Positions 1 to 64,000 of a DNA stretch of 64,000 nt are shown here, piece by piece; position 1 is the first letter of the stretch, and each line of letters starts with the position of its first letter. Under the pieces are notes generated by a model. It saw only the letters and a program-made list of their open reading frames with translations, did no database searches and was not told where the DNA came from. The translations under genes were made by a program, and so were the position numbers. Origin of the DNA: Alicyclobacillus sp. SP_1 (GTDB taxonomy: Bacteria > Bacillota > Bacilli > Alicyclobacillales > Alicyclobacillaceae); the NCBI RefSeq assembly GCF_024706985.1, contig NZ_JAMCCX010000017.1, positions 1-64,000 of the forward strand, in the 5' to 3' direction.

Positions 1-157
1 TTGCCCCACTCTGTGGACCCAGATTTCGAATAACCAGAGGGAACACCAATTCATACCATCCTAAGTTGACAGCATTGGGGGCGATCCCCGCGACGCCGAG
101 ACAGAGAAAAAACATGGCGATGACGGCGAGCCGCATCCAGCGTCTCTTTCGCTTCAT
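1..157 (-). CDS. Partial membrane protein of the conjugation operon
   Basis: This reading frame starts at 157 and stays open for 52 codons to the window edge. It overlaps the VirB4 stop in an ATGA arrangement, so it is translationally coupled to the transfer operon. The N terminus is basic (MKRKRRWMRL) and leads straight into one hydrophobic segment, so it is exported or membrane-anchored. In Firmicutes transfer operons the gene after virB4 usually encodes a peptidoglycan hydrolase (TcpG-like) or a polytopic VirB6-like protein (TcpH-like). Too little is visible to choose between them. Confidence 0.6.
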   Translation of the reverse strand, partial: MKRKRRWMRLAVIAMFFLCLGVAGIAPNAVNLGWYELVFPLVIRNLGPQSGA

Positions 158-2622
158 GACGACCGCCCCCCATCCACGGAGGTGTTGAACACATCGAGCA
201 AATCGTCCGGCGTCGGATCGATATGGATGAGACTGACCCGTCCCTCGATGTCCTTGAAGAAACAGTCCCCGGAGCGCAGGCTGCGAAACTCCTGCCAGAG
301 CGACGCCTCGTTCGGATCCAGGCCGAGCAGGACGGCGTTGTCCCGGCTGGCGCGCGGATCCTCCGTGCGAAAGCAGAAGATGGCGCCAAGGTTGTTGCGC
401 AGTTCCTCCTCGGCGATGTCGCCGGGATTCTGCGTGACGAGGATTGGAACGACACCGTAGGAGCGGCCCATGCGCACCGTTTCGTCGATCAGTTGCCGCC
501 CCTCCGGGAAGGAGCGCAAGAGCCACGCCTCGTCGATGCCAAAGAGCTTCAGGCCACCCGGTGATGTGTGAAAGAGGCGCTCACGACCGAGTGCCGCCAT
601 CAGGTACATCATCCCGACGCCAAAGCGTTCGTTCGGCGTGAAGTTGCCCGTTTCGCCGGGGGCGCGCTTGGGCAGCGGCAACCCCGCCAGGCTCGCGACG
701 ACGAACCGCGTGTCGGGGAGTGAACTGATACCGTCGTCGCGCGCGAAGACCAGCTGGCCATAGGGGCTTTTCCTATAGCCCTGAAGCCGGGTGAAGCATC
801 GCCGCGCTTCCGCACGCATGGCCTCGTGGCCACCGGATTGGCTCAGTTTCTGCAGTTCGGCCATGACCCGAAACAGGTCCCGCGACGGGGTCGCAAACGT
901 CCGCTCGACGGCCTCCATGAGGATGTCCGCACGCTCGTCGTTGCGCTGGCCGTCGAGCAGCAGGCTCAGGTAATCCTGCGCGATGGCGTGGCTTCGCTCC
1001 TCACTGTGCGCCAGGCGAAAGGGATTGATCCGCGTCCGGGATCCGGCGGACAGGCGAAGGACGGTGAGCCCGTTCGCGATTTCAGGGATGCCGGCAAAAC
1101 AACCGTCCTCGTCCTTCGGGTCGATGGAAAAGAGGCTGCCGCCCCGGTTGAAGGCGAGATAGAAGAGGAGTTTTTTCAAGACCGACTTGCCGCCGCCAAG
1201 CGTTCCGACGATCCCGATGGCGCCGCTGCGGTTGAGTTCCCTTGACATCGGCCGGGCCAGGTCGAGAAGCACGGGGGTGCCCTGGCGCGTACGGCCGATG
1301 TAATCGCCGGTCGGGTCTCCGGCATCCCGACTGCCGTGGGGAACGCCTGCGGCGAGGTACCCCGGATCCATGGGGATGGCCCACGGTTTTTTCTCCATGT
1401 CGGCGCCGGGCAGGCCGTCGAGAAAGCCCCGCGCCTGATCACCGGGTGATCGCACGACACGCAGACGCAGCGTGCTACAGAGTTGAGACAGTTGAGTCGC
1501 GCGAGCCTCCAACTCCTCGCGGGTGGACGCGAAGACGGCGAACGTGACGGTCGCACGGACAAGCGGCATCCCCTGCTGGAGTTTGTGTTCCAGAAGCCGT
1601 CCGCGATCGCCCGCCCATTCGAGCGTGAGCGGCAGTTCGCCGGTTCCGTCGACAAACTCCCGCTGTTGGTCTCTCAGCGCCTTGCGGCTGCGCTCGAGGC
1701 CGGCGGATGCCGTATGCGGTGCTTCGATCTCCAGGTGGATGCTGCATTCGACGGGATCGGATAGGTCATCGAGGCGATACAGCCACTCCTGTCCAATGTC
1801 CGAAACTTCCTCGGGCACGTCGACGAGGAAGAAAAACGTCTGCCAACTCTGCCGCGCCCCGTCATCCTGGTGCCGGATGACGAGCGTGCGCATCCGCTCC
1901 TCGATCACGGCGTCGCCCGCGACGAGAATCGGCAGCGACTGGCGCGGTTTCACCATGACGCGCTCACCGCGCACGGCGATCTGGTAACTCGGCGCAAGGC
2001 CCAGACGCGGCGCCAATTCGCCCGGCAGGGCGCGGTGAAACGGGTGACGGAGCAGCCACTCGATGTCGCCACTGTGCAACCGCTCACCTCCGAGCGCTGC
2101 GTGGACCGACTGGGCGACGAGCGACTCCGCAGAGAGGGTGTCTTCGAGCACCTGTCGGTCCATCCCGCCGGACGGGGCGGAGAGAACGTGCTGTCGGAGC
2201 GTCCGGCCGACGCCTGTGGCGAAGCGGCGAAGCGAGGCCAGCGTTTGGCCGGGCGCGGCGAGGTCCAGGTCGGGCACGGCGAATCGGGAGCGGGGAAGCT
2301 TGACGAGCAGGAACAGGGACCGGCGCCAGGGTCGTTGACCCGCCACCTTGCGGATGACCGCCTCGCGGTATCGTTCGAATTCCGCGTTCTGGCGGTCGTC
2401 GCCCGGAAAGAATCCGGTCGGACGGATGTCGTCCGTCAGGGAGAGCAGGTGGCAGGCGCCGCGATGCGCCTGCAGGAACCCGCGCAGGCTGTCGACGATG
2501 GCCCGCTTTTTCTCCGGGGATGCAAAGGCGTACGGTTGCTGCGGGATCCGGTACGCGGCCCACGCCTGGCGTCTCGCGTCAACGAGCACGTTTTGCTCGT
2601 AGTAGAGGACAGGACATTTCAT
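154..2622 (-). CDS. VirB4/TcpF-type conjugation ATPase
   Basis: An 822-residue ATPase expected to power substrate transfer and assembly of the conjugative type IV secretion channel at the inner face of the membrane. A Walker A motif (GTLGGGKSVLKK) lies near residues 470-480, and a Walker B-like GIDEAWLL near 692-699. The C-terminal half reads as a typical TraC/VirB4 motor (PILVTQNPGD, then RTEDPRAS). The ATG at 2622 is chosen because AAGGAGG lies about 7 bases upstream and because it overlaps the TcpE stop as ATGA. The frame stays open further upstream, but that extension lies over the TcpE gene and is low-quality sequence. The family assignment is firm; the subfamily name is by analogy to pCW3/Tn916-type systems. 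Confidence 0.9.
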   Translation of the reverse strand: MKCPVLYYEQNVLVDARRQAWAAYRIPQQPYAFASPEKKRAIVDSLRGFLQAHRGACHLLSLTDDIRPTGFFPGDDRQNAEFERYREAVIRKVAGQRPWRRSLFLLVKLPRSRFAVPDLDLAAPGQTLASLRRFATGVGRTLRQHVLSAPSGGMDRQVLEDTLSAESLVAQSVHAALGGERLHSGDIEWLLRHPFHRALPGELAPRLGLAPSYQIAVRGERVMVKPRQSLPILVAGDAVIEERMRTLVIRHQDDGARQSWQTFFFLVDVPEEVSDIGQEWLYRLDDLSDPVECSIHLEIEAPHTASAGLERSRKALRDQQREFVDGTGELPLTLEWAGDRGRLLEHKLQQGMPLVRATVTFAVFASTREELEARATQLSQLCSTLRLRVVRSPGDQARGFLDGLPGADMEKKPWAIPMDPGYLAAGVPHGSRDAGDPTGDYIGRTRQGTPVLLDLARPMSRELNRSGAIGIVGTLGGGKSVLKKLLFYLAFNRGGSLFSIDPKDEDGCFAGIPEIANGLTVLRLSAGSRTRINPFRLAHSEERSHAIAQDYLSLLLDGQRNDERADILMEAVERTFATPSRDLFRVMAELQKLSQSGGHEAMRAEARRCFTRLQGYRKSPYGQLVFARDDGISSLPDTRFVVASLAGLPLPKRAPGETGNFTPNERFGVGMMYLMAALGRERLFHTSPGGLKLFGIDEAWLLRSFPEGRQLIDETVRMGRSYGVVPILVTQNPGDIAEEELRNNLGAIFCFRTEDPRASRDNAVLLGLDPNEASLWQEFRSLRSGDCFFKDIEGRVSLIHIDPTPDDLLDVFNTSVDGGRSS

Positions 2623-3323
2623 CCGGTTTCCCTCCTTCGGTGGGTCTCTACAGAGGCATCGGATGCGGTCAGTGTGAGATCCGCCGGTTCCGTCACAGTC
2701 CATTCCCACATGCGCTTGCCGCGCTTGGTCCGGACCTCCTCGATGCGCCGGGCTCGCTTGTCGGGTAGAATCGCAAGGGAGAAGCGATGGGTGCGCCGGT
2801 GCCAGAGCAGCGTTGCTTTCGGATACACGCGCAGGGTGGAACCGGGTTCGAGCCACCCGTCGAGCGATTCGGCGAGAAAGAAGCGGATGTGATGTCCGTT
2901 CGATAGATCGACCGTGTGGTAACGCCTGGCGGACAGGGACCAGCGAAGCGTCCGGTGTGCGCGAGGCAACGAAATTCGCTCGAACCGCCGGATGTGTTTC
3001 TTTCGGACCAGGAACCGCACGATATCGCGCAGGTAGGCCGACGTCGATTTCCCGGCCGGATCGAGTTTGTGCGCGAGATACGCAAGAACTGCCGGACCGA
3101 CGCTGAGGGTGAGCGCCGGACCGAACGGGGAGACCCAGGCGAGGATCGGGATGACGGAGTAGAACACGAGGAACACGAGAAAGAGTTGCATCCAGAGCAG
3201 GATGAGATCTTGGTCGATCGGCATCCACAGTCGGATGTCGCCAATCTGGTACAGGACCGTGTTCACCTTGAAGAGCGATCGGTACGAATGGGAAAAGGCC
3301 TGACCCGCACGCGGTTCGGGCAT
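2619..3323 (-). CDS. TcpE-family conjugal transfer membrane protein
   Basis: A 234-residue protein with two closely spaced hydrophobic segments near residues 38-58 and 65-85 (LILLWMQLFLVFLVFY, then a second stretch). A basic cytoplasmic C-terminal domain follows (FLVRKKHIRRFERI). This layout, and its place directly before virB4, match TcpE proteins, which form part of the membrane platform of Gram-positive conjugation machines. Its stop overlaps the virB4 start by four bases. AAGGAG lies about 12 bases before the ATG, slightly far. The assignment rests on topology plus gene order, not on a diagnostic motif. Confidence 0.75.
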   Translation of the reverse strand: MPEPRAGQAFSHSYRSLFKVNTVLYQIGDIRLWMPIDQDLILLWMQLFLVFLVFYSVIPILAWVSPFGPALTLSVGPAVLAYLAHKLDPAGKSTSAYLRDIVRFLVRKKHIRRFERISLPRAHRTLRWSLSARRYHTVDLSNGHHIRFFLAESLDGWLEPGSTLRVYPKATLLWHRRTHRFSLAILPDKRARRIEEVRTKRGKRMWEWTVTEPADLTLTASDASVETHRRRETG

Positions 3324-3354
3324 GTCGCATCACACTCCTTGTTCGGCCAAGGTG

Positions 3355-3585
3355 TCAGGAGCCGAGATTGATGCCGAGTTTTTGCAGCAGGTAGTTGGCG
3401 AGAAATTCCGTGATCGACGGGAAGAACACGAACACCGCGAGGATGCAGGAGAGGATGATGTGCGACCACAGGTGATTGTGCTCGCCTCTCGCGTACAGTT
3501 TGACGCCGCGATACACGGCGACGGCGAGGAACACGGCCTGCAGGACGTGCTCCGCCCAAGTGATTCCCGTGCTGATAAAGTCCAC
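3355..3585 (-). CDS. Small two-helix membrane protein, TcpD-like
   Basis: A 76-residue protein with two predicted membrane helices (HVLQAVFLAVAVYRGV and IILSCILAVFVFFP). The frame is open from a GTG at 3594, but that codon lies inside the perfect ribosome site AGGAGGTGA. The GTG at 3585, eight bases after GGAGG, is the better start. Size, topology and position just before tcpE fit the TcpD class of small transfer membrane proteins. A VirB2-like pilin is the alternative. Function is inferred from context only. Confidence 0.65.
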   Translation of the reverse strand: MDFISTGITWAEHVLQAVFLAVAVYRGVKLYARGEHNHLWSHIILSCILAVFVFFPSITEFLANYLLQKLGINLGS

Positions 3586-3691
3586 AAAACTCACCTCCTC
3601 GTCGCATGGGAATGGCTGATTTTCCTTAGATCGGGTAGTGAAGTGGTGGCGTGGCGTAGAAAGCGTGAAGGGTCATGAAGCGGCTTGATGG

Positions 3692-5149
3692 TTAGAGGCG
3701 CTTGTTCCGGCCGGTCCGTTCGACCATGCGCCGACCGATGGCGGCGACGATTTGAGGGACGACGGAGTTTCCGGCCTGTTTGTAAAGCTGTGTATCTGAA
3801 CCTCCCGCCGCTTTGGCGCGGTCGAACTCGGCATCCGCCCGGCCCATGAGCCGCCAGCACTCCCGAGGGGTGAGGCGGCGGATGCGCATTTCCACGGGGA
3901 CTTTGGCAATGGCTCCGCCATGGTGGTTCAAATGCGCGGGCGCCAACCCGCTTGGATCAAACACTCGCCCCGTTTGCCCGGAGTCGTTTGGCCGTCGTGC
4001 AATGGGTCTCTGCATGGCCACTCCGGTGCGCATCTGGTGGGCATCGAGTCCTTTGTGGTAACTCGCATCCAGGCAGGTGGCCACGTCCCGGACGGTCCAT
4101 GTGGCCTCGGATCCGCGCCCTTGCCTGGTGACAAGGACTCCGTGTGGATCCATGGCCGTCAGGGTGTACATGGGCTCGCTTGGATGTTTGAAACGACGGC
4201 GTTGATGTTTTTTTAAGAAACCTGGGGTTGCGACCGCAGAGAACACTGGATTCGGGTCACGATCGCGCATGTCGGTCACGCCGTCGGCCCCTTTCGCTTG
4301 CCCTGGACACTCTGTTCTTTCGCCAATTGCGTCAACAGGATCTGTTCTGCCGATACGGAGAGGAAAAACCGTTCGTCGGCCTCGGGCTCGAGAATGACCG
4401 ACAAGGAACACGCGCTCGCGGTGTTGGGGAATACCGAACGAGGTTGCATCAAGCACATCCCATTCACAGTCATACCCGATTTCATCCAGCGCAACTTGGG
4501 CGGCAAGGAAGTCGTAGCCCCGGTTGCTGGAGAGAAAGCCGCCAACATTTTCAGCGAGCAGCCATTCGGGTCGAGCGTCTTCGGGTAGCGCTTTGATGAG
4601 GTCAAGGACGGTGAAGAACAGGCTGCTTCGTTCACCGGCAAATCCTCGCCGCGACCCTGCGACGGACAGGTCCTGGCAAGGGAAACCGAATGTCCAGACC
4701 TCGGTGTTTGGCATGGTACGGGCGTCAACGGTTCGGATGTCATCGGCAAACCACTCTCCTTCCGATTGAAAGATGGCGCTGTAGGAGCGCCTCGCAAATT
4801 TGTCGCGCTCCACGAACCCGACGCAAGACATGCCTGCGTCCTCCAGTCCGCGGCGCATGCCGCCAATGCCAGCGAACAGGTCGAGAAATCGCAATGGAAT
4901 GGGAATCCCCTCCTTGGTTTGCGGAAGAATGTATTGGCGTCGGTGTTGTTTCGGATGTCCGGGGGACGCGGGTTGTGGGGATGACATCAACGACTTGGCG
5001 TCGTCTTGAATCCTGTTCAGGACGGGCGATTGTGGAATCGTCACCTGGACGGCCGGGTCCTCCACCTCTGCCGTGGCGATCACGGTATACGATCCCTTGC
5101 CATACACTTGCATATCGTAGAGTGACTTCCATACGATCAGACCGCCCAA
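3692..5149 (-). CDS. C5-cytosine DNA methyltransferase
   Basis: Transfers a methyl group from S-adenosylmethionine to C5 of cytosine in DNA. All key motifs are visible in order: motif I FAGIGG (about 92-97), motif IV GFPCQDLS with catalytic Cys158, motif VI ENV (200-202), motif VIII QHRER (242-246), a variable recognition region, and motif X GNSVVP (about 460). No endonuclease gene is adjacent, so it is an orphan enzyme in the transfer operon, perhaps protecting incoming DNA from restriction. The first 80 or so residues do not belong to the catalytic domain. Neither the TTG at 5149 nor the internal ATGs have a convincing ribosome site, so the start is uncertain. Confidence 0.9.
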   Translation of the reverse strand: MGGLIVWKSLYDMQVYGKGSYTVIATAEVEDPAVQVTIPQSPVLNRIQDDAKSLMSSPQPASPGHPKQHRRQYILPQTKEGIPIPLRFLDLFAGIGGMRRGLEDAGMSCVGFVERDKFARRSYSAIFQSEGEWFADDIRTVDARTMPNTEVWTFGFPCQDLSVAGSRRGFAGERSSLFFTVLDLIKALPEDARPEWLLAENVGGFLSSNRGYDFLAAQVALDEIGYDCEWDVLDATSFGIPQHRERVFLVGHSRARGRRTVFPLRIGRTDPVDAIGERTECPGQAKGADGVTDMRDRDPNPVFSAVATPGFLKKHQRRRFKHPSEPMYTLTAMDPHGVLVTRQGRGSEATWTVRDVATCLDASYHKGLDAHQMRTGVAMQRPIARRPNDSGQTGRVFDPSGLAPAHLNHHGGAIAKVPVEMRIRRLTPRECWRLMGRADAEFDRAKAAGGSDTQLYKQAGNSVVPQIVAAIGRRMVERTGRNKRL

Positions 5150-5350
5150 GGGTTCCAGTGTGGGTCAAGATGACAAAAGGCTGTGATCGTGATTGCAAAC
5201 GCCGACAGCGGTCTGATCCTGGAACACGGTGGATTCCTGCAGTGAGAAGGACGGTGCTTGAGAACGGTGGGGTGTGTCAAGTTCCCCTCGCATCCACGGT
5301 GAATATCGAAAATATGATTCAAAAGAGAATCTGAACGGGGCGCGTACGGT

Positions 5351-6253
5351 TCATGAGCCGTTTCCCCTTGCCGTCCGGTTCGAAAACGGGTGTTCCCGCG
5401 TCTGTTTCCCAAGGGGAATCATCCCGTCATCCGTTCGACCTTCCAGGCGCGGGAAATCTTCAAAGGAACCCTGGCCGCCGGTCCCCATCCAAACGGGTCC
5501 GAAGGAACCCTGCTCCAAAAGACTCTGCTCTGTCGCTGTCCAGACCGCCGGAACCGGTTGCCTGCGAAATGCCTCCTCGTTCATATCCCGCCACAGCTCG
5601 AGAATCCGCAGGGAACGAGGGTGTTCCCGGGTGATGAACAGCACGTTGGCAAGCGTCATGTCGCTCCAGTATTGTTTGAGCACGTCCGCATACTGCCAGA
5701 GTTTGTTGTGGATGACCCACAGGTGCTCACTGCCAGTGTCATATTCCACATGAAACGTGGTTTCACTTTGATCCGAAAATCGGTACGTACCCATCCCGTC
5801 CGGCCGCACGGGTGTGGTCTTCTTGCCTTTTTGGTCCGTCACGGTGTATCGGTTGCCCGCGTCGCGCATGCCGATCCATTCGATGAGCCCTTCTCCCCGT
5901 GGACGGAACAGGCTCCCCTTGATGAGGAGGACAAAGAACTGATTGCTGCCGTAGAGATGTCCGGCTTGCCCGCCAAGGCTTGGGGGCTGCCGCAGCAGTC
6001 GGTTTCGGTACTCCTTGGTCAGGCCGAAGGCGACCTCCATCCCGTTTTTCGTCAGGGTCCATCCTTTGACATGCCGTTTGATAAAGCCAAGGGGGAGGGG
6101 TTCCACCCATCCCTTCTCCTTCAGCTTGTGAAACGCTTGGTACAGCGTCTTTCGTTCGTAATGCAGCAGCGCAGTGAGTTGATCGATGGTGAGCAGGCTG
6201 TAGCGGTAGAGGGCAAGCAGGATCTCGCTCTCGGTTCGGCTGGGCACGAACAT
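5351..6253 (-). CDS. Replication-relaxation family protein
   Basis: A 300-residue protein with an N-terminal winged-helix-like region (LTIDQLTALLHYERKTLYQA, residues 21-40) and the general layout of the Replic_Relax family. These occur beside conjugative ATPases on Firmicutes plasmids and integrative elements, where they are thought to act in plasmid replication or DNA processing. The ATG at 6253 has AAAGGAG about 10 bases upstream. It lies between the coupling ATPase and the cytosine methyltransferase, about 200 bases before the latter. No catalytic motif is seen. The family call is by overall resemblance. Confidence 0.7.
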   Translation of the reverse strand: MFVPSRTESEILLALYRYSLLTIDQLTALLHYERKTLYQAFHKLKEKGWVEPLPLGFIKRHVKGWTLTKNGMEVAFGLTKEYRNRLLRQPPSLGGQAGHLYGSNQFFVLLIKGSLFRPRGEGLIEWIGMRDAGNRYTVTDQKGKKTTPVRPDGMGTYRFSDQSETTFHVEYDTGSEHLWVIHNKLWQYADVLKQYWSDMTLANVLFITREHPRSLRILELWRDMNEEAFRRQPVPAVWTATEQSLLEQGSFGPVWMGTGGQGSFEDFPRLEGRTDDGMIPLGKQTREHPFSNRTARGNGS

Positions 6254-6311
6254 GGCCTGTGGGCGCTCCTTTCTGCAGGCGCGCGATTTGGATGGATGTT
6301 CCTTCGCGGCC

Positions 6312-6339
6312 GCGCCGGGAAGCCGCGCCCGGCGCGGGG
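6312..6339. repeat. 10-bp perfect inverted repeat, GC-rich hairpin
   Basis: CCGCGCCGGG (6312-6321) and CCCGGCGCGG (6330-6339) are perfect reverse complements around an 8-base loop. The hairpin lies in the gap between the coupling-protein gene and the replication-relaxation gene. No real T-run follows on the operon strand, so it is more likely an RNA-processing or attenuation element than a classical terminator. Confidence 0.5.
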
Positions 6340-6432
6340 TTTTCGGCGGACGGACGGCTTCTTACTGCTGCGCAAGGCACTCCCCAAGTGGCTGTACAAC
6401 CTTCTTCGTATTCGTTCCGCGCTTGCGTGGCC

Positions 6433-6803
6433 GGTCGGCATCGTTATGGTCGGTCACTGCCCCGGCATTGGCCGACTTTGCCGGGGGCGCCGTCCTCCGA
6501 GGCGCTGTACACGGCCTCCATGTCTCGGTCCACTTGGACGGCGGGTCGGCCGTCCACCCGGTCCGAGCGGCGGAGCACAGCCTCGGCGCGCTCGACGTGG
6601 CCAGCCGGAGCCAGTGGTCGGTCGGCATCGTTATTTTCGGGCACTCCCCCGGCGTTCGCCGACTTTGCCGGGTGTGCTGCCCTTTGAGGCGCTGTACATG
6701 GCCGCAATATCCCGGTCCACCTGGTCGGCGGGTCGGCCGTCCACCCGGTCCGAGCGGCGGAGCACAGCCTCGGCCCACTCGACGTGGCCAGCCGGGGCCA
6801 GCG
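6433..6803 (-). repeat. 187-bp imperfect tandem duplication of the coupling-protein 3' end
   Basis: Copy A spans about 6433-6616 and copy B about 6620-6803, offset by exactly 187 bases. Copy B encodes the real C terminus of the coupling ATPase (APAGHVEWAEAVLRRSDR to the stop at 6631). Copy A encodes a near-identical tail (APAGHVERAEAVLRRSDR) ending at the equivalent stop at 6444. Because 187 is not a multiple of three, copy A is out of frame with the gene and is a dead partial copy. Several substitutions between copies show the duplication is not brand new. Confidence 0.85.
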
Positions 6804-8961
6804 GATTGTTCATGGTGAACAGTTCCGTGATGCCGCCGTCGAGTTTGGTGCGCACGAGCGCATTCATCTCCGGCAGGGTCATCAGTTCACGGGCCGAGAC
6901 GTCGGGCCTCAGCCACTTGGTCAACCGGTCCGCATCGGGGCCGCCGAGTTGCAGCAGGATAAGCGTGCCGACGTTGCCGAGAATGCCGGCGAGAACGGGG
7001 TCGGGCAGTTGGTCGAGGTACTGCGTCGCAAGAAACAGGGTCAGGCCGAATTTGCGGTCTTCGGCGAGAATTTTTTGCAGCACGTTGACCGCGTACAAGT
7101 GGCTCTCATCGCCGAAGAAAACATGGAGCCGGGATCGATGCTCGGGTCGGCGCTTACACGTGAAATGCAGGTCGATAAGGTAGAGTCCGGCGATGATTTT
7201 CACCGCGTCCGCGGTGCAACCGGATCCGTCGATGAGCACGATATGGCCTTCGTCCATGACGGACCGCGTGTCAATCGCGCTCTGGGTCTGGCCGAGGATG
7301 CGCCGCAGAGAAGGGTAGGTGGTGAGCGCGCCGAGCTTGTTCCAGATGGGGCCGAGGTGATCGGCGATGTTGCGGATTTCCGCGAACTCGCCCGTCCAGA
7401 ACTGCTGCAAATGGGGCGAGAGTTTGGGAAGCAGTGCCTTGCGAAACCCTTCGTCCGCGAACAGATGGGCAATGCCAAGCACGGTCTGGGGCGGGTGTTG
7501 CAAAAGCGACAGGACGTTGTTGCGCAGGTAATGTTCCGATCGCGGCCGCGAACCCGGCCACAGTTCCTGCAGCGTGTTGATGAATTCCCCGGTGATCGCC
7601 TCGGCGTCCGTTCGGTTGTCCATGCGAAACAGGTTGAGGCCGCGTGGATAGTCGGTCGGGCCGAGCGGAATGACGTGCACCTTGTCCTGCAGGCTCGGCG
7701 GGATGTGCGCGAGAAGCCGTTCGACGGCGCCGCCGTGCGGGTCAAAGAACGTGAAACCAGGTGCGGATTCAGGATGTTGTTGCATCTGGTCGATCATCCC
7801 GAGCATGATCTGCAGAAGCGCGGTCGTCTTGCCGGAACCGGTCGCCCCGGCGAGAAACGTGTGCTTGGCCGCCTGGTTAAACGGAACGCGGATTTCCCGG
7901 TCTTCAAAGCCGGGGAAATTGGACCATCCGAGCCGAAGGCCGTCACAAGACGATGCCTTCGGAGGGGGGAGAATCAGGCCCTGGGCGGCCGCCACGTGGC
8001 GAAAGCAGGGCTGGCTGCTGTCCGGCAGATGGACGAGGGAGGCCAGTTCCCCGGACGTCCACCACATGGGACGGGTTGGCGTGCCGCGTTCGAGCGCTTT
8101 GGCGAGCCTGCGTTTGGATATGCGGCTTGGCACCACCCACCCAAGTTGCCGCAGTTGTCCCATCGCGGCCAGAACCGCCGGAAGGTGTGCCCTGGCCGCA
8201 GTGGACCCATCGGCGAACAGGCGGATGGACACCTGGAACGGTCGTTGGTTGGGTGCGAGGCGCGTTCGGATGGCCTGCTTTTGTACGGTTTCCCGTTCAC
8301 TCAGAACCCGTACCGGTGGCTTCGGGGGCGCCGGTTTGCCGAACACCCCGGCGAGAATCTCGGTTGGCGAGAAGGTTTCCGATCTCTTGCTTTCACCGGG
8401 CACACGGGACTTTTGCAAGAGAGCGCGGCGGAACCGGCCTTCCCGGAGCGGCTTCATCCAAATCTCAAACACCCAACGGCTGGCCGTATCCGAGCCGATG
8501 GCGGTCAGGATCCCGTTTAGCGGATCGTCCACGGAACCGGCGTGTGACAGGGCGAGCGGCAGCCACGGATCCAGTCCGTACCCGCCCTTGCGCACCGCGA
8601 GTGCGACGGTCGGCCGGGTCGTCGACAGGTTGGCCGTGGGGGAGGCGGTTTCCGGGATCAAGTGCACGGTCGGATACGAGGCCGCAAAAGCGGCGCGAAA
8701 CGCCAGGGCACGGTCGACCGATAGGCCGAAATACAGGCGAATGCCCGTCTGGCCGGGATCCTTGACCGCCAGGAACCGAATGGGCAGGGCACTCTGCCAT
8801 CCCCACTTTTGCCGTTGCCAAGCGATTGCGGCCAGTGACTGCACGAATGTGTGTGCCTGCGCGGACGTAAAGGAACCATCCGTGGGCAGGGCGACCCGGA
8901 AATAGGTGAGGGGATGGGGTGTTTGTTTCTTTTGAGCATCTTTTTGAATCCCTTCGCTCAA
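6631..8961 (-). CDS. VirD4/TraG-type coupling ATPase
   Basis: A 776-residue DNA-pumping ATPase that should link the DNA-relaxase complex to the transfer channel. Walker A is GATGSGKTTAL near residues 366-376, and Walker B is FFGDESHLY near 612-620. A TraG/TraD-like C-terminal motor (FLATQYLDQLPDPVLAG) follows. No clear N-terminal membrane segment is seen, so it belongs to the soluble or recruited kind. The start is TTG at 8961, inside a TTGA overlap with the Dam gene stop, with AGAGGTGA about 8 bases upstream. The gene's last 57 codons are duplicated downstream. Confidence 0.9.
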   Translation of the reverse strand: MSEGIQKDAQKKQTPHPLTYFRVALPTDGSFTSAQAHTFVQSLAAIAWQRQKWGWQSALPIRFLAVKDPGQTGIRLYFGLSVDRALAFRAAFAASYPTVHLIPETASPTANLSTTRPTVALAVRKGGYGLDPWLPLALSHAGSVDDPLNGILTAIGSDTASRWVFEIWMKPLREGRFRRALLQKSRVPGESKRSETFSPTEILAGVFGKPAPPKPPVRVLSERETVQKQAIRTRLAPNQRPFQVSIRLFADGSTAARAHLPAVLAAMGQLRQLGWVVPSRISKRRLAKALERGTPTRPMWWTSGELASLVHLPDSSQPCFRHVAAAQGLILPPPKASSCDGLRLGWSNFPGFEDREIRVPFNQAAKHTFLAGATGSGKTTALLQIMLGMIDQMQQHPESAPGFTFFDPHGGAVERLLAHIPPSLQDKVHVIPLGPTDYPRGLNLFRMDNRTDAEAITGEFINTLQELWPGSRPRSEHYLRNNVLSLLQHPPQTVLGIAHLFADEGFRKALLPKLSPHLQQFWTGEFAEIRNIADHLGPIWNKLGALTTYPSLRRILGQTQSAIDTRSVMDEGHIVLIDGSGCTADAVKIIAGLYLIDLHFTCKRRPEHRSRLHVFFGDESHLYAVNVLQKILAEDRKFGLTLFLATQYLDQLPDPVLAGILGNVGTLILLQLGGPDADRLTKWLRPDVSARELMTLPEMNALVRTKLDGGITELFTMNNPLAPAGHVEWAEAVLRRSDRVDGRPADQVDRDIAAMYSASKGSTPGKVGERRGSARK

Positions 8962-9755
8962 GGGATATTCACCTCTTCTCCAACATCAAGTGAGTAGTTT
9001 CGGATGAGGAGTTCACCCGACTTCTTGCCCGTTTTCTGTCGGCCGATGGAGTACAGGACATCGATGGGCTCGATGTGAAAATCGGCGTACCATTGGCGAA
9101 CTTCTGAATGGTCGTTGATGCTAAGCAGCCATTTGCCCTGCACGCTCGCGAGGGTGTCGCGCAGGCGGAGGTGATCCTCTCGGGTGAACGGGTGTTGGTG
9201 GTACCCCGTCAGGCCAAAGTACGGCGGGTCGCAATAGAAAAACGTGTCCGGCCCGTCGTAGCGGGGAATGACGTCGTGGAACGGTCGGTTTTCAATGTAG
9301 ACGCCGCAGAGACGTTCGTGCGCGGCTGCGATGCGGGGCCGGATGGCGGAGAAATCAAAGGCCGGTTTGCCACGTCCGTATCCCCAGTCATAGGAGTCGT
9401 TATACTTCCCGCCGAAGTGCGATTGTACCCGGAAATAAAAATCGTACGCGCGTAATAATGGGTCACGCTCGGTGTGGCGGCGGTCCATGACGCGGACGAA
9501 CTCTTCGCGGGCGTACAGCGTCCAATCAAATTGGCGCAGGAAACCCTCCCAGTCGGACTTGACCACGTGAAAGAAATGGATCAGTTCCGTGTTGACGTCG
9601 GCAATCACCTCCACTTTGGACTTTGGTTTGGCAAAGAACACCCATCCCGCGCCGAAGAACGGTTCGACATAACAGGTATGCTCCGGAATGAGCGGGAGGA
9701 TGACCCGACGCAGTCGGGATTTACCGCCCTGCCATTTGATGGGGCTTGGGAGCAT
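8958..9755 (-). CDS. Dam-type N6-adenine DNA methyltransferase
   Basis: A 265-residue D12-class methyltransferase that methylates adenine N6 in DNA. KWQGGKSRL at the N terminus and EPFFGAGWVFF (about 31-41) form the S-adenosylmethionine site. CDPPYFG near residue 174 is the catalytic DPPY motif. GAGGAGGTG lies 7 bases before the ATG at 9755. It is the first gene of the transfer operon and overlaps the coupling ATPase start. No partner endonuclease is nearby, so it is an orphan enzyme. GATC specificity is typical of the family but not shown by the sequence. Confidence 0.9.
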   Translation of the reverse strand: MLPSPIKWQGGKSRLRRVILPLIPEHTCYVEPFFGAGWVFFAKPKSKVEVIADVNTELIHFFHVVKSDWEGFLRQFDWTLYAREEFVRVMDRRHTERDPLLRAYDFYFRVQSHFGGKYNDSYDWGYGRGKPAFDFSAIRPRIAAAHERLCGVYIENRPFHDVIPRYDGPDTFFYCDPPYFGLTGYHQHPFTREDHLRLRDTLASVQGKWLLSINDHSEVRQWYADFHIEPIDVLYSIGRQKTGKKSGELLIRNYSLDVGEEVNIP

Positions 9756-9784
9756 GGATACACCTCCTCATGGACGACAAAAGA

Positions 9785-9801
9785 CAGCGACCGTGTCGCT
9801 G
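9785..9801 (-). promoter_or_regulatory. Hairpin in the leader of the transfer operon
   Basis: CAGCGAC and GTCGCTG pair perfectly around a 3-base loop. Read on the operon strand the hairpin is followed by TCTTTT and lies 30 bases before the first start codon. It could be a weak attenuator for the transfer genes. The 435 bases between 9755 and 10191 hold no convincing gene; a transfer origin would be expected near here but none can be proven by eye. Confidence 0.35.
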
Positions 9802-10190
9802 CCCTGCGTTCGAACCTTTTTTCTGTGATAACAGGATACCTCCTTAGAGCAGGGGGAGTGGTGCGCAACGGGTGCCACAAGTGTCCCGGAGGCTGCACAA
9901 GCGCAAGTACGGCGGTGACGTGATGTACGCAGGACACGGTGCAGCAGGTGGGGTACGGCACACTTCGAGTGGATCTTCCCTATACATCAAGGGATTCACC
10001 TCCTTTCCTGTCGATCAGAAAGGCGGCAGAATTGCGGCCACGGGAAGAGGAATGGGTACTCTCGCATCGTATCTCAGGAAATCGGGGGAAGGGTGCGCCG
10101 ACCGTGCCAAACCCGTCTCGTGAGGACTTGATGAATGTTCGAAACGGAGGTAATCTGTCACTCAACCAGGGAACGGGGAGGGCGATGGCC

Positions 10191-10478
10191 ATGTGCGGAT
10201 GGGTGAAGCAACTGCTGGCGGAGAAACTGATCGATGATTTTTATGAGGAGGGTTTTCATGGCGGCGAGAATCGGGAAGGGGTGCCGGATGCGCTGACGGA
10301 GCAACTCAAAGCGCTCCTGCCGACGGATAAATACGAACTGTTGTTCCTATGGGAAACGCGGTGCTCAGAGAACTGCGGAGAGGAACTTCGCCGTTTTTCC
10401 TGTTTTGTGGCGGACAAGATGTTGGCCGGATCAAACGCAGCGTGCGCTCTCGAACGGAACCCTGCGCCTGAAACATGA
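10191..10478 (+). CDS. Small hypothetical protein
   Basis: A 95-residue protein of unknown function. The ATG at 10191 is preceded by GGAGG at a spacing of 9. The frame is open further upstream, but those codons lack a ribosome site. The sequence is acidic and Cys-containing (ETRCSENCGEELRRF), without a membrane segment. It is divergent from the transfer operon and convergent with the ImmA-like gene, whose stop lies 5 bases away. No family is recognised. Confidence 0.45.
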   Translation: MCGWVKQLLAEKLIDDFYEEGFHGGENREGVPDALTEQLKALLPTDKYELLFLWETRCSENCGEELRRFSCFVADKMLAGSNAACALERNPAPET

Positions 10479-10482
10479 GGAA

Positions 10483-10857
10483 TCAGGGAATCATTCTCTG
10501 CGACCCAAGTCGGTCCACGGTTTGCGCTCCATGAAGCAACCAAACGGCGAACTCCCGGGCTTCCGTTTCCCATGCGGACGGGCCGGGTTCGTCCAGTTCA
10601 ATGAAGAGCGGGTCATGGTCACGGTGAAGAACAAGATGGGCAATGCCGTGCGCGACATACAGGCACTGGCTGGAAGCGTCGGCATGGACGTCATAGCCGA
10701 AGAATGCGCCCTGGTCCTGGCGATACAATATGCCCCACATCCCTGCGGGTGTGCGGCTCGGCAGCAGGTGAATATGCAGGAGTTGGCTCAGGCGAAACGG
10801 ATCGTTGGTTCCATATGTATGGACGATTTGTTCCACGGCCTCGTGTATCCCTTCCAT
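10483..10857 (-). CDS. ImmA/IrrE-like protein with degenerate metallopeptidase motif
   Basis: A 124-residue protein whose size and pattern resemble the ImmA/IrrE domain that cleaves phage or element repressors. The zinc motif is normally HExxH. Here it reads AHGIAHLVLH, so both His residues remain but the catalytic Glu is replaced by Gly. Further family features include the C-terminal EAREFAVWLL helix (usually E-x-x-A-x-x-F-A). XRE repressor genes lie 2.5 kb away rather than adjacent. It may be an inactive regulator or a decayed peptidase. GAGGGTGGGG precedes the ATG. Confidence 0.65.
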   Translation of the reverse strand: MEGIHEAVEQIVHTYGTNDPFRLSQLLHIHLLPSRTPAGMWGILYRQDQGAFFGYDVHADASSQCLYVAHGIAHLVLHRDHDPLFIELDEPGPSAWETEAREFAVWLLHGAQTVDRLGSQRMIP

Positions 10858-11301
10858 AGAACCCCACCCTCATCATCAAGGATGCTTTCTTGACCGTCCG
10901 GGCGATTTTATTTCCGGAGAATTTCCGCCCCTCCGAACGAAGCCGAGTGTTCGTGAGTCTGACCAATCGATCCGTTGCACAGAGAAAACCGCTTGGGATG
11001 GCTGTTATCAAAAGCTGTATGGTAGAAAAAGTATAGCATCTTCATCAAAATCTGAACCTTAAAATTTGGCAAGGTTGATCGGCATGCCACCCGTGGGCCT
11101 ACCCCGCCCCGAAAGGCGGGTTCCCTGTGTAGACCTGTCGAGTCGATGTCTATAAACACGTCTGCGATCGCCGGATGACGGCCGAACGGTGATCCGCTCT
11201 CTGAGTCAAGTACATACGATCACTTGCTACACGTCCACGTACAGGAACTTGCCAGTTGTGTGTTGAATATTCAGAGTACGACATTGAAAGGGTGTGAGTC
11301 C
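10858..11301. other. Intergenic region with a short GC-rich hairpin
   Basis: This 444-base stretch has no gene that can be supported. It contains an AT-rich part (about 11015-11065), suited to promoters for the ImmA-like gene on the minus strand, and a small hairpin with CCCGCC and GGCGGG arms near 11104-11121. No tRNA, riboswitch or insertion-sequence end was recognised. Confidence 0.5.
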
Positions 11302-12792
11302 TTGTTCATCTACCCGGATCTGACAGACTCCCTGCAGCAGCTGTGGGCAGCGGGTTTGGTCATCAGCCCGTGGTTGGCCGGTGTCGATGGCAGCGCCCGG
11401 TTTGACCCGGACATCCATGAAATGTTGAACGTGCGCGCCCGTGAGTGTGCCCTCATCCACTGGACGGAGGCACAGCGTGGCCGTGTGCTGGGGGATTTGC
11501 CGGCTCCGGAACGGATGCCGCAGATTGCGGTGTACGAAACGGCCGCGTCCACCGCCGTATACTTCGCACACCAGCAAACCGGCGAGTTGGATGTGACAGA
11601 AGCGCTGGCTCGCGACGCGATCCGCCGAGTGGAATCTTTTATCGACCGGCATGGGTTTGGCGTCTTGCTGCAGTTGTACATGCTCGTGACCAGTTGGGAG
11701 AATTTAAACGCCCTTGCGCATTACGGAGAGATTCCGGAACGCGAGTACGTCACCGGGTCGTGGCACCGGCCGTGGGTGGATTACAGTCTTGGCGAGGAGA
11801 TTCTGTTCGTCTGCATGCTCGGGAACATTCGGCTGGAGAGAAGGGAAGAGCGCCGCTTTGTCCGGTTGACGGACGAAGGTCATCGCGTGCTGGCGAAAAC
11901 CACCGACGCACTGCAGACGGCGGGCTACTTCCGGCATCGGCTGCATACGCTCTGGGTCTCCCAATTCAATCTGTTTCACAACTACGAACAATTGGCCCGC
12001 GAGATTTGGCCATACGCCATGGACCAGCGTCGTGAGTTTCTCCGCTTCGTCGATGTGCGGCCGGGCATGCGGGTGCTGGAACTCGGTTGTGCCGATGGCG
12101 TGGTGACGTTTGATGCCGGGCTGGCGGATCAGGTCGGGTCGTCGGGAACCGTTGTGGCGGTGGATCCAGCGGCTGGCATGTTGGCGCGCGCCCGGTCGAA
12201 GCAAAGACGAAACGGGATCGACTGGGTGGAATTTCGGCAAGGAAAGGCGGAGCAACTTCCCGTGGATCAGGAACGGTTTGATCTGGCGGTTGGGGTTGGT
12301 TACTTCCATTTCACCGATCGCGCGCAAGCCCTGCAGGAAATGAAACGCGTGGTCCGGCCCGGGGGCGTCATCGCCAGTTGGCATCCCCTGAAAATGGATG
12401 TTGATGCGCCGTTTTTTCGGGAATGGTTTGCGCCCATTCTGGATTTGGCCGCCAAACGCAATGATCGACCCAGAGACTTTCTGCTGGATCCCGACGAGGT
12501 TCGCCGGAACTTTGAAGAGTTGGGGCTTCCGATATTGGAGGAGGCAGCGCCTCCCCTTGTCATGTATTTTCACGATCCGGAAAAGGTGGTTCAGCATTTT
12601 ATCCGCGGCGTCGGGTGGTTTGGAGAGGAACTTGCGTCCCTGCCGTGGAAAGCCCGAGAGGACATCATCCAGGAGTTGACGGAACGCGGCCGATGGGTGT
12701 GTGAACGGGTTCCGGCAGGTGATCGAATGATCGCTTTGCCCACACAGGCGATTCGGGCCCGCGTTCCGGAGAATCGTTTCAGGGCGGATTGA
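11302..12792 (+). CDS. SAM-dependent methyltransferase with N-terminal accessory domain
   Basis: A class I methyltransferase of about 496 residues. The catalytic half begins with motif I, VLELGCADGV, followed by the acidic VVAVDPAAGM and the later FDLAVGVGYFHF, as in UbiE-type enzymes. The first 240 or so residues are a separate domain. It ends in a winged-helix-like segment (RLTDEGHRVLAK) and may bind DNA or a regulator. The substrate is unknown. The TTG at 11302 is chosen because AAAGGGTG precedes it; an earlier in-frame TTG at 11224 has no ribosome site. The riboswitch follows directly downstream. Confidence 0.7.
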   Translation: MFIYPDLTDSLQQLWAAGLVISPWLAGVDGSARFDPDIHEMLNVRARECALIHWTEAQRGRVLGDLPAPERMPQIAVYETAASTAVYFAHQQTGELDVTEALARDAIRRVESFIDRHGFGVLLQLYMLVTSWENLNALAHYGEIPEREYVTGSWHRPWVDYSLGEEILFVCMLGNIRLERREERRFVRLTDEGHRVLAKTTDALQTAGYFRHRLHTLWVSQFNLFHNYEQLAREIWPYAMDQRREFLRFVDVRPGMRVLELGCADGVVTFDAGLADQVGSSGTVVAVDPAAGMLARARSKQRRNGIDWVEFRQGKAEQLPVDQERFDLAVGVGYFHFTDRAQALQEMKRVVRPGGVIASWHPLKMDVDAPFFREWFAPILDLAAKRNDRPRDFLLDPDEVRRNFEELGLPILEEAAPPLVMYFHDPEKVVQHFIRGVGWFGEELASLPWKAREDIIQELTERGRWVCERVPAGDRMIALPTQAIRARVPENRFRAD

Positions 12793-12838
12793 AGAAGACG
12801 GACCCATCGTCGGATGCAAGAGCCACGCGCCACCAAAC

Positions 12839-12933
12839 GAAAAAAGCAAACCCTGCGAAAGCAGGGGACGCAAAGCTACAGGGACTACGGGTCGATGGTT
12901 CGGATGACCTATTGTCAGCCAGTTGCCGTTTTC
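12839..12933 (+). promoter_or_regulatory. Cyclic di-GMP-I (GEMM) riboswitch
   Basis: The core matches the GEMM-I consensus. It shows GCAAACC, then a perfect CCCTGC-GAAA-GCAGGG hairpin with the diagnostic GAAA tetraloop, then GGGACGCAAAGCTACAGGGA, a variable arm, and GTCAGCCAGTTGCCG at the 3' side. The closing stem pairs GAAAAAAGCAA (12839-12849) with TTGCCGTTTTC (12923-12933) at 9 of 11 positions. It ends 70 bases before a winged-helix regulator gene. TCCCTGT (12946-12952) can pair either with ACAGGGA in the aptamer (12878-12884) or with ACAGGGG just before the start codon (12996-13002), which suggests translational control. Confidence 0.9.
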
Positions 12934-13002
12934 AGGACGGCTTTCTCCCTGTACGCGCATTCCCTCTTTGAAATGGGTTGCCAACGAAGTGGGGGACAGG
13001 GG

Positions 13003-13359
13003 ATGGAACGTCATGGCGATGACAGCCGGATTGGGTTGGGACAGGATTGTTACCTCGATTTGGATGGCGAAGTACTCATGAAAGACGGGGGAACCCAATA
13101 CCTGACACCCATCGCCTTTCGGTTGCTTCGGTATTTGGCGGAACATTTGGGTGAGGTGCTGACCAGTGAAGACCTGATCCGCCGTGCGTGGGGCAAGAAT
13201 GGCATGGCGCCACGCGACGAACTGTACGTCTACATTCGAAAGATTCGCCTGGAACTGGAGGATGATCCCGATGAGCCGACATGCCTAAAAACCATGCGCC
13301 ATCGCGGATACGTCCTGTACGCGCGTCAGAAGGAAAAAAGCCCGTGCGGCGCACCCTGA
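13003..13359 (+). CDS. Stand-alone OmpR/PhoB-type winged-helix DNA-binding protein
   Basis: A 118-residue protein made almost only of the trans_reg_C winged helix. LTPIAFRLLRYLAEHLGEVL, then EDLIRRAWG, and VYIRKIRLELEDDP followed by KTMRHRGYVLY correspond to the recognition helix and C-terminal hairpin of OmpR-family regulators. No receiver domain is present. The ATG at 13003 lies after GGGGGACAGGGG. The upstream c-di-GMP riboswitch implies second-messenger control of its synthesis. It may tune transcription of nearby element genes or of surface structures. Target genes are unknown. Confidence 0.8.
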   Translation: MERHGDDSRIGLGQDCYLDLDGEVLMKDGGTQYLTPIAFRLLRYLAEHLGEVLTSEDLIRRAWGKNGMAPRDELYVYIRKIRLELEDDPDEPTCLKTMRHRGYVLYARQKEKSPCGAP

Positions 13360-13363
13360 TCCG

Positions 13364-13954
13364 TCAGTCTGCGTCATCCGGCGCCGACCCTTCGGAAGAT
13401 GGGTTGCTGGAAAGCTGCAGCGCACGGTGGATGAAATCGCGGACGAATGTGCGTTGGTCCTTGGTCAAGGGAACACCGTGGTAGGATACATTCTCTTGGT
13501 TCAGCAGGACGTCCAGATCCAGGGGCTGGCGGTCCGTGGCCCCGACGAGGTAGTCGGGATCCACCTGCAGCGCGTCCGCCAATCGCCCAAGCGCTTGGCG
13601 GCCTGGCAATCGGCTGCTGCCGAATTCCCACTGTTCGATGGTTCGCGGCGAAAGATGACACAACTGCGCCAAGTCGGAGGCACTCATCTGCCGGGCCAGC
13701 CGGGTGGTGCGAAGGCGATGGGCGAACATCATATGCTGGTCGTCCAGATAGCCGGCCGCCTGGAGAACCTCTCCGTAGGCCATGCCCAGCGCCTGGGACA
13801 ACGGAGCCAGCGTACCGGCCTTTGGCTTTCGTTTGCCGTTTTCTATGAGCGAGATGTACCCAGGTGTGAGGGCTGCCCTCTTGGCCACCTCGTGCACGCT
13901 TAATTTTCTCTCCTTGCGCTGTCTGCGCAACCAGGCGCCGAATGCCTCGTCCAT
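13364..13954 (-). CDS. XRE-family regulator with two HTH domains
   Basis: A 196-residue DNA-binding protein with two tandem Cro/CI-type helix-turn-helix domains. The first (FGAWLRRQRKERKLSVHEVA, with YISLIENGKRKP) is classical. The second (FAHRLRTTRLARQMSASDLA, with RTIEQWEFGSSRLP) is also complete. The short tail is acidic. The frame is open from a TTG at 14056, but the ATG at 13954 sits at the start of the folded domain and is preferred. It is convergent with the winged-helix gene, stops 4 bases apart. It is probably a repressor of the mobile-element functions. Confidence 0.8.
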   Translation of the reverse strand: MDEAFGAWLRRQRKERKLSVHEVAKRAALTPGYISLIENGKRKPKAGTLAPLSQALGMAYGEVLQAAGYLDDQHMMFAHRLRTTRLARQMSASDLAQLCHLSPRTIEQWEFGSSRLPGRQALGRLADALQVDPDYLVGATDRQPLDLDVLLNQENVSYHGVPLTKDQRTFVRDFIHRALQLSSNPSSEGSAPDDAD

Positions 13955-14127
13955 CGGATGTTCACTCACACCTTTCGATCCTGTGCCGTCGATCCTGTGG
14001 CGATGATACCATTCGAAGCGACGAATGCGCAATGAAAAGTTATCAAAAGTAATCAAAGATACGGTTGCCAGTTCCAGGGTACGCGTCTTATGATGGGATT
14101 ACACAAGCGTAGACGGGAGGCGGTACC

Positions 14128-14400
14128 ATGTCGAAGGTCTCGGGGCCGATCCGGGTCAAGCCGGAGGAGTTCACACGGGCGCGGGTCCTGAAAGGGCTGT
14201 CCCAGCGGGAACTGGCCCACGCGGTCGATTACAGCATTGCCTATGTGAGTCAATTGGAGCGGGGATTTCGCAATCCCAGTCCGCAGGCCGCCCAGCAGTT
14301 TTGCCATGTGTTGGACAAGCCCTTCGACGCGCTTTTTTATCTCGTCAATGTTTACAAAAGTAAACATGAGCAAACGGGAGGTGCGGAGCATGACCACTGA
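14128..14400 (+). CDS. XRE-family transcriptional regulator
   Basis: A 90-residue single-domain regulator with a clear HTH (LKGLSQRELAHAVDYSIAYV, then QLERGFRNPS). GGGAGG lies 8 bases before the ATG. It is divergent from the two-HTH regulator with about 170 bases between the starts, a common layout for a lysis/lysogeny-like switch. It overlaps the next small gene by 11 bases, so it heads a three-gene operon (14128-15018). Targets are unknown. Confidence 0.85.
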   Translation: MSKVSGPIRVKPEEFTRARVLKGLSQRELAHAVDYSIAYVSQLERGFRNPSPQAAQQFCHVLDKPFDALFYLVNVYKSKHEQTGGAEHDH

Positions 14401-14557
14401 AAAACGTTCAACACTGGCTGGGAGGCCGGCGCGTGCCAAGGATGACATGCGCCGTTACCCGCAGGGGATGCAGGAGTACGAGAAACTGATGCGGCATGAC
14501 GCCTTTCGCCGGGTGAAGGGACGCGTGCGGCAGACCAAGTGGGCGGATACACGATGA
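14390..14557 (+). CDS. Small hypothetical protein
   Basis: A 55-residue basic, soluble protein (MTTEKRSTLAGRPARAKDDM and on). The ATG at 14390 follows GGGAGGTGCGGAGC. It overlaps the XRE gene by 11 bases and its own stop overlaps the next start as ATGA. The tight coupling supports it as real. No family is recognised. Confidence 0.6.
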   Translation: MTTEKRSTLAGRPARAKDDMRRYPQGMQEYEKLMRHDAFRRVKGRVRQTKWADTR

Positions 14558-15018
14558 CGGACCCGCGCCTGCACCAGATTGAAACCTGGTTGTACGCCTA
14601 TCCAGCCTGGCAGCGGCGGCTGAAGAGCCTGCGGACGCAACTGGACGACTATCCCCGGGTTCGCTGCGCATTTCGTCCGGCGCCTTCGTTCGTGAAGGGA
14701 GAGATCAGCGATCCCACGTACGACGCCGTGGAGAAACGGATGGTCATCGAAGAGCAGCAGATTCGGCCTCTGGAGTTTCGGATCCGATTGCTTGAGAACG
14801 CCTTGTCCGTATTGACCGGGGAAGAAATGGCTTTTGTGAAGCTGAAGTACTTTGAACAGAAGAACAACACGATCGCGTGGGAACAGTTGTTTTTGTCACG
14901 CCGATCCTTTTTTCGTCAGCGGGTGGCCATTCTCGACAGACTGTTCGAGGCGCTGGGCGGTGAATTTGCGCTCATTTGGGAAGAGGGCGATTCCCACACA
15001 CGGACCGCATCAAGGTGA
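14554..15018 (+). CDS. RinA/ArpU-like phage-type transcription activator
   Basis: A 154-residue protein with the layout of ArpU/RinA-like late regulators. It has an N-terminal helical region, then IEEQQIRPLEFRIRLLENAL and a sigma-region-4-like helix-turn-helix (LTGEEMAFVKLKYF, then TIAWEQLFLSRRSFFRQRVA). Such proteins activate packaging or late genes in phages and are found in integrated elements. The ATG at 14554 overlaps the previous stop. No structural phage genes are in the window, so it is either an element regulator or a phage remnant. Confidence 0.6.
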   Translation: MTDPRLHQIETWLYAYPAWQRRLKSLRTQLDDYPRVRCAFRPAPSFVKGEISDPTYDAVEKRMVIEEQQIRPLEFRIRLLENALSVLTGEEMAFVKLKYFEQKNNTIAWEQLFLSRRSFFRQRVAILDRLFEALGGEFALIWEEGDSHTRTASR

Positions 15019-15249
15019 GAGACGAGGCGATTTCACGTCGGACGGCTCGCCCTCTCCCCCCGCGATGTGCAGCAGAATGTCATGAAGCGTGTGCGCAAAC
15101 TTCTCCAGTGCATCCGGCGTGGGACAATTGTAGGTGACGGTTACGGTGACACCATGGCCCTTGAGTGTCACCTTTTTTGTTCCATCGGACGGTGAGTGCT
15201 CCTGCACGCGTTGGCAGGGCGTTTCCGACAGGGGTGGAAACAGGTTCAT
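15010..15249 (-). CDS. Small hypothetical protein
   Basis: A 79-residue soluble protein containing VTLKGHGVTVTVTYNCPTPD and LEKFAHTLHDILLHIAGGEG. AAGGAGG lies about 11 bases before the ATG at 15249. It is convergent with the RinA-like gene and overlaps its end by 9 bases. Small proteins of this kind are common in Firmicutes mobile elements. No function can be given. Confidence 0.5.
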   Translation of the reverse strand: MNLFPPLSETPCQRVQEHSPSDGTKKVTLKGHGVTVTVTYNCPTPDALEKFAHTLHDILLHIAGGEGEPSDVKSPRLSP

Positions 15250-15361
15250 GGGGACCGGTCCTCCTTGAGTTGGGCAAAGTGTGGTGGTGAAATAGGGTTC
15301 CTGGTCTGCTGACGCGGGATGGCATAGGGAGGACTTGACTTTGCGACAAGGGGGAGTGAAT

Positions 15362-15378
15362 CTTTTCTTAAAGAAAAG
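15362..15378. repeat. Palindrome in a 330-base intergenic region
   Basis: CTTTTCTT and AAGAAAAG are perfect reverse complements around a single base. The palindrome lies between the divergent genes starting at 15249 and 15580 and could be an operator or part of a promoter region. Nothing else in 15250-15579 is recognisable. Confidence 0.35.
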
Positions 15379-15579
15379 GTTCGGATGGTGACAGCGTAGG
15401 CCGTTTCGTGTGACCGGGGGTGCCACGGACGTGACAAATCCGTCTTTCAGTGGATGAACTCAGGCGTACAGTCCTTTGACGTCTGCGAAAAAAGAACGTT
15501 TCGGTTGGCACTCGGGCGGCACTCGCCCCACATGTTTGCGTGGTAGTCTCGTCATACCGAGAAAAAGGAGGGAAACCAG

Positions 15580-16995
15580 TTGAGGAAATCGACCGTGGCA
15601 CTGTTGTCGTCAGCTGTGGTGGTGTGTGTGACCTCGTATGCGCCCGTTTCGGATGCGCAAACGGAGTCACATGTGCCATCCGCTCCGACTCGGTTGGAGT
15701 TGAACGGACAGGACGTATCGAATCCGGCGCATCTCGTGCGTCAAGAGAGTGCCAAGTCGGAGGCGACCAGTTGGTTGCCCATCTGGTATCTGTTCGGCGT
15801 ACTGTCCAAGCTGCACATCCGAAGCACGTGGGACGGACGTCATTGGAATCTCGAACTGCCAAGCGGTCTGCATGCCAACCTGGCGAATCGTCCACATGGA
15901 TCGTTGAATTCATCTGAGATCAGCATGGAAATCAACGGAATCCCCGTGGAAGTCGCGCCGCGCTTTGCGCATCGAGATGTCAGTGGGCATGCGGTCACAT
16001 CGTATATTCCGATGTGGTACTTGATGCAGGTACTCCAGCGAATGGGTATCGCGTCGACCTGGAATGGACGGACATGGTCCATGACAACGTCGGAGTCATC
16101 GCCATCCGTGACGAAACTGACCGTCGTGAAGAATTTCATGAATGCTTTGCATATCCAGCCGGATGACTCCGGTTCCAATCCTTTTCAGGATGTGAGTGCT
16201 TCGAACTGGCCGTATGTGCACGCGGTGCTGCAAAAAGGCTACTTCGCCGCAGACAGCGCCCGTCGTTTTGGCTCAGGGGATTCCGTGGATGTGCAGACCG
16301 TCGACCATGCGTATCAACGGTATGTCGGCATTCCGGACCGTGACTTGTCGTGGAACGCGGGTGGCAACACGGTTGCCTGGGCGAATGCGGTTCATCTTAA
16401 TCAAGGAATCGGGGCGGGAACCCTGACCAAGGTCAGCGAGACCCATCTTCTGTCCAATCTGACAGCGCTGTATCGGGGATATGCGAAAGATGCCAACGGA
16501 TCCTATCATCTCTGGTTCCGACCGTACGATGTGAAGCCCGCGTTTGCACACAATCCGGATGTCAATGCGCGGATGACATCCGTTGGGCAGGGGAATGCCG
16601 TTCGACTTGCCGATAAAATCACATTTACGGTGAACGGTAATGGCAACTTAACCTTCGTCTTACCCTGGTTGTCGGATCACAACCAGATGGAAGTCACCTG
16701 CGGATCGCTTTACAATCCGTCCGGCAATCACACGGAGTACAGTCTAGGTCGTGGAGGATTGTGGAAAACGGCAAATGGATTTTACGGATACGATTCACGG
16801 GACCCGGGAAACGGAGGCACCACGATCCCTGGAAGTGACGTCTTGGTCAGGACAAGGGGACATGCGGAATTGGGAGTGAGCGAGATTTTCCCAAATCACG
16901 ATATCACGTTTGTGCAGGTGGATTTGCGTCCGTCCTTGGGGATTCAAGCACCGCAAATCCGAAACAGCAGTGGACAGCCCACCTGGGTGGGGTAA
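15580..16995 (+). CDS. Secreted protein with amine-oxidase-N-like and SLH-like domains
   Basis: A 471-residue exported protein with a signal peptide (VALLSSAVVVCVTSYAPVSD). Two repeats resemble the copper amine oxidase N-terminal-like fold used for wall or surface binding: TSWLPIWYLFGVLSKLHIRS and TSYIPMWYLMQVLQRMGIAS, each followed by TW(D/N)GR. A degenerate SLH-like segment (NPFQDVSASNWPYVHAVLQK) follows near residue 200. The C-terminal 200 residues look like a beta-rich unknown domain. The start is TTG at 15580 with AAGGAGGG at good spacing. It probably acts at the cell surface; its role is unknown. Confidence 0.7.
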   Translation: MRKSTVALLSSAVVVCVTSYAPVSDAQTESHVPSAPTRLELNGQDVSNPAHLVRQESAKSEATSWLPIWYLFGVLSKLHIRSTWDGRHWNLELPSGLHANLANRPHGSLNSSEISMEINGIPVEVAPRFAHRDVSGHAVTSYIPMWYLMQVLQRMGIASTWNGRTWSMTTSESSPSVTKLTVVKNFMNALHIQPDDSGSNPFQDVSASNWPYVHAVLQKGYFAADSARRFGSGDSVDVQTVDHAYQRYVGIPDRDLSWNAGGNTVAWANAVHLNQGIGAGTLTKVSETHLLSNLTALYRGYAKDANGSYHLWFRPYDVKPAFAHNPDVNARMTSVGQGNAVRLADKITFTVNGNGNLTFVLPWLSDHNQMEVTCGSLYNPSGNHTEYSLGRGGLWKTANGFYGYDSRDPGNGGTTIPGSDVLVRTRGHAELGVSEIFPNHDITFVQVDLRPSLGIQAPQIRNSSGQPTWVG

Positions 16996-17075
16996 TCCCA
17001 GATCAGAAATTCTTCCACGCTCACCGCGGCGATCGATGTTTCGCAATAGGTTCGTGATGGAATCAGTGAATTCAA

Positions 17076-17419
17076 TCAGAGTCTTTTCGGCTTTGGGCAC
17101 GATTCGACCGTGATCTTTCGCGAGAATGGGGCGGTTGTGCCAAGCGCTTGCAGAACCACTCTCATGAGTTGCGCTCGTCTTTCCCTTCCTTCATCAAAAT
17201 GGCGCACGAGTTCCTCTGTGGAATCCAAGAGTGGCCAACCCGACCTGCGGTCTTGTCGGCATCCGCTTCTTGTTCGCCCACTTGCCACCGTTCCGTCCAA
17301 TACCACGCCTGATCATCGTGTTTCATGATGGATTGGATCGCTGCATATGCCGCTTCTAGCGTGATCGGATCCCCGATGCGGTCTCTCAGGCAAGGCAATT
17401 CCTCCTTGCTGGTGGGCAT
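17076..17419 (-). pseudogene. Frameshifted AbrB/AF2212-type antitoxin remnant
   Basis: One frame gives LEAAYAAIQSIMKHDDQAWY and WQVGEQEADADKTAGR, typical of the tail of small antitoxins that end in a (W)xxGExEADxDxAxGR motif. The expected end (LLDSTEELVRHFDEG) lies in another frame, beginning near 17240. One indel therefore splits the gene. No intact toxin gene lies beside it; scraps downstream (16996-17075) are not recognisable. The 600-base gap between the two secreted-protein genes holds nothing else convincing. Confidence 0.55.
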
Positions 17420-17622
17420 GGTTCTCTATCTCCCAACGATATGCCGTGCCTCGGGATGTTTGATCCTCCCAATGACTCCTGCGAGGCTATTGTAACGCGG
17501 TGCGCGCGAATCCGAAACGAGGAAGCCTGACCTCGGCTGGCCATTCGGGTTTCTCCGTTCATGTGGTCCGTTCCTGACTGGGAACTGGGTCTAAGAAATG
17601 ACTGGAAGGGGAGTGATGATTT

Positions 17623-19614
17623 ATGAGTCGAGTGAAAAGGTTGAAACTCCGTGTGGGCGTCGCTATGCTGTCCGTCTTATCCATTCTTCTGGTGATGCCC
17701 ACCACTGCACTGGCGTATGTGGAGAGGGCGGACAATCCTCCTGGAACGGCGGGCTCCATCATACCGAACGGCCAGATTGTCGGTGGGGCGCCGTTTTTGA
17801 TTCAGCATACGAACGATCCGACGTTAACCTCGATTCAAGATCGCGGCGATCTTTACAAGTATGGCCCGGACGGCATCCCGATTTTTAACGGCCATGATCC
17901 GCTCGGTGGAATCTGGGGATTCGACCATGTCAGCCATGACGGAGTCCCGATTTCCTCGAACAATGGGTACAAGATGGTGGGTCAATCGACGGTGTCGCAG
18001 TGGATCGCCGCGCTCAAGGGCGATCCTTCTTATGTGCAGTCTCACTCTTGGAACACGACTTTCGTCGACAGCGCCGGACAAACCTTTCCCGTCTCCAATG
18101 TCTCGCAAATTGTCGATGAAAGTGGCGCCTCCTTCGTGCCGCTGCAACCGGGCCAGAACTGGTTCGACCAGCCCGTATACGCGACGGATCCGCCGCGGGC
18201 GCAAATCTCCATCGTGGGTTCGGATACCATCGAGCAGGGCAAGCCGCTCCAGTTTGAAAACCATGCGTTCATCGAAGCGTATCACACGGCCTATCACTTT
18301 GAACTCATCGCCGTGACGAACGCTCAGGGGCGGAACGTCACCGCGCAGAGTTTCAGTGAAACGACACTTGCGGGCCGGGCTCCTTACAACGGCGAGACGC
18401 TGTACGCGCCAAACGGCTCTCCCATGGTCGAAGTGACGGGCGGGGGCGCCACCACGTATCCGCCAACGTTTGTCGAAACGACCGACGGTGGCAGCGGGCG
18501 ACTGAATGAAATCAGCACCGCAGCGCTATCGCCTGGACGGTACGTCATCCACTTCTATGTGAAGGATTGGTTCAACCGCGCGGCCGTCGCGGCCAGTGCG
18601 TCATTCACCGTCACAAAATCTCCAACACCCCCACCGCCTCCACCTCCACCGGGTGGCGGCGGCGGGGGTTGTACACCACCCTCTGTGCCGGCCATGCCGC
18701 AAAATGAGGTGCTCTCTTACAACTGGTCGCCGGATGGATCCGGTGGGCAGATGCTCACGTGGACGGATACGCGCTGGCAACTGCAGACCACCACGGACGG
18801 CCAGGGATGCACGGCGTACACGTGGGTGGACAATCCCATCACGTATCATCACGACTACCCTCTGAATCTCGGTCACTTTCAGGTCACCGGCCTCTTTTAC
18901 GATCCAGGCCAGCTGGGAGACGTCTGGTCACCGACGAATCCAGGCGCTTCCCAGCAAAATAACGATCCCTATGCGGACGGATCCACCCTTGGCGGAGGAA
19001 CGCCTCGGCCAACGTTTGGCAACCCAACTCGCGCCCCGGCAGTATACGTCCGGGTGGGCGGAGGAATCGCCTATCGATTGAAATGGACCGGCTCGCCATC
19101 CGACATGCCAGCGAGTGCCGACGTGACCTTCCGGCTGGTGAACCCGGACGGCGAGGCCCATGTCTGGACGCAGACATTCGGATTGCTTCCCGTTACGATG
19201 GTCAACCAGGGTGACGTGCCAGTGTGGGATCCCTCCGGCAACGGCTATCCGCCGCCCGCCGCAGAATACGGTTGGGTGAACGCGCCCATCCCAAAATACG
19301 CGGCCACAGGCGTGCCGGATTCCTTTTCCCAGTTGACGGCGTGGAATTTGAGTGGAGACCCGTCCTCTGCCGCACGCCTGGAGGCGTCTGTCACCTTCCT
19401 GACCGCCGAAGGTTCTTCGGTCACATGGACCAACACGGACTTGGCGCAGACCCTCGGTTATCCCACATGGTACTTCCTGCATCCCATTCCGGATCCGTCT
19501 GCGAGATACGGACAGGCGCAGCCGGCCTGGCATCGGTCGTATGCCACCGATTCGTTCCCGCAACTCGGACTCCACGGACAACTCCTGCCCACGTATCGGA
19601 CAGGGGGGCCGTGA
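17623..19614 (+). CDS. Large secreted protein with Pro/Gly-rich hinge
   Basis: A 663-residue exported protein. Residues 1-32 form a signal peptide (basic start, VAMLSVLSILLVMPTTALAY). The N-terminal half has YxxD/N-rich beta-like sequence. Near residue 335 an eight-Pro run followed by a six-Gly run forms a hinge, and the C-terminal half has several WTDT/TW-type motifs. AAGGGGAGTGATG precedes the ATG. The protein is not matched to a known family by eye. Secretion and a two-lobed structure are seen, and a surface or matrix role is inferred. Confidence 0.7.
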   Translation: MSRVKRLKLRVGVAMLSVLSILLVMPTTALAYVERADNPPGTAGSIIPNGQIVGGAPFLIQHTNDPTLTSIQDRGDLYKYGPDGIPIFNGHDPLGGIWGFDHVSHDGVPISSNNGYKMVGQSTVSQWIAALKGDPSYVQSHSWNTTFVDSAGQTFPVSNVSQIVDESGASFVPLQPGQNWFDQPVYATDPPRAQISIVGSDTIEQGKPLQFENHAFIEAYHTAYHFELIAVTNAQGRNVTAQSFSETTLAGRAPYNGETLYAPNGSPMVEVTGGGATTYPPTFVETTDGGSGRLNEISTAALSPGRYVIHFYVKDWFNRAAVAASASFTVTKSPTPPPPPPPPGGGGGGCTPPSVPAMPQNEVLSYNWSPDGSGGQMLTWTDTRWQLQTTTDGQGCTAYTWVDNPITYHHDYPLNLGHFQVTGLFYDPGQLGDVWSPTNPGASQQNNDPYADGSTLGGGTPRPTFGNPTRAPAVYVRVGGGIAYRLKWTGSPSDMPASADVTFRLVNPDGEAHVWTQTFGLLPVTMVNQGDVPVWDPSGNGYPPPAAEYGWVNAPIPKYAATGVPDSFSQLTAWNLSGDPSSAARLEASVTFLTAEGSSVTWTNTDLAQTLGYPTWYFLHPIPDPSARYGQAQPAWHRSYATDSFPQLGLHGQLLPTYRTGGP

Positions 19615-19669
19615 GAGTACGAACGGAACTCCATGCCGTTCCGCCCCGACATCTTTCTCCGGCCGTCCA

Positions 19670-20200
19670 TCACCCGCGGATGCGTTCGGAACGCTGGCGA
19701 TCGATCGTCGCCGGATGCGCGTCACGGCAGACCACGATCCGTTCGGCATCCCGCGTGAATACGGTGCGACGCCGGCGAGCCATCGGGTTGTCATCGGTCG
19801 GCCAGGCGGGCACCCGTCCGCGACTCCCGTAAACCACGTCGCCACAATAGGCGGGATTTCGCAGCAGTCTGCGCACCCGCGTCAAATTCAATAGCGCCCC
19901 TTGTACAGATCGGTATCCCTCCGCATTCAAGATGTTGCTAACCCGAAGGGTTCCGTGTCCCTTCTCATACAAATCAAAGATACGTTGGATCAGGGGAGCG
20001 CGAACCGGATCGATTTCCAATCGGTTGATTTCTGGGTTCAAGGCGTGGCCGTCCGGGGCACCTCCATACCACTTCCCCTGCCGGGCCTTTTCCAAGTTCC
20101 CCAAGCGGATGCGGATGCCAATTTTCTCGCTTTCATACTGCGCGACGTTGCAGTGCATGGTAAAATCAGTTCCGCGCTGTCTCGATTGCTGTCGAAACTT
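19670..20200 (-). pseudogene. Large serine recombinase remnant
   Basis: Translation gives the 'Recombinase' domain of large serine recombinases: SEKIGIRIRLGNLEKARQGK, WYGGAPDGHALN, RIFDLYEKGHGTLRVSNIL and VRRLLRNPAYCGDVVYG. The N-terminal catalytic resolvase domain and the zinc-ribbon/coiled-coil C terminus are both missing. This is a decayed integrase or resolvase, marking an old insertion border. The following bases up to the ECF promoter (20201-20516) show no gene. Confidence 0.75.
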
Positions 20201-20516
20201 TCCTCGCGGTTCTTGGCTTCTCGGTCCTTGCTTTGTTGTATCGTGGATAACGGGATGATCGCCAACGCAGCGTCTGGCGCAGGGCACAAGGCAACGAGGA
20301 GGGAAGAGAGTGACGTAGAAGACGACGAAGCCGCCGACCGGAGCGAATGCCCGACTAAACGCACCGATAGGCCGGTTTCTGGTTTTTTTAAGAAAGCCGA
20401 AAAAGCCTGTTAAATCAAGACTTCTTGCAACCAGGTACGGTTATAGACAGCGCACGCTCAAAGTTCGGTCGGGTGGGGTAGCGGTTTGTGAGACTGCACT
20501 TTTTTCTTCTTTGAAG

Positions 20517-20544
20517 TGAAAGTTTGACATGGTCGTGACGTCTA
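20517..20544 (+). promoter_or_regulatory. ECF-type promoter of the sigma factor operon
   Basis: TGAAAG (20517-20522), 16 bases, then CGTCTA (20539-20544). This is the -35/-10 layout of ECF sigma promoters. The shared core GTGAAA-N2-TTGA and TGACGTCTATC recurs at 22220-22251 before the first secreted peptide gene. It lies 25 bases before the sigma gene start, which suggests autoregulation. Confidence 0.7.
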
Positions 20545-20568
20545 TCATGATATGGGGGAGGTGTGTAA

Positions 20569-21159
20569 TTGGATCAAAACAGGTACACAACCTCGGAGAC
20601 TGCGGATGTAATAGAGGAAATGTTTTCTGCCCACAAGGACGAACTGTATCGATATTTGACGCACGCTATTGGCGATGGAGAAGAAGCCAAAGACCTACTG
20701 CAAGAGACTTTCATTCGAGCCATTAAAGGCCTGCCTGGATATAGGAATGATGCATCCTATAGAACATGGCTGTTCACGCTCGCACGAACTTCTGTCGCGG
20801 ACCATTTGCGACGCAAGAGGCGCAGGGAAAGACTGCTGATAGGACGACTTGGAGAGCTTCTGCCTCTCTTTGATAAACGTACGGTCGATCCGTCGATACA
20901 TCTCGAAGGAATCGAGGAGTCTCATCAATTGTGGACGGTCTTGCGGTCCTTAAAACAGGATTATAAAGACGTCATTATTCTTCGTATTGTTTGTGACCTT
21001 ACCGTGGACGAGACGGCCAGTTCCCTAGGGTGGTCCAACGACACGGTTACACGAAAGTTACACCGTGCACTGAAGACTTTGCGAAAGAGGGTACGGGGGC
21101 ATGACACATACATTCAAACGGAACACGGCTCCAGTTTCGCCGGCAGAGAAAGACATTGA
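20569..21159 (+). CDS. ECF-type RNA polymerase sigma factor
   Basis: A 196-residue group 4 sigma factor that would direct RNA polymerase to envelope-stress-like promoters. Region 2 is HKDELYRYLTHAIGDGEEAK, DLLQETFIRAIKGL and YRTWLFTLARTSVADHLRRK. Region 4 is VIILRIVCDLTVDETASSLG followed by WSNDTVTRKLHRALKTLRKR. The start is TTG at 20569, with GGGGGAGGTG at a spacing of 8. It overlaps the next gene, a membrane protein likely to be its anti-sigma factor, by 59 bases. Confidence 0.95.
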   Translation: MDQNRYTTSETADVIEEMFSAHKDELYRYLTHAIGDGEEAKDLLQETFIRAIKGLPGYRNDASYRTWLFTLARTSVADHLRRKRRRERLLIGRLGELLPLFDKRTVDPSIHLEGIEESHQLWTVLRSLKQDYKDVIILRIVCDLTVDETASSLGWSNDTVTRKLHRALKTLRKRVRGHDTYIQTEHGSSFAGRERH

Positions 21160-22231
21160 CCGGAGGACTGCCGACTTCATCCTTAGGACAGAGCCAAAAG
21201 TCACTTTGCCTAATGAAATCTCCCGTCAGATTTCAGAGAATTTGAGGAGTTATATCTATAGTAGCGCTCGTGTCGCTCGCCCAAGATCACGTCGATTCAT
21301 ACGACTGTCCGTTGTTACGGCAATCAGTCTTTTGCTGGCCGGTCCCGTGTGGTACGTGAACTGGAGTTACCAAGCAGCCATGGTCACTGCTGCACATAAA
21401 GTCTATAGAAAGGTTTTGTCTTTCAATCCGCTATTGCCGTCATCGCAACAGGTTGGGCCGCCGACTGATATACGGATCAGTTCGGGTGATACGAAGTCCT
21501 ACTTTATAGCCATGTACCCAGCGTTTACTCTGTCGGAAAACTTGTACTCGCTCCCAGTGCGGCCTGCGAAACCTTCAATCGGCAGTATGCTGGTTCATGT
21601 CGGTCGCACATTGGGACTGGTAGACAGATCATTGAACAATCCATGGATCAGGTTGACGTTCGTCAAAAACCGTGTGCAGTACTCCATCGTATCGTCGCAA
21701 ATGACGCTGTCTGGCATGAAGAAGTTAGGGAGCGAGATCGATACCCCCCCAACAACGCCTCCAAGCAGTATCAGTCGTTCCTACATCGGCCTGTCGAACG
21801 TGATGCACAAGTTTCATAACTCCGTCATGCCGGATCGCCTGCCCTTCAATCTTACGGCCTATCAGGCCAAGGCCACTCAGATGGTTGAGAAGGGGAACGG
21901 TCGGCTGGTTTCCATTTCCGTGTTCTATGGTCGCAGAAACATGCCCGGACATCTCATCGTTGAAATCAATCAAGAGGCCGGTAACACGGTGCCCTCTCTA
22001 AATTCATACCGTCCGTCAGTCCGCAGATGGGTTGCACCAGGCTTGCAGAGACATCCTGTGTATGCTGTTCATAACGGAGTTATGAACCACGAGACTACTC
22101 TCATCTGGTACGATCCGATCCGTATTGTGACCTTTCGAGTTTCCTTTTACGGAGATATGGCAATCAGCGCGCGCGCCATGAATCGCATTATGGACGTTTT
22201 ATTGGGACAAGCAAAAAAGGTGAAATATTGA
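21101..22231 (+). CDS. Probable membrane anti-sigma factor
   Basis: A 376-residue protein with a cytoplasmic N-terminal segment of about 65 residues, one membrane helix (FIRLSVVTAISLLLAGPVWY, residues about 66-85) and a large extracytoplasmic domain. This is the standard topology of ECF anti-sigma factors. The gene overlaps the sigma gene. No ZAS zinc motif (HxxxCxxC) is present, so it is not the classical zinc type. The signal is unknown; the function is inferred from position and topology. Confidence 0.7.
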   Translation: MTHTFKRNTAPVSPAEKDIDRRTADFILRTEPKVTLPNEISRQISENLRSYIYSSARVARPRSRRFIRLSVVTAISLLLAGPVWYVNWSYQAAMVTAAHKVYRKVLSFNPLLPSSQQVGPPTDIRISSGDTKSYFIAMYPAFTLSENLYSLPVRPAKPSIGSMLVHVGRTLGLVDRSLNNPWIRLTFVKNRVQYSIVSSQMTLSGMKKLGSEIDTPPTTPPSSISRSYIGLSNVMHKFHNSVMPDRLPFNLTAYQAKATQMVEKGNGRLVSISVFYGRRNMPGHLIVEINQEAGNTVPSLNSYRPSVRRWVAPGLQRHPVYAVHNGVMNHETTLIWYDPIRIVTFRVSFYGDMAISARAMNRIMDVLLGQAKKVKY

Positions 22232-22249
22232 GCGTATACATGACGTCTA
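22221..22249 (+). promoter_or_regulatory. ECF-type promoter before the small secreted protein genes
   Basis: TGAAAT (22221-22226), 17 bases, then CGTCTA (22244-22249). The 11 bases TGACGTCTATC are identical to those in the promoter at 20517-20544. It starts within the last codons of the anti-sigma gene and lies 34 bases before the next start codon. Confidence 0.65.
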
Positions 22250-22283
22250 TCTAAGTGCCTGAACAGTGAAGGAGGTGAAAAAG

Positions 22284-22502
22284 ATGCAGACTATTCGAGG
22301 GAGACCCTTGTTGGTATCGGTTCTACCCGCCGTTTTGACTGCAGCTATCGCGGTGGCAGTCATTTTGTCCTCGGCCCCACCAAGTCGGGCAGCAATCACT
22401 GATCTGCTGCCACCGTCACTCGTGCAGCAGATACATGCCAATATCCTTGATGGAAACACCTTGCCGGTTCATCCGGTAAGTGGGGATGCTGCAACCGGGT
22501 GA
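22284..22502 (+). CDS. Small secreted protein with LPPSL/DGNTLPV motif
   Basis: A 72-residue exported protein. A hydrophobic signal (LLVSVLPAVLTAAIAVAVIL) ends near SRAA. The mature part has only about 35 residues: LLPPSLVQQIHANILDGNTL, then PVHPVS. The same block occurs in the next gene, so the two are paralogues and this one lacks the C-terminal domain. GGAGGTGA lies 5 bases before the ATG at 22284. It follows an ECF-type promoter. The function is unknown; a released peptide or a regulatory partner of the sigma system is possible. Confidence 0.65.
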   Translation: MQTIRGRPLLVSVLPAVLTAAIAVAVILSSAPPSRAAITDLLPPSLVQQIHANILDGNTLPVHPVSGDAATG

Positions 22503-22577
22503 GGATGAGAGTTCACGCGCAACCAATGACGCCTTGTTCGTATTTCGAAACAAAAAAATAATGTATGGGGTGCTACT

Positions 22578-23123
22578 GTGAAGAAAACTTTTGCCACCGT
22601 TTCTACCGCCGCTGTCCTACTCGGCTGCCTCGTCGGAGCGACGCCCAGTTTTGCTGCCAGTCAGCCCAACTTGCCACCCTCGCTAAAGGCGCAGATTCAA
22701 AAAAATATTCAAGATGGAAACACCTTGCCGGTACGACCAGTATCTTCTGCGTCGACCAACACTTCTTTGGCGAGTACTCTCGTATACAGCTGGCCGACTA
22801 CAACCTACGGTGCTGGTGCTTACGATGCAACGTCAACGTTTAATGTGCCAGCCGGGCAATACCAGCATATCCTTGCCTACGGACAAGAGTTAACAGGCAG
22901 TGCGGGCCAGTATGTGATTTCTCTCGTCCAATTGTATCCCAATAATTAACGAACGGAAATCGGGCAGGGCTACTTTCCTGCGGCGGCACAGAACTCGAGC
23001 GGGATTTATTCGGCTGGAACTCAGGACTTCACCGCGTCCAACGGCACATTTTACCTTGTGTTTACAAACCCTTCCTCGACATCGGCCGTTTCAACGTATG
23101 GCTCAGATACACTGAACTACTAG
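22578..23123 (+). pseudogene. Secreted protein gene with an in-frame stop codon
   Basis: GTG start at 22578, signal peptide to about residue 26 (LLGCLVGATPSFA), then NLPPSLKAQIQKNIQDGNTL and PVRPVS as in the upstream paralogue. A beta-like domain follows. A TAA at 22947-22949 ends the frame at 123 codons, yet the same frame continues open for 57 more codons (IYSAGTQDFTASNGTFYLVF) to a TAG at 23123. The downstream part looks like normal coding sequence for the rest of the domain. A nonsense mutation is the simplest reading. The 123-residue product may still be made. Confidence 0.6.
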
Positions 23124-23131
23124 AAACGCAA

Positions 23132-23174
23132 GGAACAAGTGTGGGCTCACGATTTGTGAGCCCACACTTGTTCC
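23132..23174 (+). terminator. 19-bp perfect hairpin after the secreted protein genes
   Basis: The arms 23132-23150 and 23156-23174 are perfect reverse complements (GGAACAAGTGTGGGCTCAC and its complement) around a 5-base loop. The hairpin begins 8 bases after the TAG at 23123. No T-run follows, so it may act as an RNA stabiliser as much as a terminator. Confidence 0.6.
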
Positions 23175-23214
23175 AGATTGTTATGGTCAATGTGATCGAA
23201 GGGAGTTTACGGTA

Positions 23215-23679
23215 ATGAGTAACATGGTCAAATTTGGGCGTGGTGGTTTCGGACGCTTTTTGTTGTATGGTGCCCTCTTCCTATTAGTGTTCGGGGCAAC
23301 GATCGGTCTCTCTCGCGCCACGGCTCAAAACAATCCATACGCTGGTCATCCGATGTTTCAGGGTCCATACCTTGCGGTAGAAAATTACTTCACAGACTTG
23401 CAGCAAGGGAGGCCACGGAAGGCAGCTGAATATGTGCGTTTTCAGGGTATGGGATCAAAGGCTCGACAGATTCAATTCCTACAGAACAGCATAGTCCAGG
23501 ACCCGGTTACCATGTTTCACATTCTGAGTGTCGAACCTATTTCGGAGCGCGAAGCGACAGTTGTGGTTTCCTCTGCTCTTAGGGGCGTTAGTGGAGGAAG
23601 GCCAGTCACTACAAATATGGACGTTATAAAAAATGGATCAAAATGGATTATCAATTTCAAGCTCCTGAACCAGAATTGA
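23215..23679 (+). CDS. Membrane-anchored protein of unknown function
   Basis: A 154-residue protein with one N-terminal membrane helix (FLLYGALFLLVFGATIGL) and an extracytoplasmic domain. Its pattern (AVENYFTDLQQGRPRKAAEY, then KNGSKWIINF) resembles NTF2/SnoaL-like accessory domains. GAAGGGAG lies about 10 bases upstream. The stop overlaps the next start as ATGA-like TGATG, so it is coupled to the membrane glycosyltransferase gene. Confidence 0.6.
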   Translation: MSNMVKFGRGGFGRFLLYGALFLLVFGATIGLSRATAQNNPYAGHPMFQGPYLAVENYFTDLQQGRPRKAAEYVRFQGMGSKARQIQFLQNSIVQDPVTMFHILSVEPISEREATVVVSSALRGVSGGRPVTTNMDVIKNGSKWIINFKLLNQN

Positions 23680-24920
23680 TGAATGGGAAAACACAGCGGT
23701 CCTTGGCGGCTTTGCGGAGCGTATGGCCCTATCTAGTCGCTGTGTTCTTGGTGCTTGGTCTTGGAGTCTATCACGTGTTCATATGGGTAACTGTTCCTTT
23801 GAACTTAACTGGGGATATGATTCGGTACAATGCCATGGCAAATCATTTGGCTTATGCAGGATATTTGGGTTTTGGAAACAAGCCGGATGCGTACGTGACG
23901 CCGGGCTACCCCATAGTGATTGCTCTCTTTTACAAGGGTCTTTCGACATTCGACGACCCCAGATTGACCTCCATCCAGTCCATACATGCTTTTCTGATGT
24001 TTCAGCAGATCCTGACACTTCTCATACCAATCGAGTCCTTTTTAATCGGTAGGATTTCAAGGGGCCCCAGGACAGGACTTGCAGCGGCGATCCTGTCAGC
24101 GAGCTACCTACCCAATCAGTATGTTGGGTATACACTGCTGACAGAGGCAGTATTTGCGCCTGCATTGCTGCTGACACTGTTATGCATCATGATCGCTCAC
24201 CGCTCTCAGAAGCCTGTTTGGTATGCCGTTTCGGGCGTTGTACTGGGGTACACAATATTGGTTCGACCAATAGTTGCAGTCATGTTGCCCGTTTGGCTTT
24301 GCATTCAGTGGGGTGCCCGCAGGAACTGGAGTCTCACAACTGGACAGCATACACGATTCACCCGGATTGCTTTTCTGCTCGGTGGCGTCATGATCGTCAT
24401 GACGCCTTGGTGGATTCGAAATGCTGTCCTATTTCACCGTTTCATCCCTTTTTCATCGGAGTACGGTAATCCATTCTTATTGGGCGCCGATCCTTATTTT
24501 CAAATAGGTTCGTATCGTCTGCTGGCGCTTGCCCGACAATCCCATCAAGGGCTGCTTGATTTCGCGGTCCATCATCTGCTGCATGGATTCACAAGTCATT
24601 TCTGGCTGTACGCCGGTTGGTATACGGTAGGACGGATTCCCTACTTCTTCGGGCAACCTTGGTTAGCTTGGGCGTTTGCGGATTCTCAGCTATTCTTCCT
24701 GTATTATCATGTACTCTGTGTCATGGGAGCCATTGCCATGGTTCTATTACTATTCTTGAAGCCGTATCGAACAATCGCGTTGAGTACCATGGCAATCATT
24801 CTGGCGCAATGGATCTTTCTCCCAACAGGCCGGTACATGTATCCTGTTATCAATATATGGTGTGTCCTCATCCCGATCGCCCTGGTTGAGTGGTGGGGCG
24901 GTGTCCGACAGAATAAATGA
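23679..24920 (+). CDS. Multi-membrane PMT/ArnT-like glycosyltransferase
   Basis: About 413 residues with ten or more membrane helices. After the first helix come TGDMIRYNAMANHLAYAGYL and the luminal acidic and aromatic pattern of GT-C enzymes; YVTPGYPIVIALFY and LTEAVFAPALLL follow as in PF13231-type proteins. GT-C enzymes move sugars from polyprenyl-phosphate donors outside the membrane. The ATG at 23679 overlaps the previous stop. The frame is open 12 codons earlier, but inside the upstream gene. Acceptor and donor are unknown. Confidence 0.7.
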   Translation: MNGKTQRSLAALRSVWPYLVAVFLVLGLGVYHVFIWVTVPLNLTGDMIRYNAMANHLAYAGYLGFGNKPDAYVTPGYPIVIALFYKGLSTFDDPRLTSIQSIHAFLMFQQILTLLIPIESFLIGRISRGPRTGLAAAILSASYLPNQYVGYTLLTEAVFAPALLLTLLCIMIAHRSQKPVWYAVSGVVLGYTILVRPIVAVMLPVWLCIQWGARRNWSLTTGQHTRFTRIAFLLGGVMIVMTPWWIRNAVLFHRFIPFSSEYGNPFLLGADPYFQIGSYRLLALARQSHQGLLDFAVHHLLHGFTSHFWLYAGWYTVGRIPYFFGQPWLAWAFADSQLFFLYYHVLCVMGAIAMVLLLFLKPYRTIALSTMAIILAQWIFLPTGRYMYPVINIWCVLIPIALVEWWGGVRQNK

Positions 24921-25056
24921 CTGGCCAGAGCGTCGACACGCAGCCCGACTCGATGTTCGGTCACAAAGATGAACATGATTGGAGCACAGATCGACCATTG
25001 ACATCACATGGGGGAATGCCGCCGTAAAAGGATGAAACTTCGTTCCGCGGCCGCTC

Positions 25057-25085
25057 TGTAACCTTTATGGTGTAAGAATCGTCTA
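25057..25085 (+). promoter_or_regulatory. Third ECF-type promoter
   Basis: TGTAAC (25057-25062), 17 bases, then CGTCTA (25080-25085), the textbook ECF spacing and sequence. It lies 34 bases before the GTG of a broken secreted-protein gene. Together with 20517 and 22221 it makes three candidate targets of the ECF sigma factor within 5 kb. Confidence 0.6.
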
Positions 25086-25118
25086 ATCGGAAGTCCTGAG
25101 AGGAAGAGGCGGCGTGCA

Positions 25119-25455
25119 GTGAAATCCCGACGCAAATTTCGTGCCATGTCGATGGCTCTTGTTGTGAGTACGGTGACCGTGTTGTCCGGGTTTGGGGTCT
25201 CTTCCATCGCCTTATCGAAACAGGCTGATCAAAATGCCGCGCAGACTCTGAATTCCAGAACAGACATGGCACAGATTTGCCTAGCACCCGTGCCAGTGCA
25301 GGCCGTGTACCCATTGACTCCGCCATGATGGTAGGCCCGCTGGATGGATGGGGATGGTCTTTGAACAGACCCGGACAGCGTATCGAATTATGGAGGACCC
25401 AAGACGGAGCAAATCATTGGATTCCAGTCCGGTTCCCAGATTGTAAGTGTACAGT
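25119..25455 (+). pseudogene. Truncated, frameshifted secreted protein
   Basis: The start (GTG 25119) gives a signal peptide (MALVVSTVTVLSGFGVSSIA) and about 40 more residues before a stop at 25328. The continuation lies in another frame from about 25300: MMVGPLDGWGWSLNRPGQRI followed by ELWRTQDGANHWIPV. That pattern (GWG ... LxRTxDGxxHW) is typical of YCF48/sialidase-like beta-propeller repeats in exported proteins. The gene then breaks off at a hairpin near 25462. It is therefore both frameshifted and truncated. Confidence 0.6.
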
Positions 25456-25461
25456 TGCCCG

Positions 25462-25517
25462 AAAAACGCGTATGCTCCTGGTGGCAGCTCCTGCCTTAGA
25501 GCGCCATACGCGTTTTT
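25462..25517. terminator. Long inverted repeat, bidirectional terminator-like
   Basis: AAAAACGCGTATG (25462-25474) and CATACGCGTTTTT (25505-25517) are perfect complements, with a smaller GGCAG/CTGCC stem in the loop. A-run and T-run flanks allow termination on both strands. It lies at the broken end of the pseudogene. Confidence 0.65.
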
Positions 25518-25598
25518 TGGAAATTCCCTTTTTAAACAACCGGCGAATAACCGCGTCAAGTTTAATGAGCATAATGCGTAGAAAGGGGCGCAGGCAAG

Positions 25599-25694
25599 TC
25601 ATAGGTAACCCGGATAGATTCCCATGACACTGCGCGTCACCATCAGCAGGATGAAGATGAGTGCGAACAAGCTATTTTCGGAGTAGCCCCCCAT
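25599..25694 (-). CDS. Possible 31-residue YjcZ-like membrane peptide
   Basis: The frame encodes MGGYSENSLFALIFILLMVT plus eleven residues. The Gly/Tyr start and FALI-FILL helix resemble the YjcZ family of tiny sporulation-linked peptides in Bacillus. No ribosome site is seen before the ATG, so this is weak. The rest of 25518-25834 has no gene. Confidence 0.25.
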   Translation of the reverse strand: MGGYSENSLFALIFILLMVTRSVMGIYPGYL

Positions 25695-25834
25695 GGCGCT
25701 GGCGCGCCACAAGCGCCACGACGAAAATGGGGATCACTACGTTATTTCCCGGTAGAGACACTTGTTCTTCGACGGCTCTTAAGTAACATGCATACCGAAC
25801 TCAGCCCAAATAAATAGGTATCGAGGTTACTTGG

Positions 25835-27727
25835 ATGTTCTATGGAATCGCTGGTTTACTGGTCGTCATTGCTGGATCCATCCATGTCGCGCGCGTGTTC
25901 TTTCCCGGTGTTCTTGACCGTGTGATCACAGCGTTGGTATTTGGCATCGCGCAGGTTATGGTCGCCGTCTTTTTTGCTGGCGCTGTTTTGCGTGACCTGT
26001 CCTCTGTGGACGTGTTTGCCTGTATCGTCGTGCTGGCACTGGCGTACACGGTACCGCTGTGGCTCTGGCATCGTGCGTCTGTCGCAACGGATTCGCACAC
26101 CGTTTCCGTACTCCCAATTCGGATGCGGGAACACTTGAATCTGGGCGAGATTGGCTACGCCTATGTGGGGCTCGCCGCCGTCAGTTTGATCGTCATCGCG
26201 ATGATCGGATACTTCGTGCCTCCCTATGCGGCGGATGAACTGGGTTACCATCTGGTGACGGTGGCGACGTGGATCCACGCGAGACAGATCATTCAGAGCA
26301 ACGTGTCAGTATGGTCGGACGCCTATCCCAAAAACGCGGAGTTACTCTTTACGTGGCTGTATCTCTTTAAAAATGACGATACGTTGGTCCATCTGGGTCA
26401 ATGGTTGTTTGCTCTTTGCGGCATGGCTGCAACTGCGGGATTGGCGCGGATGCTCGGCGTATCGCGCGGCGGCGCAGTTGCGGCGGCCACTCTTTTTTTT
26501 CTGGCGCCCACTATTTTCGTGCAGGCGAGCACCGACTATGTGGATCTGGCGTTTGCCTCCATGTTTCTCACGGCCCTGTACTTCGCCCAGGCCTACATGC
26601 GAAATCCCACCGCACGATACAGCCTGGCGGCGGGTGTGGCTGGCGGGATCGCACTGGGGATCAAGGCAGACGGGGCCTTGTACATCGGAATCTGCGCCTT
26701 ATGGATGCTGGTCGAAACGTTGCGGCGAAGGCGGCAAAATGGCCTACGAAGCGCTGCTCTTGCTGGGCACATCAGCGCCTTTTTGGTGCCGCTATGCGTT
26801 CTGGGATCGTACTGGTACATACAAGACTGGTCTCTATACGGGAATCCGATCTATCCATTTGTCGTGACGGTGCTGGGTCATCCTCTCTTCCCTGGATTCG
26901 GGACGGTCCAACAGTTGGTCATGCGCCCGAATACGCCGACTTCGCTGCTTGGGTTGCCGCCATGGAAGCAAATTTGGCTGGCATGGACGGGTATTCCTAC
27001 GTATTTTTCCAACGACATGGCCATCGATGCGTTCGGTCCACAGTGGATCCTGCTGGAGTTTCCCGCGTTGGTTCTGTTTACGGTCTACACCCTCTGGCGG
27101 GATCGCCGCACCTTTTTCTTATTCGTTGTCCCGCTGTGGATCATCTTCTGGCTGCAGACTGCCAATTGGTGGGGCCGGTACACCATGTTCATGGTGGCGT
27201 TTGGCGCGATTGCACTGGCGTACATGCTGGAACGTCTTCGTATGCGCGGACTGCGATCCACGGGGTATCTTCTGGCGCTCATTCTGGTCGTGGCCACGTA
27301 CGTGGTCGGTGGAACCCTGTCCCTGCAGCAAGGGCCGCTGAACGGATATGGTGGAACGCGAACGATCTCGCAAGACTTTCTCCTGTCGCTGCGCTTGCCG
27401 CCAAGAGAGCGCACCACCGGTCGTATCTTCCTGCCGGAATACGCCTGGGTGGATGGGCTGCGGCATCCAACCGTGATCGGATTTACGACATTGGTGGCCT
27501 ATCCGTATCCGTTGTTTGGGCGACACGCGCAAAACACGGTGTTGGAAATCATGGTGAAAAATCCACATGCGTTTGATCAGGAAATCGTCCGGGATCATAT
27601 CCAGTACCTGATGACGACCGATCACTCTCCCCAATACCGTGCGGCCATGGAAAATCCGCAGCTCTTTCGAGTGTATAATCGGCAGGGAAAATTCACGGTT
27701 TTTGCGGTCAACAGCACCACCCCGTAA
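25835..27727 (+). CDS. Large multi-membrane glycosyltransferase-like protein
   Basis: A 630-residue protein with about 12 membrane helices and the GT-C pattern. YFVPPYAADELGYHLVTVAT, with an acidic pair in the first large loop, precedes WSDAYPKNAELLFTWLYLFK. A soluble C-terminal part (about residues 520-630) follows. GT39/PMT-type enzymes use polyprenyl-linked sugars at the outer membrane face. GAGG lies 9 bases before the ATG. The gene ends 13 bases before the DPPR-synthase-like gene, so the two probably act together on a polyprenyl-phosphate sugar donor. The exact substrate is unknown. Confidence 0.75.
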   Translation: MFYGIAGLLVVIAGSIHVARVFFPGVLDRVITALVFGIAQVMVAVFFAGAVLRDLSSVDVFACIVVLALAYTVPLWLWHRASVATDSHTVSVLPIRMREHLNLGEIGYAYVGLAAVSLIVIAMIGYFVPPYAADELGYHLVTVATWIHARQIIQSNVSVWSDAYPKNAELLFTWLYLFKNDDTLVHLGQWLFALCGMAATAGLARMLGVSRGGAVAAATLFFLAPTIFVQASTDYVDLAFASMFLTALYFAQAYMRNPTARYSLAAGVAGGIALGIKADGALYIGICALWMLVETLRRRRQNGLRSAALAGHISAFLVPLCVLGSYWYIQDWSLYGNPIYPFVVTVLGHPLFPGFGTVQQLVMRPNTPTSLLGLPPWKQIWLAWTGIPTYFSNDMAIDAFGPQWILLEFPALVLFTVYTLWRDRRTFFLFVVPLWIIFWLQTANWWGRYTMFMVAFGAIALAYMLERLRMRGLRSTGYLLALILVVATYVVGGTLSLQQGPLNGYGGTRTISQDFLLSLRLPPRERTTGRIFLPEYAWVDGLRHPTVIGFTTLVAYPYPLFGRHAQNTVLEIMVKNPHAFDQEIVRDHIQYLMTTDHSPQYRAAMENPQLFRVYNRQGKFTVFAVNSTTP

Positions 27728-27740
27728 GGAGACGTCGCAG

Positions 27741-28604
27741 ATGACACTCTCTCTGTTGCTTCGCGCCATGCGACCCGCGCAATGGACGAAAAATCTGTTC
27801 GTTTTCGCCGCGTTGCTCTTTCACATTCCGAACGATAATCCGGCCATGGTTGGACAGGCAGTGGTCGCCTTTGTCCTGTTTAGCGCAGTTTCCGGATGCA
27901 TTTATATTTTCAATGATTTCATCGATCTGGAGTCTGACCGCGCCAACTCAGAGAAGCAGGACCGACCGCTTGCCGCCGGACTATTGTCACCGCGCACCGC
28001 ACTTGTCTTTGCCGGCGGTCTCTTGCTTGTTGCGCTTTGCGTCGCGCTCGTGCTGCGACCGCTGCTCGCAGCCACAATCGCCGCCTATTTGATCCTCAAC
28101 GTCGCGTACTCACTGCGTATCAAACATATCCCGATCGCCGACCTGTTTGCGATCGCTGCAGGCTTCGTCTTGCGCGCCATCGCAGGGGGCGTTGCGATTC
28201 AAGTTCCGTTTACGTCCTGGTTTCTTCTGTGTGCCATGCTCCTGTCTTTGTTTCTCGCGACGGGCAAGCGGCGCTACGAGGTGTTGAAGGCCCAAACAGA
28301 AGGCGAATGCCATCGCGACGTACTGCGTGAGTATTCACCAGAGTTGCTCAATCAACTAAATGGCGTCACCGCGGCGTTGGTCATCATGGCATACTCCATG
28401 TTCAGCTTCACGTCGCGCCACACTCCGGCGCTCATGTTGACGATTCCGTTCGTGATCTACGGCGTGTTTCGCTATCTGCTGCTCATTCACGTCGCGGGCA
28501 CAGGGGGGCGGCCGGAGCATACTCTCATACAGGACAGGCAGATCCTGTTGACTGTGTTCACATTCGCCGCGCTGGTTGTCATACTGCTGTGGACGTTTCA
28601 CTGA
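27741..28604 (+). CDS. UbiA-family decaprenyl-phosphate phosphoribosyltransferase-like protein
   Basis: A 287-residue integral membrane prenyltransferase-fold protein. The first Asp-rich motif, NDFIDLESDRANSEKQDRPL, fits the NDxxDxxxDRxxxxKxxRP form of decaprenyl-phosphoryl-ribose synthases such as mycobacterial Rv3806c. Those enzymes join phosphoribose to polyprenyl phosphate for later arabinosylation. TAAGGAGA precedes the ATG. It is coupled to the GT-C gene upstream. An envelope pentose polymer is inferred, not proven. Confidence 0.75.
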   Translation: MTLSLLLRAMRPAQWTKNLFVFAALLFHIPNDNPAMVGQAVVAFVLFSAVSGCIYIFNDFIDLESDRANSEKQDRPLAAGLLSPRTALVFAGGLLLVALCVALVLRPLLAATIAAYLILNVAYSLRIKHIPIADLFAIAAGFVLRAIAGGVAIQVPFTSWFLLCAMLLSLFLATGKRRYEVLKAQTEGECHRDVLREYSPELLNQLNGVTAALVIMAYSMFSFTSRHTPALMLTIPFVIYGVFRYLLLIHVAGTGGRPEHTLIQDRQILLTVFTFAALVVILLWTFH

Positions 28605-28893
28605 TCTCTGGTCATACCCGCTGCATCTTCTGAGGCAACGGTTTGCCCAATGCGTCTGTCCATGGGATGCGTATGTGTGGAATCAGTTCCGTCCGTAGTG
28701 GATTTATTCCGTACCGCTACGCCAGCAGATATGCCTATTTCTGATTCTTTGAACTTCCATTTCTACGGGCAGCCCGGCGTTGATGCATGTCTTTCTTGTA
28801 GATTCAGCAAGTCCAATTGCAATTCTTGTTGTGGCACCGTCATGGCACCCTGGCTCCTGTGTCCCAGAGGTAACATGACACTGTACGATGCTA

Positions 28894-29200
28894 TAGACGG
28901 ATCTGGACTTGGAACGGATTCCGTCGGGGAAGTTTGCGACGAACAATGTGGTGCTGCACTTCGGCGTCATGGCTTACAATCTATTGCGTATCATTGGCTA
29001 GGAAAGTCCACAAGTACAAGATGGACCGCTCCGGAAGAAGGTACAACGACGTCGCATCCGCACGGTGATCCGGAACCTGATCACACTGGCGGCGAAGATG
29101 ACGAGGCATGCGCGGCAGCCACGGCTACGCTCGGGATGAGGGAATCGGTGGTTATCGGTGTTTACTCGTTTGTATCAAGCGTTTGGGTGAGTGTGCGTGC
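28894..29200 (+). pseudogene. IS1380-family transposase remnant
   Basis: Translation from 28897 gives TDLDLERIPSGKFATNNVVL, then HFGVMAYNLLRIIG, a stop, and PLRKKVQRRRIRTVIRNLIT followed by LAAKMTRHARQ. This is the conserved C-terminal part of IS1380-type DDE transposases. Internal stops show it is dead. The N-terminal part and clear terminal repeats were not found. The rest of 28605-29704 has only scraps and no supportable gene. Confidence 0.7.
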
Positions 29201-29704
29201 CATGTATACACCTTTGGACAACGCCTGAGATCGTGAGGCTTATTCACATGTGGACAACTTTTCAAAGCCTTGGTCATCCCATCGAAGCACCTAGCCAGCC
29301 GTTTGGGTGGTGCCCGAGGATGGACACGGAGGATGCCCCAGGATTTTGATGTCGGTGTCACGGATTCAGGAAAGAAACAATGCTACCAGATATCGTCTGT
29401 GGATCAGGCACGGTGGCCATAACCACAGGCGTCATCGCCTAACTCTGATTGGTGGAACCGGGCTGTGGATTGCCCAAAACTGAAAATGGAATCCAGTGAT
29501 GAAGCGTCGATAGATCAGACACGGTGGTTGTGGGCGACGGCGAAGCAGACGGAGACGAGTCGGCAAAGGAGACAGCGGTAGAATCCAAGCTCAGCGTTGC
29601 CACCGTCAGCGCGCCAAAAAGGCCGCATCCAACATGTGCAAAATAAGCGGGTGCAACCAGAACACGAAGAGTTGTAGTAGAAGGGCATAGGGTTTATTAC
29701 AAAG

Positions 29705-30241
29705 TTAATCATAAGAAAAATCAGTAATCGTGAAGAAAATCAAGCCGCCTGGCCCGTAATGAAGAGTTTCTGGGCACTTTATTTCTGCAATTTGGAACGG
29801 TAAGGGAAAACTTATAAGTACAACCGCTTCGCATGCGGTAGCAGATCCTTTTTGAATCGTGATGATGAAATTTCGCCATCGCCCGCCCGGCTCTCGACTT
29901 TCCACAAAGAATTTCACCCTGTACGGCTTGTCGTCCAGATTCACCGACACATACACACGATGGATTTTGTAGAGTCCGCCGTCCACGCAAAGATGAGGGA
30001 TGTCGTGTTGCCGCAACCAAGGACGCGAGTCGGTTTTGGCACTGTCGCGGCACCGATACCCCGGTAGGCCGTGATACCGTGTACGTGATGGGAGGTGGGT
30101 CAATCCAGATCCGGTGTGCCGGCATGACCGGTCATGGACTTCATGCCACGGATCGCACCGTGTTGTGTACTCTTCACCGGTTTCCTCTCGCTCATAACAC
30201 CGTTTTCGGCTCCATTCCAAACGAAAAATTTTCGCAGTCAA
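29705..30241 (-). CDS. Hypothetical protein, start uncertain
   Basis: An open frame of up to 178 codons. The C-terminal two thirds look protein-like (YKIHRVYVSVNLDDKPYRVK and FVESREPGGRWRNFIITIQK), while the first 70 codons do not. The TTG at 30241 lacks a ribosome site and abuts the next operon's ribosome site. A shorter gene or a decayed remnant is possible. No family is recognised. Confidence 0.3.
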   Translation of the reverse strand: MTAKIFRLEWSRKRCYEREETGEEYTTRCDPWHEVHDRSCRHTGSGLTHLPSRTRYHGLPGYRCRDSAKTDSRPWLRQHDIPHLCVDGGLYKIHRVYVSVNLDDKPYRVKFFVESREPGGRWRNFIITIQKGSATACEAVVLISFPLPFQIAEIKCPETLHYGPGGLIFFTITDFSYD

Positions 30242-30257
30242 GGAAGGAGATGTGACC

Positions 30258-31409
30258 TTGCTGTATTTGGCGTTGCCAACCGACCTTCGGGATCGCTACA
30301 AAGGCAGTGAGTGGCTGGCCTATGCCCGCAAAATCGGAGACACCCCGTTTCATGAGGGGGACACACTCGTCGTCTCCGAATGGATGTTTCACGAGCGTCA
30401 TGCGCTTTTGCAAACCCTGGGCCACGTCCGACAAAGCGGCGCGCGGGTGGTGTTCATCGGATCGGCCGCGCACGAATCGGACGGTTTTAAACGCGATCTG
30501 TGCCTGATGGGCGTCTATGACTTTCTGTTTGTGGGCGACGAACTTGTGCTTCAGGATCTCGATGCCCTTCTTACCCATCCCCGGTCGGCCGACGACATCA
30601 ACGTGTATCTGCGACAGGAAGAGGCGGGTGTCATCGAACACCCGCGTGTGGTGGATATCTTTGAAGAGGAAACTGCGCCGTTTACATGGGCGCCGATCCC
30701 ACAGCACGAACCGGGCCGATTGGACGCCTGGCTTCCACCGTCCGCCGATGATGGTTCCCAGCCGCGCTTGGGAGAAGGGCGGGACACCCTGCACCCGGTT
30801 CGCCGCGTTGTCTGGCCAAGCCCTGCGCCCGTTCGGGTTCGACTTCTTGGAGAGCGGGGCTGTGGGAAGAGTTTTGTGGCGCTACAGCTCATGACTCTGT
30901 GCCACGCGCACGAGTTGCCAGCCGCCGTGGTCGAAGACGCCCCGCAGACCCTGAACCGTTGGTGTGACGCCCGCCTTGCGGAGCACGTGTACGCGTCGGA
31001 TCCACCGCCAGGATACCGCGTCATCCTCGATGCAAGACAGGGCTCGGGGATACCCCTTTCAGGCATCGACCTGATTTTCGTCGTCACGTGGCCAGATGCC
31101 ATCCAAATGCGGGAAGCACAGCAGACTCTGACGGAGCAACCGGGGATGAGTGAGCGGGTGCTCTTGGTTGTGAACCATCACACGCAGGGGGTTCTTGGCT
31201 CCATGAATCCGGAGTTGGAGACCGTGACCATCTTGCATGAACCCCGACAGTTTCACGCAATGCGCATGAAGACACCGCTAGTTGACCTGGACCCTGGTTT
31301 CGCGCAGCAGTTTCTTCCGCTTGTTACGCGAATCTCCGCATGTTTCGTCGATCCCGGCCGTCAAGCGATGGATGGAGGTGATGAGGATGCTCTTGTTGCT
31401 CGAGTTTGA
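30258..31409 (+). CDS. P-loop protein heading the Tad pilus operon
   Basis: About 383 residues. The N-terminal half (residues 1-115) has a receiver-like alternating pattern, and a Walker A motif LLGERGCGKSFVAL follows near residues 195-208. A GTG at 30252 is only 2 bases after GGAAGGAG, so TTG at 30258 (spacing 8) is the better start. It overlaps the TadZ gene by 23 bases. It looks like a second TadZ-like localisation or regulatory ATPase for the pilus; Walker B is not clear. Confidence 0.55.
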   Translation: MLYLALPTDLRDRYKGSEWLAYARKIGDTPFHEGDTLVVSEWMFHERHALLQTLGHVRQSGARVVFIGSAAHESDGFKRDLCLMGVYDFLFVGDELVLQDLDALLTHPRSADDINVYLRQEEAGVIEHPRVVDIFEEETAPFTWAPIPQHEPGRLDAWLPPSADDGSQPRLGEGRDTLHPVRRVVWPSPAPVRVRLLGERGCGKSFVALQLMTLCHAHELPAAVVEDAPQTLNRWCDARLAEHVYASDPPPGYRVILDARQGSGIPLSGIDLIFVVTWPDAIQMREAQQTLTEQPGMSERVLLVVNHHTQGVLGSMNPELETVTILHEPRQFHAMRMKTPLVDLDPGFAQQFLPLVTRISACFVDPGRQAMDGGDEDALVARV

Positions 31410-32622
31410 CCGCGTGAAACAAGCGGCCGCGATATCTGCCGCAGAACGGGCGGGTCTGACGCTGAAGGCGGTGGACCATGAGGATCAACTGGGCCAGGTG
31501 GATCTCTCCGCCGTTGAACTTTTGCTCGTCGGCAAAGACTGGCCGCCGGAAATGGTCCAACGGTTGCGGAACTCGGGGCTTGCTTCCCCGGCGATCACCG
31601 TGGCGTCCACGGCTGACGATGGCGTGTACGAGATGGCAAAGGATCTCGGTTGCGTGGATGTGGTGACGTATCCGCTTCCCATGGACTATCTGCGTCGCTG
31701 GCTTCCGGTAGAGGAGGCGAAAGAGCCACCAGTCGGGCCAACCACCACGCTCACGCCCATGGAGGCCATTTTGAAACGACGAAGTTCGCCGGTGTCCACC
31801 GGTGTCGTCACGCACGCAAAACCGCCGCTTCGCCAGGATGACCCGGATCCGCTGCTGCGCGGCCGGGTCGTTGTCATTCACAGCGCCCGCGGCGGTGTCG
31901 GCAAATCCACCCTCACGGCGCTGCTTGCCCGCGCACTGGCCAGACAGGGTGTCGCAGTCGGGGTCATCGATCTTGATCCCAAGGGGAACCTGCAGGCCAT
32001 CCATCACCGGCCGGCCGCACTCACGACCGATGACTTCACGCGACTGCCCGCACAGATGGACGAATCCACCCTTCGGGAGTCGCTCGTGCGCGTCGAGGAT
32101 TGGTACCTGCTTCCGAGCGGCCGGACGCGAGACGGTCTGGATCACACCACGCTGCGGCGATTGATCCATCAATTTGCGACCTCCTTCGATATCGTGCTCA
32201 TCGATACGAGTCCGTCATCACCCGCCACGTACGCGGCGCTGGAACGGGCGGACCGGGTCGTGTTTGCCATGACGCCGGAGTGGATGGCCTTCAAGCGGTT
32301 TCTCGAAGAGTACGAACTTGTCCGGCACCTGAAGACACCGGCGCGGGTGGTGGTCGCCGTCAACCGCATTCGGGCGGGCGTCGCGGAACACCGGCGTGCG
32401 CTGCGCCTGCTTGAGGAAGCGAGCATCCCATCGGACGTGGTGCACATCCCCGAGGACCGGCGGCTCTACCGCGATCTCATGACGGCAGGGCCGCTGGCGG
32501 GGAGCCGCCAGGTGCAAGAGGCGGTGGCGCACGTGCTCGAAGCGTTGCGCGTAGTGCCGGAGCGGAGCAACTCTCGGAAGGCTCGGAAATTCGAAGGGAT
32601 GCGGGAGGTGGGGTCACGATGA
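31387..32622 (+). CDS. tadZ: TadZ/CpaE-type pilus localisation ATPase
   Basis: A 411-residue protein with an N-terminal receiver-like domain (LLVGKDWPPEMVQRLRNSGL) and a MinD/ParA-type ATPase domain. The deviant Walker A is SARGGVGKSTLTALLARALA near residue 168, with VIDLDPKGN and FDIVLIDTSPSSPATY as later motifs. TadZ proteins place the Flp pilus machine in the cell. The ATG at 31387 has GGAGGTGA upstream. Its stop overlaps the CpaB gene start. Confidence 0.85.
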   Translation: MLLLLEFDRVKQAAAISAAERAGLTLKAVDHEDQLGQVDLSAVELLLVGKDWPPEMVQRLRNSGLASPAITVASTADDGVYEMAKDLGCVDVVTYPLPMDYLRRWLPVEEAKEPPVGPTTTLTPMEAILKRRSSPVSTGVVTHAKPPLRQDDPDPLLRGRVVVIHSARGGVGKSTLTALLARALARQGVAVGVIDLDPKGNLQAIHHRPAALTTDDFTRLPAQMDESTLRESLVRVEDWYLLPSGRTRDGLDHTTLRRLIHQFATSFDIVLIDTSPSSPATYAALERADRVVFAMTPEWMAFKRFLEEYELVRHLKTPARVVVAVNRIRAGVAEHRRALRLLEEASIPSDVVHIPEDRRLYRDLMTAGPLAGSRQVQEAVAHVLEALRVVPERSNSRKARKFEGMREVGSR

Positions 32623-33374
32623 GGAAGAGCACATGGTCCTTTGCTCTCGGTGTGGTGTGCGCCGTCGCGGCCGGTCTCATCGGGTCGATGGTGTTGCTTC
32701 GGGCCGCGAACACGGAAACGGTGGTCGTCACGACCCATACCCTCTATCCTTACACGAAAATCGGTCCTGCGGATGTGACGACAGCGACGGTACCCCAAAC
32801 ATCCGGCATCGCGGGGCTCGCCACGAGTGAAGGCGCGGTGGTCGGGAAATATCTCTCCTTCGCGGTGCCCAAAGGGGATCCCGTCACGGCCTCCGATTTG
32901 AACCCATCGGGCGACAGCTTCTCTGCGTTTCTCACCCAGTACACGGAGCGCACCGGTCAGACCGGGATGCTGATGGCATTGCCCGTGCAGACCCCGCTTG
33001 CTTCCGTCGTCAACCCCGGCGAGGCGATAGCCCTCTTGGTGCCGTCGCAGGGCGGAACCTCGCAAACGCTCACGACAATTGAGCCCGTGCCGGTGTTGAA
33101 TGTTCTGGAGCCGGCAAAAGGCGGCACGCCCACGGCGCTGCTCCTCTTTGTCACCGAGAAGGACTACCGGGTGCTCGCGCCCGCCATTTTGAACAACAAC
33201 GTGCAGATCGGGCTCATTCCGCAAAACGGCTCGTTCACCGCACCCGAGTCCATTTCGTTATCAACCGGGACGGGTGTTTCTTCAGCGAATCCCACCATAC
33301 GGGTGACGACCTCGCCCCCGGCAACGGCAGCTACCGGCACAACGCCATCGGGCGCGAAGGCAGGTGGGCGGTGA
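32619..33374 (+). CDS. cpaB: Flp pilus assembly protein CpaB (SAF domain)
   Basis: A 251-residue exported protein with an N-terminal membrane anchor (FALGVVCAVAAGLIGSMVLL) and a SAF-like domain (TLYPYTKIGPADVTTATVPQ, then VVGKYLSFAVPKGDPVTASD). These two blocks are the hallmark of CpaB/RcpC. The family is thought to act as a periplasmic or cell-wall part of the pilus. ATGA overlaps join it to the genes on both sides. A long Thr/Ser/Ala-rich tail ends the protein. Confidence 0.85.
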   Translation: MRKSTWSFALGVVCAVAAGLIGSMVLLRAANTETVVVTTHTLYPYTKIGPADVTTATVPQTSGIAGLATSEGAVVGKYLSFAVPKGDPVTASDLNPSGDSFSAFLTQYTERTGQTGMLMALPVQTPLASVVNPGEAIALLVPSQGGTSQTLTTIEPVPVLNVLEPAKGGTPTALLLFVTEKDYRVLAPAILNNNVQIGLIPQNGSFTAPESISLSTGTGVSSANPTIRVTTSPPATAATGTTPSGAKAGGR

Positions 33375-34690
33375 TGGCCATGGACCCACAGGTCGAAAGG
33401 GATGTCGAGCGGCTCAAGGCGGCGGTGGTGAACCATCCGCTCCTGCGCCAGCCGGGCGTGACCCGCACGGACATGCACGCGTTTTTGTACCGCCTCTGCG
33501 CGGATCCTGAAACGTTTGTGCCGATGGAGCAGCGGGAGAAGGTCATCACGGCGCTGCTTGACACCTGGTTTCGGTTCGATGCGCTGCAGTCGGTGATGGA
33601 AGATCCGTTCGTGACGGATGTGCACGTGATCGGCATAACGACCCTCGTGCAGCGAAACGGCCGCAAGTTCGAGGTGCCAGACAGCCGATTTTCGTCAGAG
33701 GAGGCGCTCGGGGAATTCGTCGAACGGCAGCTCGACGACACGCCGTATCGGTACTCGCAATCGGATCCGATGAGCGACGCGATTCTACGCGGCGGATACC
33801 GGATGAACGTCGTGGGCGGTCCTGGAACACGCTACACCGTCCGGGATGCCGAGGGCAGGATCGTGACGGAACCGCACACCATCGTCAGCATCCGCAAGCC
33901 AATTTATCCGTTTACCCTGGACGATCTCACGAGTCTGTCCTTGCTGGATGCAGAGACCCGCGCATTCATCCGGCTCCTGATGCAACTGGGCGACAGTTTC
34001 ATTGTGGCGGGCGGGGTCGGCTCCGGGAAGACGACCCTCATGAACGCGATGACCGGTGACATTCCGTCTGGGCAGTTGACCATCATCATTGAGGAACTCC
34101 CCGAGATGGCCCCCCTCTGTGAATGGGCGATCCGGCTGACGGACCGCGCGGAGAACCACGAGGGCAAGGGGCGGATCGACATGGTTCGAAACCTGATCAA
34201 CTCCCTGCGCATGAACGGCGACAACGAGTACATCGGTGAGGTACGCTCCGCCGCGGTGGCGTACCTGTTCCTGCGCACCAGCCTCATCGTGAAGCGACAG
34301 ACCGGCACGACGTTTCACAGCCACGTGGGCCTTCGCGCAGGCGTTGAGGGCGTCCTCACGCGGTTTTTGCTCGAGGCGGCGGACGGTGCCGGGTCGCGGG
34401 CGTCGGTGCAAAACATCGCCGGCATGATGGGCGACAAGATTCGGTTCGTGTTCACGTTACGCGACACCCGACACGGGAAACGGATCACGGAGATCGGGGA
34501 AATCCTCGGCTTTGACTTTGGGGAGCGTGCGCTCTTGTGGCAGCCGGTCATGACGTATGACGCCACGGCGGACGCGTTTTTGTTTCACGGCGTCACGGAC
34601 GCGATGCAAGAACGCGCGGCGGTGGAGGGCATCGAGGTGCATCTGCCGCGAAATCACGAAGCGGTGCGACGGTACCGCATCGCAACGTAG
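33374..34690 (+). CDS. cpaF: Tad pilus secretion ATPase CpaF/TadA
   Basis: A 438-residue VirB11-type ATPase that powers pilus assembly and probably retraction. Walker A GGVGSGKTTLMNA lies near residue 213, and an Asp/Glu box IIIEELPEM and a His box TGTTFHSHV follow. The family usually has IEDxxEL at the Glu box; here it is IEELPEM. The start may be GTG at 33371 or ATG at 33374 or 33380; all overlap the CpaB stop. Confidence 0.92.
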   Translation: MAMDPQVERDVERLKAAVVNHPLLRQPGVTRTDMHAFLYRLCADPETFVPMEQREKVITALLDTWFRFDALQSVMEDPFVTDVHVIGITTLVQRNGRKFEVPDSRFSSEEALGEFVERQLDDTPYRYSQSDPMSDAILRGGYRMNVVGGPGTRYTVRDAEGRIVTEPHTIVSIRKPIYPFTLDDLTSLSLLDAETRAFIRLLMQLGDSFIVAGGVGSGKTTLMNAMTGDIPSGQLTIIIEELPEMAPLCEWAIRLTDRAENHEGKGRIDMVRNLINSLRMNGDNEYIGEVRSAAVAYLFLRTSLIVKRQTGTTFHSHVGLRAGVEGVLTRFLLEAADGAGSRASVQNIAGMMGDKIRFVFTLRDTRHGKRITEIGEILGFDFGERALLWQPVMTYDATADAFLFHGVTDAMQERAAVEGIEVHLPRNHEAVRRYRIAT

Positions 34691-34702
34691 GAGGGAACGG
34701 CC

Positions 34703-35614
34703 ATGGACATGGGGCTTCTTGCCCGTCTGTTTGGGTTGTGCGTGACGGCAGCCGCGGTGTTCGGGCTGCTGGGTCGCGAGCTGCGAAATGGGGAGTGGCG
34801 GGCGCGGTTCCGGGACGTGATGGAGGAGAGGGCGCCGGAGCGAGACCGGCGCAGCGTGGTCGCTCGGTATCTGGATCGCGTGTGCGCCCATTACCGAATC
34901 CTCGACAAACTGTATACGGAGCGAACCGCCACCGTCCACGTCACGGTTCTGTTTGCCCTGTTGTTCGCTGTGACCCTGCTGCTTCATTACTTTTTTGTTC
35001 TCGGTCTGGCTCTCAGTCTCGGGATCTCTTTTCTGCTGTACGAACGGCACTGGGCACGCCTCGCAGGGAAACGGCGGGAGGAACTGTTAACCGCCTTCCT
35101 GCGCCAGGGTGTGGAGCGGGGTGTCCACGTGCTTGTTTCAACCGGGCGACTCGACGACGCTTTTTTGCGCATGGCCGATACGATCCGGTACACGCCGTTA
35201 AAGAAGCGTCTCCAGGAACTGTGTGGTCTCGTCGACTCTCCGCAATTCCCCACGCCTGAGGATGCGTTTGTCCACTGGGCCGGGGGTCTTGGGATGGAGG
35301 ACATCGCACACTTTGCGCTCGCGACCCGGGAGGCGCGCAAATACAACGTGCCGCTCGATGAGCTATGGCTGGACATGGCGGAGATTCAGGGCAAAGAACT
35401 CGAATACGCGCGTCGCATCCGGGCGGAGACCGCACACCAGCGCACAGGCGGGGTTTGGTTCTACGGCATGCTCGCCGGAACCTTTCTCGTCGCATACCCG
35501 TTTGCCGCATCGCAGATGAGCGAAACGACGCGATTCCTGTTTTGGACCACACTCGCGGTGATGACCCTCGGGCTCTACCTCGTGATTCGCCGCAGTCAGG
35601 TCATCGACGCATAG
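34703..35614 (+). CDS. tadB: TadB-like pilus inner-membrane protein
   Basis: A 303-residue membrane protein. Membrane helices lie at the N terminus, near residues 76-110 and in two C-terminal segments (GVWFYGMLAGTFLVAYPFAA, FLFWTTLAVMTLGLYLVI). The soluble core (EELLTAFLRQGVERGVHVLV) is a GspF-type domain. TAGGAGGG lies 8 bases before the ATG. With TadC it forms the platform for pilin assembly. Confidence 0.8.
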   Translation: MDMGLLARLFGLCVTAAAVFGLLGRELRNGEWRARFRDVMEERAPERDRRSVVARYLDRVCAHYRILDKLYTERTATVHVTVLFALLFAVTLLLHYFFVLGLALSLGISFLLYERHWARLAGKRREELLTAFLRQGVERGVHVLVSTGRLDDAFLRMADTIRYTPLKKRLQELCGLVDSPQFPTPEDAFVHWAGGLGMEDIAHFALATREARKYNVPLDELWLDMAEIQGKELEYARRIRAETAHQRTGGVWFYGMLAGTFLVAYPFAASQMSETTRFLFWTTLAVMTLGLYLVIRRSQVIDA

Positions 35615-35628
35615 GGAGGGGGTGACAG

Positions 35629-36444
35629 ATGAACATCACATGGTTGTCGACAGGGTTCGGAACGCTCCTGACGCTCGCTTGGCTCTTCATTTGGCGGTCT
35701 CGGATCTCGGAGTGGCAGGAGTTTCGACAACAGGTTCTCGGCGCGGGCTGGGCGGTCGCGAAGCGGAAAAGAAGAGTTCGATCCTATGCCGAGATGCTTC
35801 GCCGTGAGGCGGCTGCCATCGGGGTACCGGAGCAGGGAATGCTCTGGCAGCGATCGGTTCTGTTGGTTGTCGCACTGGTGCTCGCCAGTGCCTTGCTCTT
35901 GCGGATGGGGTTTTTGCTTTTCCTCATTCCGGCGACACTCTCCGCCCCTCTTTTGTACGCCAGGATCACGGCACGGGCGCACCAGCGCAAGCTCGCGAAA
36001 CAAACCCGCGTGGTCGAGATGTTGCTCGCTTTTCTCCTGCGGGCGGGCGCGACGCTCTCTGATACGCTCTTACTACTCGAACGTCGTATCGATCCGCCGA
36101 TGCGAGACAAGCTGTGCGAGGTGAATGCGCAAAAGCGCTACACCACCCTGCCCGGTGCACTTGAGGCGCTCGGTGATTCGACTGGTGTGCCGCAGTTGCG
36201 TGAATTTGCCTCGCTCGTCTCTGAGTCGGAGCGAAACGGCACGCCGATTGCGGACGCGATTCTACGAAGCATTCGGCTGGACATGAAGACGCGCGATGCA
36301 AACGCCGTCGAACGATACGGCAAGGTGCAACTGGAAGTGGCGATGTACGCGACGCTGCTCATCGCGATGCCGGGCTTTGGCTTTGCGATTTACGCGATGC
36401 TGGCATTCGCCCTGCACCTGTTCGGTTCGTGGAGTTTCGGTTAA
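35629..36444 (+). CDS. tadC: TadC-like pilus inner-membrane protein
   Basis: A 271-residue membrane protein with the GspF-type core (VEMLLAFLLRAGATLSDTLL, then RYTTLPGALEALGDSTG, and SLVSESERNGTPIADAILRS). Helices flank it at both ends. GGGAGGGGGTGA precedes the ATG. It pairs with TadB in the inner-membrane platform. Confidence 0.82.
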   Translation: MNITWLSTGFGTLLTLAWLFIWRSRISEWQEFRQQVLGAGWAVAKRKRRVRSYAEMLRREAAAIGVPEQGMLWQRSVLLVVALVLASALLLRMGFLLFLIPATLSAPLLYARITARAHQRKLAKQTRVVEMLLAFLLRAGATLSDTLLLLERRIDPPMRDKLCEVNAQKRYTTLPGALEALGDSTGVPQLREFASLVSESERNGTPIADAILRSIRLDMKTRDANAVERYGKVQLEVAMYATLLIAMPGFGFAIYAMLAFALHLFGSWSFG

Positions 36445-36512
36445 GACCGGCACCTCGCTGGCACCCGAGTGACGGTCTGGAGAGGTACGGTGGGAAAGGA
36501 GGTGGTGGGCGT

Positions 36513-36707
36513 GTGGCACATGCCGTTTTAAAGAGAGCATGGAACTGGGTGTGCGGTGAGCACGGGGGCATGATGGACGAGTACGTCACGATGGCCGGGT
36601 TCTGGATCTTCTCGACCGTCGTCGTTCTTGTCGCCGCCGGGCTGATCTGGGGCGCTCTGTCGGGAGATTTAAAAGCCATGGTGAGCGATCTCACCAATCT
36701 GTTTTGA
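36513..36707 (+). CDS. flp: Flp-type major pilin precursor
   Basis: A 64-residue prepilin. AAAGGAGGTGG lies 9 bases before the GTG at 36513. The leader ends at HG, and the mature protein would begin GMMDEY, with Glu at +5 and Tyr at +6 exactly as in Flp pilins. A single hydrophobic helix follows (FWIFSTVVVLVAAGLIWGAL). The A24 peptidase encoded at 40086 is the likely processing enzyme. The protein would form the pilus shaft. Confidence 0.85.
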   Translation: MAHAVLKRAWNWVCGEHGGMMDEYVTMAGFWIFSTVVVLVAAGLIWGALSGDLKAMVSDLTNLF

Positions 36708-36732
36708 CGAAATCAAGGAGGGGGAAAAGCCC

Positions 36733-37029
36733 ATGACAACATGGAAACGTGCCACACGGTGGCTGATGGCGGAGGCGGGCAATACGGCCGAGGAGAACAC
36801 GAACCGCAGCCTCTGGTGGCTGGTTGGCATCATCGCGGTGACGCTCATTGCGGGCATCGCCTACTTCATGATCGGGAATCTGCTCAGCCAAGCGCAGAGT
36901 GGCGTGGGCGGGGCGGCGACGAGCCTGTCCTCGCAAAGCGGCCTCACGCAATTGGCGCAACAGGCGGAGAGCGGAACACTGCAGATCGGTACGCCCTCTG
37001 TCGCAAGCGGCGGCTACCGGGCGCCGTAA
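36733..37029 (+). CDS. Pilin-like protein
   Basis: A 98-residue protein with a prepilin-like N terminus. The stretch AEAG followed by NTAEENTNRSLWWLVG puts Glu at +5 but Asn instead of Tyr at +6. A membrane helix and a Gly/Ser/Gln-rich tail (SQAQSGVGGAATSLSSQSGL) follow. AAGGAGGGGG precedes the ATG. It may be a minor pilin or a second pilin type. Confidence 0.65.
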   Translation: MTTWKRATRWLMAEAGNTAEENTNRSLWWLVGIIAVTLIAGIAYFMIGNLLSQAQSGVGGAATSLSSQSGLTQLAQQAESGTLQIGTPSVASGGYRAP

Positions 37030-37098
37030 CCTCATCCGCGTTTTCCTCGGGGCGGGCCGCCACGGTCTGCCCCCATTTGTTTTTGGGGGGTGAACACG

Positions 37099-37551
37099 AT
37101 GCCAAGCAATCTCATCACGACGCTTTTTGCCATCTGTGTCAGTTTCGCGGTCACCCTAATCCTGATCCTGGCGCCGCCGCTGGTCGGCATGAAGCTGCAG
37201 ATGGATGCCATCGCGCAGGATGCGGCGCGCGTCTACGCGATCACAGGCAATACCGGCGCCGTGCAGAGCGAAATCAACGCCGACATGGCCGCCGACAACC
37301 TCCCGACCACCTGGAACGGGCAGACGCTGGTGTCGGTCACGGCGGTGTCACCAGCGAGCGGAGAGCCCGGATACGCGGCCACCTCCACACCGACATCCTC
37401 CAATGCCGATGTCTCGATCTCGTACAACGCGCCGGTTCCCTTTGATCGCGCCCTCACCCTGTTTGGCGGTCCGTCGCTGGGCCTGACAGTGCCAATGACG
37501 GCGTCGGCGACCGCGTGGAACGAGGTGCAGTACACGGGGGTGAGTCCGTGA
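37099..37551 (+). CDS. TadE-like pseudopilin or minor pilus protein
   Basis: A 150-residue protein with one N-terminal membrane helix (LFAICVSFAVTLILILAPPL) and a secreted domain with Ala/Thr/Ser-rich beta-like sequence. GGGGGTGA lies about 7 bases before the ATG at 37099. It overlaps the next gene by four bases. No classical prepilin site is seen. Context suggests a TadE/TadG-like minor component. Confidence 0.55.
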   Translation: MPSNLITTLFAICVSFAVTLILILAPPLVGMKLQMDAIAQDAARVYAITGNTGAVQSEINADMAADNLPTTWNGQTLVSVTAVSPASGEPGYAATSTPTSSNADVSISYNAPVPFDRALTLFGGPSLGLTVPMTASATAWNEVQYTGVSP

Positions 37552-38048
37552 CGGGGCGATGGCGTCGGATGTGGGCATGGCTGCGTGCCGAAGACGGTTA
37601 CACGTTCAGTTTGAATCTTGCGTTCCTCTCGGTGACAGTCGGCATGGTTTTACTTCTGATTCTCGCGTGGCTGGCCTCCGGTCTTGCGGCTGGCACGGAA
37701 CTGCGCCGCGCGGCCACGTCGGCGGCGCAGTCGCAGGTGACCCAGACGGTGTCCGGATCAAACGCTGGATTCCTGACCTCTGCCGACTGGACCTTGACCC
37801 CAGCGGCCGATAGGACGGCGACCCAAATATTTGACCAAGAGGTGGCCGACACGCATCTGAACCGCGCCTTCTCGAACCTGTCTCTGGAGATGGGCGTGGT
37901 CGACAACCAAGTGACCGTCATCGTCACGGGGAAGTTTTTGCCGCTGTTTCTGCAGACGGCGGCCGATCGTGTGCCGGTGCTAAAGGCGCTGGCGGCGCCC
38001 ATGCGGGTGACGGTGCCGGTCCAGTACTCGGTGGTGGGAAAGGGGTGA
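37548..38048 (+). CDS. TadE/TadF-like minor pilus protein
   Basis: A 166-residue protein with the short cytoplasmic leader RMWAWLRAEDGYTFSLNLAF and one membrane helix, then an exported domain. The leader with DG-Y before the helix is pilin-like. The start is GTG at 37548 with GGGGGTGA upstream. It is joined to neighbours by short overlaps. It is probably a minor pilin or a tether. Confidence 0.55.
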   Translation: MTGRWRRMWAWLRAEDGYTFSLNLAFLSVTVGMVLLLILAWLASGLAAGTELRRAATSAAQSQVTQTVSGSNAGFLTSADWTLTPAADRTATQIFDQEVADTHLNRAFSNLSLEMGVVDNQVTVIVTGKFLPLFLQTAADRVPVLKALAAPMRVTVPVQYSVVGKG

Positions 38049-38055
38049 ATCGATC

Positions 38056-39423
38056 ATGGAACGGGAAACGCGCATGCTCCTGTGGGCCTTGTTTGCCATC
38101 GGGGTACTCACTGTGGCGTTGCTTCCGGCCGCCTGGGGCACGCTCAACCACGCGGTGGCGATCGGCGTGAAGTCCAACAACGATATGGCACAGGCCCTGT
38201 GGGGGCAGTCCCCACCACTGTCATCGTCTGAGAGCACCTGGCTCACGAATACGAACGTCCCGATCATCCCGGGTGCCACCATCACGCATGTCGACTCCGT
38301 GTCCTGGAACACATCCACCTGGGGACCGCAACTCGTGATATCCGGCTACGGGTTCGGGAATCCATCCGCGGCAGGGCAGACGGCACTCATCATCCGGGAT
38401 ATGAGTCGTGGTTGGGCTGCGGCGAACAGTTCTACCTACGGTGTTCAACCGATGATCGTCTCCTGGCAGAACGACCGAATTGTCGTGGGTGGATTTGACG
38501 GGTACGGGGGAATGGATGTTTCGAATGGATCGGCTGGGCAGCAGGGAAGTGAGGTGTTCGCGCCGGGGGATCGAATCACCGTGTCGGTCACGAATCCGCA
38601 GACGGGCAGCACCGGAACCCTCCACACGCAGTATCCCACGAGCGCCCCGATGCCGACCGTCACGATGGATCCACTCCCCAGCTTGATCGCCGGTCAATCC
38701 GAACCGCTGAGCGGTAGGGTGTCGTTAAACGCAACGGGGTTGGCGCATCAAACCGTGACGCTCACTTGGTCAGGAGGGAGTGTAGCGAGCGGCTCATCGG
38801 TCCTAAACGGGCAGACCGTCACGACCGACGGGAATGGACGTTTTTCCGTGACGTATACAGCGCCCGCACAACCGGGCACGTACACCGTATCGGCCAGCGC
38901 AGACACTGGTTACGCGACGCAACAGGTCCAAGTGAGCGTACCCACCGTCTCGATTGACCCCATACCGACGGTGGAGGCGGGGCAGTCCGTGACGATCACG
39001 GGGCACGTGACCGGCGTCGGTGGTGCGGGAATCGCCGACCAGACGGTGACGCTGTCGACCGATGGCGGACAGATTCAGCCAGAGACGGTCGCGACCGATA
39101 GCCGTGGGAATTTCGCCGCCACCTTCACCGCGCCGGGAACGGGCGGCACGGATACGGTGATGGCAAGCTGCGACGGGGGAATGGGTACGGCCTCCGTCAC
39201 CGTGCGGGCGTTTACCGTGACGCTGTCCGCGGTGGGCGATCCGACGGACAATCAGGTCACCCTGACGGCGACGGTCAATCAACCGCTGAACGGATACACG
39301 CTGCGCATCCTCAATGAGACCACGGGGCAGACCCTTGCGCAAACCAGTCAGGGGACATCACTTTCGGTATCCATCACGATGCAACAGGACGTCACCAACA
39401 CCTTTGTCGCGCAGATCAATTGA
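38056..39423 (+). CDS. Surface protein with Ig-like repeats
   Basis: A 455-residue protein with an N-terminal membrane helix (LLWALFAIGVLTVALLPAAW) and a secreted part. From residue 200 on there are at least two bacterial Ig-like modules: TVTMDPLPSLIAGQSEPLSG, and TVSIDPIPTVEAGQSVTITG with the later YTAPAQPGTYTVSA and FTAPGTGGTDTVMA. It lies inside the Tad operon and may be an adhesin at the pilus or its base, by position only. Confidence 0.65.
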   Translation: MERETRMLLWALFAIGVLTVALLPAAWGTLNHAVAIGVKSNNDMAQALWGQSPPLSSSESTWLTNTNVPIIPGATITHVDSVSWNTSTWGPQLVISGYGFGNPSAAGQTALIIRDMSRGWAAANSSTYGVQPMIVSWQNDRIVVGGFDGYGGMDVSNGSAGQQGSEVFAPGDRITVSVTNPQTGSTGTLHTQYPTSAPMPTVTMDPLPSLIAGQSEPLSGRVSLNATGLAHQTVTLTWSGGSVASGSSVLNGQTVTTDGNGRFSVTYTAPAQPGTYTVSASADTGYATQQVQVSVPTVSIDPIPTVEAGQSVTITGHVTGVGGAGIADQTVTLSTDGGQIQPETVATDSRGNFAATFTAPGTGGTDTVMASCDGGMGTASVTVRAFTVTLSAVGDPTDNQVTLTATVNQPLNGYTLRILNETTGQTLAQTSQGTSLSVSITMQQDVTNTFVAQIN

Positions 39424-39437
39424 AGGGGGTATCCGAA

Positions 39438-40046
39438 ATGATGAGATGGAAAGGCGTTCTCTTGGGTGTTGCTTTCGTCCTATTCCTGCCAGCCGCTTCT
39501 GCATTCGCGGCGATCGCAAAAAGCAATCCCGTGACGATCACGGGTGGCTACGACAGGACCGTGCGGATCGAGCAGTGGGAACAGACCGGCACGACCCGGC
39601 AGGCGTACACGGTTCAGACCGATGTAACGACGGTTCAAAGTGAGCGGGTGCAGACGGGAACCACCACCCAGACGATTTTCACTGGCTATCAGCAGGTGGA
39701 GACGGGCACGACCACCAAGACAGTGCAGGTGGGAACGCAGCGGGTGCAGACGGGCACGACATCGGTCTGTGACGGAGAATGGATGTACTATGTCCGTCTC
39801 CGGCGCTATGAATGTTCCGGGGGTCTGATTCAGAAGCCAGTGTACAAAACGGTTCCCGTCTACCGCACGGAGACGACCCCCGTGTATGAAACGGTGCCCG
39901 TCTACAGCACGCAAACGGTCCCGGTGTATCGGACCGAGTCCGTGCCGGTCACTCGTGTGGAGACATTCACCGGTTACAGAACGGTACCCGTGTACGGTTG
40001 GGTTACGGTGCGTGTAGAGCAGTGGGTGCCGGTTGCGATCCGCTAA
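39438..40046 (+). CDS. Secreted PVY-repeat protein in the Tad operon
   Basis: About 202 residues with a signal peptide (GVLLGVAFVLFLPAASAFAA). Two repeat types follow. The first is Thr/Gln-rich (TVQTDVTTVQSERVQTGTTT, VQVGTQRVQTGTTS). The second, from residue 140, has a short period with PVY spaced every 7-9 residues: PVYKTVPVYRTETTPVYETV, PVYSTQTVPVYRTESVPV. A CxG...C pair (SVCDGEWMYYVRLRRYECSG) lies between them. AAGGGGGT precedes the ATGs at 39438. No known family is recognised. Location in the operon suggests a role in the outer part of the pilus machine. Confidence 0.65.
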   Translation: MMRWKGVLLGVAFVLFLPAASAFAAIAKSNPVTITGGYDRTVRIEQWEQTGTTRQAYTVQTDVTTVQSERVQTGTTTQTIFTGYQQVETGTTTKTVQVGTQRVQTGTTSVCDGEWMYYVRLRRYECSGGLIQKPVYKTVPVYRTETTPVYETVPVYSTQTVPVYRTESVPVTRVETFTGYRTVPVYGWVTVRVEQWVPVAIR

Positions 40047-40085
40047 AAAGCGGGGCACCCTTACGGAAATAGAAAGGAAAGGCAG

Positions 40086-40631
40086 ATGACGAGAAGGGGC
40101 GGTGAAATGGTCATGCCAGGATCTGCGAGGCTATGGAATGCTCTTTTTAGCGGACCGATGAACGGCGGCTGGTGGAGTGCGCATAACCAGTTGGTGTGGG
40201 CGGGGCTACTCTTATATGGGGTAGTGGCCGCGTGGTTTGATTGGCGGGAGCGGCGCATCCCGAACGCCTGGACTCTCGCCTGGTTACTGATGATCTTTTG
40301 TCTGCAATACTACTTTCGGGCGGCGCCAGCCGCCCTCTTTTCGTTTGTATTGGTAACTATTCTCATGCTGGCGCCCACCTTATTGGGTCAGTGGGGACAG
40401 GGCGATTGGAAGATGTCGATGGTCTATGGGATGGCCCTCGGCGTCTTCCCCACTCTTGGCCTATGGATATTTGCAATCGTATTGACGAAATGGGTGAGTA
40501 CCGTCCATGGGCGAATATGGCTTTTAGCGAAGGGCAGCGAGCGCAGTATTCCGTTGGCGACGTTTGTCAGCGCGGCGGCCATGATGTCGTATGGCGGGTT
40601 GTGTCTCATATCCGTAGTTGTGTTGCATTGA
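40086..40631 (+). CDS. tadV: A24-family prepilin peptidase (TadV/CpaA-like)
   Basis: A 181-residue membrane aspartyl protease that should process the Flp pilins. The catalytic Asp motifs are AWFDWRERRIPNAW (first Asp) and GQGDWKM (the GxGD motif). It has about five membrane helices. The reading frame begins at the ATG at 40086; ATGs 8 and 10 codons in are alternatives. It ends the pilus operon proper. Confidence 0.88.
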   Translation: MTRRGGEMVMPGSARLWNALFSGPMNGGWWSAHNQLVWAGLLLYGVVAAWFDWRERRIPNAWTLAWLLMIFCLQYYFRAAPAALFSFVLVTILMLAPTLLGQWGQGDWKMSMVYGMALGVFPTLGLWIFAIVLTKWVSTVHGRIWLLAKGSERSIPLATFVSAAAMMSYGGLCLISVVVLH

Positions 40632-40887
40632 ATCACACGGAGGTGCAGCACGAGAGCGGTTGGACGATGGATACTGTCAGAACACCGGTTTATTGGTGGC
40701 AAAGGCCGCCTTACAAGTGGCGGCGAGGCGCACGGTTACATCCCCAGGCAGTCCGCCACAGGCATTATCGGGACTCGCGAACTTTATCGCCCATTGTGCC
40801 GTTTTAATCACGAAGACAAAAACCGAGTGGTGTCGACGACAGCACGAAGCCTCGACCGCCCTCATTCTATTTCTCGGGAGGCACTCT

Positions 40888-41508
40888 ATGAATCCGTTTG
40901 ACAAAGCCCTATATCACGCGGTTAACAACCTGTCCGGTCATGTTGCCATCGTGGATGCGTTCATGAAATTCATCGCCAGCGACGCATTGGAAATCTACGC
41001 GGTACTCTTTCTCGTCGCATGGTTCACATTGCGAAAAGAAGACGGCCAGACGCGGCATGGCTTGATCGTTGCCGGTTGTTCCGGCATACTCGCACTTGTG
41101 ATCAATGTCGTTATCGGACATATCTGGTACAGACCGCGCCCATTTGTCGTCCTTCCCAACGGAACGTTTCATCAGTTGATTCCCCATTCCCAGGACTCAT
41201 CATTTCCCAGTGATCACGCGTCGGGAAGCTTTGCCTTTGCCTTTGGAAGCCGAAAACGGGGTCCAAAATGGGTGCAGCGCTCATTTCTGATACTGGCTAT
41301 CTTGGTGGCGTTTGCACGGGTGTATGTAGGAGTGCATTGGCCGACGGACGTGTTGGCCGGCGTGGCCATAGGATGGGTAACGAATGTCGTGACGTGGCGA
41401 TTGGAACGGTATATCCGTCCCTTCACCAAGATCGGGCTACGACTCTTCCGACTTGGGGAAAAAGCCCACTCTGTCTCCCGCATTGACGCCAATCGGTCGG
41501 CGCAATGA
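40888..41508 (+). CDS. PAP2-family phosphatase (BcrC-like)
   Basis: A 206-residue membrane phosphatase with the three PAP2 motifs: YRPRPF, FPSDHASGS and RVYVGVHWPTDV. BcrC-like members dephosphorylate undecaprenyl diphosphate, though the substrate here is not proven. GGGAGG lies 7 bases before the ATG at 40888. The frame is open upstream to 40618, but that part has no ribosome site. The gap 40632-40887 has no convincing gene. Confidence 0.8.
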   Translation: MNPFDKALYHAVNNLSGHVAIVDAFMKFIASDALEIYAVLFLVAWFTLRKEDGQTRHGLIVAGCSGILALVINVVIGHIWYRPRPFVVLPNGTFHQLIPHSQDSSFPSDHASGSFAFAFGSRKRGPKWVQRSFLILAILVAFARVYVGVHWPTDVLAGVAIGWVTNVVTWRLERYIRPFTKIGLRLFRLGEKAHSVSRIDANRSAQ

Positions 41509-41521
41509 TGTTTTTGAACGG

Positions 41522-41881
41522 ATGCCTGCGACTAGGTCGCATCGTATTGATCCTTCCCAGCAGTCGACCACCACCCTGAAAGTGGCGGTGCATCGCAAAG
41601 CGGCGGCAAAACACCACGAACCGATCGTCCACGCATACGAGAAAGCGGCAATCACGCCGCAGCGTCCGAGGCGACGTACCCACGCGCACGGTGATCATCC
41701 GCCAATTCAGCATCACGGAGTGAAGGCCGCAAAGTCCCGTGCTACGCACAAATCGACGAGAAAGTGGGATTCCGCTGGTTATCTGCGAGGTGTGGGAAAA
41801 ATGTTCCGCCTCTCGGTGATTTTCTTGACGCATCCACCGGGAAGGCGCACACAAAACACCACCTGGATCCACTCGGCTTAA
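41522..41881 (+). CDS. Possible basic His/Lys-rich protein
   Basis: A 119-codon frame with GC-rich third positions and a Lys/His/Ala-rich middle (KVAVHRKAAAKHHEPIVHAY). The stop falls inside the downstream terminator stem. No ribosome site precedes the ATG at 41522. It may be real or chance; an overlapping frame on the other strand is also open. Confidence 0.3.
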   Translation: MPATRSHRIDPSQQSTTTLKVAVHRKAAAKHHEPIVHAYEKAAITPQRPRRRTHAHGDHPPIQHHGVKAAKSRATHKSTRKWDSAGYLRGVGKMFRLSVIFLTHPPGRRTQNTTWIHSA

Positions 41882-41891
41882 GTGGTGTTTT
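41853..41891. terminator. Rho-independent terminator between convergent genes
   Basis: AAAACACCAC (41853-41862) and GTGGTGTTTT (41882-41891) pair perfectly and are followed by more T on the plus strand. It separates the plus-strand PAP2 end of the pilus region from the minus-strand methyltransferase gene. Confidence 0.85.
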
Positions 41892-41940
41892 TTTGCGTGG
41901 ACGAATGCTCTCTACCCTTACAACAGCAGCCCGAGTGGCG

Positions 41941-42732
41941 CTATGTCATGCGCGGCTGCCAAGACACGACAGCGATACGACTGGCTTGCGGTGCGAACGA
42001 GAATGCGCCGCCTTGTTTCTCAATGCGTTCCCTCAACAGGACGGCCAATTGCTCGCGCTCGACGTCTGTTTCGATCTGCAGCAGTTCCGCCAATCCTTCA
42101 AGAGCTTTGGCTGGATCACGCCAAAATCCGCCGTTGCGCGGTTCCTCATACACGTGTACATCCGCAACGATGCCCTCTTCCAGAAGCAGCGGATACAAAT
42201 CCCTAAACACAGGAGGCTGCGGCGCCATACGGTCTGGATGAAAGACCCGCCAGAGATCGTTGATGCCAGAAAACATGGGATCAACGTGGATCGCCACCAC
42301 ACACCGTTCTGTCGCCGCCGCTTCCATGGCTCTGACAAATTCACGAGGGCGCGGCGAAAAATGAATCACGAAGGCAGCCAATGCGACTTCTGCGGCGGAT
42401 ACTTCGACGTCAGGCCACATTCCAGGCAGCGTGTGAACCGCTGATTCCAATTCCTTGATGGCCACAGCCTCTTGCAAATGCGCCCGCATCAACTCCGAAG
42501 GTTCGACCGCCCACACGGTGCAACCATGTTCGGCAAGCGGAACCGTAAAGCGGCCGACGCCCGCGCCGATGTCGACAACGGACCGCTGTGCTCCGAGATG
42601 CGACAGAATTTCCTGAAAAATGGGGGTGTCTTTGGCGTCACGGCCTTCCTGGCTGGCACGCAATCCTTCCGCCATGTGGTTCATCAACTTCTCAGGTACG
42701 ACGATTTCTTGCCAATCGGTCTGTGAGCTCAT
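41941..42732 (-). CDS. Class I SAM-dependent methyltransferase
   Basis: A 263-residue methyltransferase. SAM-binding motif I is VVDIGAGVGRFTVPLA, and VWAVEPSELM is the acidic loop. The later part (FVIHFSPRPREF) is not like known specific families. No ribosome site as good as its neighbours is seen. The TCACA promoter box lies 48-63 bases upstream. Substrate unknown. Confidence 0.8.
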   Translation of the reverse strand: MSSQTDWQEIVVPEKLMNHMAEGLRASQEGRDAKDTPIFQEILSHLGAQRSVVDIGAGVGRFTVPLAEHGCTVWAVEPSELMRAHLQEAVAIKELESAVHTLPGMWPDVEVSAAEVALAAFVIHFSPRPREFVRAMEAAATERCVVAIHVDPMFSGINDLWRVFHPDRMAPQPPVFRDLYPLLLEEGIVADVHVYEEPRNGGFWRDPAKALEGLAELLQIETDVEREQLAVLLRERIEKQGGAFSFAPQASRIAVVSWQPRMT

Positions 42733-42779
42733 TGTCCCATTCCCTTCACTATTTGATCAACTTCAACTTGCCATAGAAG

Positions 42780-42795
42780 TGTGAGGAAAATGTGA
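42780..42795 (-). promoter_or_regulatory. TCACA direct-repeat box upstream of the methyltransferase
   Basis: On the minus strand TCACA-TTTTCC-TCACA, an 11-base-period direct repeat. It is one of the two best-conserved half-site pairs but has a poor -10 at the standard 9-base distance (CAAGTT). It may use a shifted -10 (TATGGC) or bind without an activated promoter. Confidence 0.5.
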
Positions 42796-42902
42796 TGGAA
42801 ATTCAGAGATTGCCGCATGGGTATCAAATAGTTTCAGTTTCCTATCCTCTCGTGACCCTTCCAGCCTGATTCACGTGCCAACCCTCCCAGAACGACACAG
42901 CG

Positions 42903-43502
42903 CTATGTCTGGCGCAATGCCTGACCCGTCACGATGGGAATGAGGTAGTTCGGTTTAACGAGTTCGTATCGCAAAAGAGTAAGCGGTGAACGGATCAACT
43001 CCGATTTGATATCCCGGTTAAGCCTGCAACCGCCAGCAATCCGCTTCCAAAGCGGAGTCAGCGAAGTCTGAATCATGCCAGCCAGAGTGGCGTCGTGTTT
43101 CACATGCTCCATGAAGAGATACTGACCACCAGGTTTCAGCACGCGGTAAATCTCATCCAATACCTGCGTAACGTCAAACACAGAGCACAGGACCAAGCTG
43201 GTGATGACAGTATCAAACGTTTGATTCTCTAACTCCATGTGTTCTGCCGCAGACGTTACAAGATGGATGTCCAGGTACTCCTTGCGTAGATACGCGCTCA
43301 ACAGCGAATCTGGTTCCAGCAGCACGAGTTCGGTTACCTGGGCGCCAAGGGCTGCCACATCAAGACCGGAGCCCGCTCCCACGATGAGCGTGCGGCCATA
43401 TGCGCGTTCATTCTGCTGCGTTCGGACATCCCCCACAGCGCGCTCCATATAATCCTGTCCCCAGATATACAGCCGACTGAACACCGGGTGATCGACGCAC
43501 AA
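42903..43502 (-). CDS. METTL7-like SAM methyltransferase
   Basis: A 199-residue methyltransferase with IVGAGSGLDVAALGAQVTEL (motif I) and VLLEPDSLLSAYL, then EMYRVLKPGG-like IYRVLKPGGQYLFMEHV as in small-molecule methyltransferases of the UbiE/METTL7 type. The start is TTG with GGAGG at a spacing near 9. It stands apart from the other methyltransferase by 170 bases. Confidence 0.78.
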   Translation of the reverse strand: MCVDHPVFSRLYIWGQDYMERAVGDVRTQQNERAYGRTLIVGAGSGLDVAALGAQVTELVLLEPDSLLSAYLRKEYLDIHLVTSAAEHMELENQTFDTVITSLVLCSVFDVTQVLDEIYRVLKPGGQYLFMEHVKHDATLAGMIQTSLTPLWKRIAGGCRLNRDIKSELIRSPLTLLRYELVKPNYLIPIVTGQALRQT

Positions 43503-43636
43503 GTCAATTTCTCCTCCCTCCAGGTACCCACAACATGCTGGACGACCATCAGGATCACGGCTCCCGCCGACAATGTGGAACCTACGGAGAGTCTCCGGAT
43601 CGAGTTGGCTGAAGAATCAACTCGACACACTCCACT

Positions 43637-43885
43637 TCAGGATTTCAACTTCTCCGACAGGGAATGGAACTCATCCTCGTCGATCTCGCCCCGCGCGAAG
43701 CGGGCCCGAAGGATCTCTTGCGCGTTGTCCCGGTGAGGTTCACCCGTGAAGGCACGTCCTTGAAACAAACGAACCAGCAACCACACAACCGCGGCCAGTA
43801 TCAACAGCCAAAAAATACTGCTCCCCAACATCATGATCCAACCGTAATTCCCCCATCCGCCGTTTCCATAAAAACCGTACATCAT
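43637..43885 (-). CDS. Membrane SHOCT-domain protein
   Basis: An 82-residue protein with an aromatic-Gly start (MMYGFYGNGGWGNYGW), one membrane helix (FWLLILAAVVWLLVRLF) and a C-terminal SHOCT motif (AQEILRARFARGEIDEDEFH). AAGGAGG lies 9 bases before the ATG. SHOCT proteins are often found with stress-response or secreted enzymes. It overlaps the decayed sulfocyanin locus. Confidence 0.8.
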   Translation of the reverse strand: MMYGFYGNGGWGNYGWIMMLGSSIFWLLILAAVVWLLVRLFQGRAFTGEPHRDNAQEILRARFARGEIDEDEFHSLSEKLKS

Positions 43886-43952
43886 GATTTTCTCGCCTCC
43901 TTGGCCATATTCGTGTTCCCAAATACATCTTCAAGAATGCAAAGTTTTCCGT

Positions 43953-44316
43953 TCAGGGAACGGCCAGACGGCCGTGCATCCCGTAAGCCGCATATTCCGG
44001 AACGGGGCACAAGCAACCGTACGTCCCCTTGCTTGGCGATAAGCCCCTCATCAGTAAATTTTTCAGGCCATGTTCGGAGCCCCAAGCGGAGAGGCAAGGA
44101 CCGAGGCGCAATCGCCCGTCCGTGATAAACGACGCGGTTGGCCGATTTGTCGATGACGGCGCCTTGTTCTCCAGCGTGCACCGGTGAGGCGAGTTGCGCG
44201 TTTGACAGCCGCGGCGCTCTACACGGTAGATTCCCCCTCACGGCGTCGCCCATACCTGACCATCCGAAGCTTATCATGCCGCCACTCCCAGCCGCACCGT
44301 CGAACCCGCCCCTCAT
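43953..44316 (-). pseudogene. Frameshifted and deleted sulfocyanin-like gene
   Basis: One frame gives LSNAQLASPVHAGEQGAVID followed by KSANRVVYHG, matching the intact sulfocyanin NNAQLSQLVRQGEAGAVINR and KTNTVTYQG. A second frame gives GTYGCLCPVPEYAAYGMHGR ending at 43953, matching the copper loop of that protein (YYYLCPVPGHAQQGMHGTLR) but with the His replaced by Tyr. The middle of the domain is missing. The gene is thus frameshifted, internally deleted and lacks a copper ligand. A TCACA promoter box still lies upstream at 44397. Confidence 0.75.
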
Positions 44317-44381
44317 TCAATTTGTGCTCGGTTCGCGCAGGTTCGTCTCCTGGACGAACCGTCGTGTCCTTCACAAGACGC

Positions 44382-44412
44382 AGTGTAGCAGGCGTATGTG
44401 AGGAAAGTGTGA
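44382..44412 (-). promoter_or_regulatory. TCACA-box promoter of the decayed sulfocyanin
   Basis: On the minus strand TCACA-CTTTCC-TCACA (44412-44397), 9 bases, then TACACT (44387-44382). The architecture is the same as at the other members. The 279 bases between 44316 and 44596 hold no supported gene. Confidence 0.65.
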
Positions 44413-44595
44413 GGAGGAGTGATCTATTTACCCCAGTACATCACGCACAAAAACCTGGTTGGGAAAGTCCATGCGCCCATTTTGCATGGCATCGCCCACG
44501 CGCATTCATTGATCATCATGCACGCTCTGCGCGCATATATGGTGCAAGCCGAGCCCCTGCAAGCGTCTCTTCCTCGACCAGTTTTGGATACGAAT

Positions 44596-45270
44596 CTACG
44601 GTTGATTCTTTTCCGCCATCTTGGCCTTCAGTGCTGCCAGTTCATCTCCGACTCCGTTGTCTCCCAAGTGTTTGAACTCATCATCCAGAGACTTTGACGG
44701 CGTGCGCAGTTCATTGCTCGCCTCCGCTTCCGCTTCAAGCTGGTTCACTTTCTCCTCCATACGCGAAAACCCACGGGCGGCGTTCTCCGTTCCAAAGTTG
44801 CCCATCGTATGATTGATCTGTTTTTGCACCTTCGCCGCGTCAGCGCGTGCGACGAGCATTTCCCGTCTGCTTTTCATTTTCATAAATTCGTCTTTCATTT
44901 GCTCCAGCTTATGCCGAAGCTCATCGGCCATCGTCTTTGATTTATCATATTCACTGCCGTACGTGTCCGCTTTCTCCTGTTGATCCTTCTTGTCCTGCAA
45001 CGCCTTGCGGGCGAGTTCTTCATTGCCCAGTTCCAGAGCCTTCTCCGCCTGCTCCTGACGCCTTTCGACCAACGCCGCCGCCCCGTCGCGCTGTTCCAGA
45101 AACCGTTTCTCAATGGCGATCTGCTTGGCGACCGCCATTTCTGCCTCCGCAATATCTTCCTCCATGTCGCGCAGAAACTGGTTAATCATCTTGACTGGAT
45201 CCTCTGCTTTATCGAGCATGTCGTTAACGGATGCGGCCGTGATGTCGCGAATCCTCTTGAAAACCGCCAT
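44596..45270 (-). CDS. pspA: PspA/IM30-family protein, copy 1
   Basis: A 224-residue long coiled-coil protein of the PspA/LiaH family, which forms peripheral membrane assemblies that protect membrane integrity. It begins MAVFKRIRDITAASVNDMLD, then a coiled coil including EAEMAVAKQIAIEKRFLEQR and AARGFSRMEEKVNQLEAEAE. GGGAGGTC precedes the ATG at 45270. The paralogue at 47698 is on the other strand. A partial TCACA-like site (TCACG-TTCC-TCAGG) lies near 45411-45426. Confidence 0.9.
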   Translation of the reverse strand: MAVFKRIRDITAASVNDMLDKAEDPVKMINQFLRDMEEDIAEAEMAVAKQIAIEKRFLEQRDGAAALVERRQEQAEKALELGNEELARKALQDKKDQQEKADTYGSEYDKSKTMADELRHKLEQMKDEFMKMKSRREMLVARADAAKVQKQINHTMGNFGTENAARGFSRMEEKVNQLEAEAEASNELRTPSKSLDDEFKHLGDNGVGDELAALKAKMAEKNQP

Positions 45271-45451
45271 ATCAATGACCTCCCTTGGGGTACTCCATGA
45301 TTCCACCGCGAAACTCATCGCAATTCGATGATCGTCATCTGTGTGAACAGATACACCCGATTGCAGGGAAGCGCATGGATCGCCTTCCATGAAACCAGTT
45401 CTTCTCACCCCCTGAGGAACGTGAGGTTATGTCAGTGTGATAGCGGGATTG

Positions 45452-45691
45452 TCACAACTGCACGGGACCGAATTCGTCTGCTTCCCACTCTTTTCGATCG
45501 ATCATCGGCTCACCCTGCAGCACCTGAAGCATTTTGCGGTATTCGTCTGTACTGATTTCACCGCTGGCCAGCCGCTGTTTCAGGATCTGACGCCATGATT
45601 CGCCGCGTTCCAAGCCCTGGCGATCGACATCGCGCGACGGAATCCGCCTGTGGTGATCATCGCTGTGAGAATGGTGAGAGCCACATCCCAT
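45452..45691 (-). CDS. His-rich SHOCT-domain protein
   Basis: A 79-residue soluble protein. The first 20 residues (MGCGSHHSHSDDHHRRIPSR) hold five His, two Asp and a Cys, a likely metal site. The C-terminal half has a SHOCT motif (QILKQRLASGEISTDEYRKM). GAGGAGGTC lies before the ATG at 45691. The TCACA-box promoter lies 39-54 bases upstream. The pairing of a metal-binding tail with SHOCT is unusual. Confidence 0.8.
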   Translation of the reverse strand: MGCGSHHSHSDDHHRRIPSRDVDRQGLERGESWRQILKQRLASGEISTDEYRKMLQVLQGEPMIDRKEWEADEFGPVQL

Positions 45692-45714
45692 ACCAAGACC
45701 TCCTCTCGAATTCC

Positions 45715-45745
45715 AGCATAAACGATCTTTGTGATGAAAGTGTGA
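45715..45745 (-). promoter_or_regulatory. TCACA-box promoter of the SHOCT gene
   Basis: On the minus strand TCACA-CTTTCA-TCACA (45745-45730), a perfect 11-base direct repeat, 9 bases, then TATGCT (45720-45715). It is the best-conserved member and sits at the -35 position. Confidence 0.75.
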
Positions 45746-45896
45746 TGGACATTTTCTGTGTTCACGCCACTGCATTTTCCGCTCCGCGACACCATCCCGA
45801 GACGGCCGCACAGATGAGGGTTCGCCTCCATAAGGTGCGCCATTGACCTTATGGAGGCGAACGTCGATTCACAACAAAGCGGGGTGTCTCGCGGAG

Positions 45897-46619
45897 TTAG
45901 CCAACGAGGACCTGTCCATACATTCCCTGTGCAGCATGGCCGGGATATTGGCAGATGTAGTTGTACTCACCTGACTGAGTGGCCGTAAAGGTGGTCGTGG
46001 CCATCGGATACTGGTCCTTGTTGGCCGCCGGGATCGGTGCAATGAACGACCCTGGATAAATCCCGCCCTGCATCATGGACATGTACGCATAGGGTGGCCG
46101 CGCCTGCATAATCTCGAATCCGTGCGGCATGCCGGTGTCCTCATTCACCAACTCGACTGCGACCTGGGCTCCCTTGGGTACATGGATGGTGGGATTGACC
46201 AGCCCTCCGATGACAAACCTGTCGTCCGCTCCCGTCATCATCGGACTTCCCAACACCACAATTTTGACCGATTGTCCTGCGTAAGTGATTGAGTTGTTGG
46301 CCTTATCGACGGTCGCGTTCTGCAAAGATGCGTTCATGTCGCGTTCTGCAGAAGACGGTTTGACGGTACCCACTTGACGAGAGAACCCATTCATCATAGA
46401 ACCCATCGCGTTGCCCCAGCCATTTCCGTTTGTAGAGGAAGCGCCGCCTGGTCCAACTGCCTGGCCCATCATGCCAGCCCAGCCACTATTGTTGTTCCAT
46501 GGGGCGTTTGACACAGAGCCGCCGCCAAAATTGATGGCGGCAATAATTTGAGATATGGCCAGCCCTCCGATGGCAAGACCGATTAACAGAGTTGGAACCA
46601 GGATCGTACTTCGTCTCAT
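45897..46619 (-). CDS. Sulfocyanin-like blue copper protein
   Basis: A 240-residue cupredoxin anchored by an N-terminal helix (LVPTLLIGLAIGGLAISQII). The copper ligands fit the type 1 site: His in MPHGFEI, and Cys, His and Met in YICQYPGHAAQGMYG near the C terminus. The linker is Gly/Asn/Met-rich. Such proteins pass electrons outside the membrane, as in sulfocyanin/rusticyanin-type respiratory chains. The TCACA-box promoter lies 48-63 bases upstream. Confidence 0.88.
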   Translation of the reverse strand: MRRSTILVPTLLIGLAIGGLAISQIIAAINFGGGSVSNAPWNNNSGWAGMMGQAVGPGGASSTNGNGWGNAMGSMMNGFSRQVGTVKPSSAERDMNASLQNATVDKANNSITYAGQSVKIVVLGSPMMTGADDRFVIGGLVNPTIHVPKGAQVAVELVNEDTGMPHGFEIMQARPPYAYMSMMQGGIYPGSFIAPIPAANKDQYPMATTTFTATQSGEYNYICQYPGHAAQGMYGQVLVG

Positions 46620-46651
46620 TCAGAATCTCCCCATTTCTTGAGTATGCTTTC

Positions 46652-46682
46652 ATCTTAGATCTGGAGTGTGTGGAAAGTTTGT
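46652..46682 (-). promoter_or_regulatory. TCACA-box promoter of the cupredoxin gene
   Basis: On the minus strand ACAAA-CTTTCC-ACACA (46682-46667), 9 bases, then TAAGAT (46657-46652). The half sites are weaker than elsewhere, but the spacer and -10 keep the same register. Confidence 0.6.
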
Positions 46683-46801
46683 GCATGGATATCGCCGATC
46701 ACACTATTTTAAAAGCGCGTTTCTCAACGTCAATGACGCCATACGGACGGATCGGGTTCCCGCAATCCGTCCGAATGGATGATCGTGCTTTGTCTGGGTA
46801 A

Positions 46802-47386
46802 TCAAACCGTCGTGTGGGAAGGCATTTCCGTGTGAACGGTCATTTCGGTCTTCGGTACAGCAGGAGCCCACATGCCAATCTTCTTCCAGGCTGGCCATTT
46901 TTTCGCGATCACCTGATCCAGCGTCCAACGGCAGTAGGGGGAGGACAACTGTTCAAGTCCCCAAAGCCCCACAAAAACGAAGGCGTACATTACGGCCGCG
47001 CCGATGTCGGTGGCGCCTGACCCATACGGGCCGCCGAATCCTTCGGCCACGGTCCAGATGCCGATGCTGGTGATTGCGCCCATGATGTACATGGGTTTTC
47101 TTGCAAATCCCAGCAGCAGAGACAGCGCAATCAGCGTTTCCAGAATGGCGATCAGGACGGCAAGCAGGAGTGGGTCGATGCTTACAAATTTTACCCAAAA
47201 CATGAACCATGGCATCATGATGTTTGGTTGACCCTTCATGGCGCCGGTGACGTAGCTTTCAAACCGTAACATGAACCCTGGAAACCACTTGAAAATGGCG
47301 TCAATAAGCCAGACGGCGCCGAATACCCAAGTGAAAATCCGCAAACGGGTTGCGCACTGTTCTTTGCACACCAGTTCCTTTGGCAT
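46802..47386 (-). CDS. DoxX-family membrane protein
   Basis: A 194-residue membrane protein with four helices. It starts with a Cys-containing segment (MPKELVCKEQCATRLRIFTW) and includes MPWFMFWVKFVSIDPLLLAV and ETLIALSLLLGFARKPMYIM, typical of DoxX/DoxD. In sulfur oxidisers DoxD-type proteins belong to thiosulfate:quinone oxidoreductase; other DoxX proteins have different roles, so that link is inferred. GAGGGAG precedes the ATG. Confidence 0.8.
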   Translation of the reverse strand: MPKELVCKEQCATRLRIFTWVFGAVWLIDAIFKWFPGFMLRFESYVTGAMKGQPNIMMPWFMFWVKFVSIDPLLLAVLIAILETLIALSLLLGFARKPMYIMGAITSIGIWTVAEGFGGPYGSGATDIGAAVMYAFVFVGLWGLEQLSSPYCRWTLDQVIAKKWPAWKKIGMWAPAVPKTEMTVHTEMPSHTTV

Positions 47387-47504
47387 GGCGACTCCCTCCC
47401 TTGTTCGTTCCAGACAGACGAACGACTGAGCTGGTGTTCCCAGGCGGGCAATGGATCAATTACTTCGTTAAAAATCTGTATTGTGCTTTCTTTCACATAC
47501 TATA

Positions 47505-47566
47505 CTATATCGGTATAGGATATTTTCATATAGCACAAAGGTAGGGCATCCTGGTATAGCACAAAG
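47505..47566. promoter_or_regulatory. Operator-like repeats between DoxX and the second PspA gene
   Basis: CTATA-N4-TATAG (47505-47518) is a short palindrome. TATAGCACAAAG occurs twice in direct orientation (47529-47540 and 47555-47566), and an inverted partial copy TTGTGCT lies near 47481-47487. The arrangement suggests a regulator binding upstream of the DoxX gene. The factor is unknown. Confidence 0.45.
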
Positions 47567-47624
47567 CGACTATTAATTTTGATCGGTTTCGCTTATCTCG
47601 TAACCAAGCCAAAGCCGTACATCT

Positions 47625-47655
47625 TCATAGTTTCTTCACACGTGGGCAGTATGCT
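47625..47655 (+). promoter_or_regulatory. TCACA-box promoter of the second PspA gene
   Basis: TCATA-GTTTCT-TCACA (47625-47640), 9 bases, then TATGCT (47650-47655). Same -10 as at 45715. It lies 58 bases before the PspA start codon. Confidence 0.7.
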
Positions 47656-47697
47656 CGTTGTGCAGTGGAGACGTAAACCCTTGGGAGTGGATACGGT

Positions 47698-48372
47698 ATG
47701 TCGATGGTGACAAGACTAAAGGACTTGGTGCGGGCCAACTTGAATGACCTGATGAGCAAGGCGGAAGATCCGGAGAAGAGTCTGAATCTGTATATTGAGG
47801 ATGCGTCCGAGCATTTGCGTGGATTCGCGGTCGAAGTCAATCGCTTTGAAGCCAACCGGATTCTCGTTGAAAAGCAACTGCATACTTGCGAAGCGACCAT
47901 CGCAGATTGGCATGAGAAGGCGAAACTGGCGATGCAGCAAAGCCGGGAAGACCTGGCGCGCAAGGCGCTTGAGCAAGAAGAGAAGGAAAAGACGCGTCTG
48001 GATCATTTGCAGCAGGAATTGGCGGGGGCCGAGGCCACGTCTGCCCAGATGAAGGAGCAGTATCAATTGTTGGAGAATAAACTGGACGAGGCCAAAGAGC
48101 GCCGTGTGGAACTGATCCGGCGTAACCGCGCCGCTGTCGCGCAAAGAGGCGCCGCGGTTGCGATTGCCGGGATTGGCAAAGAGGATCCGTTTTTTAGGAT
48201 TGACCGAATGGAGGAAAAAGTGGAGCAGCGGGAGGCCGAGGCGCAGGCGGCGCATAGCAGTTTGACCGCTTCCCTGTCTTATGAAATGGAACAACTTCAA
48301 AAGAATCAGTCGCAAAACCATGTGGATGACGCGTTGGCGAAATTGAAGGAAGAAGTGAATTTCGAGTCCTGA
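47698..48372 (+). CDS. PspA/IM30-family protein, copy 2
   Basis: A 224-residue coiled-coil protein. It starts SMVTRLKDLVRANLNDLMSK and has the same length and layout as copy 1 but low identity. GGGAGTGG precedes the ATG. It leads the small envelope-stress operon with the next gene. Two PspA paralogues on opposite strands within 3 kb suggest specialised roles. Confidence 0.88.
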   Translation: MSMVTRLKDLVRANLNDLMSKAEDPEKSLNLYIEDASEHLRGFAVEVNRFEANRILVEKQLHTCEATIADWHEKAKLAMQQSREDLARKALEQEEKEKTRLDHLQQELAGAEATSAQMKEQYQLLENKLDEAKERRVELIRRNRAAVAQRGAAVAIAGIGKEDPFFRIDRMEEKVEQREAEAQAAHSSLTASLSYEMEQLQKNQSQNHVDDALAKLKEEVNFES

Positions 48373-48501
48373 TGATTCAGATTCGCAGTCTTGTGGTGCG
48401 CGCAGAAAACACCAAGCTGACAGGGAGATCGCCCATGACCACACTGCGCCATTCCGGCAGGTGGTTTGTTGTTTGTGAACGCGCTGTGGGAGGGTGCTGA
48501 G

Positions 48502-49605
48502 ATGGAACTGTTCAACAGGATAAGAGATGTACTGTCTGGATTGCATACTTGCCCACCTGAGCATCTTGCGGCGTTTCGCAGAATTGGTGAAGAAGTGTAT
48601 GGAGTTGAAGTGGAACTGGCCGACTGCGGGGCGCCGCGTGCGCTGGCCCTTTTGCGTGCGGCCAAAGGCTTTCAGGTGATGGCGGACGCCCTGCTGTTCG
48701 ACGCGTTTTCAAGTGTAGGAACCGCCGTTGCGCCTGTTCCCGTGATCACGCATGAACTCGCGGAATCATGGTATGAGCGTATCCCGGAGTTGTTGATTGG
48801 CGCACGCCAGGAGGCGATGTTTGCGGGAAGCGCCAAAATGGTTCTTCCGGTCCGTTTGGGCAAAAGGGTCGAAGCGCATGGGGCGTGTCCGGTTCAGCAT
48901 TTGGCGGGCATGCGGCGGGCGGCGGCCGCAATGGAGGATCTGCTGCAGGAAGGGTTGGAGCGTGCTCGCCTGCAACCAGACACGTACAGGGAAGCGCTCC
49001 TTCTCAATGAGAAGGCAGGGATTAATCGCCGGGTGGCCGACGCGATGGTGGGTTTTATTATGGGTGGACAGCATGTGTCGATCAAAACGCACGAAGAGGC
49101 AGAACAGAAGTACTGGGAGGTGCTGGCGGAGTGTCTGGTAGTCGTCCAGGCGCTGGAAGACCCGTCGGCATTGCGGCCTTTTGCAGCAAACAAAAATCCA
49201 ACGGGCAAAAGTACGGTGAGGACGCGACTCGATTCTGCGGATGTCTGGAAGATCACATCGGAAGCGGCGCAGTTGCAGATTCGCCGCTCTGGGGAGTGGG
49301 AGGCGGCAGAAAAGGATCTCGCTGAACTCTGGAGTGTGCATCGGATAACGGATGGGGAACGCGAATACGAGCATACCGTAGCGCGATTACTTCATCAGGG
49401 AGATATCCGTGAGAATGGTTATTGGCATTGTTGTCCTTTTCAGCCTGTGTATCAAGTGGCTCGCGGATCCGTTCGGGTCGTCGGACATTCGATTCCGTCT
49501 GGGCATGTGTTTGTCTGGGATTATGGCGAAGCTGGCACAGCGGGGCGATTTGTTACGCGGTCTTCGTTTGACAGGACGGGTTCGCGGCATTATTGCGCAG
49601 ACTAG
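48502..49605 (+). CDS. Hypothetical protein linked to PspA
   Basis: About 367 residues, mostly helical, with no membrane helix. It starts MELFNRIRDVLSGLHTCPPE. The ATG at 48502 has GGGAGGG upstream. The last 65 residues look unlike the rest (Cys/Trp/His-rich) and overlap another good frame from 49409, so a frameshift near 49400 may have replaced the real C terminus. No family is recognised; its position after pspA suggests a membrane-stress role. Confidence 0.55.
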   Translation: MELFNRIRDVLSGLHTCPPEHLAAFRRIGEEVYGVEVELADCGAPRALALLRAAKGFQVMADALLFDAFSSVGTAVAPVPVITHELAESWYERIPELLIGARQEAMFAGSAKMVLPVRLGKRVEAHGACPVQHLAGMRRAAAAMEDLLQEGLERARLQPDTYREALLLNEKAGINRRVADAMVGFIMGGQHVSIKTHEEAEQKYWEVLAECLVVVQALEDPSALRPFAANKNPTGKSTVRTRLDSADVWKITSEAAQLQIRRSGEWEAAEKDLAELWSVHRITDGEREYEHTVARLLHQGDIRENGYWHCCPFQPVYQVARGSVRVVGHSIPSGHVFVWDYGEAGTAGRFVTRSSFDRTGSRHYCAD

Positions 49606-49612
49606 ACGGTGA
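49409..49612 (+). CDS. Small membrane protein overlapping the PspA-linked gene
   Basis: A 67-residue protein with one helix (MVIGIVVLFSLCIKWLADPF) and a basic tail. GTG at 49409 has AGGGAGAT about 6 bases before it. The frame overlaps the upstream gene's C-terminal coding region by 197 bases. Either this is a true overlapping gene or the two frames were once joined. Confidence 0.5.
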   Translation: MRMVIGIVVLFSLCIKWLADPFGSSDIRFRLGMCLSGIMAKLAQRGDLLRGLRLTGRVRGIIAQTRR

Positions 49613-49672
49613 TCGGGGCTGACTGACGGCTATGGTCCACATGGCCCATTTTTCATGCGGACACAGCGTGAT

Positions 49673-49801
49673 GGACTGTGTGGACTACGTTTCAGAATCG
49701 TGGCCGCGCCGTTCCTGTGAGGGTGGCCGGCAAATGCTTGCCCTCCATACTTTCTTCACACATCCACGGTACGATGACATACGTGATACGAGGGAGGGTA
49801 T
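49673..49801 (+). repeat. Duplicated promoter region, copy 1
   Basis: This stretch matches 58676-58796 on the opposite strand almost throughout. Shared blocks are GGACTGTGTGG, CGTTTCAGAA, CTTGCCCTCCATACTTTCTT and GGAGGGTAT. It is a whole promoter cassette, including the TCACA box and ribosome site, that has been copied to a second locus. Confidence 0.75.
49745..49775 (+). promoter_or_regulatory. TCACA-box promoter of the truncated sulfocyanin
   Basis: CCATA-CTTTCT-TCACA (49745-49760), 9 bases, then TACGAT (49770-49775). Nearly identical promoters occur at 51184 and 58711. Confidence 0.75.
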
Positions 49802-49804
49802 ATC

Positions 49805-50194
49805 ATGAAACTGAAACATTGGATCGTACCATCGATTGTCGCTACGTCTGTTTTGATTGCGGGCGGCTCGGTGTTTGCGGCCACTTCTGCGCACCATGGA
49901 CAATATGCACCCAATTGGTCTACCGTGACGGGCCATGCCACAGCAAATGTGGAGAGCGCCGGTTCCGGTGTGAATGGCGGGGGTGGTTATAGCAGGATGG
50001 AGAGTGCCGGTTCCGGTGTGAATGGTAGTGGTGGTTATAGCAGGATGAGGAGCGTCGGTTCCAGTGTGATGGGTGGTGGCGCTCAGGGTGTAAACGGCGC
50101 AAACGGCATGACGGCTGGGTTTGGCGGCACAGTCGGGAGTGGCGGCATGATGGGCGGCGGCGGCATGAGTGGGGGATCTGCGTACAATCGATAA
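49805..50194 (+). CDS. Gly-rich truncated sulfocyanin paralogue
   Basis: A 129-residue exported protein. Its signal and first 45 residues (MKLKHWIVPSIVATSVLIAG) are nearly identical to the sulfocyanin at 51240. It then runs into short Gly/Ser repeats (SAGSGVNGGGGYSRM twice) and a GGMMGGGGMSGG tail, without any copper domain. AGGGAGG lies before the ATG. It may be a decayed copy, or a Gly-rich secreted protein reusing a sulfocyanin start. Confidence 0.65.
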   Translation: MKLKHWIVPSIVATSVLIAGGSVFAATSAHHGQYAPNWSTVTGHATANVESAGSGVNGGGGYSRMESAGSGVNGSGGYSRMRSVGSSVMGGGAQGVNGANGMTAGFGGTVGSGGMMGGGGMSGGSAYNR

Positions 50195-50414
50195 CCTCAA
50201 CAACGCCCATATAGGATTAATTGTTATAAGGATGGCGAAGCGCTCGGATTTGTGAAACTGACAGGCTGGTGAATCCGGAGTGGACAGGCATTCAAAATGA
50301 TTTCCTTTGGATTCCGCTTCCGCCTCGCACGTCCAGAGTTATTTCGGCAGCATCCTGTCTGCAGTGCGAGCCGGGGCGAAACAGGTCGGAACTGAATTGA
50401 GGAGGAATAGTACC

Positions 50415-51098
50415 ATGCAGGAAAAGCGTATCGTCGTCTGTATTGCTCACCCAGACGACGAAGTTTTTTGTTCGGGCACCCTCTTGCGGCTAGCCGATGC
50501 GGGAAATGAGCTGACGGTGGTGGTGGGAACACAGGGCGAAAAAGGGAGCCACGATCCGATGCTAACCGCGGAGTCCATTGCTGCGGCAAGACGTCAAGAG
50601 ATGGACATGTCCGCACACCGGCTTGGCGTGAAAGAAGTGGTTCAACTTGGGTATCGGGATGGCGAGTTGCAGTATGCCGAAGATCTAAAGGAAACGCTGT
50701 TTCGTCTGGTTCGCTCGATTCGGCCCGATGTTGTGCTGACATTTGATCCGTGGAAGCGCTATGAGATTCACTCGGATCACCGTGAAATCGGCTTTGCGAT
50801 GATTGAGGCGGCTCATTTGGGCGCCAATTGTTGGTACTATAATGGACAGATCACGGACGACATCAAATGCCACCGGAGCCAAGAGTTATACCTGTTTCAT
50901 TGTGACGAGCCGAATTATTATGTGGATATCACCGACGTCTTCGAACGCAAACTATACGCGGCGAGCGCACATGCGAGTCAATTTGGCCCGGATGTCGATG
51001 AAGTGCGGCTGCGTAGCATCATGAATCAAATGAACCCGGATGTGCAGATGACCATCGAACCCTTTCGCAAGATGTGGCACTCTAATCTGTATCTATAG
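50415..51098 (+). CDS. PIG-L/LmbE-family deacetylase
   Basis: A 227-residue zinc deacetylase. AHPDDEVFCSG near residues 10-20 is the metal motif and HSDHREIG carries the second metal site. Members remove acetyl groups from N-acetylglucosamine conjugates, such as BshB in bacillithiol synthesis; the substrate here is not known. GGAGGAAT lies about 8 bases upstream. Confidence 0.85.
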   Translation: MQEKRIVVCIAHPDDEVFCSGTLLRLADAGNELTVVVGTQGEKGSHDPMLTAESIAAARRQEMDMSAHRLGVKEVVQLGYRDGELQYAEDLKETLFRLVRSIRPDVVLTFDPWKRYEIHSDHREIGFAMIEAAHLGANCWYYNGQITDDIKCHRSQELYLFHCDEPNYYVDITDVFERKLYAASAHASQFGPDVDEVRLRSIMNQMNPDVQMTIEPFRKMWHSNLYL

Positions 51099-51183
51099 AA
51101 AGTCAGGGGTACGGTTGATCCACGCCTGCTGGCAAGAGGGTATCCGCTTTGCGTCTCGCGACACGCAGTCACCAATCTTGCCC

Positions 51184-51214
51184 CCATACTTTCTTCACAT
51201 ATCCACGGTACGAT
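51184..51214 (+). promoter_or_regulatory. TCACA-box promoter of the sulfocyanin gene
   Basis: CCATA-CTTTCT-TCACA (51184-51199), 9 bases, then TACGAT (51209-51214). It is followed by GGGAGGGTATATC before the ATG, as at 49745. Confidence 0.75.
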
Positions 51215-51239
51215 GGCTACATGAAAGGGAGGGTATATC

Positions 51240-52034
51240 ATGAAACTGAAACATTGGATCGCACCATCGATTGTCGCTACGTCTGTATTGATTGCGGGAG
51301 GCTCGGTATTTGCAGCCACCACTGCGCGCCATGGACAATATGCAACCAACTGGTCTGCCATGATGGGCCAAGCCCCATCAAATGTGGGGAGCGCCGGTTC
51401 CGGTGTGAATGGCGGCGGCGGTTACGGCAGGATGGGAGGCTACGGCTCGGGCGCGAACGGCGACGGCGGTTACGGCATGATGGGCGGCTACGGTTCGGGC
51501 GCGAATGGTAGCGGCGGTTATGGCATGATGGGAGGCGGCGCTCGGGGCGCCAACCGCTCTCTGGTCAACAATGCGCAACTGAGTCAACTTGTTCGGCAAG
51601 GTGAAGCGGGTGCGGTCATCAATCGCAAAACGAACACCGTTACGTACCAGGGTCAAAATGTGACGCTCGTCGCGCTCGCTTCGCCGCACGGGAAACCCAA
51701 TATGACGTGGGAGATCGACGGGCTGGTCAATCCTACGGTTGTGGTGTCGTCCAAGGCACAGGTTCGTGTGACGCTCGTCAATACAGACTGGGGCTACATG
51801 CATGGGTTTGAGGTCACCACAACGCCTCCGCCCTACCCGTTCATGTCCATGATGGCCATCAATACTGATTTTCTCCAGATGCCGCTTCCTCAGCGGACGA
51901 CGAAGGCGCTGCCGTCAGCGCAATATGACACGACTTCGGGGTTGCTCAATCTGCGCGCGGGAACGTACTATTATCTCTGTCCAGTGCCAGGGCATGCACA
52001 ACAGGGCATGCACGGAACGTTGCGTGTCACGTGA
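51240..52034 (+). CDS. Sulfocyanin-like blue copper protein
   Basis: A 264-residue exported cupredoxin. A signal peptide (SIVATSVLIAGGSVFAA) is followed by tandem Gly/Tyr repeats (GSGANGDGGYGMMGGYGSGA) and the copper domain. Ligands: His in YMHGFEV, and Cys, His and Met in YYYLCPVPGHAQQGMHG. Type 1 copper proteins of this kind shuttle electrons to a terminal oxidase in iron or sulfur oxidisers. It is just upstream of the two-component system. Confidence 0.9.
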   Translation: MKLKHWIAPSIVATSVLIAGGSVFAATTARHGQYATNWSAMMGQAPSNVGSAGSGVNGGGGYGRMGGYGSGANGDGGYGMMGGYGSGANGSGGYGMMGGGARGANRSLVNNAQLSQLVRQGEAGAVINRKTNTVTYQGQNVTLVALASPHGKPNMTWEIDGLVNPTVVVSSKAQVRVTLVNTDWGYMHGFEVTTTPPPYPFMSMMAINTDFLQMPLPQRTTKALPSAQYDTTSGLLNLRAGTYYYLCPVPGHAQQGMHGTLRVT

Positions 52035-52093
52035 CAGTCGGACTGACGCTCTTGTGGTAAGGAAACTACAGGCGGATTCGTAGAAGACGGCGC

Positions 52094-52135
52094 AAAGCCA
52101 CGTTTCGCGACCACGGACGCGCGGACGTGGCTTTT
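52094..52135 (+). terminator. Terminator-like hairpin before the two-component system
   Basis: AAAGCCACGT (52094-52103) and ACGTGGCTTT (52125-52134) pair perfectly, with a GC-rich loop and a short T-run. It ends 17 bases before the response regulator start. Partial read-through would join the sulfocyanin and regulator genes. Confidence 0.65.
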
Positions 52136-52152
52136 CAAGGGAGGTGCACTGG

Positions 52153-52842
52153 ATGCAACGGCGTATCCTGGCGGTCGATGATGAGGCTCCCATGCGTCGC
52201 CTGATTCGGATTTATCTCAATGAAGCGGGATATGAAGTGGTCGAGGCGGGAGATGGACTGTCCTGCCTGAAAGAACTGGATGGAGGATTGTATCATCTGG
52301 TTGTGCTTGATGTCATGATGCCTGGGATGGATGGGATCGAGACATGCCGCCGAATCCGCAAACAGAACCGGGATATTCCGATCCTGTTATTGACGGCGAG
52401 GGATGCGGTGGAACACAAGGTGGCAGGCCTCAAGGCGGGTGCGGATGACTATCTGGTCAAACCGTTTGACGGACGGGAACTGGCCGCGCGCGTCGAGAGC
52501 CTATTGCGGCGCGCGTATCGCAATGACGAACCGGTGTACGACATTCCCGGACTGCCACTGCGGGTGGATATCGAGAATCGGCAGGCTTTTGTGGGCAGCC
52601 ATGTCGTTAACCTGACACCCAAGGAGTTTGAGATCCTGGTGCTGTTCGTCAAGCGGCCAGGGCGCACATTTGCCCGTGAACAGTTGCTTGATCTGGTATG
52701 GGGTGCGGAATACGACGGCGACAGTCGCACCGTCGATACGCACATCAAGAACATTCGGGAGAAGTTGCGGTCAGCCGGAATCGAGAGCGATCCGATCGCC
52801 ACTGTTTGGGGCGTCGGGTACAAGTTTGAGGTGTCGGTATGA
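52153..52842 (+). CDS. OmpR/PhoB-family response regulator
   Basis: A 229-residue regulator with a receiver domain (LAVDDEAPMRRL, phospho-acceptor Asp53 in VLDVMMPGMD, Lys in LVKPF) and a winged-helix domain (LTPKEFEILVLFVKRPGRTF, then SRTVDTHIKNIREKL). AGGGAGG is at good spacing for the ATG at 52153; an earlier GTG at 52144 is too close. OmpR-family regulators bind direct repeats with an 11-base period, like the TCACA boxes here. It is the prime candidate to control them. Confidence 0.92.
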   Translation: MQRRILAVDDEAPMRRLIRIYLNEAGYEVVEAGDGLSCLKELDGGLYHLVVLDVMMPGMDGIETCRRIRKQNRDIPILLLTARDAVEHKVAGLKAGADDYLVKPFDGRELAARVESLLRRAYRNDEPVYDIPGLPLRVDIENRQAFVGSHVVNLTPKEFEILVLFVKRPGRTFAREQLLDLVWGAEYDGDSRTVDTHIKNIREKLRSAGIESDPIATVWGVGYKFEVSV

Positions 52843-53909
52843 TTCGCAGGAGCATCGCCATTAAAATTGGGCTGTCCATCATAGGGCTGATCGCGGTGGA
52901 TCTTCTGGCTCTCTACCTGTCTTTGCATCAGTTGATCAGTCATGTGCTGGTGTCTCGCGGCGCAGGACAGGTCACATCGGGGCGGGTCGAGCTGCTGCTC
53001 ATTCTGTCGGCGGTTGGCGCAATTTTGCTGGCGACCGGATTGACCGTATTCCTGTCACAGCGGTTGGCTCAGCCACTTGTCCAGATGATCAATGTAACAC
53101 ACGAGATCGGGCAGGGTCATCTTGATGCGCGTGTGCCTGCGCGGGGCGACGATGAAGTGGCGCGGCTGGGAGAGGCCATCAACGAACTGGCCAGACGGTT
53201 GCAGCGACTGGACGCTTCACGGAAAGAATTTTTGGCTGATGTGGCTCATGAACTGCGGACGCCGCTCACGTATGTACGGGGATACAGTCAGGTGGTTGCG
53301 GATGGGCTCGCCAAGACAGGGGATGAGGAACAGGAGTATCTGCGCCTCATTCGCGATGAGACGGACCGCGTCCTGCACCTGATCGAGGATTTGTTTACTT
53401 TAGCGCAAGCGGATGAAGGGATTCTGCGCATCACCAGGGAGACCGCTGACATTGGCGAACTGGCGATCCGCGTCGCACAGCGCATGAGACCCAAGATGGA
53501 AGAAAAGGGCCTCGGGCTGAGTGTATCGTCGCAACCGGGCTTGACGGCTGATGTCGATGTCGCTCGCATGGAGCAGGTGTTGTTTAACCTTCTCGACAAC
53601 GCTTTTCGGTACACATCAGCGCCAGGGCAGGTCAAAATCTTCATTCGGCCAAGGGGGGACTCGATCCAGATTGCCGTTCGCGATACTGGCATAGGGATAC
53701 CACAGGAGGACTTGCCCTTTGTATGGGAGCGTCTCTATCGGGTGGACAAATCCCGCTCCCGCCAGCAGGGTGGAACGGGACTGGGGTTGGCCATGGTGAA
53801 ACGCATCGCTGAGTTGCACGGCGGCACTGTCGAAGCAGACAGCGAGGAAGGCGTGGGCACGACGATGATCATCGTCATTCCGAAAAACGCGATTGAGTCT
53901 CGGCAATAA
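52839..53909 (+). CDS. Sensor histidine kinase
   Basis: A 356-residue kinase coupled to the regulator by an ATGA overlap. Two membrane helices (residues about 9-30 and 50-72) flank an outer loop of only about 20 residues. Then come a HAMP domain, the H-box ADVAHELRTPLTYVRGY, and the N, G1 and G2 boxes (NLLDNAFRY, DTGIGIP, GGTGLGLAMV). The short loop suggests an intramembrane-sensing kinase that detects envelope state or a membrane partner. Confidence 0.92.
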   Translation: MIRRSIAIKIGLSIIGLIAVDLLALYLSLHQLISHVLVSRGAGQVTSGRVELLLILSAVGAILLATGLTVFLSQRLAQPLVQMINVTHEIGQGHLDARVPARGDDEVARLGEAINELARRLQRLDASRKEFLADVAHELRTPLTYVRGYSQVVADGLAKTGDEEQEYLRLIRDETDRVLHLIEDLFTLAQADEGILRITRETADIGELAIRVAQRMRPKMEEKGLGLSVSSQPGLTADVDVARMEQVLFNLLDNAFRYTSAPGQVKIFIRPRGDSIQIAVRDTGIGIPQEDLPFVWERLYRVDKSRSRQQGGTGLGLAMVKRIAELHGGTVEADSEEGVGTTMIIVIPKNAIESRQ

Positions 53910-53930
53910 GGATCATGCGGGTCTTGCCTG

Positions 53931-54016
53931 AAAATCGCCGCAGGCGTATTTTCTTCCCGGTTGTTGGTGCTGATTAAATGAGATTTTGCTTCGCAAAACT
54001 CAGGCATGAAAGTCTA
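53931..54016. repeat. Direct repeat copy A (two hairpins)
   Basis: This 86-base element is repeated at 54662-54750. It has a hairpin around CGCC-GCA-GGCG with A- and T-runs, and a second around TTTTGC-TTC-GCAAAA. The last 37 bases are identical in both copies. The first hairpin can act as a terminator. Confidence 0.7.
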
Positions 54017-54051
54017 ACCCGGATATACAGCGAGATCAGGGGGTGAATGCG

Positions 54052-54381
54052 ATGCGACGAAGCGGATGGATTGCGGCGGGCGGTCTTGTATTTCTTGGGC
54101 TGTTGTGTCTGATTACAGTGGGTAGCGCATGGAACAGAAATCCGATGGGATGGATGATGTTCTCGATGCCCTTGGCGATGACACTGTTTCTCATCGTGCT
54201 GATGCTCCTCGTCGTTGTTCTGGGAACGACCGTATACCGTCTCATGGCTCGGAGTGCACGGGAGGTTTTGCGCTGCAAGGCTTGCGGACGCAAACTCGAA
54301 CCATCGTGGCGTCTGTGTCCATACTGTGGAGAACGTTCCCCCACTTCAGGCGATCATTCGCGGCGCTTCGACGCCGATTAG
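54052..54381 (+). CDS. Membrane protein with zinc-ribbon tail
   Basis: A 109-residue protein with two helices (GGLVFLGLLCLITVGSAW, SMPLAMTLFLIVLMLLVVVL) and a C-terminal zinc ribbon with CKACG and CPYCG (RCKACGRKLEPSWRLCPYCG). GGGGGTGA lies before the ATG at 54052. It follows the kinase gene, separated by repeat copy A. Function unknown. Confidence 0.7.
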   Translation: MRRSGWIAAGGLVFLGLLCLITVGSAWNRNPMGWMMFSMPLAMTLFLIVLMLLVVVLGTTVYRLMARSAREVLRCKACGRKLEPSWRLCPYCGERSPTSGDHSRRFDAD

Positions 54382-54427
54382 CTCAATCTGCGAGTCTTCG
54401 TTCTGATCGGGCCATCGCATCAGTTTG

Positions 54428-54640
54428 TTATTTTACGCCCAAGGCATGCCACTTACGGAAGGCTACAAGAGCCCACACGGTTTCCACGGCTCCGAATGGC
54501 CATGTCCCGGCAAGCCATCCATACGTTGCCGACCCCAAACAGGATATCGCAAACGCAAATGTAAACCATCTCGACCGTGATTCCAAGGCATAGAAAATCA
54601 TCATCAACGTGACAACCGTTGCTCCAAAAACAGTTAGCAT
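54428..54640 (-). CDS. Small membrane protein
   Basis: A 70-residue protein with two helices and a conserved-looking YGWLAGTWPFGAVETVWALV segment. GGGGAG lies about 9 bases before the ATG. It is convergent with the zinc-ribbon gene; both lie between the two direct repeats. No function known. Confidence 0.6.
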   Translation of the reverse strand: MLTVFGATVVTLMMIFYALESRSRWFTFAFAISCLGSATYGWLAGTWPFGAVETVWALVAFRKWHALGVK

Positions 54641-54661
54641 ATAGCTGCTCCCCTATCCCAA

Positions 54662-54750
54662 AAAATCGCCGCAGGCGAATTTTCATCCCTGTTGTTGTTG
54701 GCGCGCAAGCGTTGAGATTTTGCTTCGCAAAACTCAGGCATGAAAGTCTA
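54662..54750. repeat. Direct repeat copy B (two hairpins)
   Basis: An 89-base copy of the element at 53931. The two copies frame a convergent gene pair. Such spaced repeats with hairpins are typical of REP-like elements or reused terminators; no transposase is seen. Confidence 0.7.
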
Positions 54751-54809
54751 TCCTGACAAGCACTCACTGTACTTGCTGCGCCTCACCGAGGCGCATTTTA
54801 ATCACAGCC

Positions 54810-55433
54810 TCAGGTATCGGCAACGCCGCGAGCCGCCTGAATGGCTTCCCAGCCTTCTTTGACCACGAAGTACAACAGGGCCAAGGCGGAGACGCCGTCC
54901 ACCCACCACCAGCCGAACAAGGCAGTCAGTGTGACACCCGCAAGCACTGTCCACGCCATATAGGCGCACACCATACTGCATGAGCCATCGGCCCGTAGTG
55001 CCTTACTCCCGATTTCACTGCCAATCCGCTTCTTCGCCCGGGCCACCACAGGCATGAGCAGCGCGGAGGCGACCGAAAGTGCAATCCCCAGTACACTGGT
55101 GTCAGCCCCGCTGTGAACCCACAGTTCATGGACCGCTGCCGCCGCGATGTATAAGGCCAGCAGAAGAAGCGCCGATCCTACAACCCACGATGCGGTGCGC
55201 TCCGCCTGTTGCACACGCGCCAGACTGGCGCCGCTCGCTTCCACATACAGCCGCCACAGCAGGACGCCTCCCGCGATCAGCTCGATCACGCTGTCAGCCC
55301 CAAATGCCGTGAGTGCCAGAGAGTGCGCGGCAATTCCCGCTCCGATCGCAACTGCAGCCTCAATCATCATCCAAAGGATGCTGACAACTTCAATGGTTAT
55401 TCCTTTTCTAACCTGTATAGCTTGAACTGTCAA
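54810..55433 (-). CDS. CDF-like cation transporter, short form
   Basis: About 207 residues with about six membrane helices and the CDF metal pair FGADSVIELIAGGV in helix 2 and the later ADGSCSMVCAYMAW. It lacks the cytoplasmic domain of classical CDF efflux proteins. It is a close paralogue of the gene at 61878. TTG at 55433 has GGGGGCGAT upstream. It overlaps the end of the ArsR gene and is likely controlled by it. Confidence 0.8.
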   Translation of the reverse strand: MTVQAIQVRKGITIEVVSILWMMIEAAVAIGAGIAAHSLALTAFGADSVIELIAGGVLLWRLYVEASGASLARVQQAERTASWVVGSALLLLALYIAAAAVHELWVHSGADTSVLGIALSVASALLMPVVARAKKRIGSEIGSKALRADGSCSMVCAYMAWTVLAGVTLTALFGWWWVDGVSALALLYFVVKEGWEAIQAARGVADT

Positions 55434-55779
55434 CCATATCGCCCCCAAGCAATTCCTGCACCGAACCGAATACCATTGCGCAGTTTTCTCTCAACTTGTA
55501 AAAAACCAGTTTCCCTTCACGCCTGTAAGTTGCCAATCCCGTATTCTTGAGAACCCGCAAATGGTGCGAAGCGTTCTGCACGCTTGTATCCAATAAAACT
55601 GCCACTTCACACACACACATCTCTTCCTCTGCCAATGCAAAAGCGACTCGTAGGCGGTTTGCGTCGGCCAGTGCTTTGAACACAGTGAGCATTTGCTCTG
55701 TTTGATCCAGCAAAGGCCGAATTCGTTCCACTTTCGACATGTCCACACATTCGATTTGACACATGTCCCATTTTGGCAT
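55408..55779 (-). CDS. ArsR/SmtB-family metal-responsive repressor
   Basis: About 123 residues. The DNA-binding helix is VQNASHHLRVLKNTG. Cys residues in MCVCEVA, plus N-terminal MCQIECVD, fit the CadC/CmtR-type heavy-metal sites. A palindromic operator sits just before the start. It should repress itself and the CDF gene until cadmium, lead or zinc binds; the exact metal is not known. Confidence 0.85.
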   Translation of the reverse strand: MPKWDMCQIECVDMSKVERIRPLLDQTEQMLTVFKALADANRLRVAFALAEEEMCVCEVAVLLDTSVQNASHHLRVLKNTGLATYRREGKLVFYKLRENCAMVFGSVQELLGGDMVDSSSYTG

Positions 55780-55791
55780 GCATACACCCTC

Positions 55792-55811
55792 ATTCAAATG
55801 TTTGTTTGAAT
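55792..55811 (-). promoter_or_regulatory. ArsR operator ATTCAAA-N6-TTTGAAT
   Basis: A perfect 7+7 palindrome lying 13 bases before the ArsR start codon and overlapping the likely -10 region. It is of the kind bound by ArsR/SmtB repressors. Confidence 0.75.
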
Positions 55812-56171
55812 ATAGTGTATGCATTTTGAATTCATGACGCAAGACAAAATGACAAGCAGAATGCTGCCCGTTTTTGGTTATGATCTATCCGGCTGCGAAA
55901 ATGAAATGGATAGGGTACATGGGAAACGCCCGGTTGCCGTGTACACGATCCCTCAACACGAATAGGAAAAAGCCGCCTGGCTTCCGGTTGCAAAGGCGAG
56001 CGGCTACTGATGGGGTTTGTGCTGCAGTCAGAGTGCAGAGTGAGCAAATCGATATAACTGGTTTAGCGTGAGATATCCGCATTTTGTTGGAGCCACTCCA
56101 CAAGCAAAGAAGAGGCAATTCAGCAATGGCGGCTCAGCCGATTCCGCACGGCCATTGCCGCACAGCCATTG

Positions 56172-56984
56172 CTACGCGTCTGTCACTGCATCACTTTGTC
56201 CGTCAGTCTTCTTTTTGCGTTCCGCGAGCCATAACCAGAGGCCGGCGATGAGGCCCGCCGCGACCATGGGGATGGCCGTCCACTGCGCCGCATCCCAGTG
56301 AAATAGAAAACGCGGACTGTCTCCCCGCAACATCTCAAGAAAGAAGCGGACGATATTGTAGCTGATCATGTAGTAGACAAACAGCCAGCCAACTGGCCAG
56401 TGCCGCAACTTCAGGATCATCAGGATACCGAGCAGTATGATGTCTGCCTGCCCTTCCCAGAGCATCGCCGGCCACAGTGGATGATTGCCGTACTGCAGGC
56501 GAGCCAGCGTGCCGACCGGGTAGAGTACGCCAAAATTGCTGCCCGTGGGCGAACCGTACGCGCTGCCGTTCATAAAGTCCGCATCGCGACCGATGCTCTG
56601 CGCCAGCAGCAACCCCGGTGCGGACATGTCCGCCAGTGCCCAGAAGGGGATCTTTTTGATCCGGGCATAAATGAATCCGGTGATGATCGCTCCGACTACG
56701 CCGCCCTGAATGGACAGCCCGCCATGCCAAACCGCAATGATCTGGCCTGGATGTTGGGAGTAGAACGACCAGTCAAAGAAGAATACTTGCCAAATCCGCG
56801 CGCCAATGACGCCGCCAAAAAAGAGGATCGGTCCCAGGTCGAGCCAGGCGGGAATGTATTTGGCCTTATTTTCAACTTTGGCGAGGTAGATGGTGAACCC
56901 CAGACCCAGCAGAAAGGCCAGCAAGAACAGGGTGCTGTATGACCGGACGGGAAACGATCCGATATGAAACCAGTATTTGTGCAA
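56172..56984 (-). CDS. lgt: Prolipoprotein diacylglyceryl transferase
   Basis: A 270-residue membrane enzyme that attaches diacylglycerol to the lipobox Cys of lipoproteins. HGGLSIQGG and the signature GRDADFMNGSAYGSPT (a variant of GRxxNFxNxExxG) identify Lgt. AAGGAGG precedes the TTG at 56984. It lies downstream of the persulfide dioxygenase gene, so that gene's promoter probably drives it. The signature deviates from the usual form, so this may be a second, specialised copy. Confidence 0.85.
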   Translation of the reverse strand: MHKYWFHIGSFPVRSYSTLFLLAFLLGLGFTIYLAKVENKAKYIPAWLDLGPILFFGGVIGARIWQVFFFDWSFYSQHPGQIIAVWHGGLSIQGGVVGAIITGFIYARIKKIPFWALADMSAPGLLLAQSIGRDADFMNGSAYGSPTGSNFGVLYPVGTLARLQYGNHPLWPAMLWEGQADIILLGILMILKLRHWPVGWLFVYYMISYNIVRFFLEMLRGDSPRFLFHWDAAQWTAIPMVAAGLIAGLWLWLAERKKKTDGQSDAVTDA

Positions 56985-57088
56985 CGCCAATCCTCCTTGT
57001 GAATCTTGTCGGCAACGTTCTACAACGTTGCCGATCCTGAATGGTTCCTGCACGATCCAGTCTTCACGGCCTGCGGCTGACGCCAAAA

Positions 57089-58513
57089 CTAGCGGGTCGT
57101 CGCGGCAAGGCCCAGCTTGGTCCACTCTTCGTAACCGCCAAGCATGTTTTGCACCTGTTCAAACCCGTGCGCCTGCAGGATGCTCGCCGCAATCGCTGAG
57201 CGTCCGCCCGTGCGACACTGCACGAGCACCGGCTTATCCTTCGGCAGCTCCTGCACGCGATTCACGAGGTGGCCCAGCATAATGTGGGTGGCTTGAGGAA
57301 TATGCCCCTCCGACCACTCTGTGGCATTGCGAACGTCCAGCAGGAATACTTCGCCGCGATCGATGCGGCGCGCCGCATCCTCAGGCTCCACCTCCGCATA
57401 GCTCGTCACAAGCGATCCGCCTGCGGCCGCCGCCGTGTGCACGCCGGTTCCCATCGTGGCCTCCACGTTATCGAGCCCGATCGACTGCAGTTCCTTTGTG
57501 ATCGCTTCGACATCGCCCTTTGCGCACAGCAGATAGATCGGCCGATCGTAGTCGAGCAGCCAGCCAGCCCATGTCACGAATGATTTATGGTACGGAATGT
57601 TGAGCACGCCGGCCAGATGGCTCTTCGCGAATGCAGAGGCTGCGCGCGTATCGACGACGCTTCCTTTGTCGAGCCACTGCCGCACGGTCTCCGGCGACTC
57701 TTCGGCCCGCTGCGGTGCTGCAACCATCGATAACAGTTGCGGACCCTCTTTGTTCAACTTCTTCATCATCGCAAAATAACGTGGCGGTTCCGGCTGCCCC
57801 TCGAGCAATGCTTCGACAAACGCTTCCTCGTCGTTGTAGGCGAGCGCCCAGTTCACCATTTTTTCATAACCGACCGTGGATGACGGGATGGCGCCGAGTG
57901 CTTTCCCGCACGCACTGCCTGCGCCATGGGCGGGCCACAATTGCAGGAAATCAGGAAGCTTCTTGAACCGTTGCAGGGAGGCAAACATCTTGCGCGCCAT
58001 GATGTCAGAAGAACCGTGGACGCCCGCCGCCTTCTCCAGGAGATCCGGGCGCCCCACATCGCCCACGAACACGAAATCCCCTGAAAACAACCCCATCGGA
58101 GCGGATGCCTTTGCGCCGCCGTCCGTGACCAGAAGCGCAATGTGTTCCGGCGTGTGGCCAGGGGTGTGCATGACTTCAAACTTGATATTGCCAATGTTGA
58201 ATGTGTCGCCGTCATGCACCGGATGTGACGAATACTGGTCCAGGAACTGATATGTCCAGTCAGGTTCGCCCTCCGCCGAGAGATAGAGCATCGCGCCCGT
58301 TCGCGCCGCGAGTTCCCGGGCGCCGGACAGGAAATCAGCATGAATATGCGTCTCTGTGACGCCCACGATGCGCACGCCCTCCGCCTCCGCTGTCTGCAGA
58401 TAGGCGGAGATGTCGCGGGAGGGATCGATCACGATCGCTTCTCCGGTCGCCTGGCATCCGACGAGATAGGACGCCTGCGCCAGTTCGTCGTCGTAAAAGT
58501 ATTTCAGCAACAA
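57089..58513 (-). CDS. Persulfide dioxygenase-rhodanese fusion
   Basis: About 474 residues. The N-terminal metallo-beta-lactamase domain has THIHADFLSG and HTPGHTPEH, the metal motifs of ETHE1-type sulfur dioxygenases (oxidation of glutathione or other persulfide to sulfite). Two rhodanese domains follow: the first with LLCAKGD, the second with the active Cys in VQCRTGGRSA. Homologues begin MLLKYFYDDELAQ, so TTG at 58513 is preferred over the first TTG at 58522. It belongs to sulfide/sulfur oxidation. Confidence 0.88.
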   Translation of the reverse strand: MLLKYFYDDELAQASYLVGCQATGEAIVIDPSRDISAYLQTAEAEGVRIVGVTETHIHADFLSGARELAARTGAMLYLSAEGEPDWTYQFLDQYSSHPVHDGDTFNIGNIKFEVMHTPGHTPEHIALLVTDGGAKASAPMGLFSGDFVFVGDVGRPDLLEKAAGVHGSSDIMARKMFASLQRFKKLPDFLQLWPAHGAGSACGKALGAIPSSTVGYEKMVNWALAYNDEEAFVEALLEGQPEPPRYFAMMKKLNKEGPQLLSMVAAPQRAEESPETVRQWLDKGSVVDTRAASAFAKSHLAGVLNIPYHKSFVTWAGWLLDYDRPIYLLCAKGDVEAITKELQSIGLDNVEATMGTGVHTAAAAGGSLVTSYAEVEPEDAARRIDRGEVFLLDVRNATEWSEGHIPQATHIMLGHLVNRVQELPKDKPVLVQCRTGGRSAIAASILQAHGFEQVQNMLGGYEEWTKLGLAATTR

Positions 58514-58675
58514 TGACAACAACCCCTCTCAATAGTCACAGCAGTAATCGTCGCATCAGTAACCAATGATCTCTTCTTCCCACATCATTCTGCCCCATGG
58601 CGGCTTCTTTGTTCACAGCTTCGGCCAGCGACAGTTACCCTCAGTTTGTTGGGGCTGCAGTTGAGTCTAGCAGCA

Positions 58676-58796
58676 ATACCCTCCTCACGGATGTCATCGT
58701 ATCGTGGATATGTGAAGAAAGTATGGAGGGCAAGCACTGGCAGGCCGCCATCACGGAACCGGCGTGCTCTGTTCTGAAACGCAGACCACACAGTCC
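58676..58796 (-). promoter_or_regulatory. Duplicated promoter cassette before the persulfide dioxygenase
   Basis: Second copy of the region at 49673-49801. On the minus strand CCATA-CTTTCT-TCACA (58726-58711), 9 bases, then TACGAT (58701-58696), and a GGAGGG ribosome site at 58684-58679 followed only by an 11-codon frame. The real gene starts 160 bases further on. The 58514-58876 gap therefore contains a leader RNA with this promoter and no other gene. Confidence 0.65.
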
Positions 58797-58876
58797 AGCG
58801 CGCCGTGTTCGTATGAGAAATAGGCCGTGCAAGTCCGAACCCCTTACGACATAGCGTAATGAATGGGGGTGAGTTC

Positions 58877-59044
58877 GTGTTCTGGATTGCACTGCTGGCT
58901 TTGGGAATGGGAATGAATACTCATCTGCGTATGTGCAGACATGGCATGGTACATCCACATCACGCGCGGCATGTGGATATGATGATGTCCATGGCCATTC
59001 CGTTTACAGCGGAAGTGGGCTATGGAGACGATGTCTGGAAATGA
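58877..59044 (+). CDS. Small His/Met-rich membrane protein
   Basis: A 55-residue protein with one helix (FWIALLALGMGM) and a tail rich in His and Met (MCRHGMVHPHHARHVDMMMS), a likely copper or metal site. GGGGGTGA lies 6 bases before GTG at 58877. It overlaps the next gene. Function unknown. Confidence 0.55.
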   Translation: MFWIALLALGMGMNTHLRMCRHGMVHPHHARHVDMMMSMAIPFTAEVGYGDDVWK

Positions 59045-59309
59045 AATCCTGGCTATCCTTGTTGCAACGGCAGGGTCGCTTATTCTTTTATCCGGAGTGC
59101 GTCAGGTATTCAGCGTAACTGAAATTGGAGAATGGATCGTATCGTCCTTGATGAGTGCAGGAATGGGGGCGATGATGGTGGGCATGTCCGATGTCGCGGT
59201 TGTTACCACCGTTTTGATTGGAATCGCTGTCGCCTGCGGAGTCGTGGGACTGTTGCCCACTGCAACCCAGCATTCACGCTTCAGATCCTCTGGAAAATCC
59301 CGTTCTTAG
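59022..59309 (+). CDS. Small two-helix membrane protein
   Basis: About 95 residues with helices ILAILVATAGSLILLSGV and AVVTTVLIGIAVACGVVGLL. The ATG at 59022 overlaps the previous gene; 59031 is an alternative start. The 155 bases to spoIIR have no gene. Confidence 0.5.
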   Translation: METMSGNEILAILVATAGSLILLSGVRQVFSVTEIGEWIVSSLMSAGMGAMMVGMSDVAVVTTVLIGIAVACGVVGLLPTATQHSRFRSSGKSRS

Positions 59310-59464
59310 ACGGCATGCGCCGACACTCTGCGCTACAGCCAACAGGTGAGCCAAATAGGCGGGATCATGGCAATGACGGTAATGATGGGCATCCTGACCG
59401 CCGTCAACCAGATGACACTGTTGTCTAATGGCTGATCGGCCTGTACCACCGCATGCGGCGCCTG

Positions 59465-60157
59465 TCAGACTGTATGCAGGATCTGTTGCCAGAGTGACTG
59501 CAATCTTACTTCTGCTGTCTGTAACCACTCACCTCCGTAATCGACAATGGCCAGACGCAGTTCAACGGGAATCTGACGGCCGTTCGGAACTGTTTCAGTC
59601 GTTTTAGCCAGCGGCGGTGTTTGCGGAAATGCGCCTGTTTGTGGAATGACCGATACATCCAGGGAGTCGTAGCAAAGCTGTGGGAAGAGGACGCACCACC
59701 AGTTGTGCCCGCGACCTTTCCCCAGTACGATGCGCAATGCCTCATACGTACCCGCAGGATAGATCTGATTTCCATAAAACTTTTCGGGAAAGTGTGTGGG
59801 TCCAAATGCAGTTGTCGCTTTGTAGAACACGCCTTGCTGTGCGAGCGCCTCATTGGCCAACTGGTTGACGATGGGCGCGTTACGCCGCAGAATCGCAGAG
59901 GTTTCACCATGGGAACTGTCCTTGGGAAGGCGCGGACTGAGAAAAGCCAGAATGTGATCGCGAACGATTAATTTGATTCGCTGATCTCGCGGGCTGTTAC
60001 TGTTGGTGATGATTCGTAATCGGATAGCGTCGGCCGGAATCGGCGGTAGATTCGAAGAGACCAGAGAGGAGAAGGGGGCGAGCATCGAGCCGGAAACCAG
60101 GTGCAGCAAGCCAAATAACAAGACAGCTCCTCCTGCAACTCCCAGCCATCGTTTCAT
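59465..60157 (-). CDS. spoIIR: Stage II sporulation protein R
   Basis: A 230-residue exported signal protein. It has a membrane signal helix, then IRLRIITNSNSPRDQRIKLI, FPEKFYGNQIYPAGTYEALR and GKGHNWWCVLFPQLC, the signature of SpoIIR. It activates the protease SpoIIGA, which processes pro-sigma-E in the mother cell during sporulation. Its presence shows the organism can make endospores. Confidence 0.92.
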   Translation of the reverse strand: MKRWLGVAGGAVLLFGLLHLVSGSMLAPFSSLVSSNLPPIPADAIRLRIITNSNSPRDQRIKLIVRDHILAFLSPRLPKDSSHGETSAILRRNAPIVNQLANEALAQQGVFYKATTAFGPTHFPEKFYGNQIYPAGTYEALRIVLGKGRGHNWWCVLFPQLCYDSLDVSVIPQTGAFPQTPPLAKTTETVPNGRQIPVELRLAIVDYGGEWLQTAEVRLQSLWQQILHTV

Positions 60158-60266
60158 CTGTTTCCACCTCCTCTCCGTGGCCGATTCGCCTTGACAGGAG
60201 GCAGTATGGACAATCTATGATCCAGCTAAACCCCTCACTATGGATGATGGAGAGATATCGAATTCT

Positions 60267-60297
60267 GCAACCATTCTTCACAGGATCCTGATAGTAT
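60267..60297 (+). promoter_or_regulatory. Weak TCACA-box promoter candidate
   Basis: GCAAC-CATTCT-TCACA (60267-60282), 9 bases, then TAGTAT (60292-60297). The register matches, but the first half site does not. It precedes the ArsR/CDF operon. It may be chance. Confidence 0.3.
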
Positions 60298-60414
60298 GCA
60301 ATCAAGCCGACCGCGCACGGATTAGACAGAATATCTTGCCTGTACTTCAAGCACTCAATCAGATTGGGCGAGACACGCATGATACGATTGGTGTATGATA
60401 GGGCTGTGGACAAT

Positions 60415-60434
60415 ATATGAATATATGCTCATAT
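60415..60434 (+). promoter_or_regulatory. ArsR operator ATATGA-N8-TCATAT
   Basis: A palindrome 14 bases before the ArsR start. The two arms are perfect complements. It is of the kind used for autoregulation. Confidence 0.65.
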
Positions 60435-60448
60435 AGGGGTGTTGTGAA

Positions 60449-60829
60449 ATGGTCACTCGCTTGGATGACCCTTGCTGTGGCGGTTTGCATCCGGACGCGG
60501 TTGCGGATGTCCGATCGGGTCAATTATCGGAACCGCTTGTGCTCAGTCTGTCAGAGGCGTTCAAGGCTCTGGCCGATCCAACCCGAATTCGTATGCTGCA
60601 TTGTTTGCTGCAGCGGGAATTGTGTGTATGCGATCTGGCCGAAGTGCTCGGCATGACACAGTCGGCGGTGTCTCACCAACTGCGGTATTTGCGGACACTG
60701 CGCATCGTGAAGAACCGGCGGGAGGGGAATACGATCTACTACACGTGCGACGATGCGCATATTGCGGGTCTTCTACAGATGGGCATCGACCACGCCATGC
60801 ATGGCGAAGCGAATGAAGGAGGAGCCTGA
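60449..60829 (+). CDS. ArsR/SmtB-family zinc-type repressor
   Basis: A 126-residue repressor. HTH helix TQSAVSHQLRYLRTLRIV. It has CVC in helix alpha3 (RELCVCDLAEVLG) and, in helix alpha5, the Asp/His zinc set DDAH then HAMH with the same 2, 11 and 14 residue offsets as CzrA. It therefore probably senses zinc or cobalt. It is coupled to the CDF gene by TGATG overlap. Confidence 0.88.
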   Translation: MVTRLDDPCCGGLHPDAVADVRSGQLSEPLVLSLSEAFKALADPTRIRMLHCLLQRELCVCDLAEVLGMTQSAVSHQLRYLRTLRIVKNRREGNTIYYTCDDAHIAGLLQMGIDHAMHGEANEGGA

Positions 60830-61824
60830 TGGAAGGAAATGAGCAACAGGGACATCGGCAGGATTGCTCCCATGGACATGACAGTCACGGACATGGCAGC
60901 CACGATCACGATCACGGTGGTGTGTTTCATTCGCATGCGCCTGTTGGCAAGATGAAAACAGCGTTTCTGTTGACGTTGTTCATTCTTGTGGTGGAGTTCA
61001 CCGGTGGGTTGCTGTCACACAGCCTAGCGCTCCTGTCGGACGCAGGCCACGTGCTGACGGATATTGCCGCCATTGGCCTTTCCTGGTACGCCCTGCGACA
61101 GGCCGAAAAACCGTCTGATGAACGCATGACGTTTGGTTACTACCGTTCGGGTATATTGGCAGCGCTGGTCAATGGGATGTCGCTGATGCTGATCACCCTC
61201 TGGATTCTCTGGGAAGCATCCCAACGCTTTCAGCACCCGCAACCTGTGCAGAGCGCCTGGATGTTTGTGAGCGCAGGCGTCGGTCTGGCGTTGAATCTCT
61301 ATCTGGGCCTGGGGATGCGCGGGGATACCAACATCAACGTAAAGAGCGCCGTCATGCACATGCTCGGAGATGCGGCGGCCTCGGCCGGCGTGATCGTTGG
61401 CGGACTTGTGATGCTGGCCACGAAGTGGTATGTGGTCGATCCCATCCTCAGCGTGTTGATTGCCGCGCTGATCGCCTTTGGAGCCTGGCGAATCGTCAGG
61501 CAGACTGTGGTCGTTCTCATGGAGGGCGTCCCGCAAGGCGTATCATTTCAGTCAGTGGTGGCGGAAATCAAGGCTGTGGCAGGCGTTCAGGATGTCCACG
61601 ACGTGCACATGTGGTGTATTTCGAGCGGACGCAACGCCCTGTCGTGTCATCTGGTGCTGGATGGGGTGCTTACGATTCGCGAGTGTCAATGCATCCTGCG
61701 GAATCTGGAGCACCGTCTGGCCCATCTTGGAATCGGGCACGTCACCATTCAGATGGAAGACGCCGACCATCCACACGGGCAGTCGGAACTTTGCGCCGCC
61801 ACGGAACCCGTTCATGAGCACTAG
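60829..61824 (+). CDS. czcD: CDF-family metal efflux transporter (CzcD-like)
   Basis: A 331-residue transporter. A His-rich N terminus (CSHGHDSHGHGSHDHDHGG) leads into six helices with LLSDAGHVLTDIAA and HMLGDAAASAG, the HxxxD metal sites of the CDF family. The cytoplasmic domain ends the protein. It exports zinc, cobalt or cadmium using the proton gradient. It follows the zinc-type ArsR gene. Confidence 0.92.
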   Translation: MEGNEQQGHRQDCSHGHDSHGHGSHDHDHGGVFHSHAPVGKMKTAFLLTLFILVVEFTGGLLSHSLALLSDAGHVLTDIAAIGLSWYALRQAEKPSDERMTFGYYRSGILAALVNGMSLMLITLWILWEASQRFQHPQPVQSAWMFVSAGVGLALNLYLGLGMRGDTNINVKSAVMHMLGDAAASAGVIVGGLVMLATKWYVVDPILSVLIAALIAFGAWRIVRQTVVVLMEGVPQGVSFQSVVAEIKAVAGVQDVHDVHMWCISSGRNALSCHLVLDGVLTIRECQCILRNLEHRLAHLGIGHVTIQMEDADHPHGQSELCAATEPVHEH

Positions 61825-61877
61825 CCGTGTGCAGGTTCGGTGACCCGACTATATCATTCGTCAGGGAGGTGGATTTC

Positions 61878-62501
61878 TTGTCAGTGCAAAGAGCAGCAGT
61901 GCGAAAGGGAATCCAGATCGAGCAGATCTCCATAGCGTGGATGGTCGTGGAAGCCGGTGTGGCGCTCTGGGCCGGACTGCAGGCACACTCGATCGTGCTC
62001 ATCGCGTTTGGGGCAGACAGCATTATCGAACTGATCGCGGGTTTTGTACTGTTATGGCGACTCGGGCTCGAAGCGCGCGGCGCAAGCCTTGAGCGCGTGC
62101 AGCGTGCTGAGCGGTCGGCCGCCTGGATCGTTGGCGGCGCTCTGTTTTTATTGGCGGTCTACATTCTGGTGTCGGCGGGGCACGCCCTGTGGACGCACAG
62201 TGGAGCGGATGCGAGTCTGCCCGGATTGGGGCTTTCATTAGCTTCCGGATTATTGATGCCGTTTCTCGCGTCTGCGAAAAAGCGCATCGGCGCAGAGATC
62301 GGCAGTCAGGCCTTGAAGGCGGACGGCGCCTGCAGCATCGTCTGTGCGTATATGGCCTGGACGGTATTGGCTGGGGTATTGCTTACGGCATGGTTCGGAT
62401 GGTGGTGGGCGGATTCAGTGGCCGCCTTGGCGCTTGTGTACTTCGTGATCAAGGAAGGGCTGGAAGCGATCCGTGAAGCGCAGGGGAAAGAGGACACCTG
62501 A
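61878..62501 (+). CDS. CDF-like cation transporter, short form
   Basis: A 207-residue protein with six helices and FGADSIIELIAGFV and ADGACSIVCAYMAW, near-identical in layout to the gene at 54810. TTG at 61878 has GGGAGGTGG 7 bases upstream. It follows the CzcD-like gene and is likely part of the same unit. It lacks the cytoplasmic domain. Confidence 0.82.
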   Translation: MSVQRAAVRKGIQIEQISIAWMVVEAGVALWAGLQAHSIVLIAFGADSIIELIAGFVLLWRLGLEARGASLERVQRAERSAAWIVGGALFLLAVYILVSAGHALWTHSGADASLPGLGLSLASGLLMPFLASAKKRIGAEIGSQALKADGACSIVCAYMAWTVLAGVLLTAWFGWWWADSVAALALVYFVIKEGLEAIREAQGKEDT

Positions 62502-62678
62502 AGCTGTCAGTAAGACAGAGCCTCGGTGAGACTCACACTGCCTTGGGGCGCTACTTTGCCGCGAATGCCACTCAGATCCATTCACTGCGAAAATATCACC
62601 GAACAATCCTCATGGTGGACGGATCTCTTCATGCCACTTCATTGGCGGGATTGTATCGGGGAAATGTGACCTTGGTCT

Positions 62679-62709
62679 TCATACTTTCTTCACACTTTGG
62701 GAGCACACT
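62679..62709 (+). promoter_or_regulatory. TCACA-box promoter of the coiled-coil gene
   Basis: TCATA-CTTTCT-TCACA (62679-62694). At 9 bases the -10 would be CACACT (62704-62709), which is poor. The half sites are good. Confidence 0.5.
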
Positions 62710-62755
62710 GGCAATAGTTTAACTGCTGAAACGATGCTCTGAGGGGGGACGTTTG

Positions 62756-63031
62756 ATGAACTGGTCGTTATTGCTGCTGTTACTATGTCCGCTGACGATG
62801 GTTTTCTGCATGGGGAGTCTGTTCCGTTCTCCGAAGAAGCAGGCGCAGGTCGAGTCTTCAGTCAATGTGGTTCCTGTTTCGCAAGACGAGTTGAAGACGC
62901 TGCAACTGCAGGTGGCGGATCTCATGATCGAAAATCACGAACTCAAAGCGCAGGTGCAGCGACAGCAAGCGTCCCTGGTGCACCAAGACGGGTCTGCTGA
63001 CGGGATGCATAAAGAGATTCGCATGGCGTGA
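62756..63031 (+). CDS. Membrane-anchored coiled-coil protein
   Basis: A 91-residue protein with one N-terminal helix (WSLLLLLLCPLTMVFCM) and a coiled coil (LKTLQLQVADLMIENHELKA). GAGGGGGGAC is before the ATG. It could be a partner of the PspA proteins; that is only by analogy. Confidence 0.65.
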   Translation: MNWSLLLLLLCPLTMVFCMGSLFRSPKKQAQVESSVNVVPVSQDELKTLQLQVADLMIENHELKAQVQRQQASLVHQDGSADGMHKEIRMA

Positions 63032-63109
63032 TACGGGGAGGTTATTGATGCACCATGATGGTCTCCGCTTGGACACCTTCTTTTCTGTCGATGCCTAAGT
63101 GGTTGTTTC

Positions 63110-63325
63110 ATGGCGACGGTTAACATAGAGCGAATCGAAATAAACCTGGAATCGCTGAATCTTCGTGGCGCAAAGATGGACTTCCATCACGCTCGATTCA
63201 TCCTACGACAAGCCCGCTGCGTCAGACGATTTGCTGTGCATTACGATACGGGTGCATTGACACAATCTGTTGTGCTTCGCGACATCCCGATCTTCTCGGA
63301 GATCAGACCCCCGTGTAAAGGGTGA
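63110..63325 (+). CDS. Small hypothetical protein
   Basis: A 71-residue soluble protein (VNIERIEINLESLNLRGAKM, then DFHHARFILRQARC). No good ribosome site is seen. It ends 7 bases before the next start. No family is known. Confidence 0.4.
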   Translation: MATVNIERIEINLESLNLRGAKMDFHHARFILRQARCVRRFAVHYDTGALTQSVVLRDIPIFSEIRPPCKG

Positions 63326-63332
63326 AACGAGA

Positions 63333-64000
63333 ATGAACATGGTTCCCGTCATTGATCCAGCGGTCGTGCGGACATTTCACGCCCTGCTGTTTCAGTGGAT
63401 CCTATATGTAGTTCTGGGCATCGCCTGTCTGCTGTTTGGGCGGTGGCTGTTGACGGTTCTTGGGGAGCATGATCCTGAGCCAGCCCTGTCATTCGCGGGC
63501 ATTCGCCATCCCTCGCTGGGATTGCGCCGCTTTTTGTTTCACAGGGTCGGGTCCACACCGAAGGAACGCTTGGTATTATGGTGGGGGCTGGGACTTCTCT
63601 GGATCCTCGACGGTATCTTACAGGCGCAGCCCGCCATCCCGAATAACGGGTTTGTTCAGGATGTGCTGGCCCCTGCGGTGGCGGGGCAACCAGGGTGGTT
63701 CATCTCTATACTGGGCTGGAATATTCAGTTCTGGACGGATTACCCGATTGGCGCCGATGTCTTTGCCGTATTGATCGAGATGGGGATTGGCGTCTGCCTG
63801 ATCGTTGGAATGGATCGATTTGCAGGGCGATTGGCCCTATGGACATCCATCGTATGGGGTATGGGCATCTGGATATTTGGCGAAGGCATGGGAGGCATAT
63901 TGACGGGCAGCGCCACCTGGCTCGCAGGGTCTCCGGGGTCTATCGTGTTTTACATATGGGGCGCCGTTTTTCTGCTGCTTCCTGAACTGTGGTGGGAGAA
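63333..64000 (+). CDS. Multi-membrane protein, cut by the window edge
   Basis: An open frame of at least 222 codons with no stop. ATG at 63333 follows AAAGGGTGAAACGAGA. It has about six helices and a conserved-looking FGEGMGGILTGSATWLAGSP segment near residue 185. No clear enzyme motif is seen. It is downstream of the coiled-coil gene and may share its promoter. Confidence 0.7.
   Translation, partial: MNMVPVIDPAVVRTFHALLFQWILYVVLGIACLLFGRWLLTVLGEHDPEPALSFAGIRHPSLGLRRFLFHRVGSTPKERLVLWWGLGLLWILDGILQAQPAIPNNGFVQDVLAPAVAGQPGWFISILGWNIQFWTDYPIGADVFAVLIEMGIGVCLIVGMDRFAGRLALWTSIVWGMGIWIFGEGMGGILTGSATWLAGSPGSIVFYIWGAVFLLLPELWWE

Follow-up and report, generated by a model that had tools for sequence, protein, structure and literature searches.

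How would a c-di-GMP riboswitch set before a small DNA-binding protein act, and which genes would it govern? This question arises from a locus in a 64-kb stretch of DNA (the window), in which a sequence-only reading had described a near-consensus GEMM-I aptamer ahead of a stand-alone OmpR-type regulator. When the window was scanned with Rfam cmscan against 4227 families, the sole match above its gathering score was RF01051, the c-di-GMP-I (GEMM-I) aptamer, at 12835-12930 on the + strand. The match scores 70.4 bits against a cut-off of 35 (E 9.1e-12) and is complete, with all 87 model positions (1-87) covered. This Infernal search with the Rfam GEMM model, which the sequence-only reading had proposed as a check, bears out the aptamer and moves its beginning from 12839 to 12835. 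The host genome holds five c-di-GMP-I aptamers and 13 GGDEF matches, which suggests that a c-di-GMP signal is probably in use there. Another of these aptamers lies on contig C13 (fetched as 65852-68962; aptamer at 1501-1611 of that piece, - strand), about 270 nt before an XRE gene (878-1231, -) that looks SinR-like by eye.

The gene downstream of the window aptamer (13003-13359, +; ATG at 13003, stop ending at 13359) encodes a 118-aa protein that matches Pfam Trans_reg_C at residues 34-105 with 65 bits (cut-off 26.2) and shows no Response_reg match in Pfam, in agreement with the earlier description of a stand-alone OmpR/PhoB-type winged-helix protein that has no receiver. Its sequence relatives in the PDB are the DNA-binding domains of VicR, WalR, KdpE, and PhoB. 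An AlphaFold2 model built with eight sequences has a mean pLDDT of 47.8, and the segment RDELYV is invariant across the eight sequences aligned. Plasmids and phages gave 332 and 21 records of relatives, respectively, all below 60% identity; the 20 plasmid relatives listed are annotated as response regulators or located at such genes, and most of the phage relatives listed carry no annotation. The viral contigs searched with the protein yielded no relative, and the search of genome contigs gave one distant match, in a 257-residue ORF of Paenibacillus jilunlii (38%).

We searched 59 genomes of the order with the winged-helix protein and found, apart from the window, close orthologues at eight places (three in G003, two each in G021 and G049, and one in G037) with 65-71% identity, the next match being at 49%. 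An aptamer directly precedes the gene at all eight (L066-L073), with five matching RF01051 and three matching RF03167 (c-di-GMP-I-GGC); the same scan of nine more distant homologous loci (L074-L082) gave no aptamer above cut-off. Two of the eight orthologue leaders are identical in the printed stretch, and together with the window the set comprises eight distinct leaders. Upstream of the window riboswitch lies a 522-residue ORF with a SAM methyltransferase domain (11224-12792, +; Pfam Methyltransf_25; start codon uncertain), which adjoins the winged-helix gene in all eight orthologous loci. In seven of the eight distinct leaders, the seven readable by script, the aptamer starts 16-55 nt past the methyltransferase stop, which indicates from the gene layout that the riboswitch is intercistronic, although a promoter may lie inside the methyltransferase gene. 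On contig C3 of G049, the methyltransferase and winged-helix genes are inverted together relative to their neighbours.

The locus thus holds up as it had been described, but the description had missed its mobile-element context and a promoter motif. On the - strand to the left of the riboswitch are genes for an ATPase of presumed VirB4 type (154-3333; Pfam AAA_10, 174 bits), a C5 DNA methyltransferase (3692-5149; domain search), a replication-relaxation (relaxosome-type) protein (5351-6253; Pfam Replic_Relax, 61.7 bits), a TraD/TrwB-like coupling ATPase (6631-8961; Pfam TrwB_AAD_bind, 32.9 bits, cut-off 20.5), and a D12-class adenine DNA methyltransferase (8958-9755; domain search); the Replic_Relax protein, coupling ATPase, and VirB4-type ATPase form a conjugative-element gene set. 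The transfer operon encloses both of the DNA methyltransferases, C5 and D12. PADLOC returned only methyltransferase, HTH, and ATPase look-alikes. To the right, a convergent double-HTH XRE-type regulator (13364-14056, -; Pfam HTH_31/HTH_3), a small XRE-type regulator (14128-14400, +; Pfam HTH_3), and a RinA/ArpU-like protein (14539-15018, +; NCBIfam phage_rinA at 20.1 bits, below the cut-off of 31.9) are each present in 8/8 loci. Between the divergent XRE genes (14056-14128) there is a conserved stretch like AAAGTTATCAAAAGTNAACAAAG, which is perhaps the operator of one of them. The frame orf17623 is found in 8/8 orthologous loci and orf15580 in 3/8, neither with a Pfam family. A Tad-type (type IVc pilus) cluster including small ORFs (30252-40631, +; Pfam, NCBIfam) is kept in the orthologous loci and comprises a ParA/CpaE-like gene (31282-32622; Pfam AAA_31), a TadA-like ATPase gene (33371-34690; T2SSE 43.8 bits, over cut-off; NCBIfam TadA family 107.8 bits, below the cut-off of 373), tadB by position only (34703-35614), and a T2SSF-like gene (35629-36444; Pfam T2SSF 23.1 bits, below the cut-off of 25.2), all on the + strand. 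Past this cluster and outside the conserved core, 52144-52842 encodes a full-length OmpR-type response regulator with a receiver and Trans_reg_C.

Gene order is conserved among the orthologous loci. Transfer genes occur in five of the eight loci fetched; the fetched DNA around G021 4486926 and G003 807860 holds none or a fragment, and the contig ends in G049 C3. Tad-type genes occur in seven, and the eighth (G003 913062) is cut inside the ParA-like gene. By megablast, G003 885077-922275 and G021 4185830-4223029, which belong to two genera, are 99.8% identical over 37,206 bp, and no match was found outside this block in the 120 kb compared. Among the products encoded in the block are a TcpE protein, a lytic transglycosylase, and a serine recombinase whose domains are Resolvase, Recombinase, and zinc-ribbon. 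Judged from gene content, we conclude that the riboswitch locus is the regulatory core of a mobile conjugative element, and the near-identity across genera indicates that the element moved recently between genomes. A search for relatives of TraD gave 11 matches at 57% identity or more, all of them in the five genomes that carry the aptamer-protein unit. At the very start of the block, G003 and G021 do not yet agree and resemble one diverged gene in both, which suggests that the left edge is inexact; in a comparison for att sites, no common 9-base direct repeat lies within 60 bases of the block ends. We rejected the block as the whole element, because on the right it breaks off within a ParA-like gene that continues in G021; the window copy is itself cut by the contig start. 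A further c-di-GMP-I aptamer, at L122 6589-6680 (G055 C1:2700588-2700679), is situated roughly 16 kb away from a distantly related transfer module and precedes two ORFs that, by eye, look like those of a histidine kinase and a response regulator.

In the window leader, the aptamer contains a P1 helix read by eye as AAACG/CGUUU (12835-12839 with 12927-12931) and P1b strands at 12874-12885 and 12914-12924, and 72 nt separate its end from the winged-helix gene. A hairpin, GCCGU/ACGGC (12925-12941), has its 5' arm in common with P1, and hairpins of 4-6 pairs were seen by eye at this place in seven of the eight leaders, counting the window. Beyond it lies the putative anti-aptamer stretch UCCCUGUACGC (12946-12956), whose partner would be GCUACAGGGA (12875-12884) or, in part, ACAGGGG (12996-13002). 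The seven-letter strings TCCCTGT (12946-12952), ACAGGGA (12878-12884), and ACAGGGG are present as the sequence-only reading had claimed, and TCCCTGT has two possible partners, one in the aptamer and one just before the ATG. The aptamer pairing is longer than the claim had it, however, with eight contiguous pairs between UACAGGGA and UCCCUGUA (12877-12884 with 12946-12953), extended by GC/GC beyond a one-base bulge; P1b needs AGCUACAGGGAC, and the spacer supplies UCCCUGUACGC. Within the presumed ribosome-site region GUGGGGGACAGGGG (12989-13002), the likelier Shine-Dalgarno (SD) sequence is, by its letters, GUGGGGGA (12989-12996), the end of which is overlapped by ACAGGGG as it extends to the ATG. 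The ribosome-site partner exists in the window but is not conserved: L073, the leader closest to that of the window, has AUGGCAA before its ATG and other leaders also have other letters there, so we discarded ACAGGGG as a conserved target.

The window anti-aptamer duplex is worth -15.9 kcal/mol, a value equalled or exceeded in 0.7% of 1000 dinucleotide-shuffled spacers; for the other leaders the same test gave fractions of 0.035, 0.058, 0.117, 0.15, 0.25, 0.28, and 0.36. Against shuffled C-rich spacers, pairing between the spacer and the ribosome site was unremarkable in the window (p 0.137), and pairing with the start region stood out in no single leader (p 0.06-0.46). In transcripts ending before the SD and without ligand, the anti-P1b pairing of the window reaches a probability of 0.96, and forming the aptamer costs 11.6 kcal/mol compared with a shuffled-spacer mean of 7.2. 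The cost with the real spacer against 150 shuffled spacers gave p 0.066 for the window and 0.033, 0.318, 0.013, 0.119, 0.026, 0.291, and 0.305 for the others, with a Fisher p of 0.0009 over the eight leaders, which are related and thus do not count as independent sequences. For the whole window leader, the SD is predicted to be unpaired with probability 0.15 when the aptamer is formed and 0.52 when the anti-P1b helix is formed, which makes an OFF switch, with the ribosome site covered, the better interpretation of this leader, and the start codon shifts slightly in the opposite direction (0.52 and 0.41). L073 behaves similarly at the SD (0.25 with aptamer, 0.41 with anti-P1b), and the start region is freer in the anti-P1b state in L068 (0.04/0.72), L070 (0.22/0.68), and L066 (0.06/0.37). 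The start of L067 goes the opposite way (0.70 with aptamer, 0.33 with anti-P1b), L069 is mixed (start 0.19/0.01, SD 0.29/0.35), and L071 is level between the two states. The repression by ligand proposed in the sequence-only reading is thus consistent with the window and with five of the eight distinct leaders, in which the anti-aptamer state leaves the SD or start more accessible, but not with the two that are opposite or mixed or the one that is level. Under equilibrium folding of the full leader, the SD is largely paired in both states, and such folding by itself leaves the direction of the switch unsettled. Taken together, the disruption of the aptamer by the real spacers in silico and the absence of a conserved terminator favour, but do not prove, a translational switch that is probably OFF.

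The operons of the element start with a conserved direct repeat, tGGCACy-N5-kGGCACc, followed about 21 nt further by a -10 box. In the window, such sites lie before the Dam-TraD-VirB4 operon (9860-9877, -; -10 TATCCT), again upstream of that operon (10092-10109, -; TACGAT), before orf15580 (15506-15523, +; TAGTCT), before the Tad-type cluster (30037-30054, +; TACCGT), before the ORF of this cluster at 36741 (36448-36465, +; TACGGT), and at 28832-28849 (+; TAACAT), the last possibly part of an element remnant. All six show TAnnnT 21-22 nt past the second half-site. Intergenic footprinting also brought out GGCAC repeats before the Tad-type cluster, orf15580, and the transfer operon, among the stretches listed. 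The pattern GGCAC-N6-SSCAC gave 37 matches in nine contigs, with the window limited to 42 kb, of which we kept 31 after leaving out four from a duplicate G003 copy and two judged off-site (G037 8717 and G003 3595). Among these 31 sites, T precedes the first half-site in 28 and C follows the second (position 16) in 26, and a -10-like box stands at fixed places (G in 24, T in 20, A in 25, and T in 25); the promoters lack a conserved -35 hexamer, and their -10 is extended. In shuffled contigs, the repeat alone was expected 1.55 times for the window, where six occur, and 0.20-0.65 times for the other contigs, where 3-5 occur; the repeat plus box at one fixed spacing occurs four times in the window against 0.05 expected and 2-3 times elsewhere against 0-0.10.

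The exact repeat TGGCAC-N5-YGGCAC occurs seven times in the host genome, and its reversed control occurs once. Two of the seven are at element genes (15506 and 30037), two lie elsewhere with no box visible by eye, and the remaining three (28832, C10:63156, and C17:110081) are near-identical, two of them preceding frames that resemble TraD/Dam and Replic_Relax by eye. When a fourth near-identical copy in G046 (C266:1011) is counted, three of the four stand before TraD-, Dam-, or Replic_Relax-like frames by eye; these copies are perhaps remnants of related elements. Across the order, the full pattern gave 24 hits in nine of 59 genomes and none with the reversed control, and with a looser pattern there were 25 hits, compared with 11 for the control. 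Of these, 20 hits and three control hits come from the five genomes that carry the aptamer-protein unit, and five and eight, respectively, from the other 54 genomes. No site was found on the TraD-bearing contigs G037 C63 and G049 C27 (36-54 kb) or on the cut contig G037 C59, and relaxing the search upstream of the operon on the first two of these contigs revealed none either.

OmpR/PhoB-type proteins bind two hexamers spaced by 11 bp over the -35 region, and among the conserved-core ORFs scanned with Pfam there is no OmpR-type gene other than that of the winged-helix protein. Because the direct-repeat architecture suits an OmpR-type regulator, we propose a chain that would run from c-di-GMP through the riboswitch and the winged-helix protein to the transfer and pilus genes. 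Without c-di-GMP, the spacer at 12946-12956 would pair with the P1b strand and the ribosome site would stay free; with c-di-GMP, the aptamer would close and the freed spacer would cover the ribosome site, and the protein would be produced mainly at low c-di-GMP. It would then most likely bind the TGGCAC-N5-GGCAC repeats over the -35 region, by which the transfer operon, orf15580, and the Tad-type cluster would be controlled and their expression tied to the c-di-GMP state of the host. The aptamer, its conservation, the element, and the promoter motif are computed, and from them we infer the switch direction, the DNA target, and activation. We lean modestly toward this mechanism, in which the riboswitch sets the level of the protein by translation and the protein drives the transfer operon, orf15580, and Tad-type pilus of the element. 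Whether the winged-helix protein is what reads the TGGCAC repeats appears evenly balanced on the evidence of motif and gene content. More tentatively, the system may serve as a lifestyle gate, in which the element's own RNA senses c-di-GMP and sets a phosphorylation-free OmpR-type activator that turns on transfer and the Tad-type pilus together.

The identity of the reader is where other explanations press hardest. G018, G024, and G009 carry seven full-pattern sites, mostly before Tad-type clusters (G018 C1:339050, 345346, and 363271; G024 C1:1539449; G009 C96:197365, 203672, and C110:20626), and the fetched DNA of these loci contains no match to the winged-helix protein and, in the four of the eight fetched loci that were scanned, no aptamer above cut-off. 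G018 and G024 match the protein only in open frames whose length, 231-259 aa, is that of response regulators, and the homologues of G009 (42-47%) are located elsewhere. The presence of the promoter without a close orthologue suggests that another protein can use the motif. A single promoter hit occurs in G046, which likewise lacks a close orthologue, and G035 has a 49% homologue with a similar helix and no promoter hit. The riboswitch could therefore work as described while the protein regulates other genes (its own unit, the XRE genes) and a host OmpR-type response regulator reads TGGCAC, the regulator at 52144-52842 being one kind of candidate; the lack of a direct-repeat site before the methyltransferase gene of the window fits this arrangement as well. 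We nevertheless consider it rather unlikely, as the half-site ends differ: the first half-site is TGGCACG in 7/7 of the sites in these three genomes, whereas in the element sites position 5 is C or T 27 times out of 31 and position 16 is C 26 times, which suggests a different reader; the looser pattern adds one G018 hit with TGGCACC. RinA/ArpU-like proteins activate late phage promoters, and the gene at 14539-15018 is present in 8/8 orthologous loci, but no match at E 0.001 was found in the promoter-bearing G018, G024, and G009, so we rejected this protein as the necessary reader; relatives in G055 (36%) and G399 (28%) come with no site in the fetched DNA, and a role for it at these promoters seems decidedly improbable. 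Least probable of all is that TGGCAC-N5-GGCA marks sigma-54 promoters. It resembles the -24/-12 consensus, rpoN is in the genome, and the GG...GC spacing fits, yet the fixed -10 box argues against such promoters, for TAnnnT at this distance would lie inside the transcript; position -14 is never T and the second half-site is GGCAC or GCGCAC where sigma-54 has TTGC at -12, although the search pattern excluded T at these places.

The direction of the output is also subject to a competing view, namely that the switch is ON, or the protein a repressor, such that more c-di-GMP would bring higher expression of the transfer and pilus genes, in keeping with a sessile, surface-bound state. The freer start regions with aptamer in L067 and L069 agree with an ON switch, half-sites over the -35 region also suit a repressor, and the type IV pili of C. 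difficile rise with c-di-GMP through a riboswitch (PMC6200980). This outcome is plausible and yet stands below the reading that we prefer, because the window SD opens in the anti-P1b state and promoters of this build, with an extended -10 but without a conserved -35 hexamer, suit activation. Attenuation would offer a different route to control, with the hairpin at 12925-12941 and the following UUUCU acting as a weak terminator that is broken when c-di-GMP closes P1, with which its 5' arm overlaps. That hairpin has just five pairs and four U in five, no + strand terminator is called from the aptamer to the ATG, and the other seven leaders have no directly adjoining U-run (L068 has UUUU about 4 nt on, by eye), so we rejected termination as the main mechanism and hold attenuation to be improbable.

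If the preferred mechanism, OFF control of a winged-helix activator by the ribosome site, is true, an element that reads c-di-GMP by its own RNA would link host lifestyle directly to horizontal gene transfer, and the promoter motif provides a ready list of targets for the proposed chain. c-di-GMP governs swimming versus surface life, and surface life governs the rate of cell-cell encounters. Among the paper titles listed, none described a c-di-GMP riboswitch on a conjugative element, which is no proof of absence, and within the same scope we did not encounter the combination of an intercistronic switch, a conjugative element, a receiver-less OmpR-type protein, and neighbouring operons for transfer and pilus with a common promoter. 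SXT/R391 ICEs have diguanylate cyclase genes and so likewise tie c-di-GMP to conjugative elements, but they encode the maker of the signal, whereas the element here encodes a sensor. With two hexamers at an 11-bp interval across the -35 region, the element promoters are like those of PhoB/WalR type; unlike regulators of that type, the protein here has no receiver, and control would be by amount, through RNA. The sequence-only reading had called a phosphorylation-free relay from messenger to transcription factor unusual, which is overstated, as riboswitches before transcription factors are known from tfoY (PMC4858559) and C. difficile (PMC6200980). In Vibrio cholerae, a c-di-GMP riboswitch lies in the 5' UTR of the tfoY gene and lower c-di-GMP results in more of the factor (PMC4858559); the likeness is a riboswitch upstream of a transcription-factor gene, but TfoY is a TfoX-family factor with T6SS output and the available portion of that source mentions no conjugative element, whereas the switch here is intercistronic, on a mobile element, and before an OmpR-type factor. 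Riboswitch-controlled operons of C. difficile include the DNA-binding response regulators CD630_32650 and CD630_32670, which could relay the signal (PMC6200980) and resemble the present case as DNA-binding regulators under a c-di-GMP riboswitch; they are called response regulators, with no mobile element or common promoter motif mentioned in the part of the source at hand, and the protein here has no receiver. C. difficile prophages carry the c-di-GMP type I riboswitches cdi1_4 and cdi1_5, which lie before antitoxin RNAs and act by premature termination (PMC7699646). The locus in the window is like them in placing a c-di-GMP type I riboswitch on a mobile element and unlike them in placing it before a DNA-binding protein beside transfer genes.
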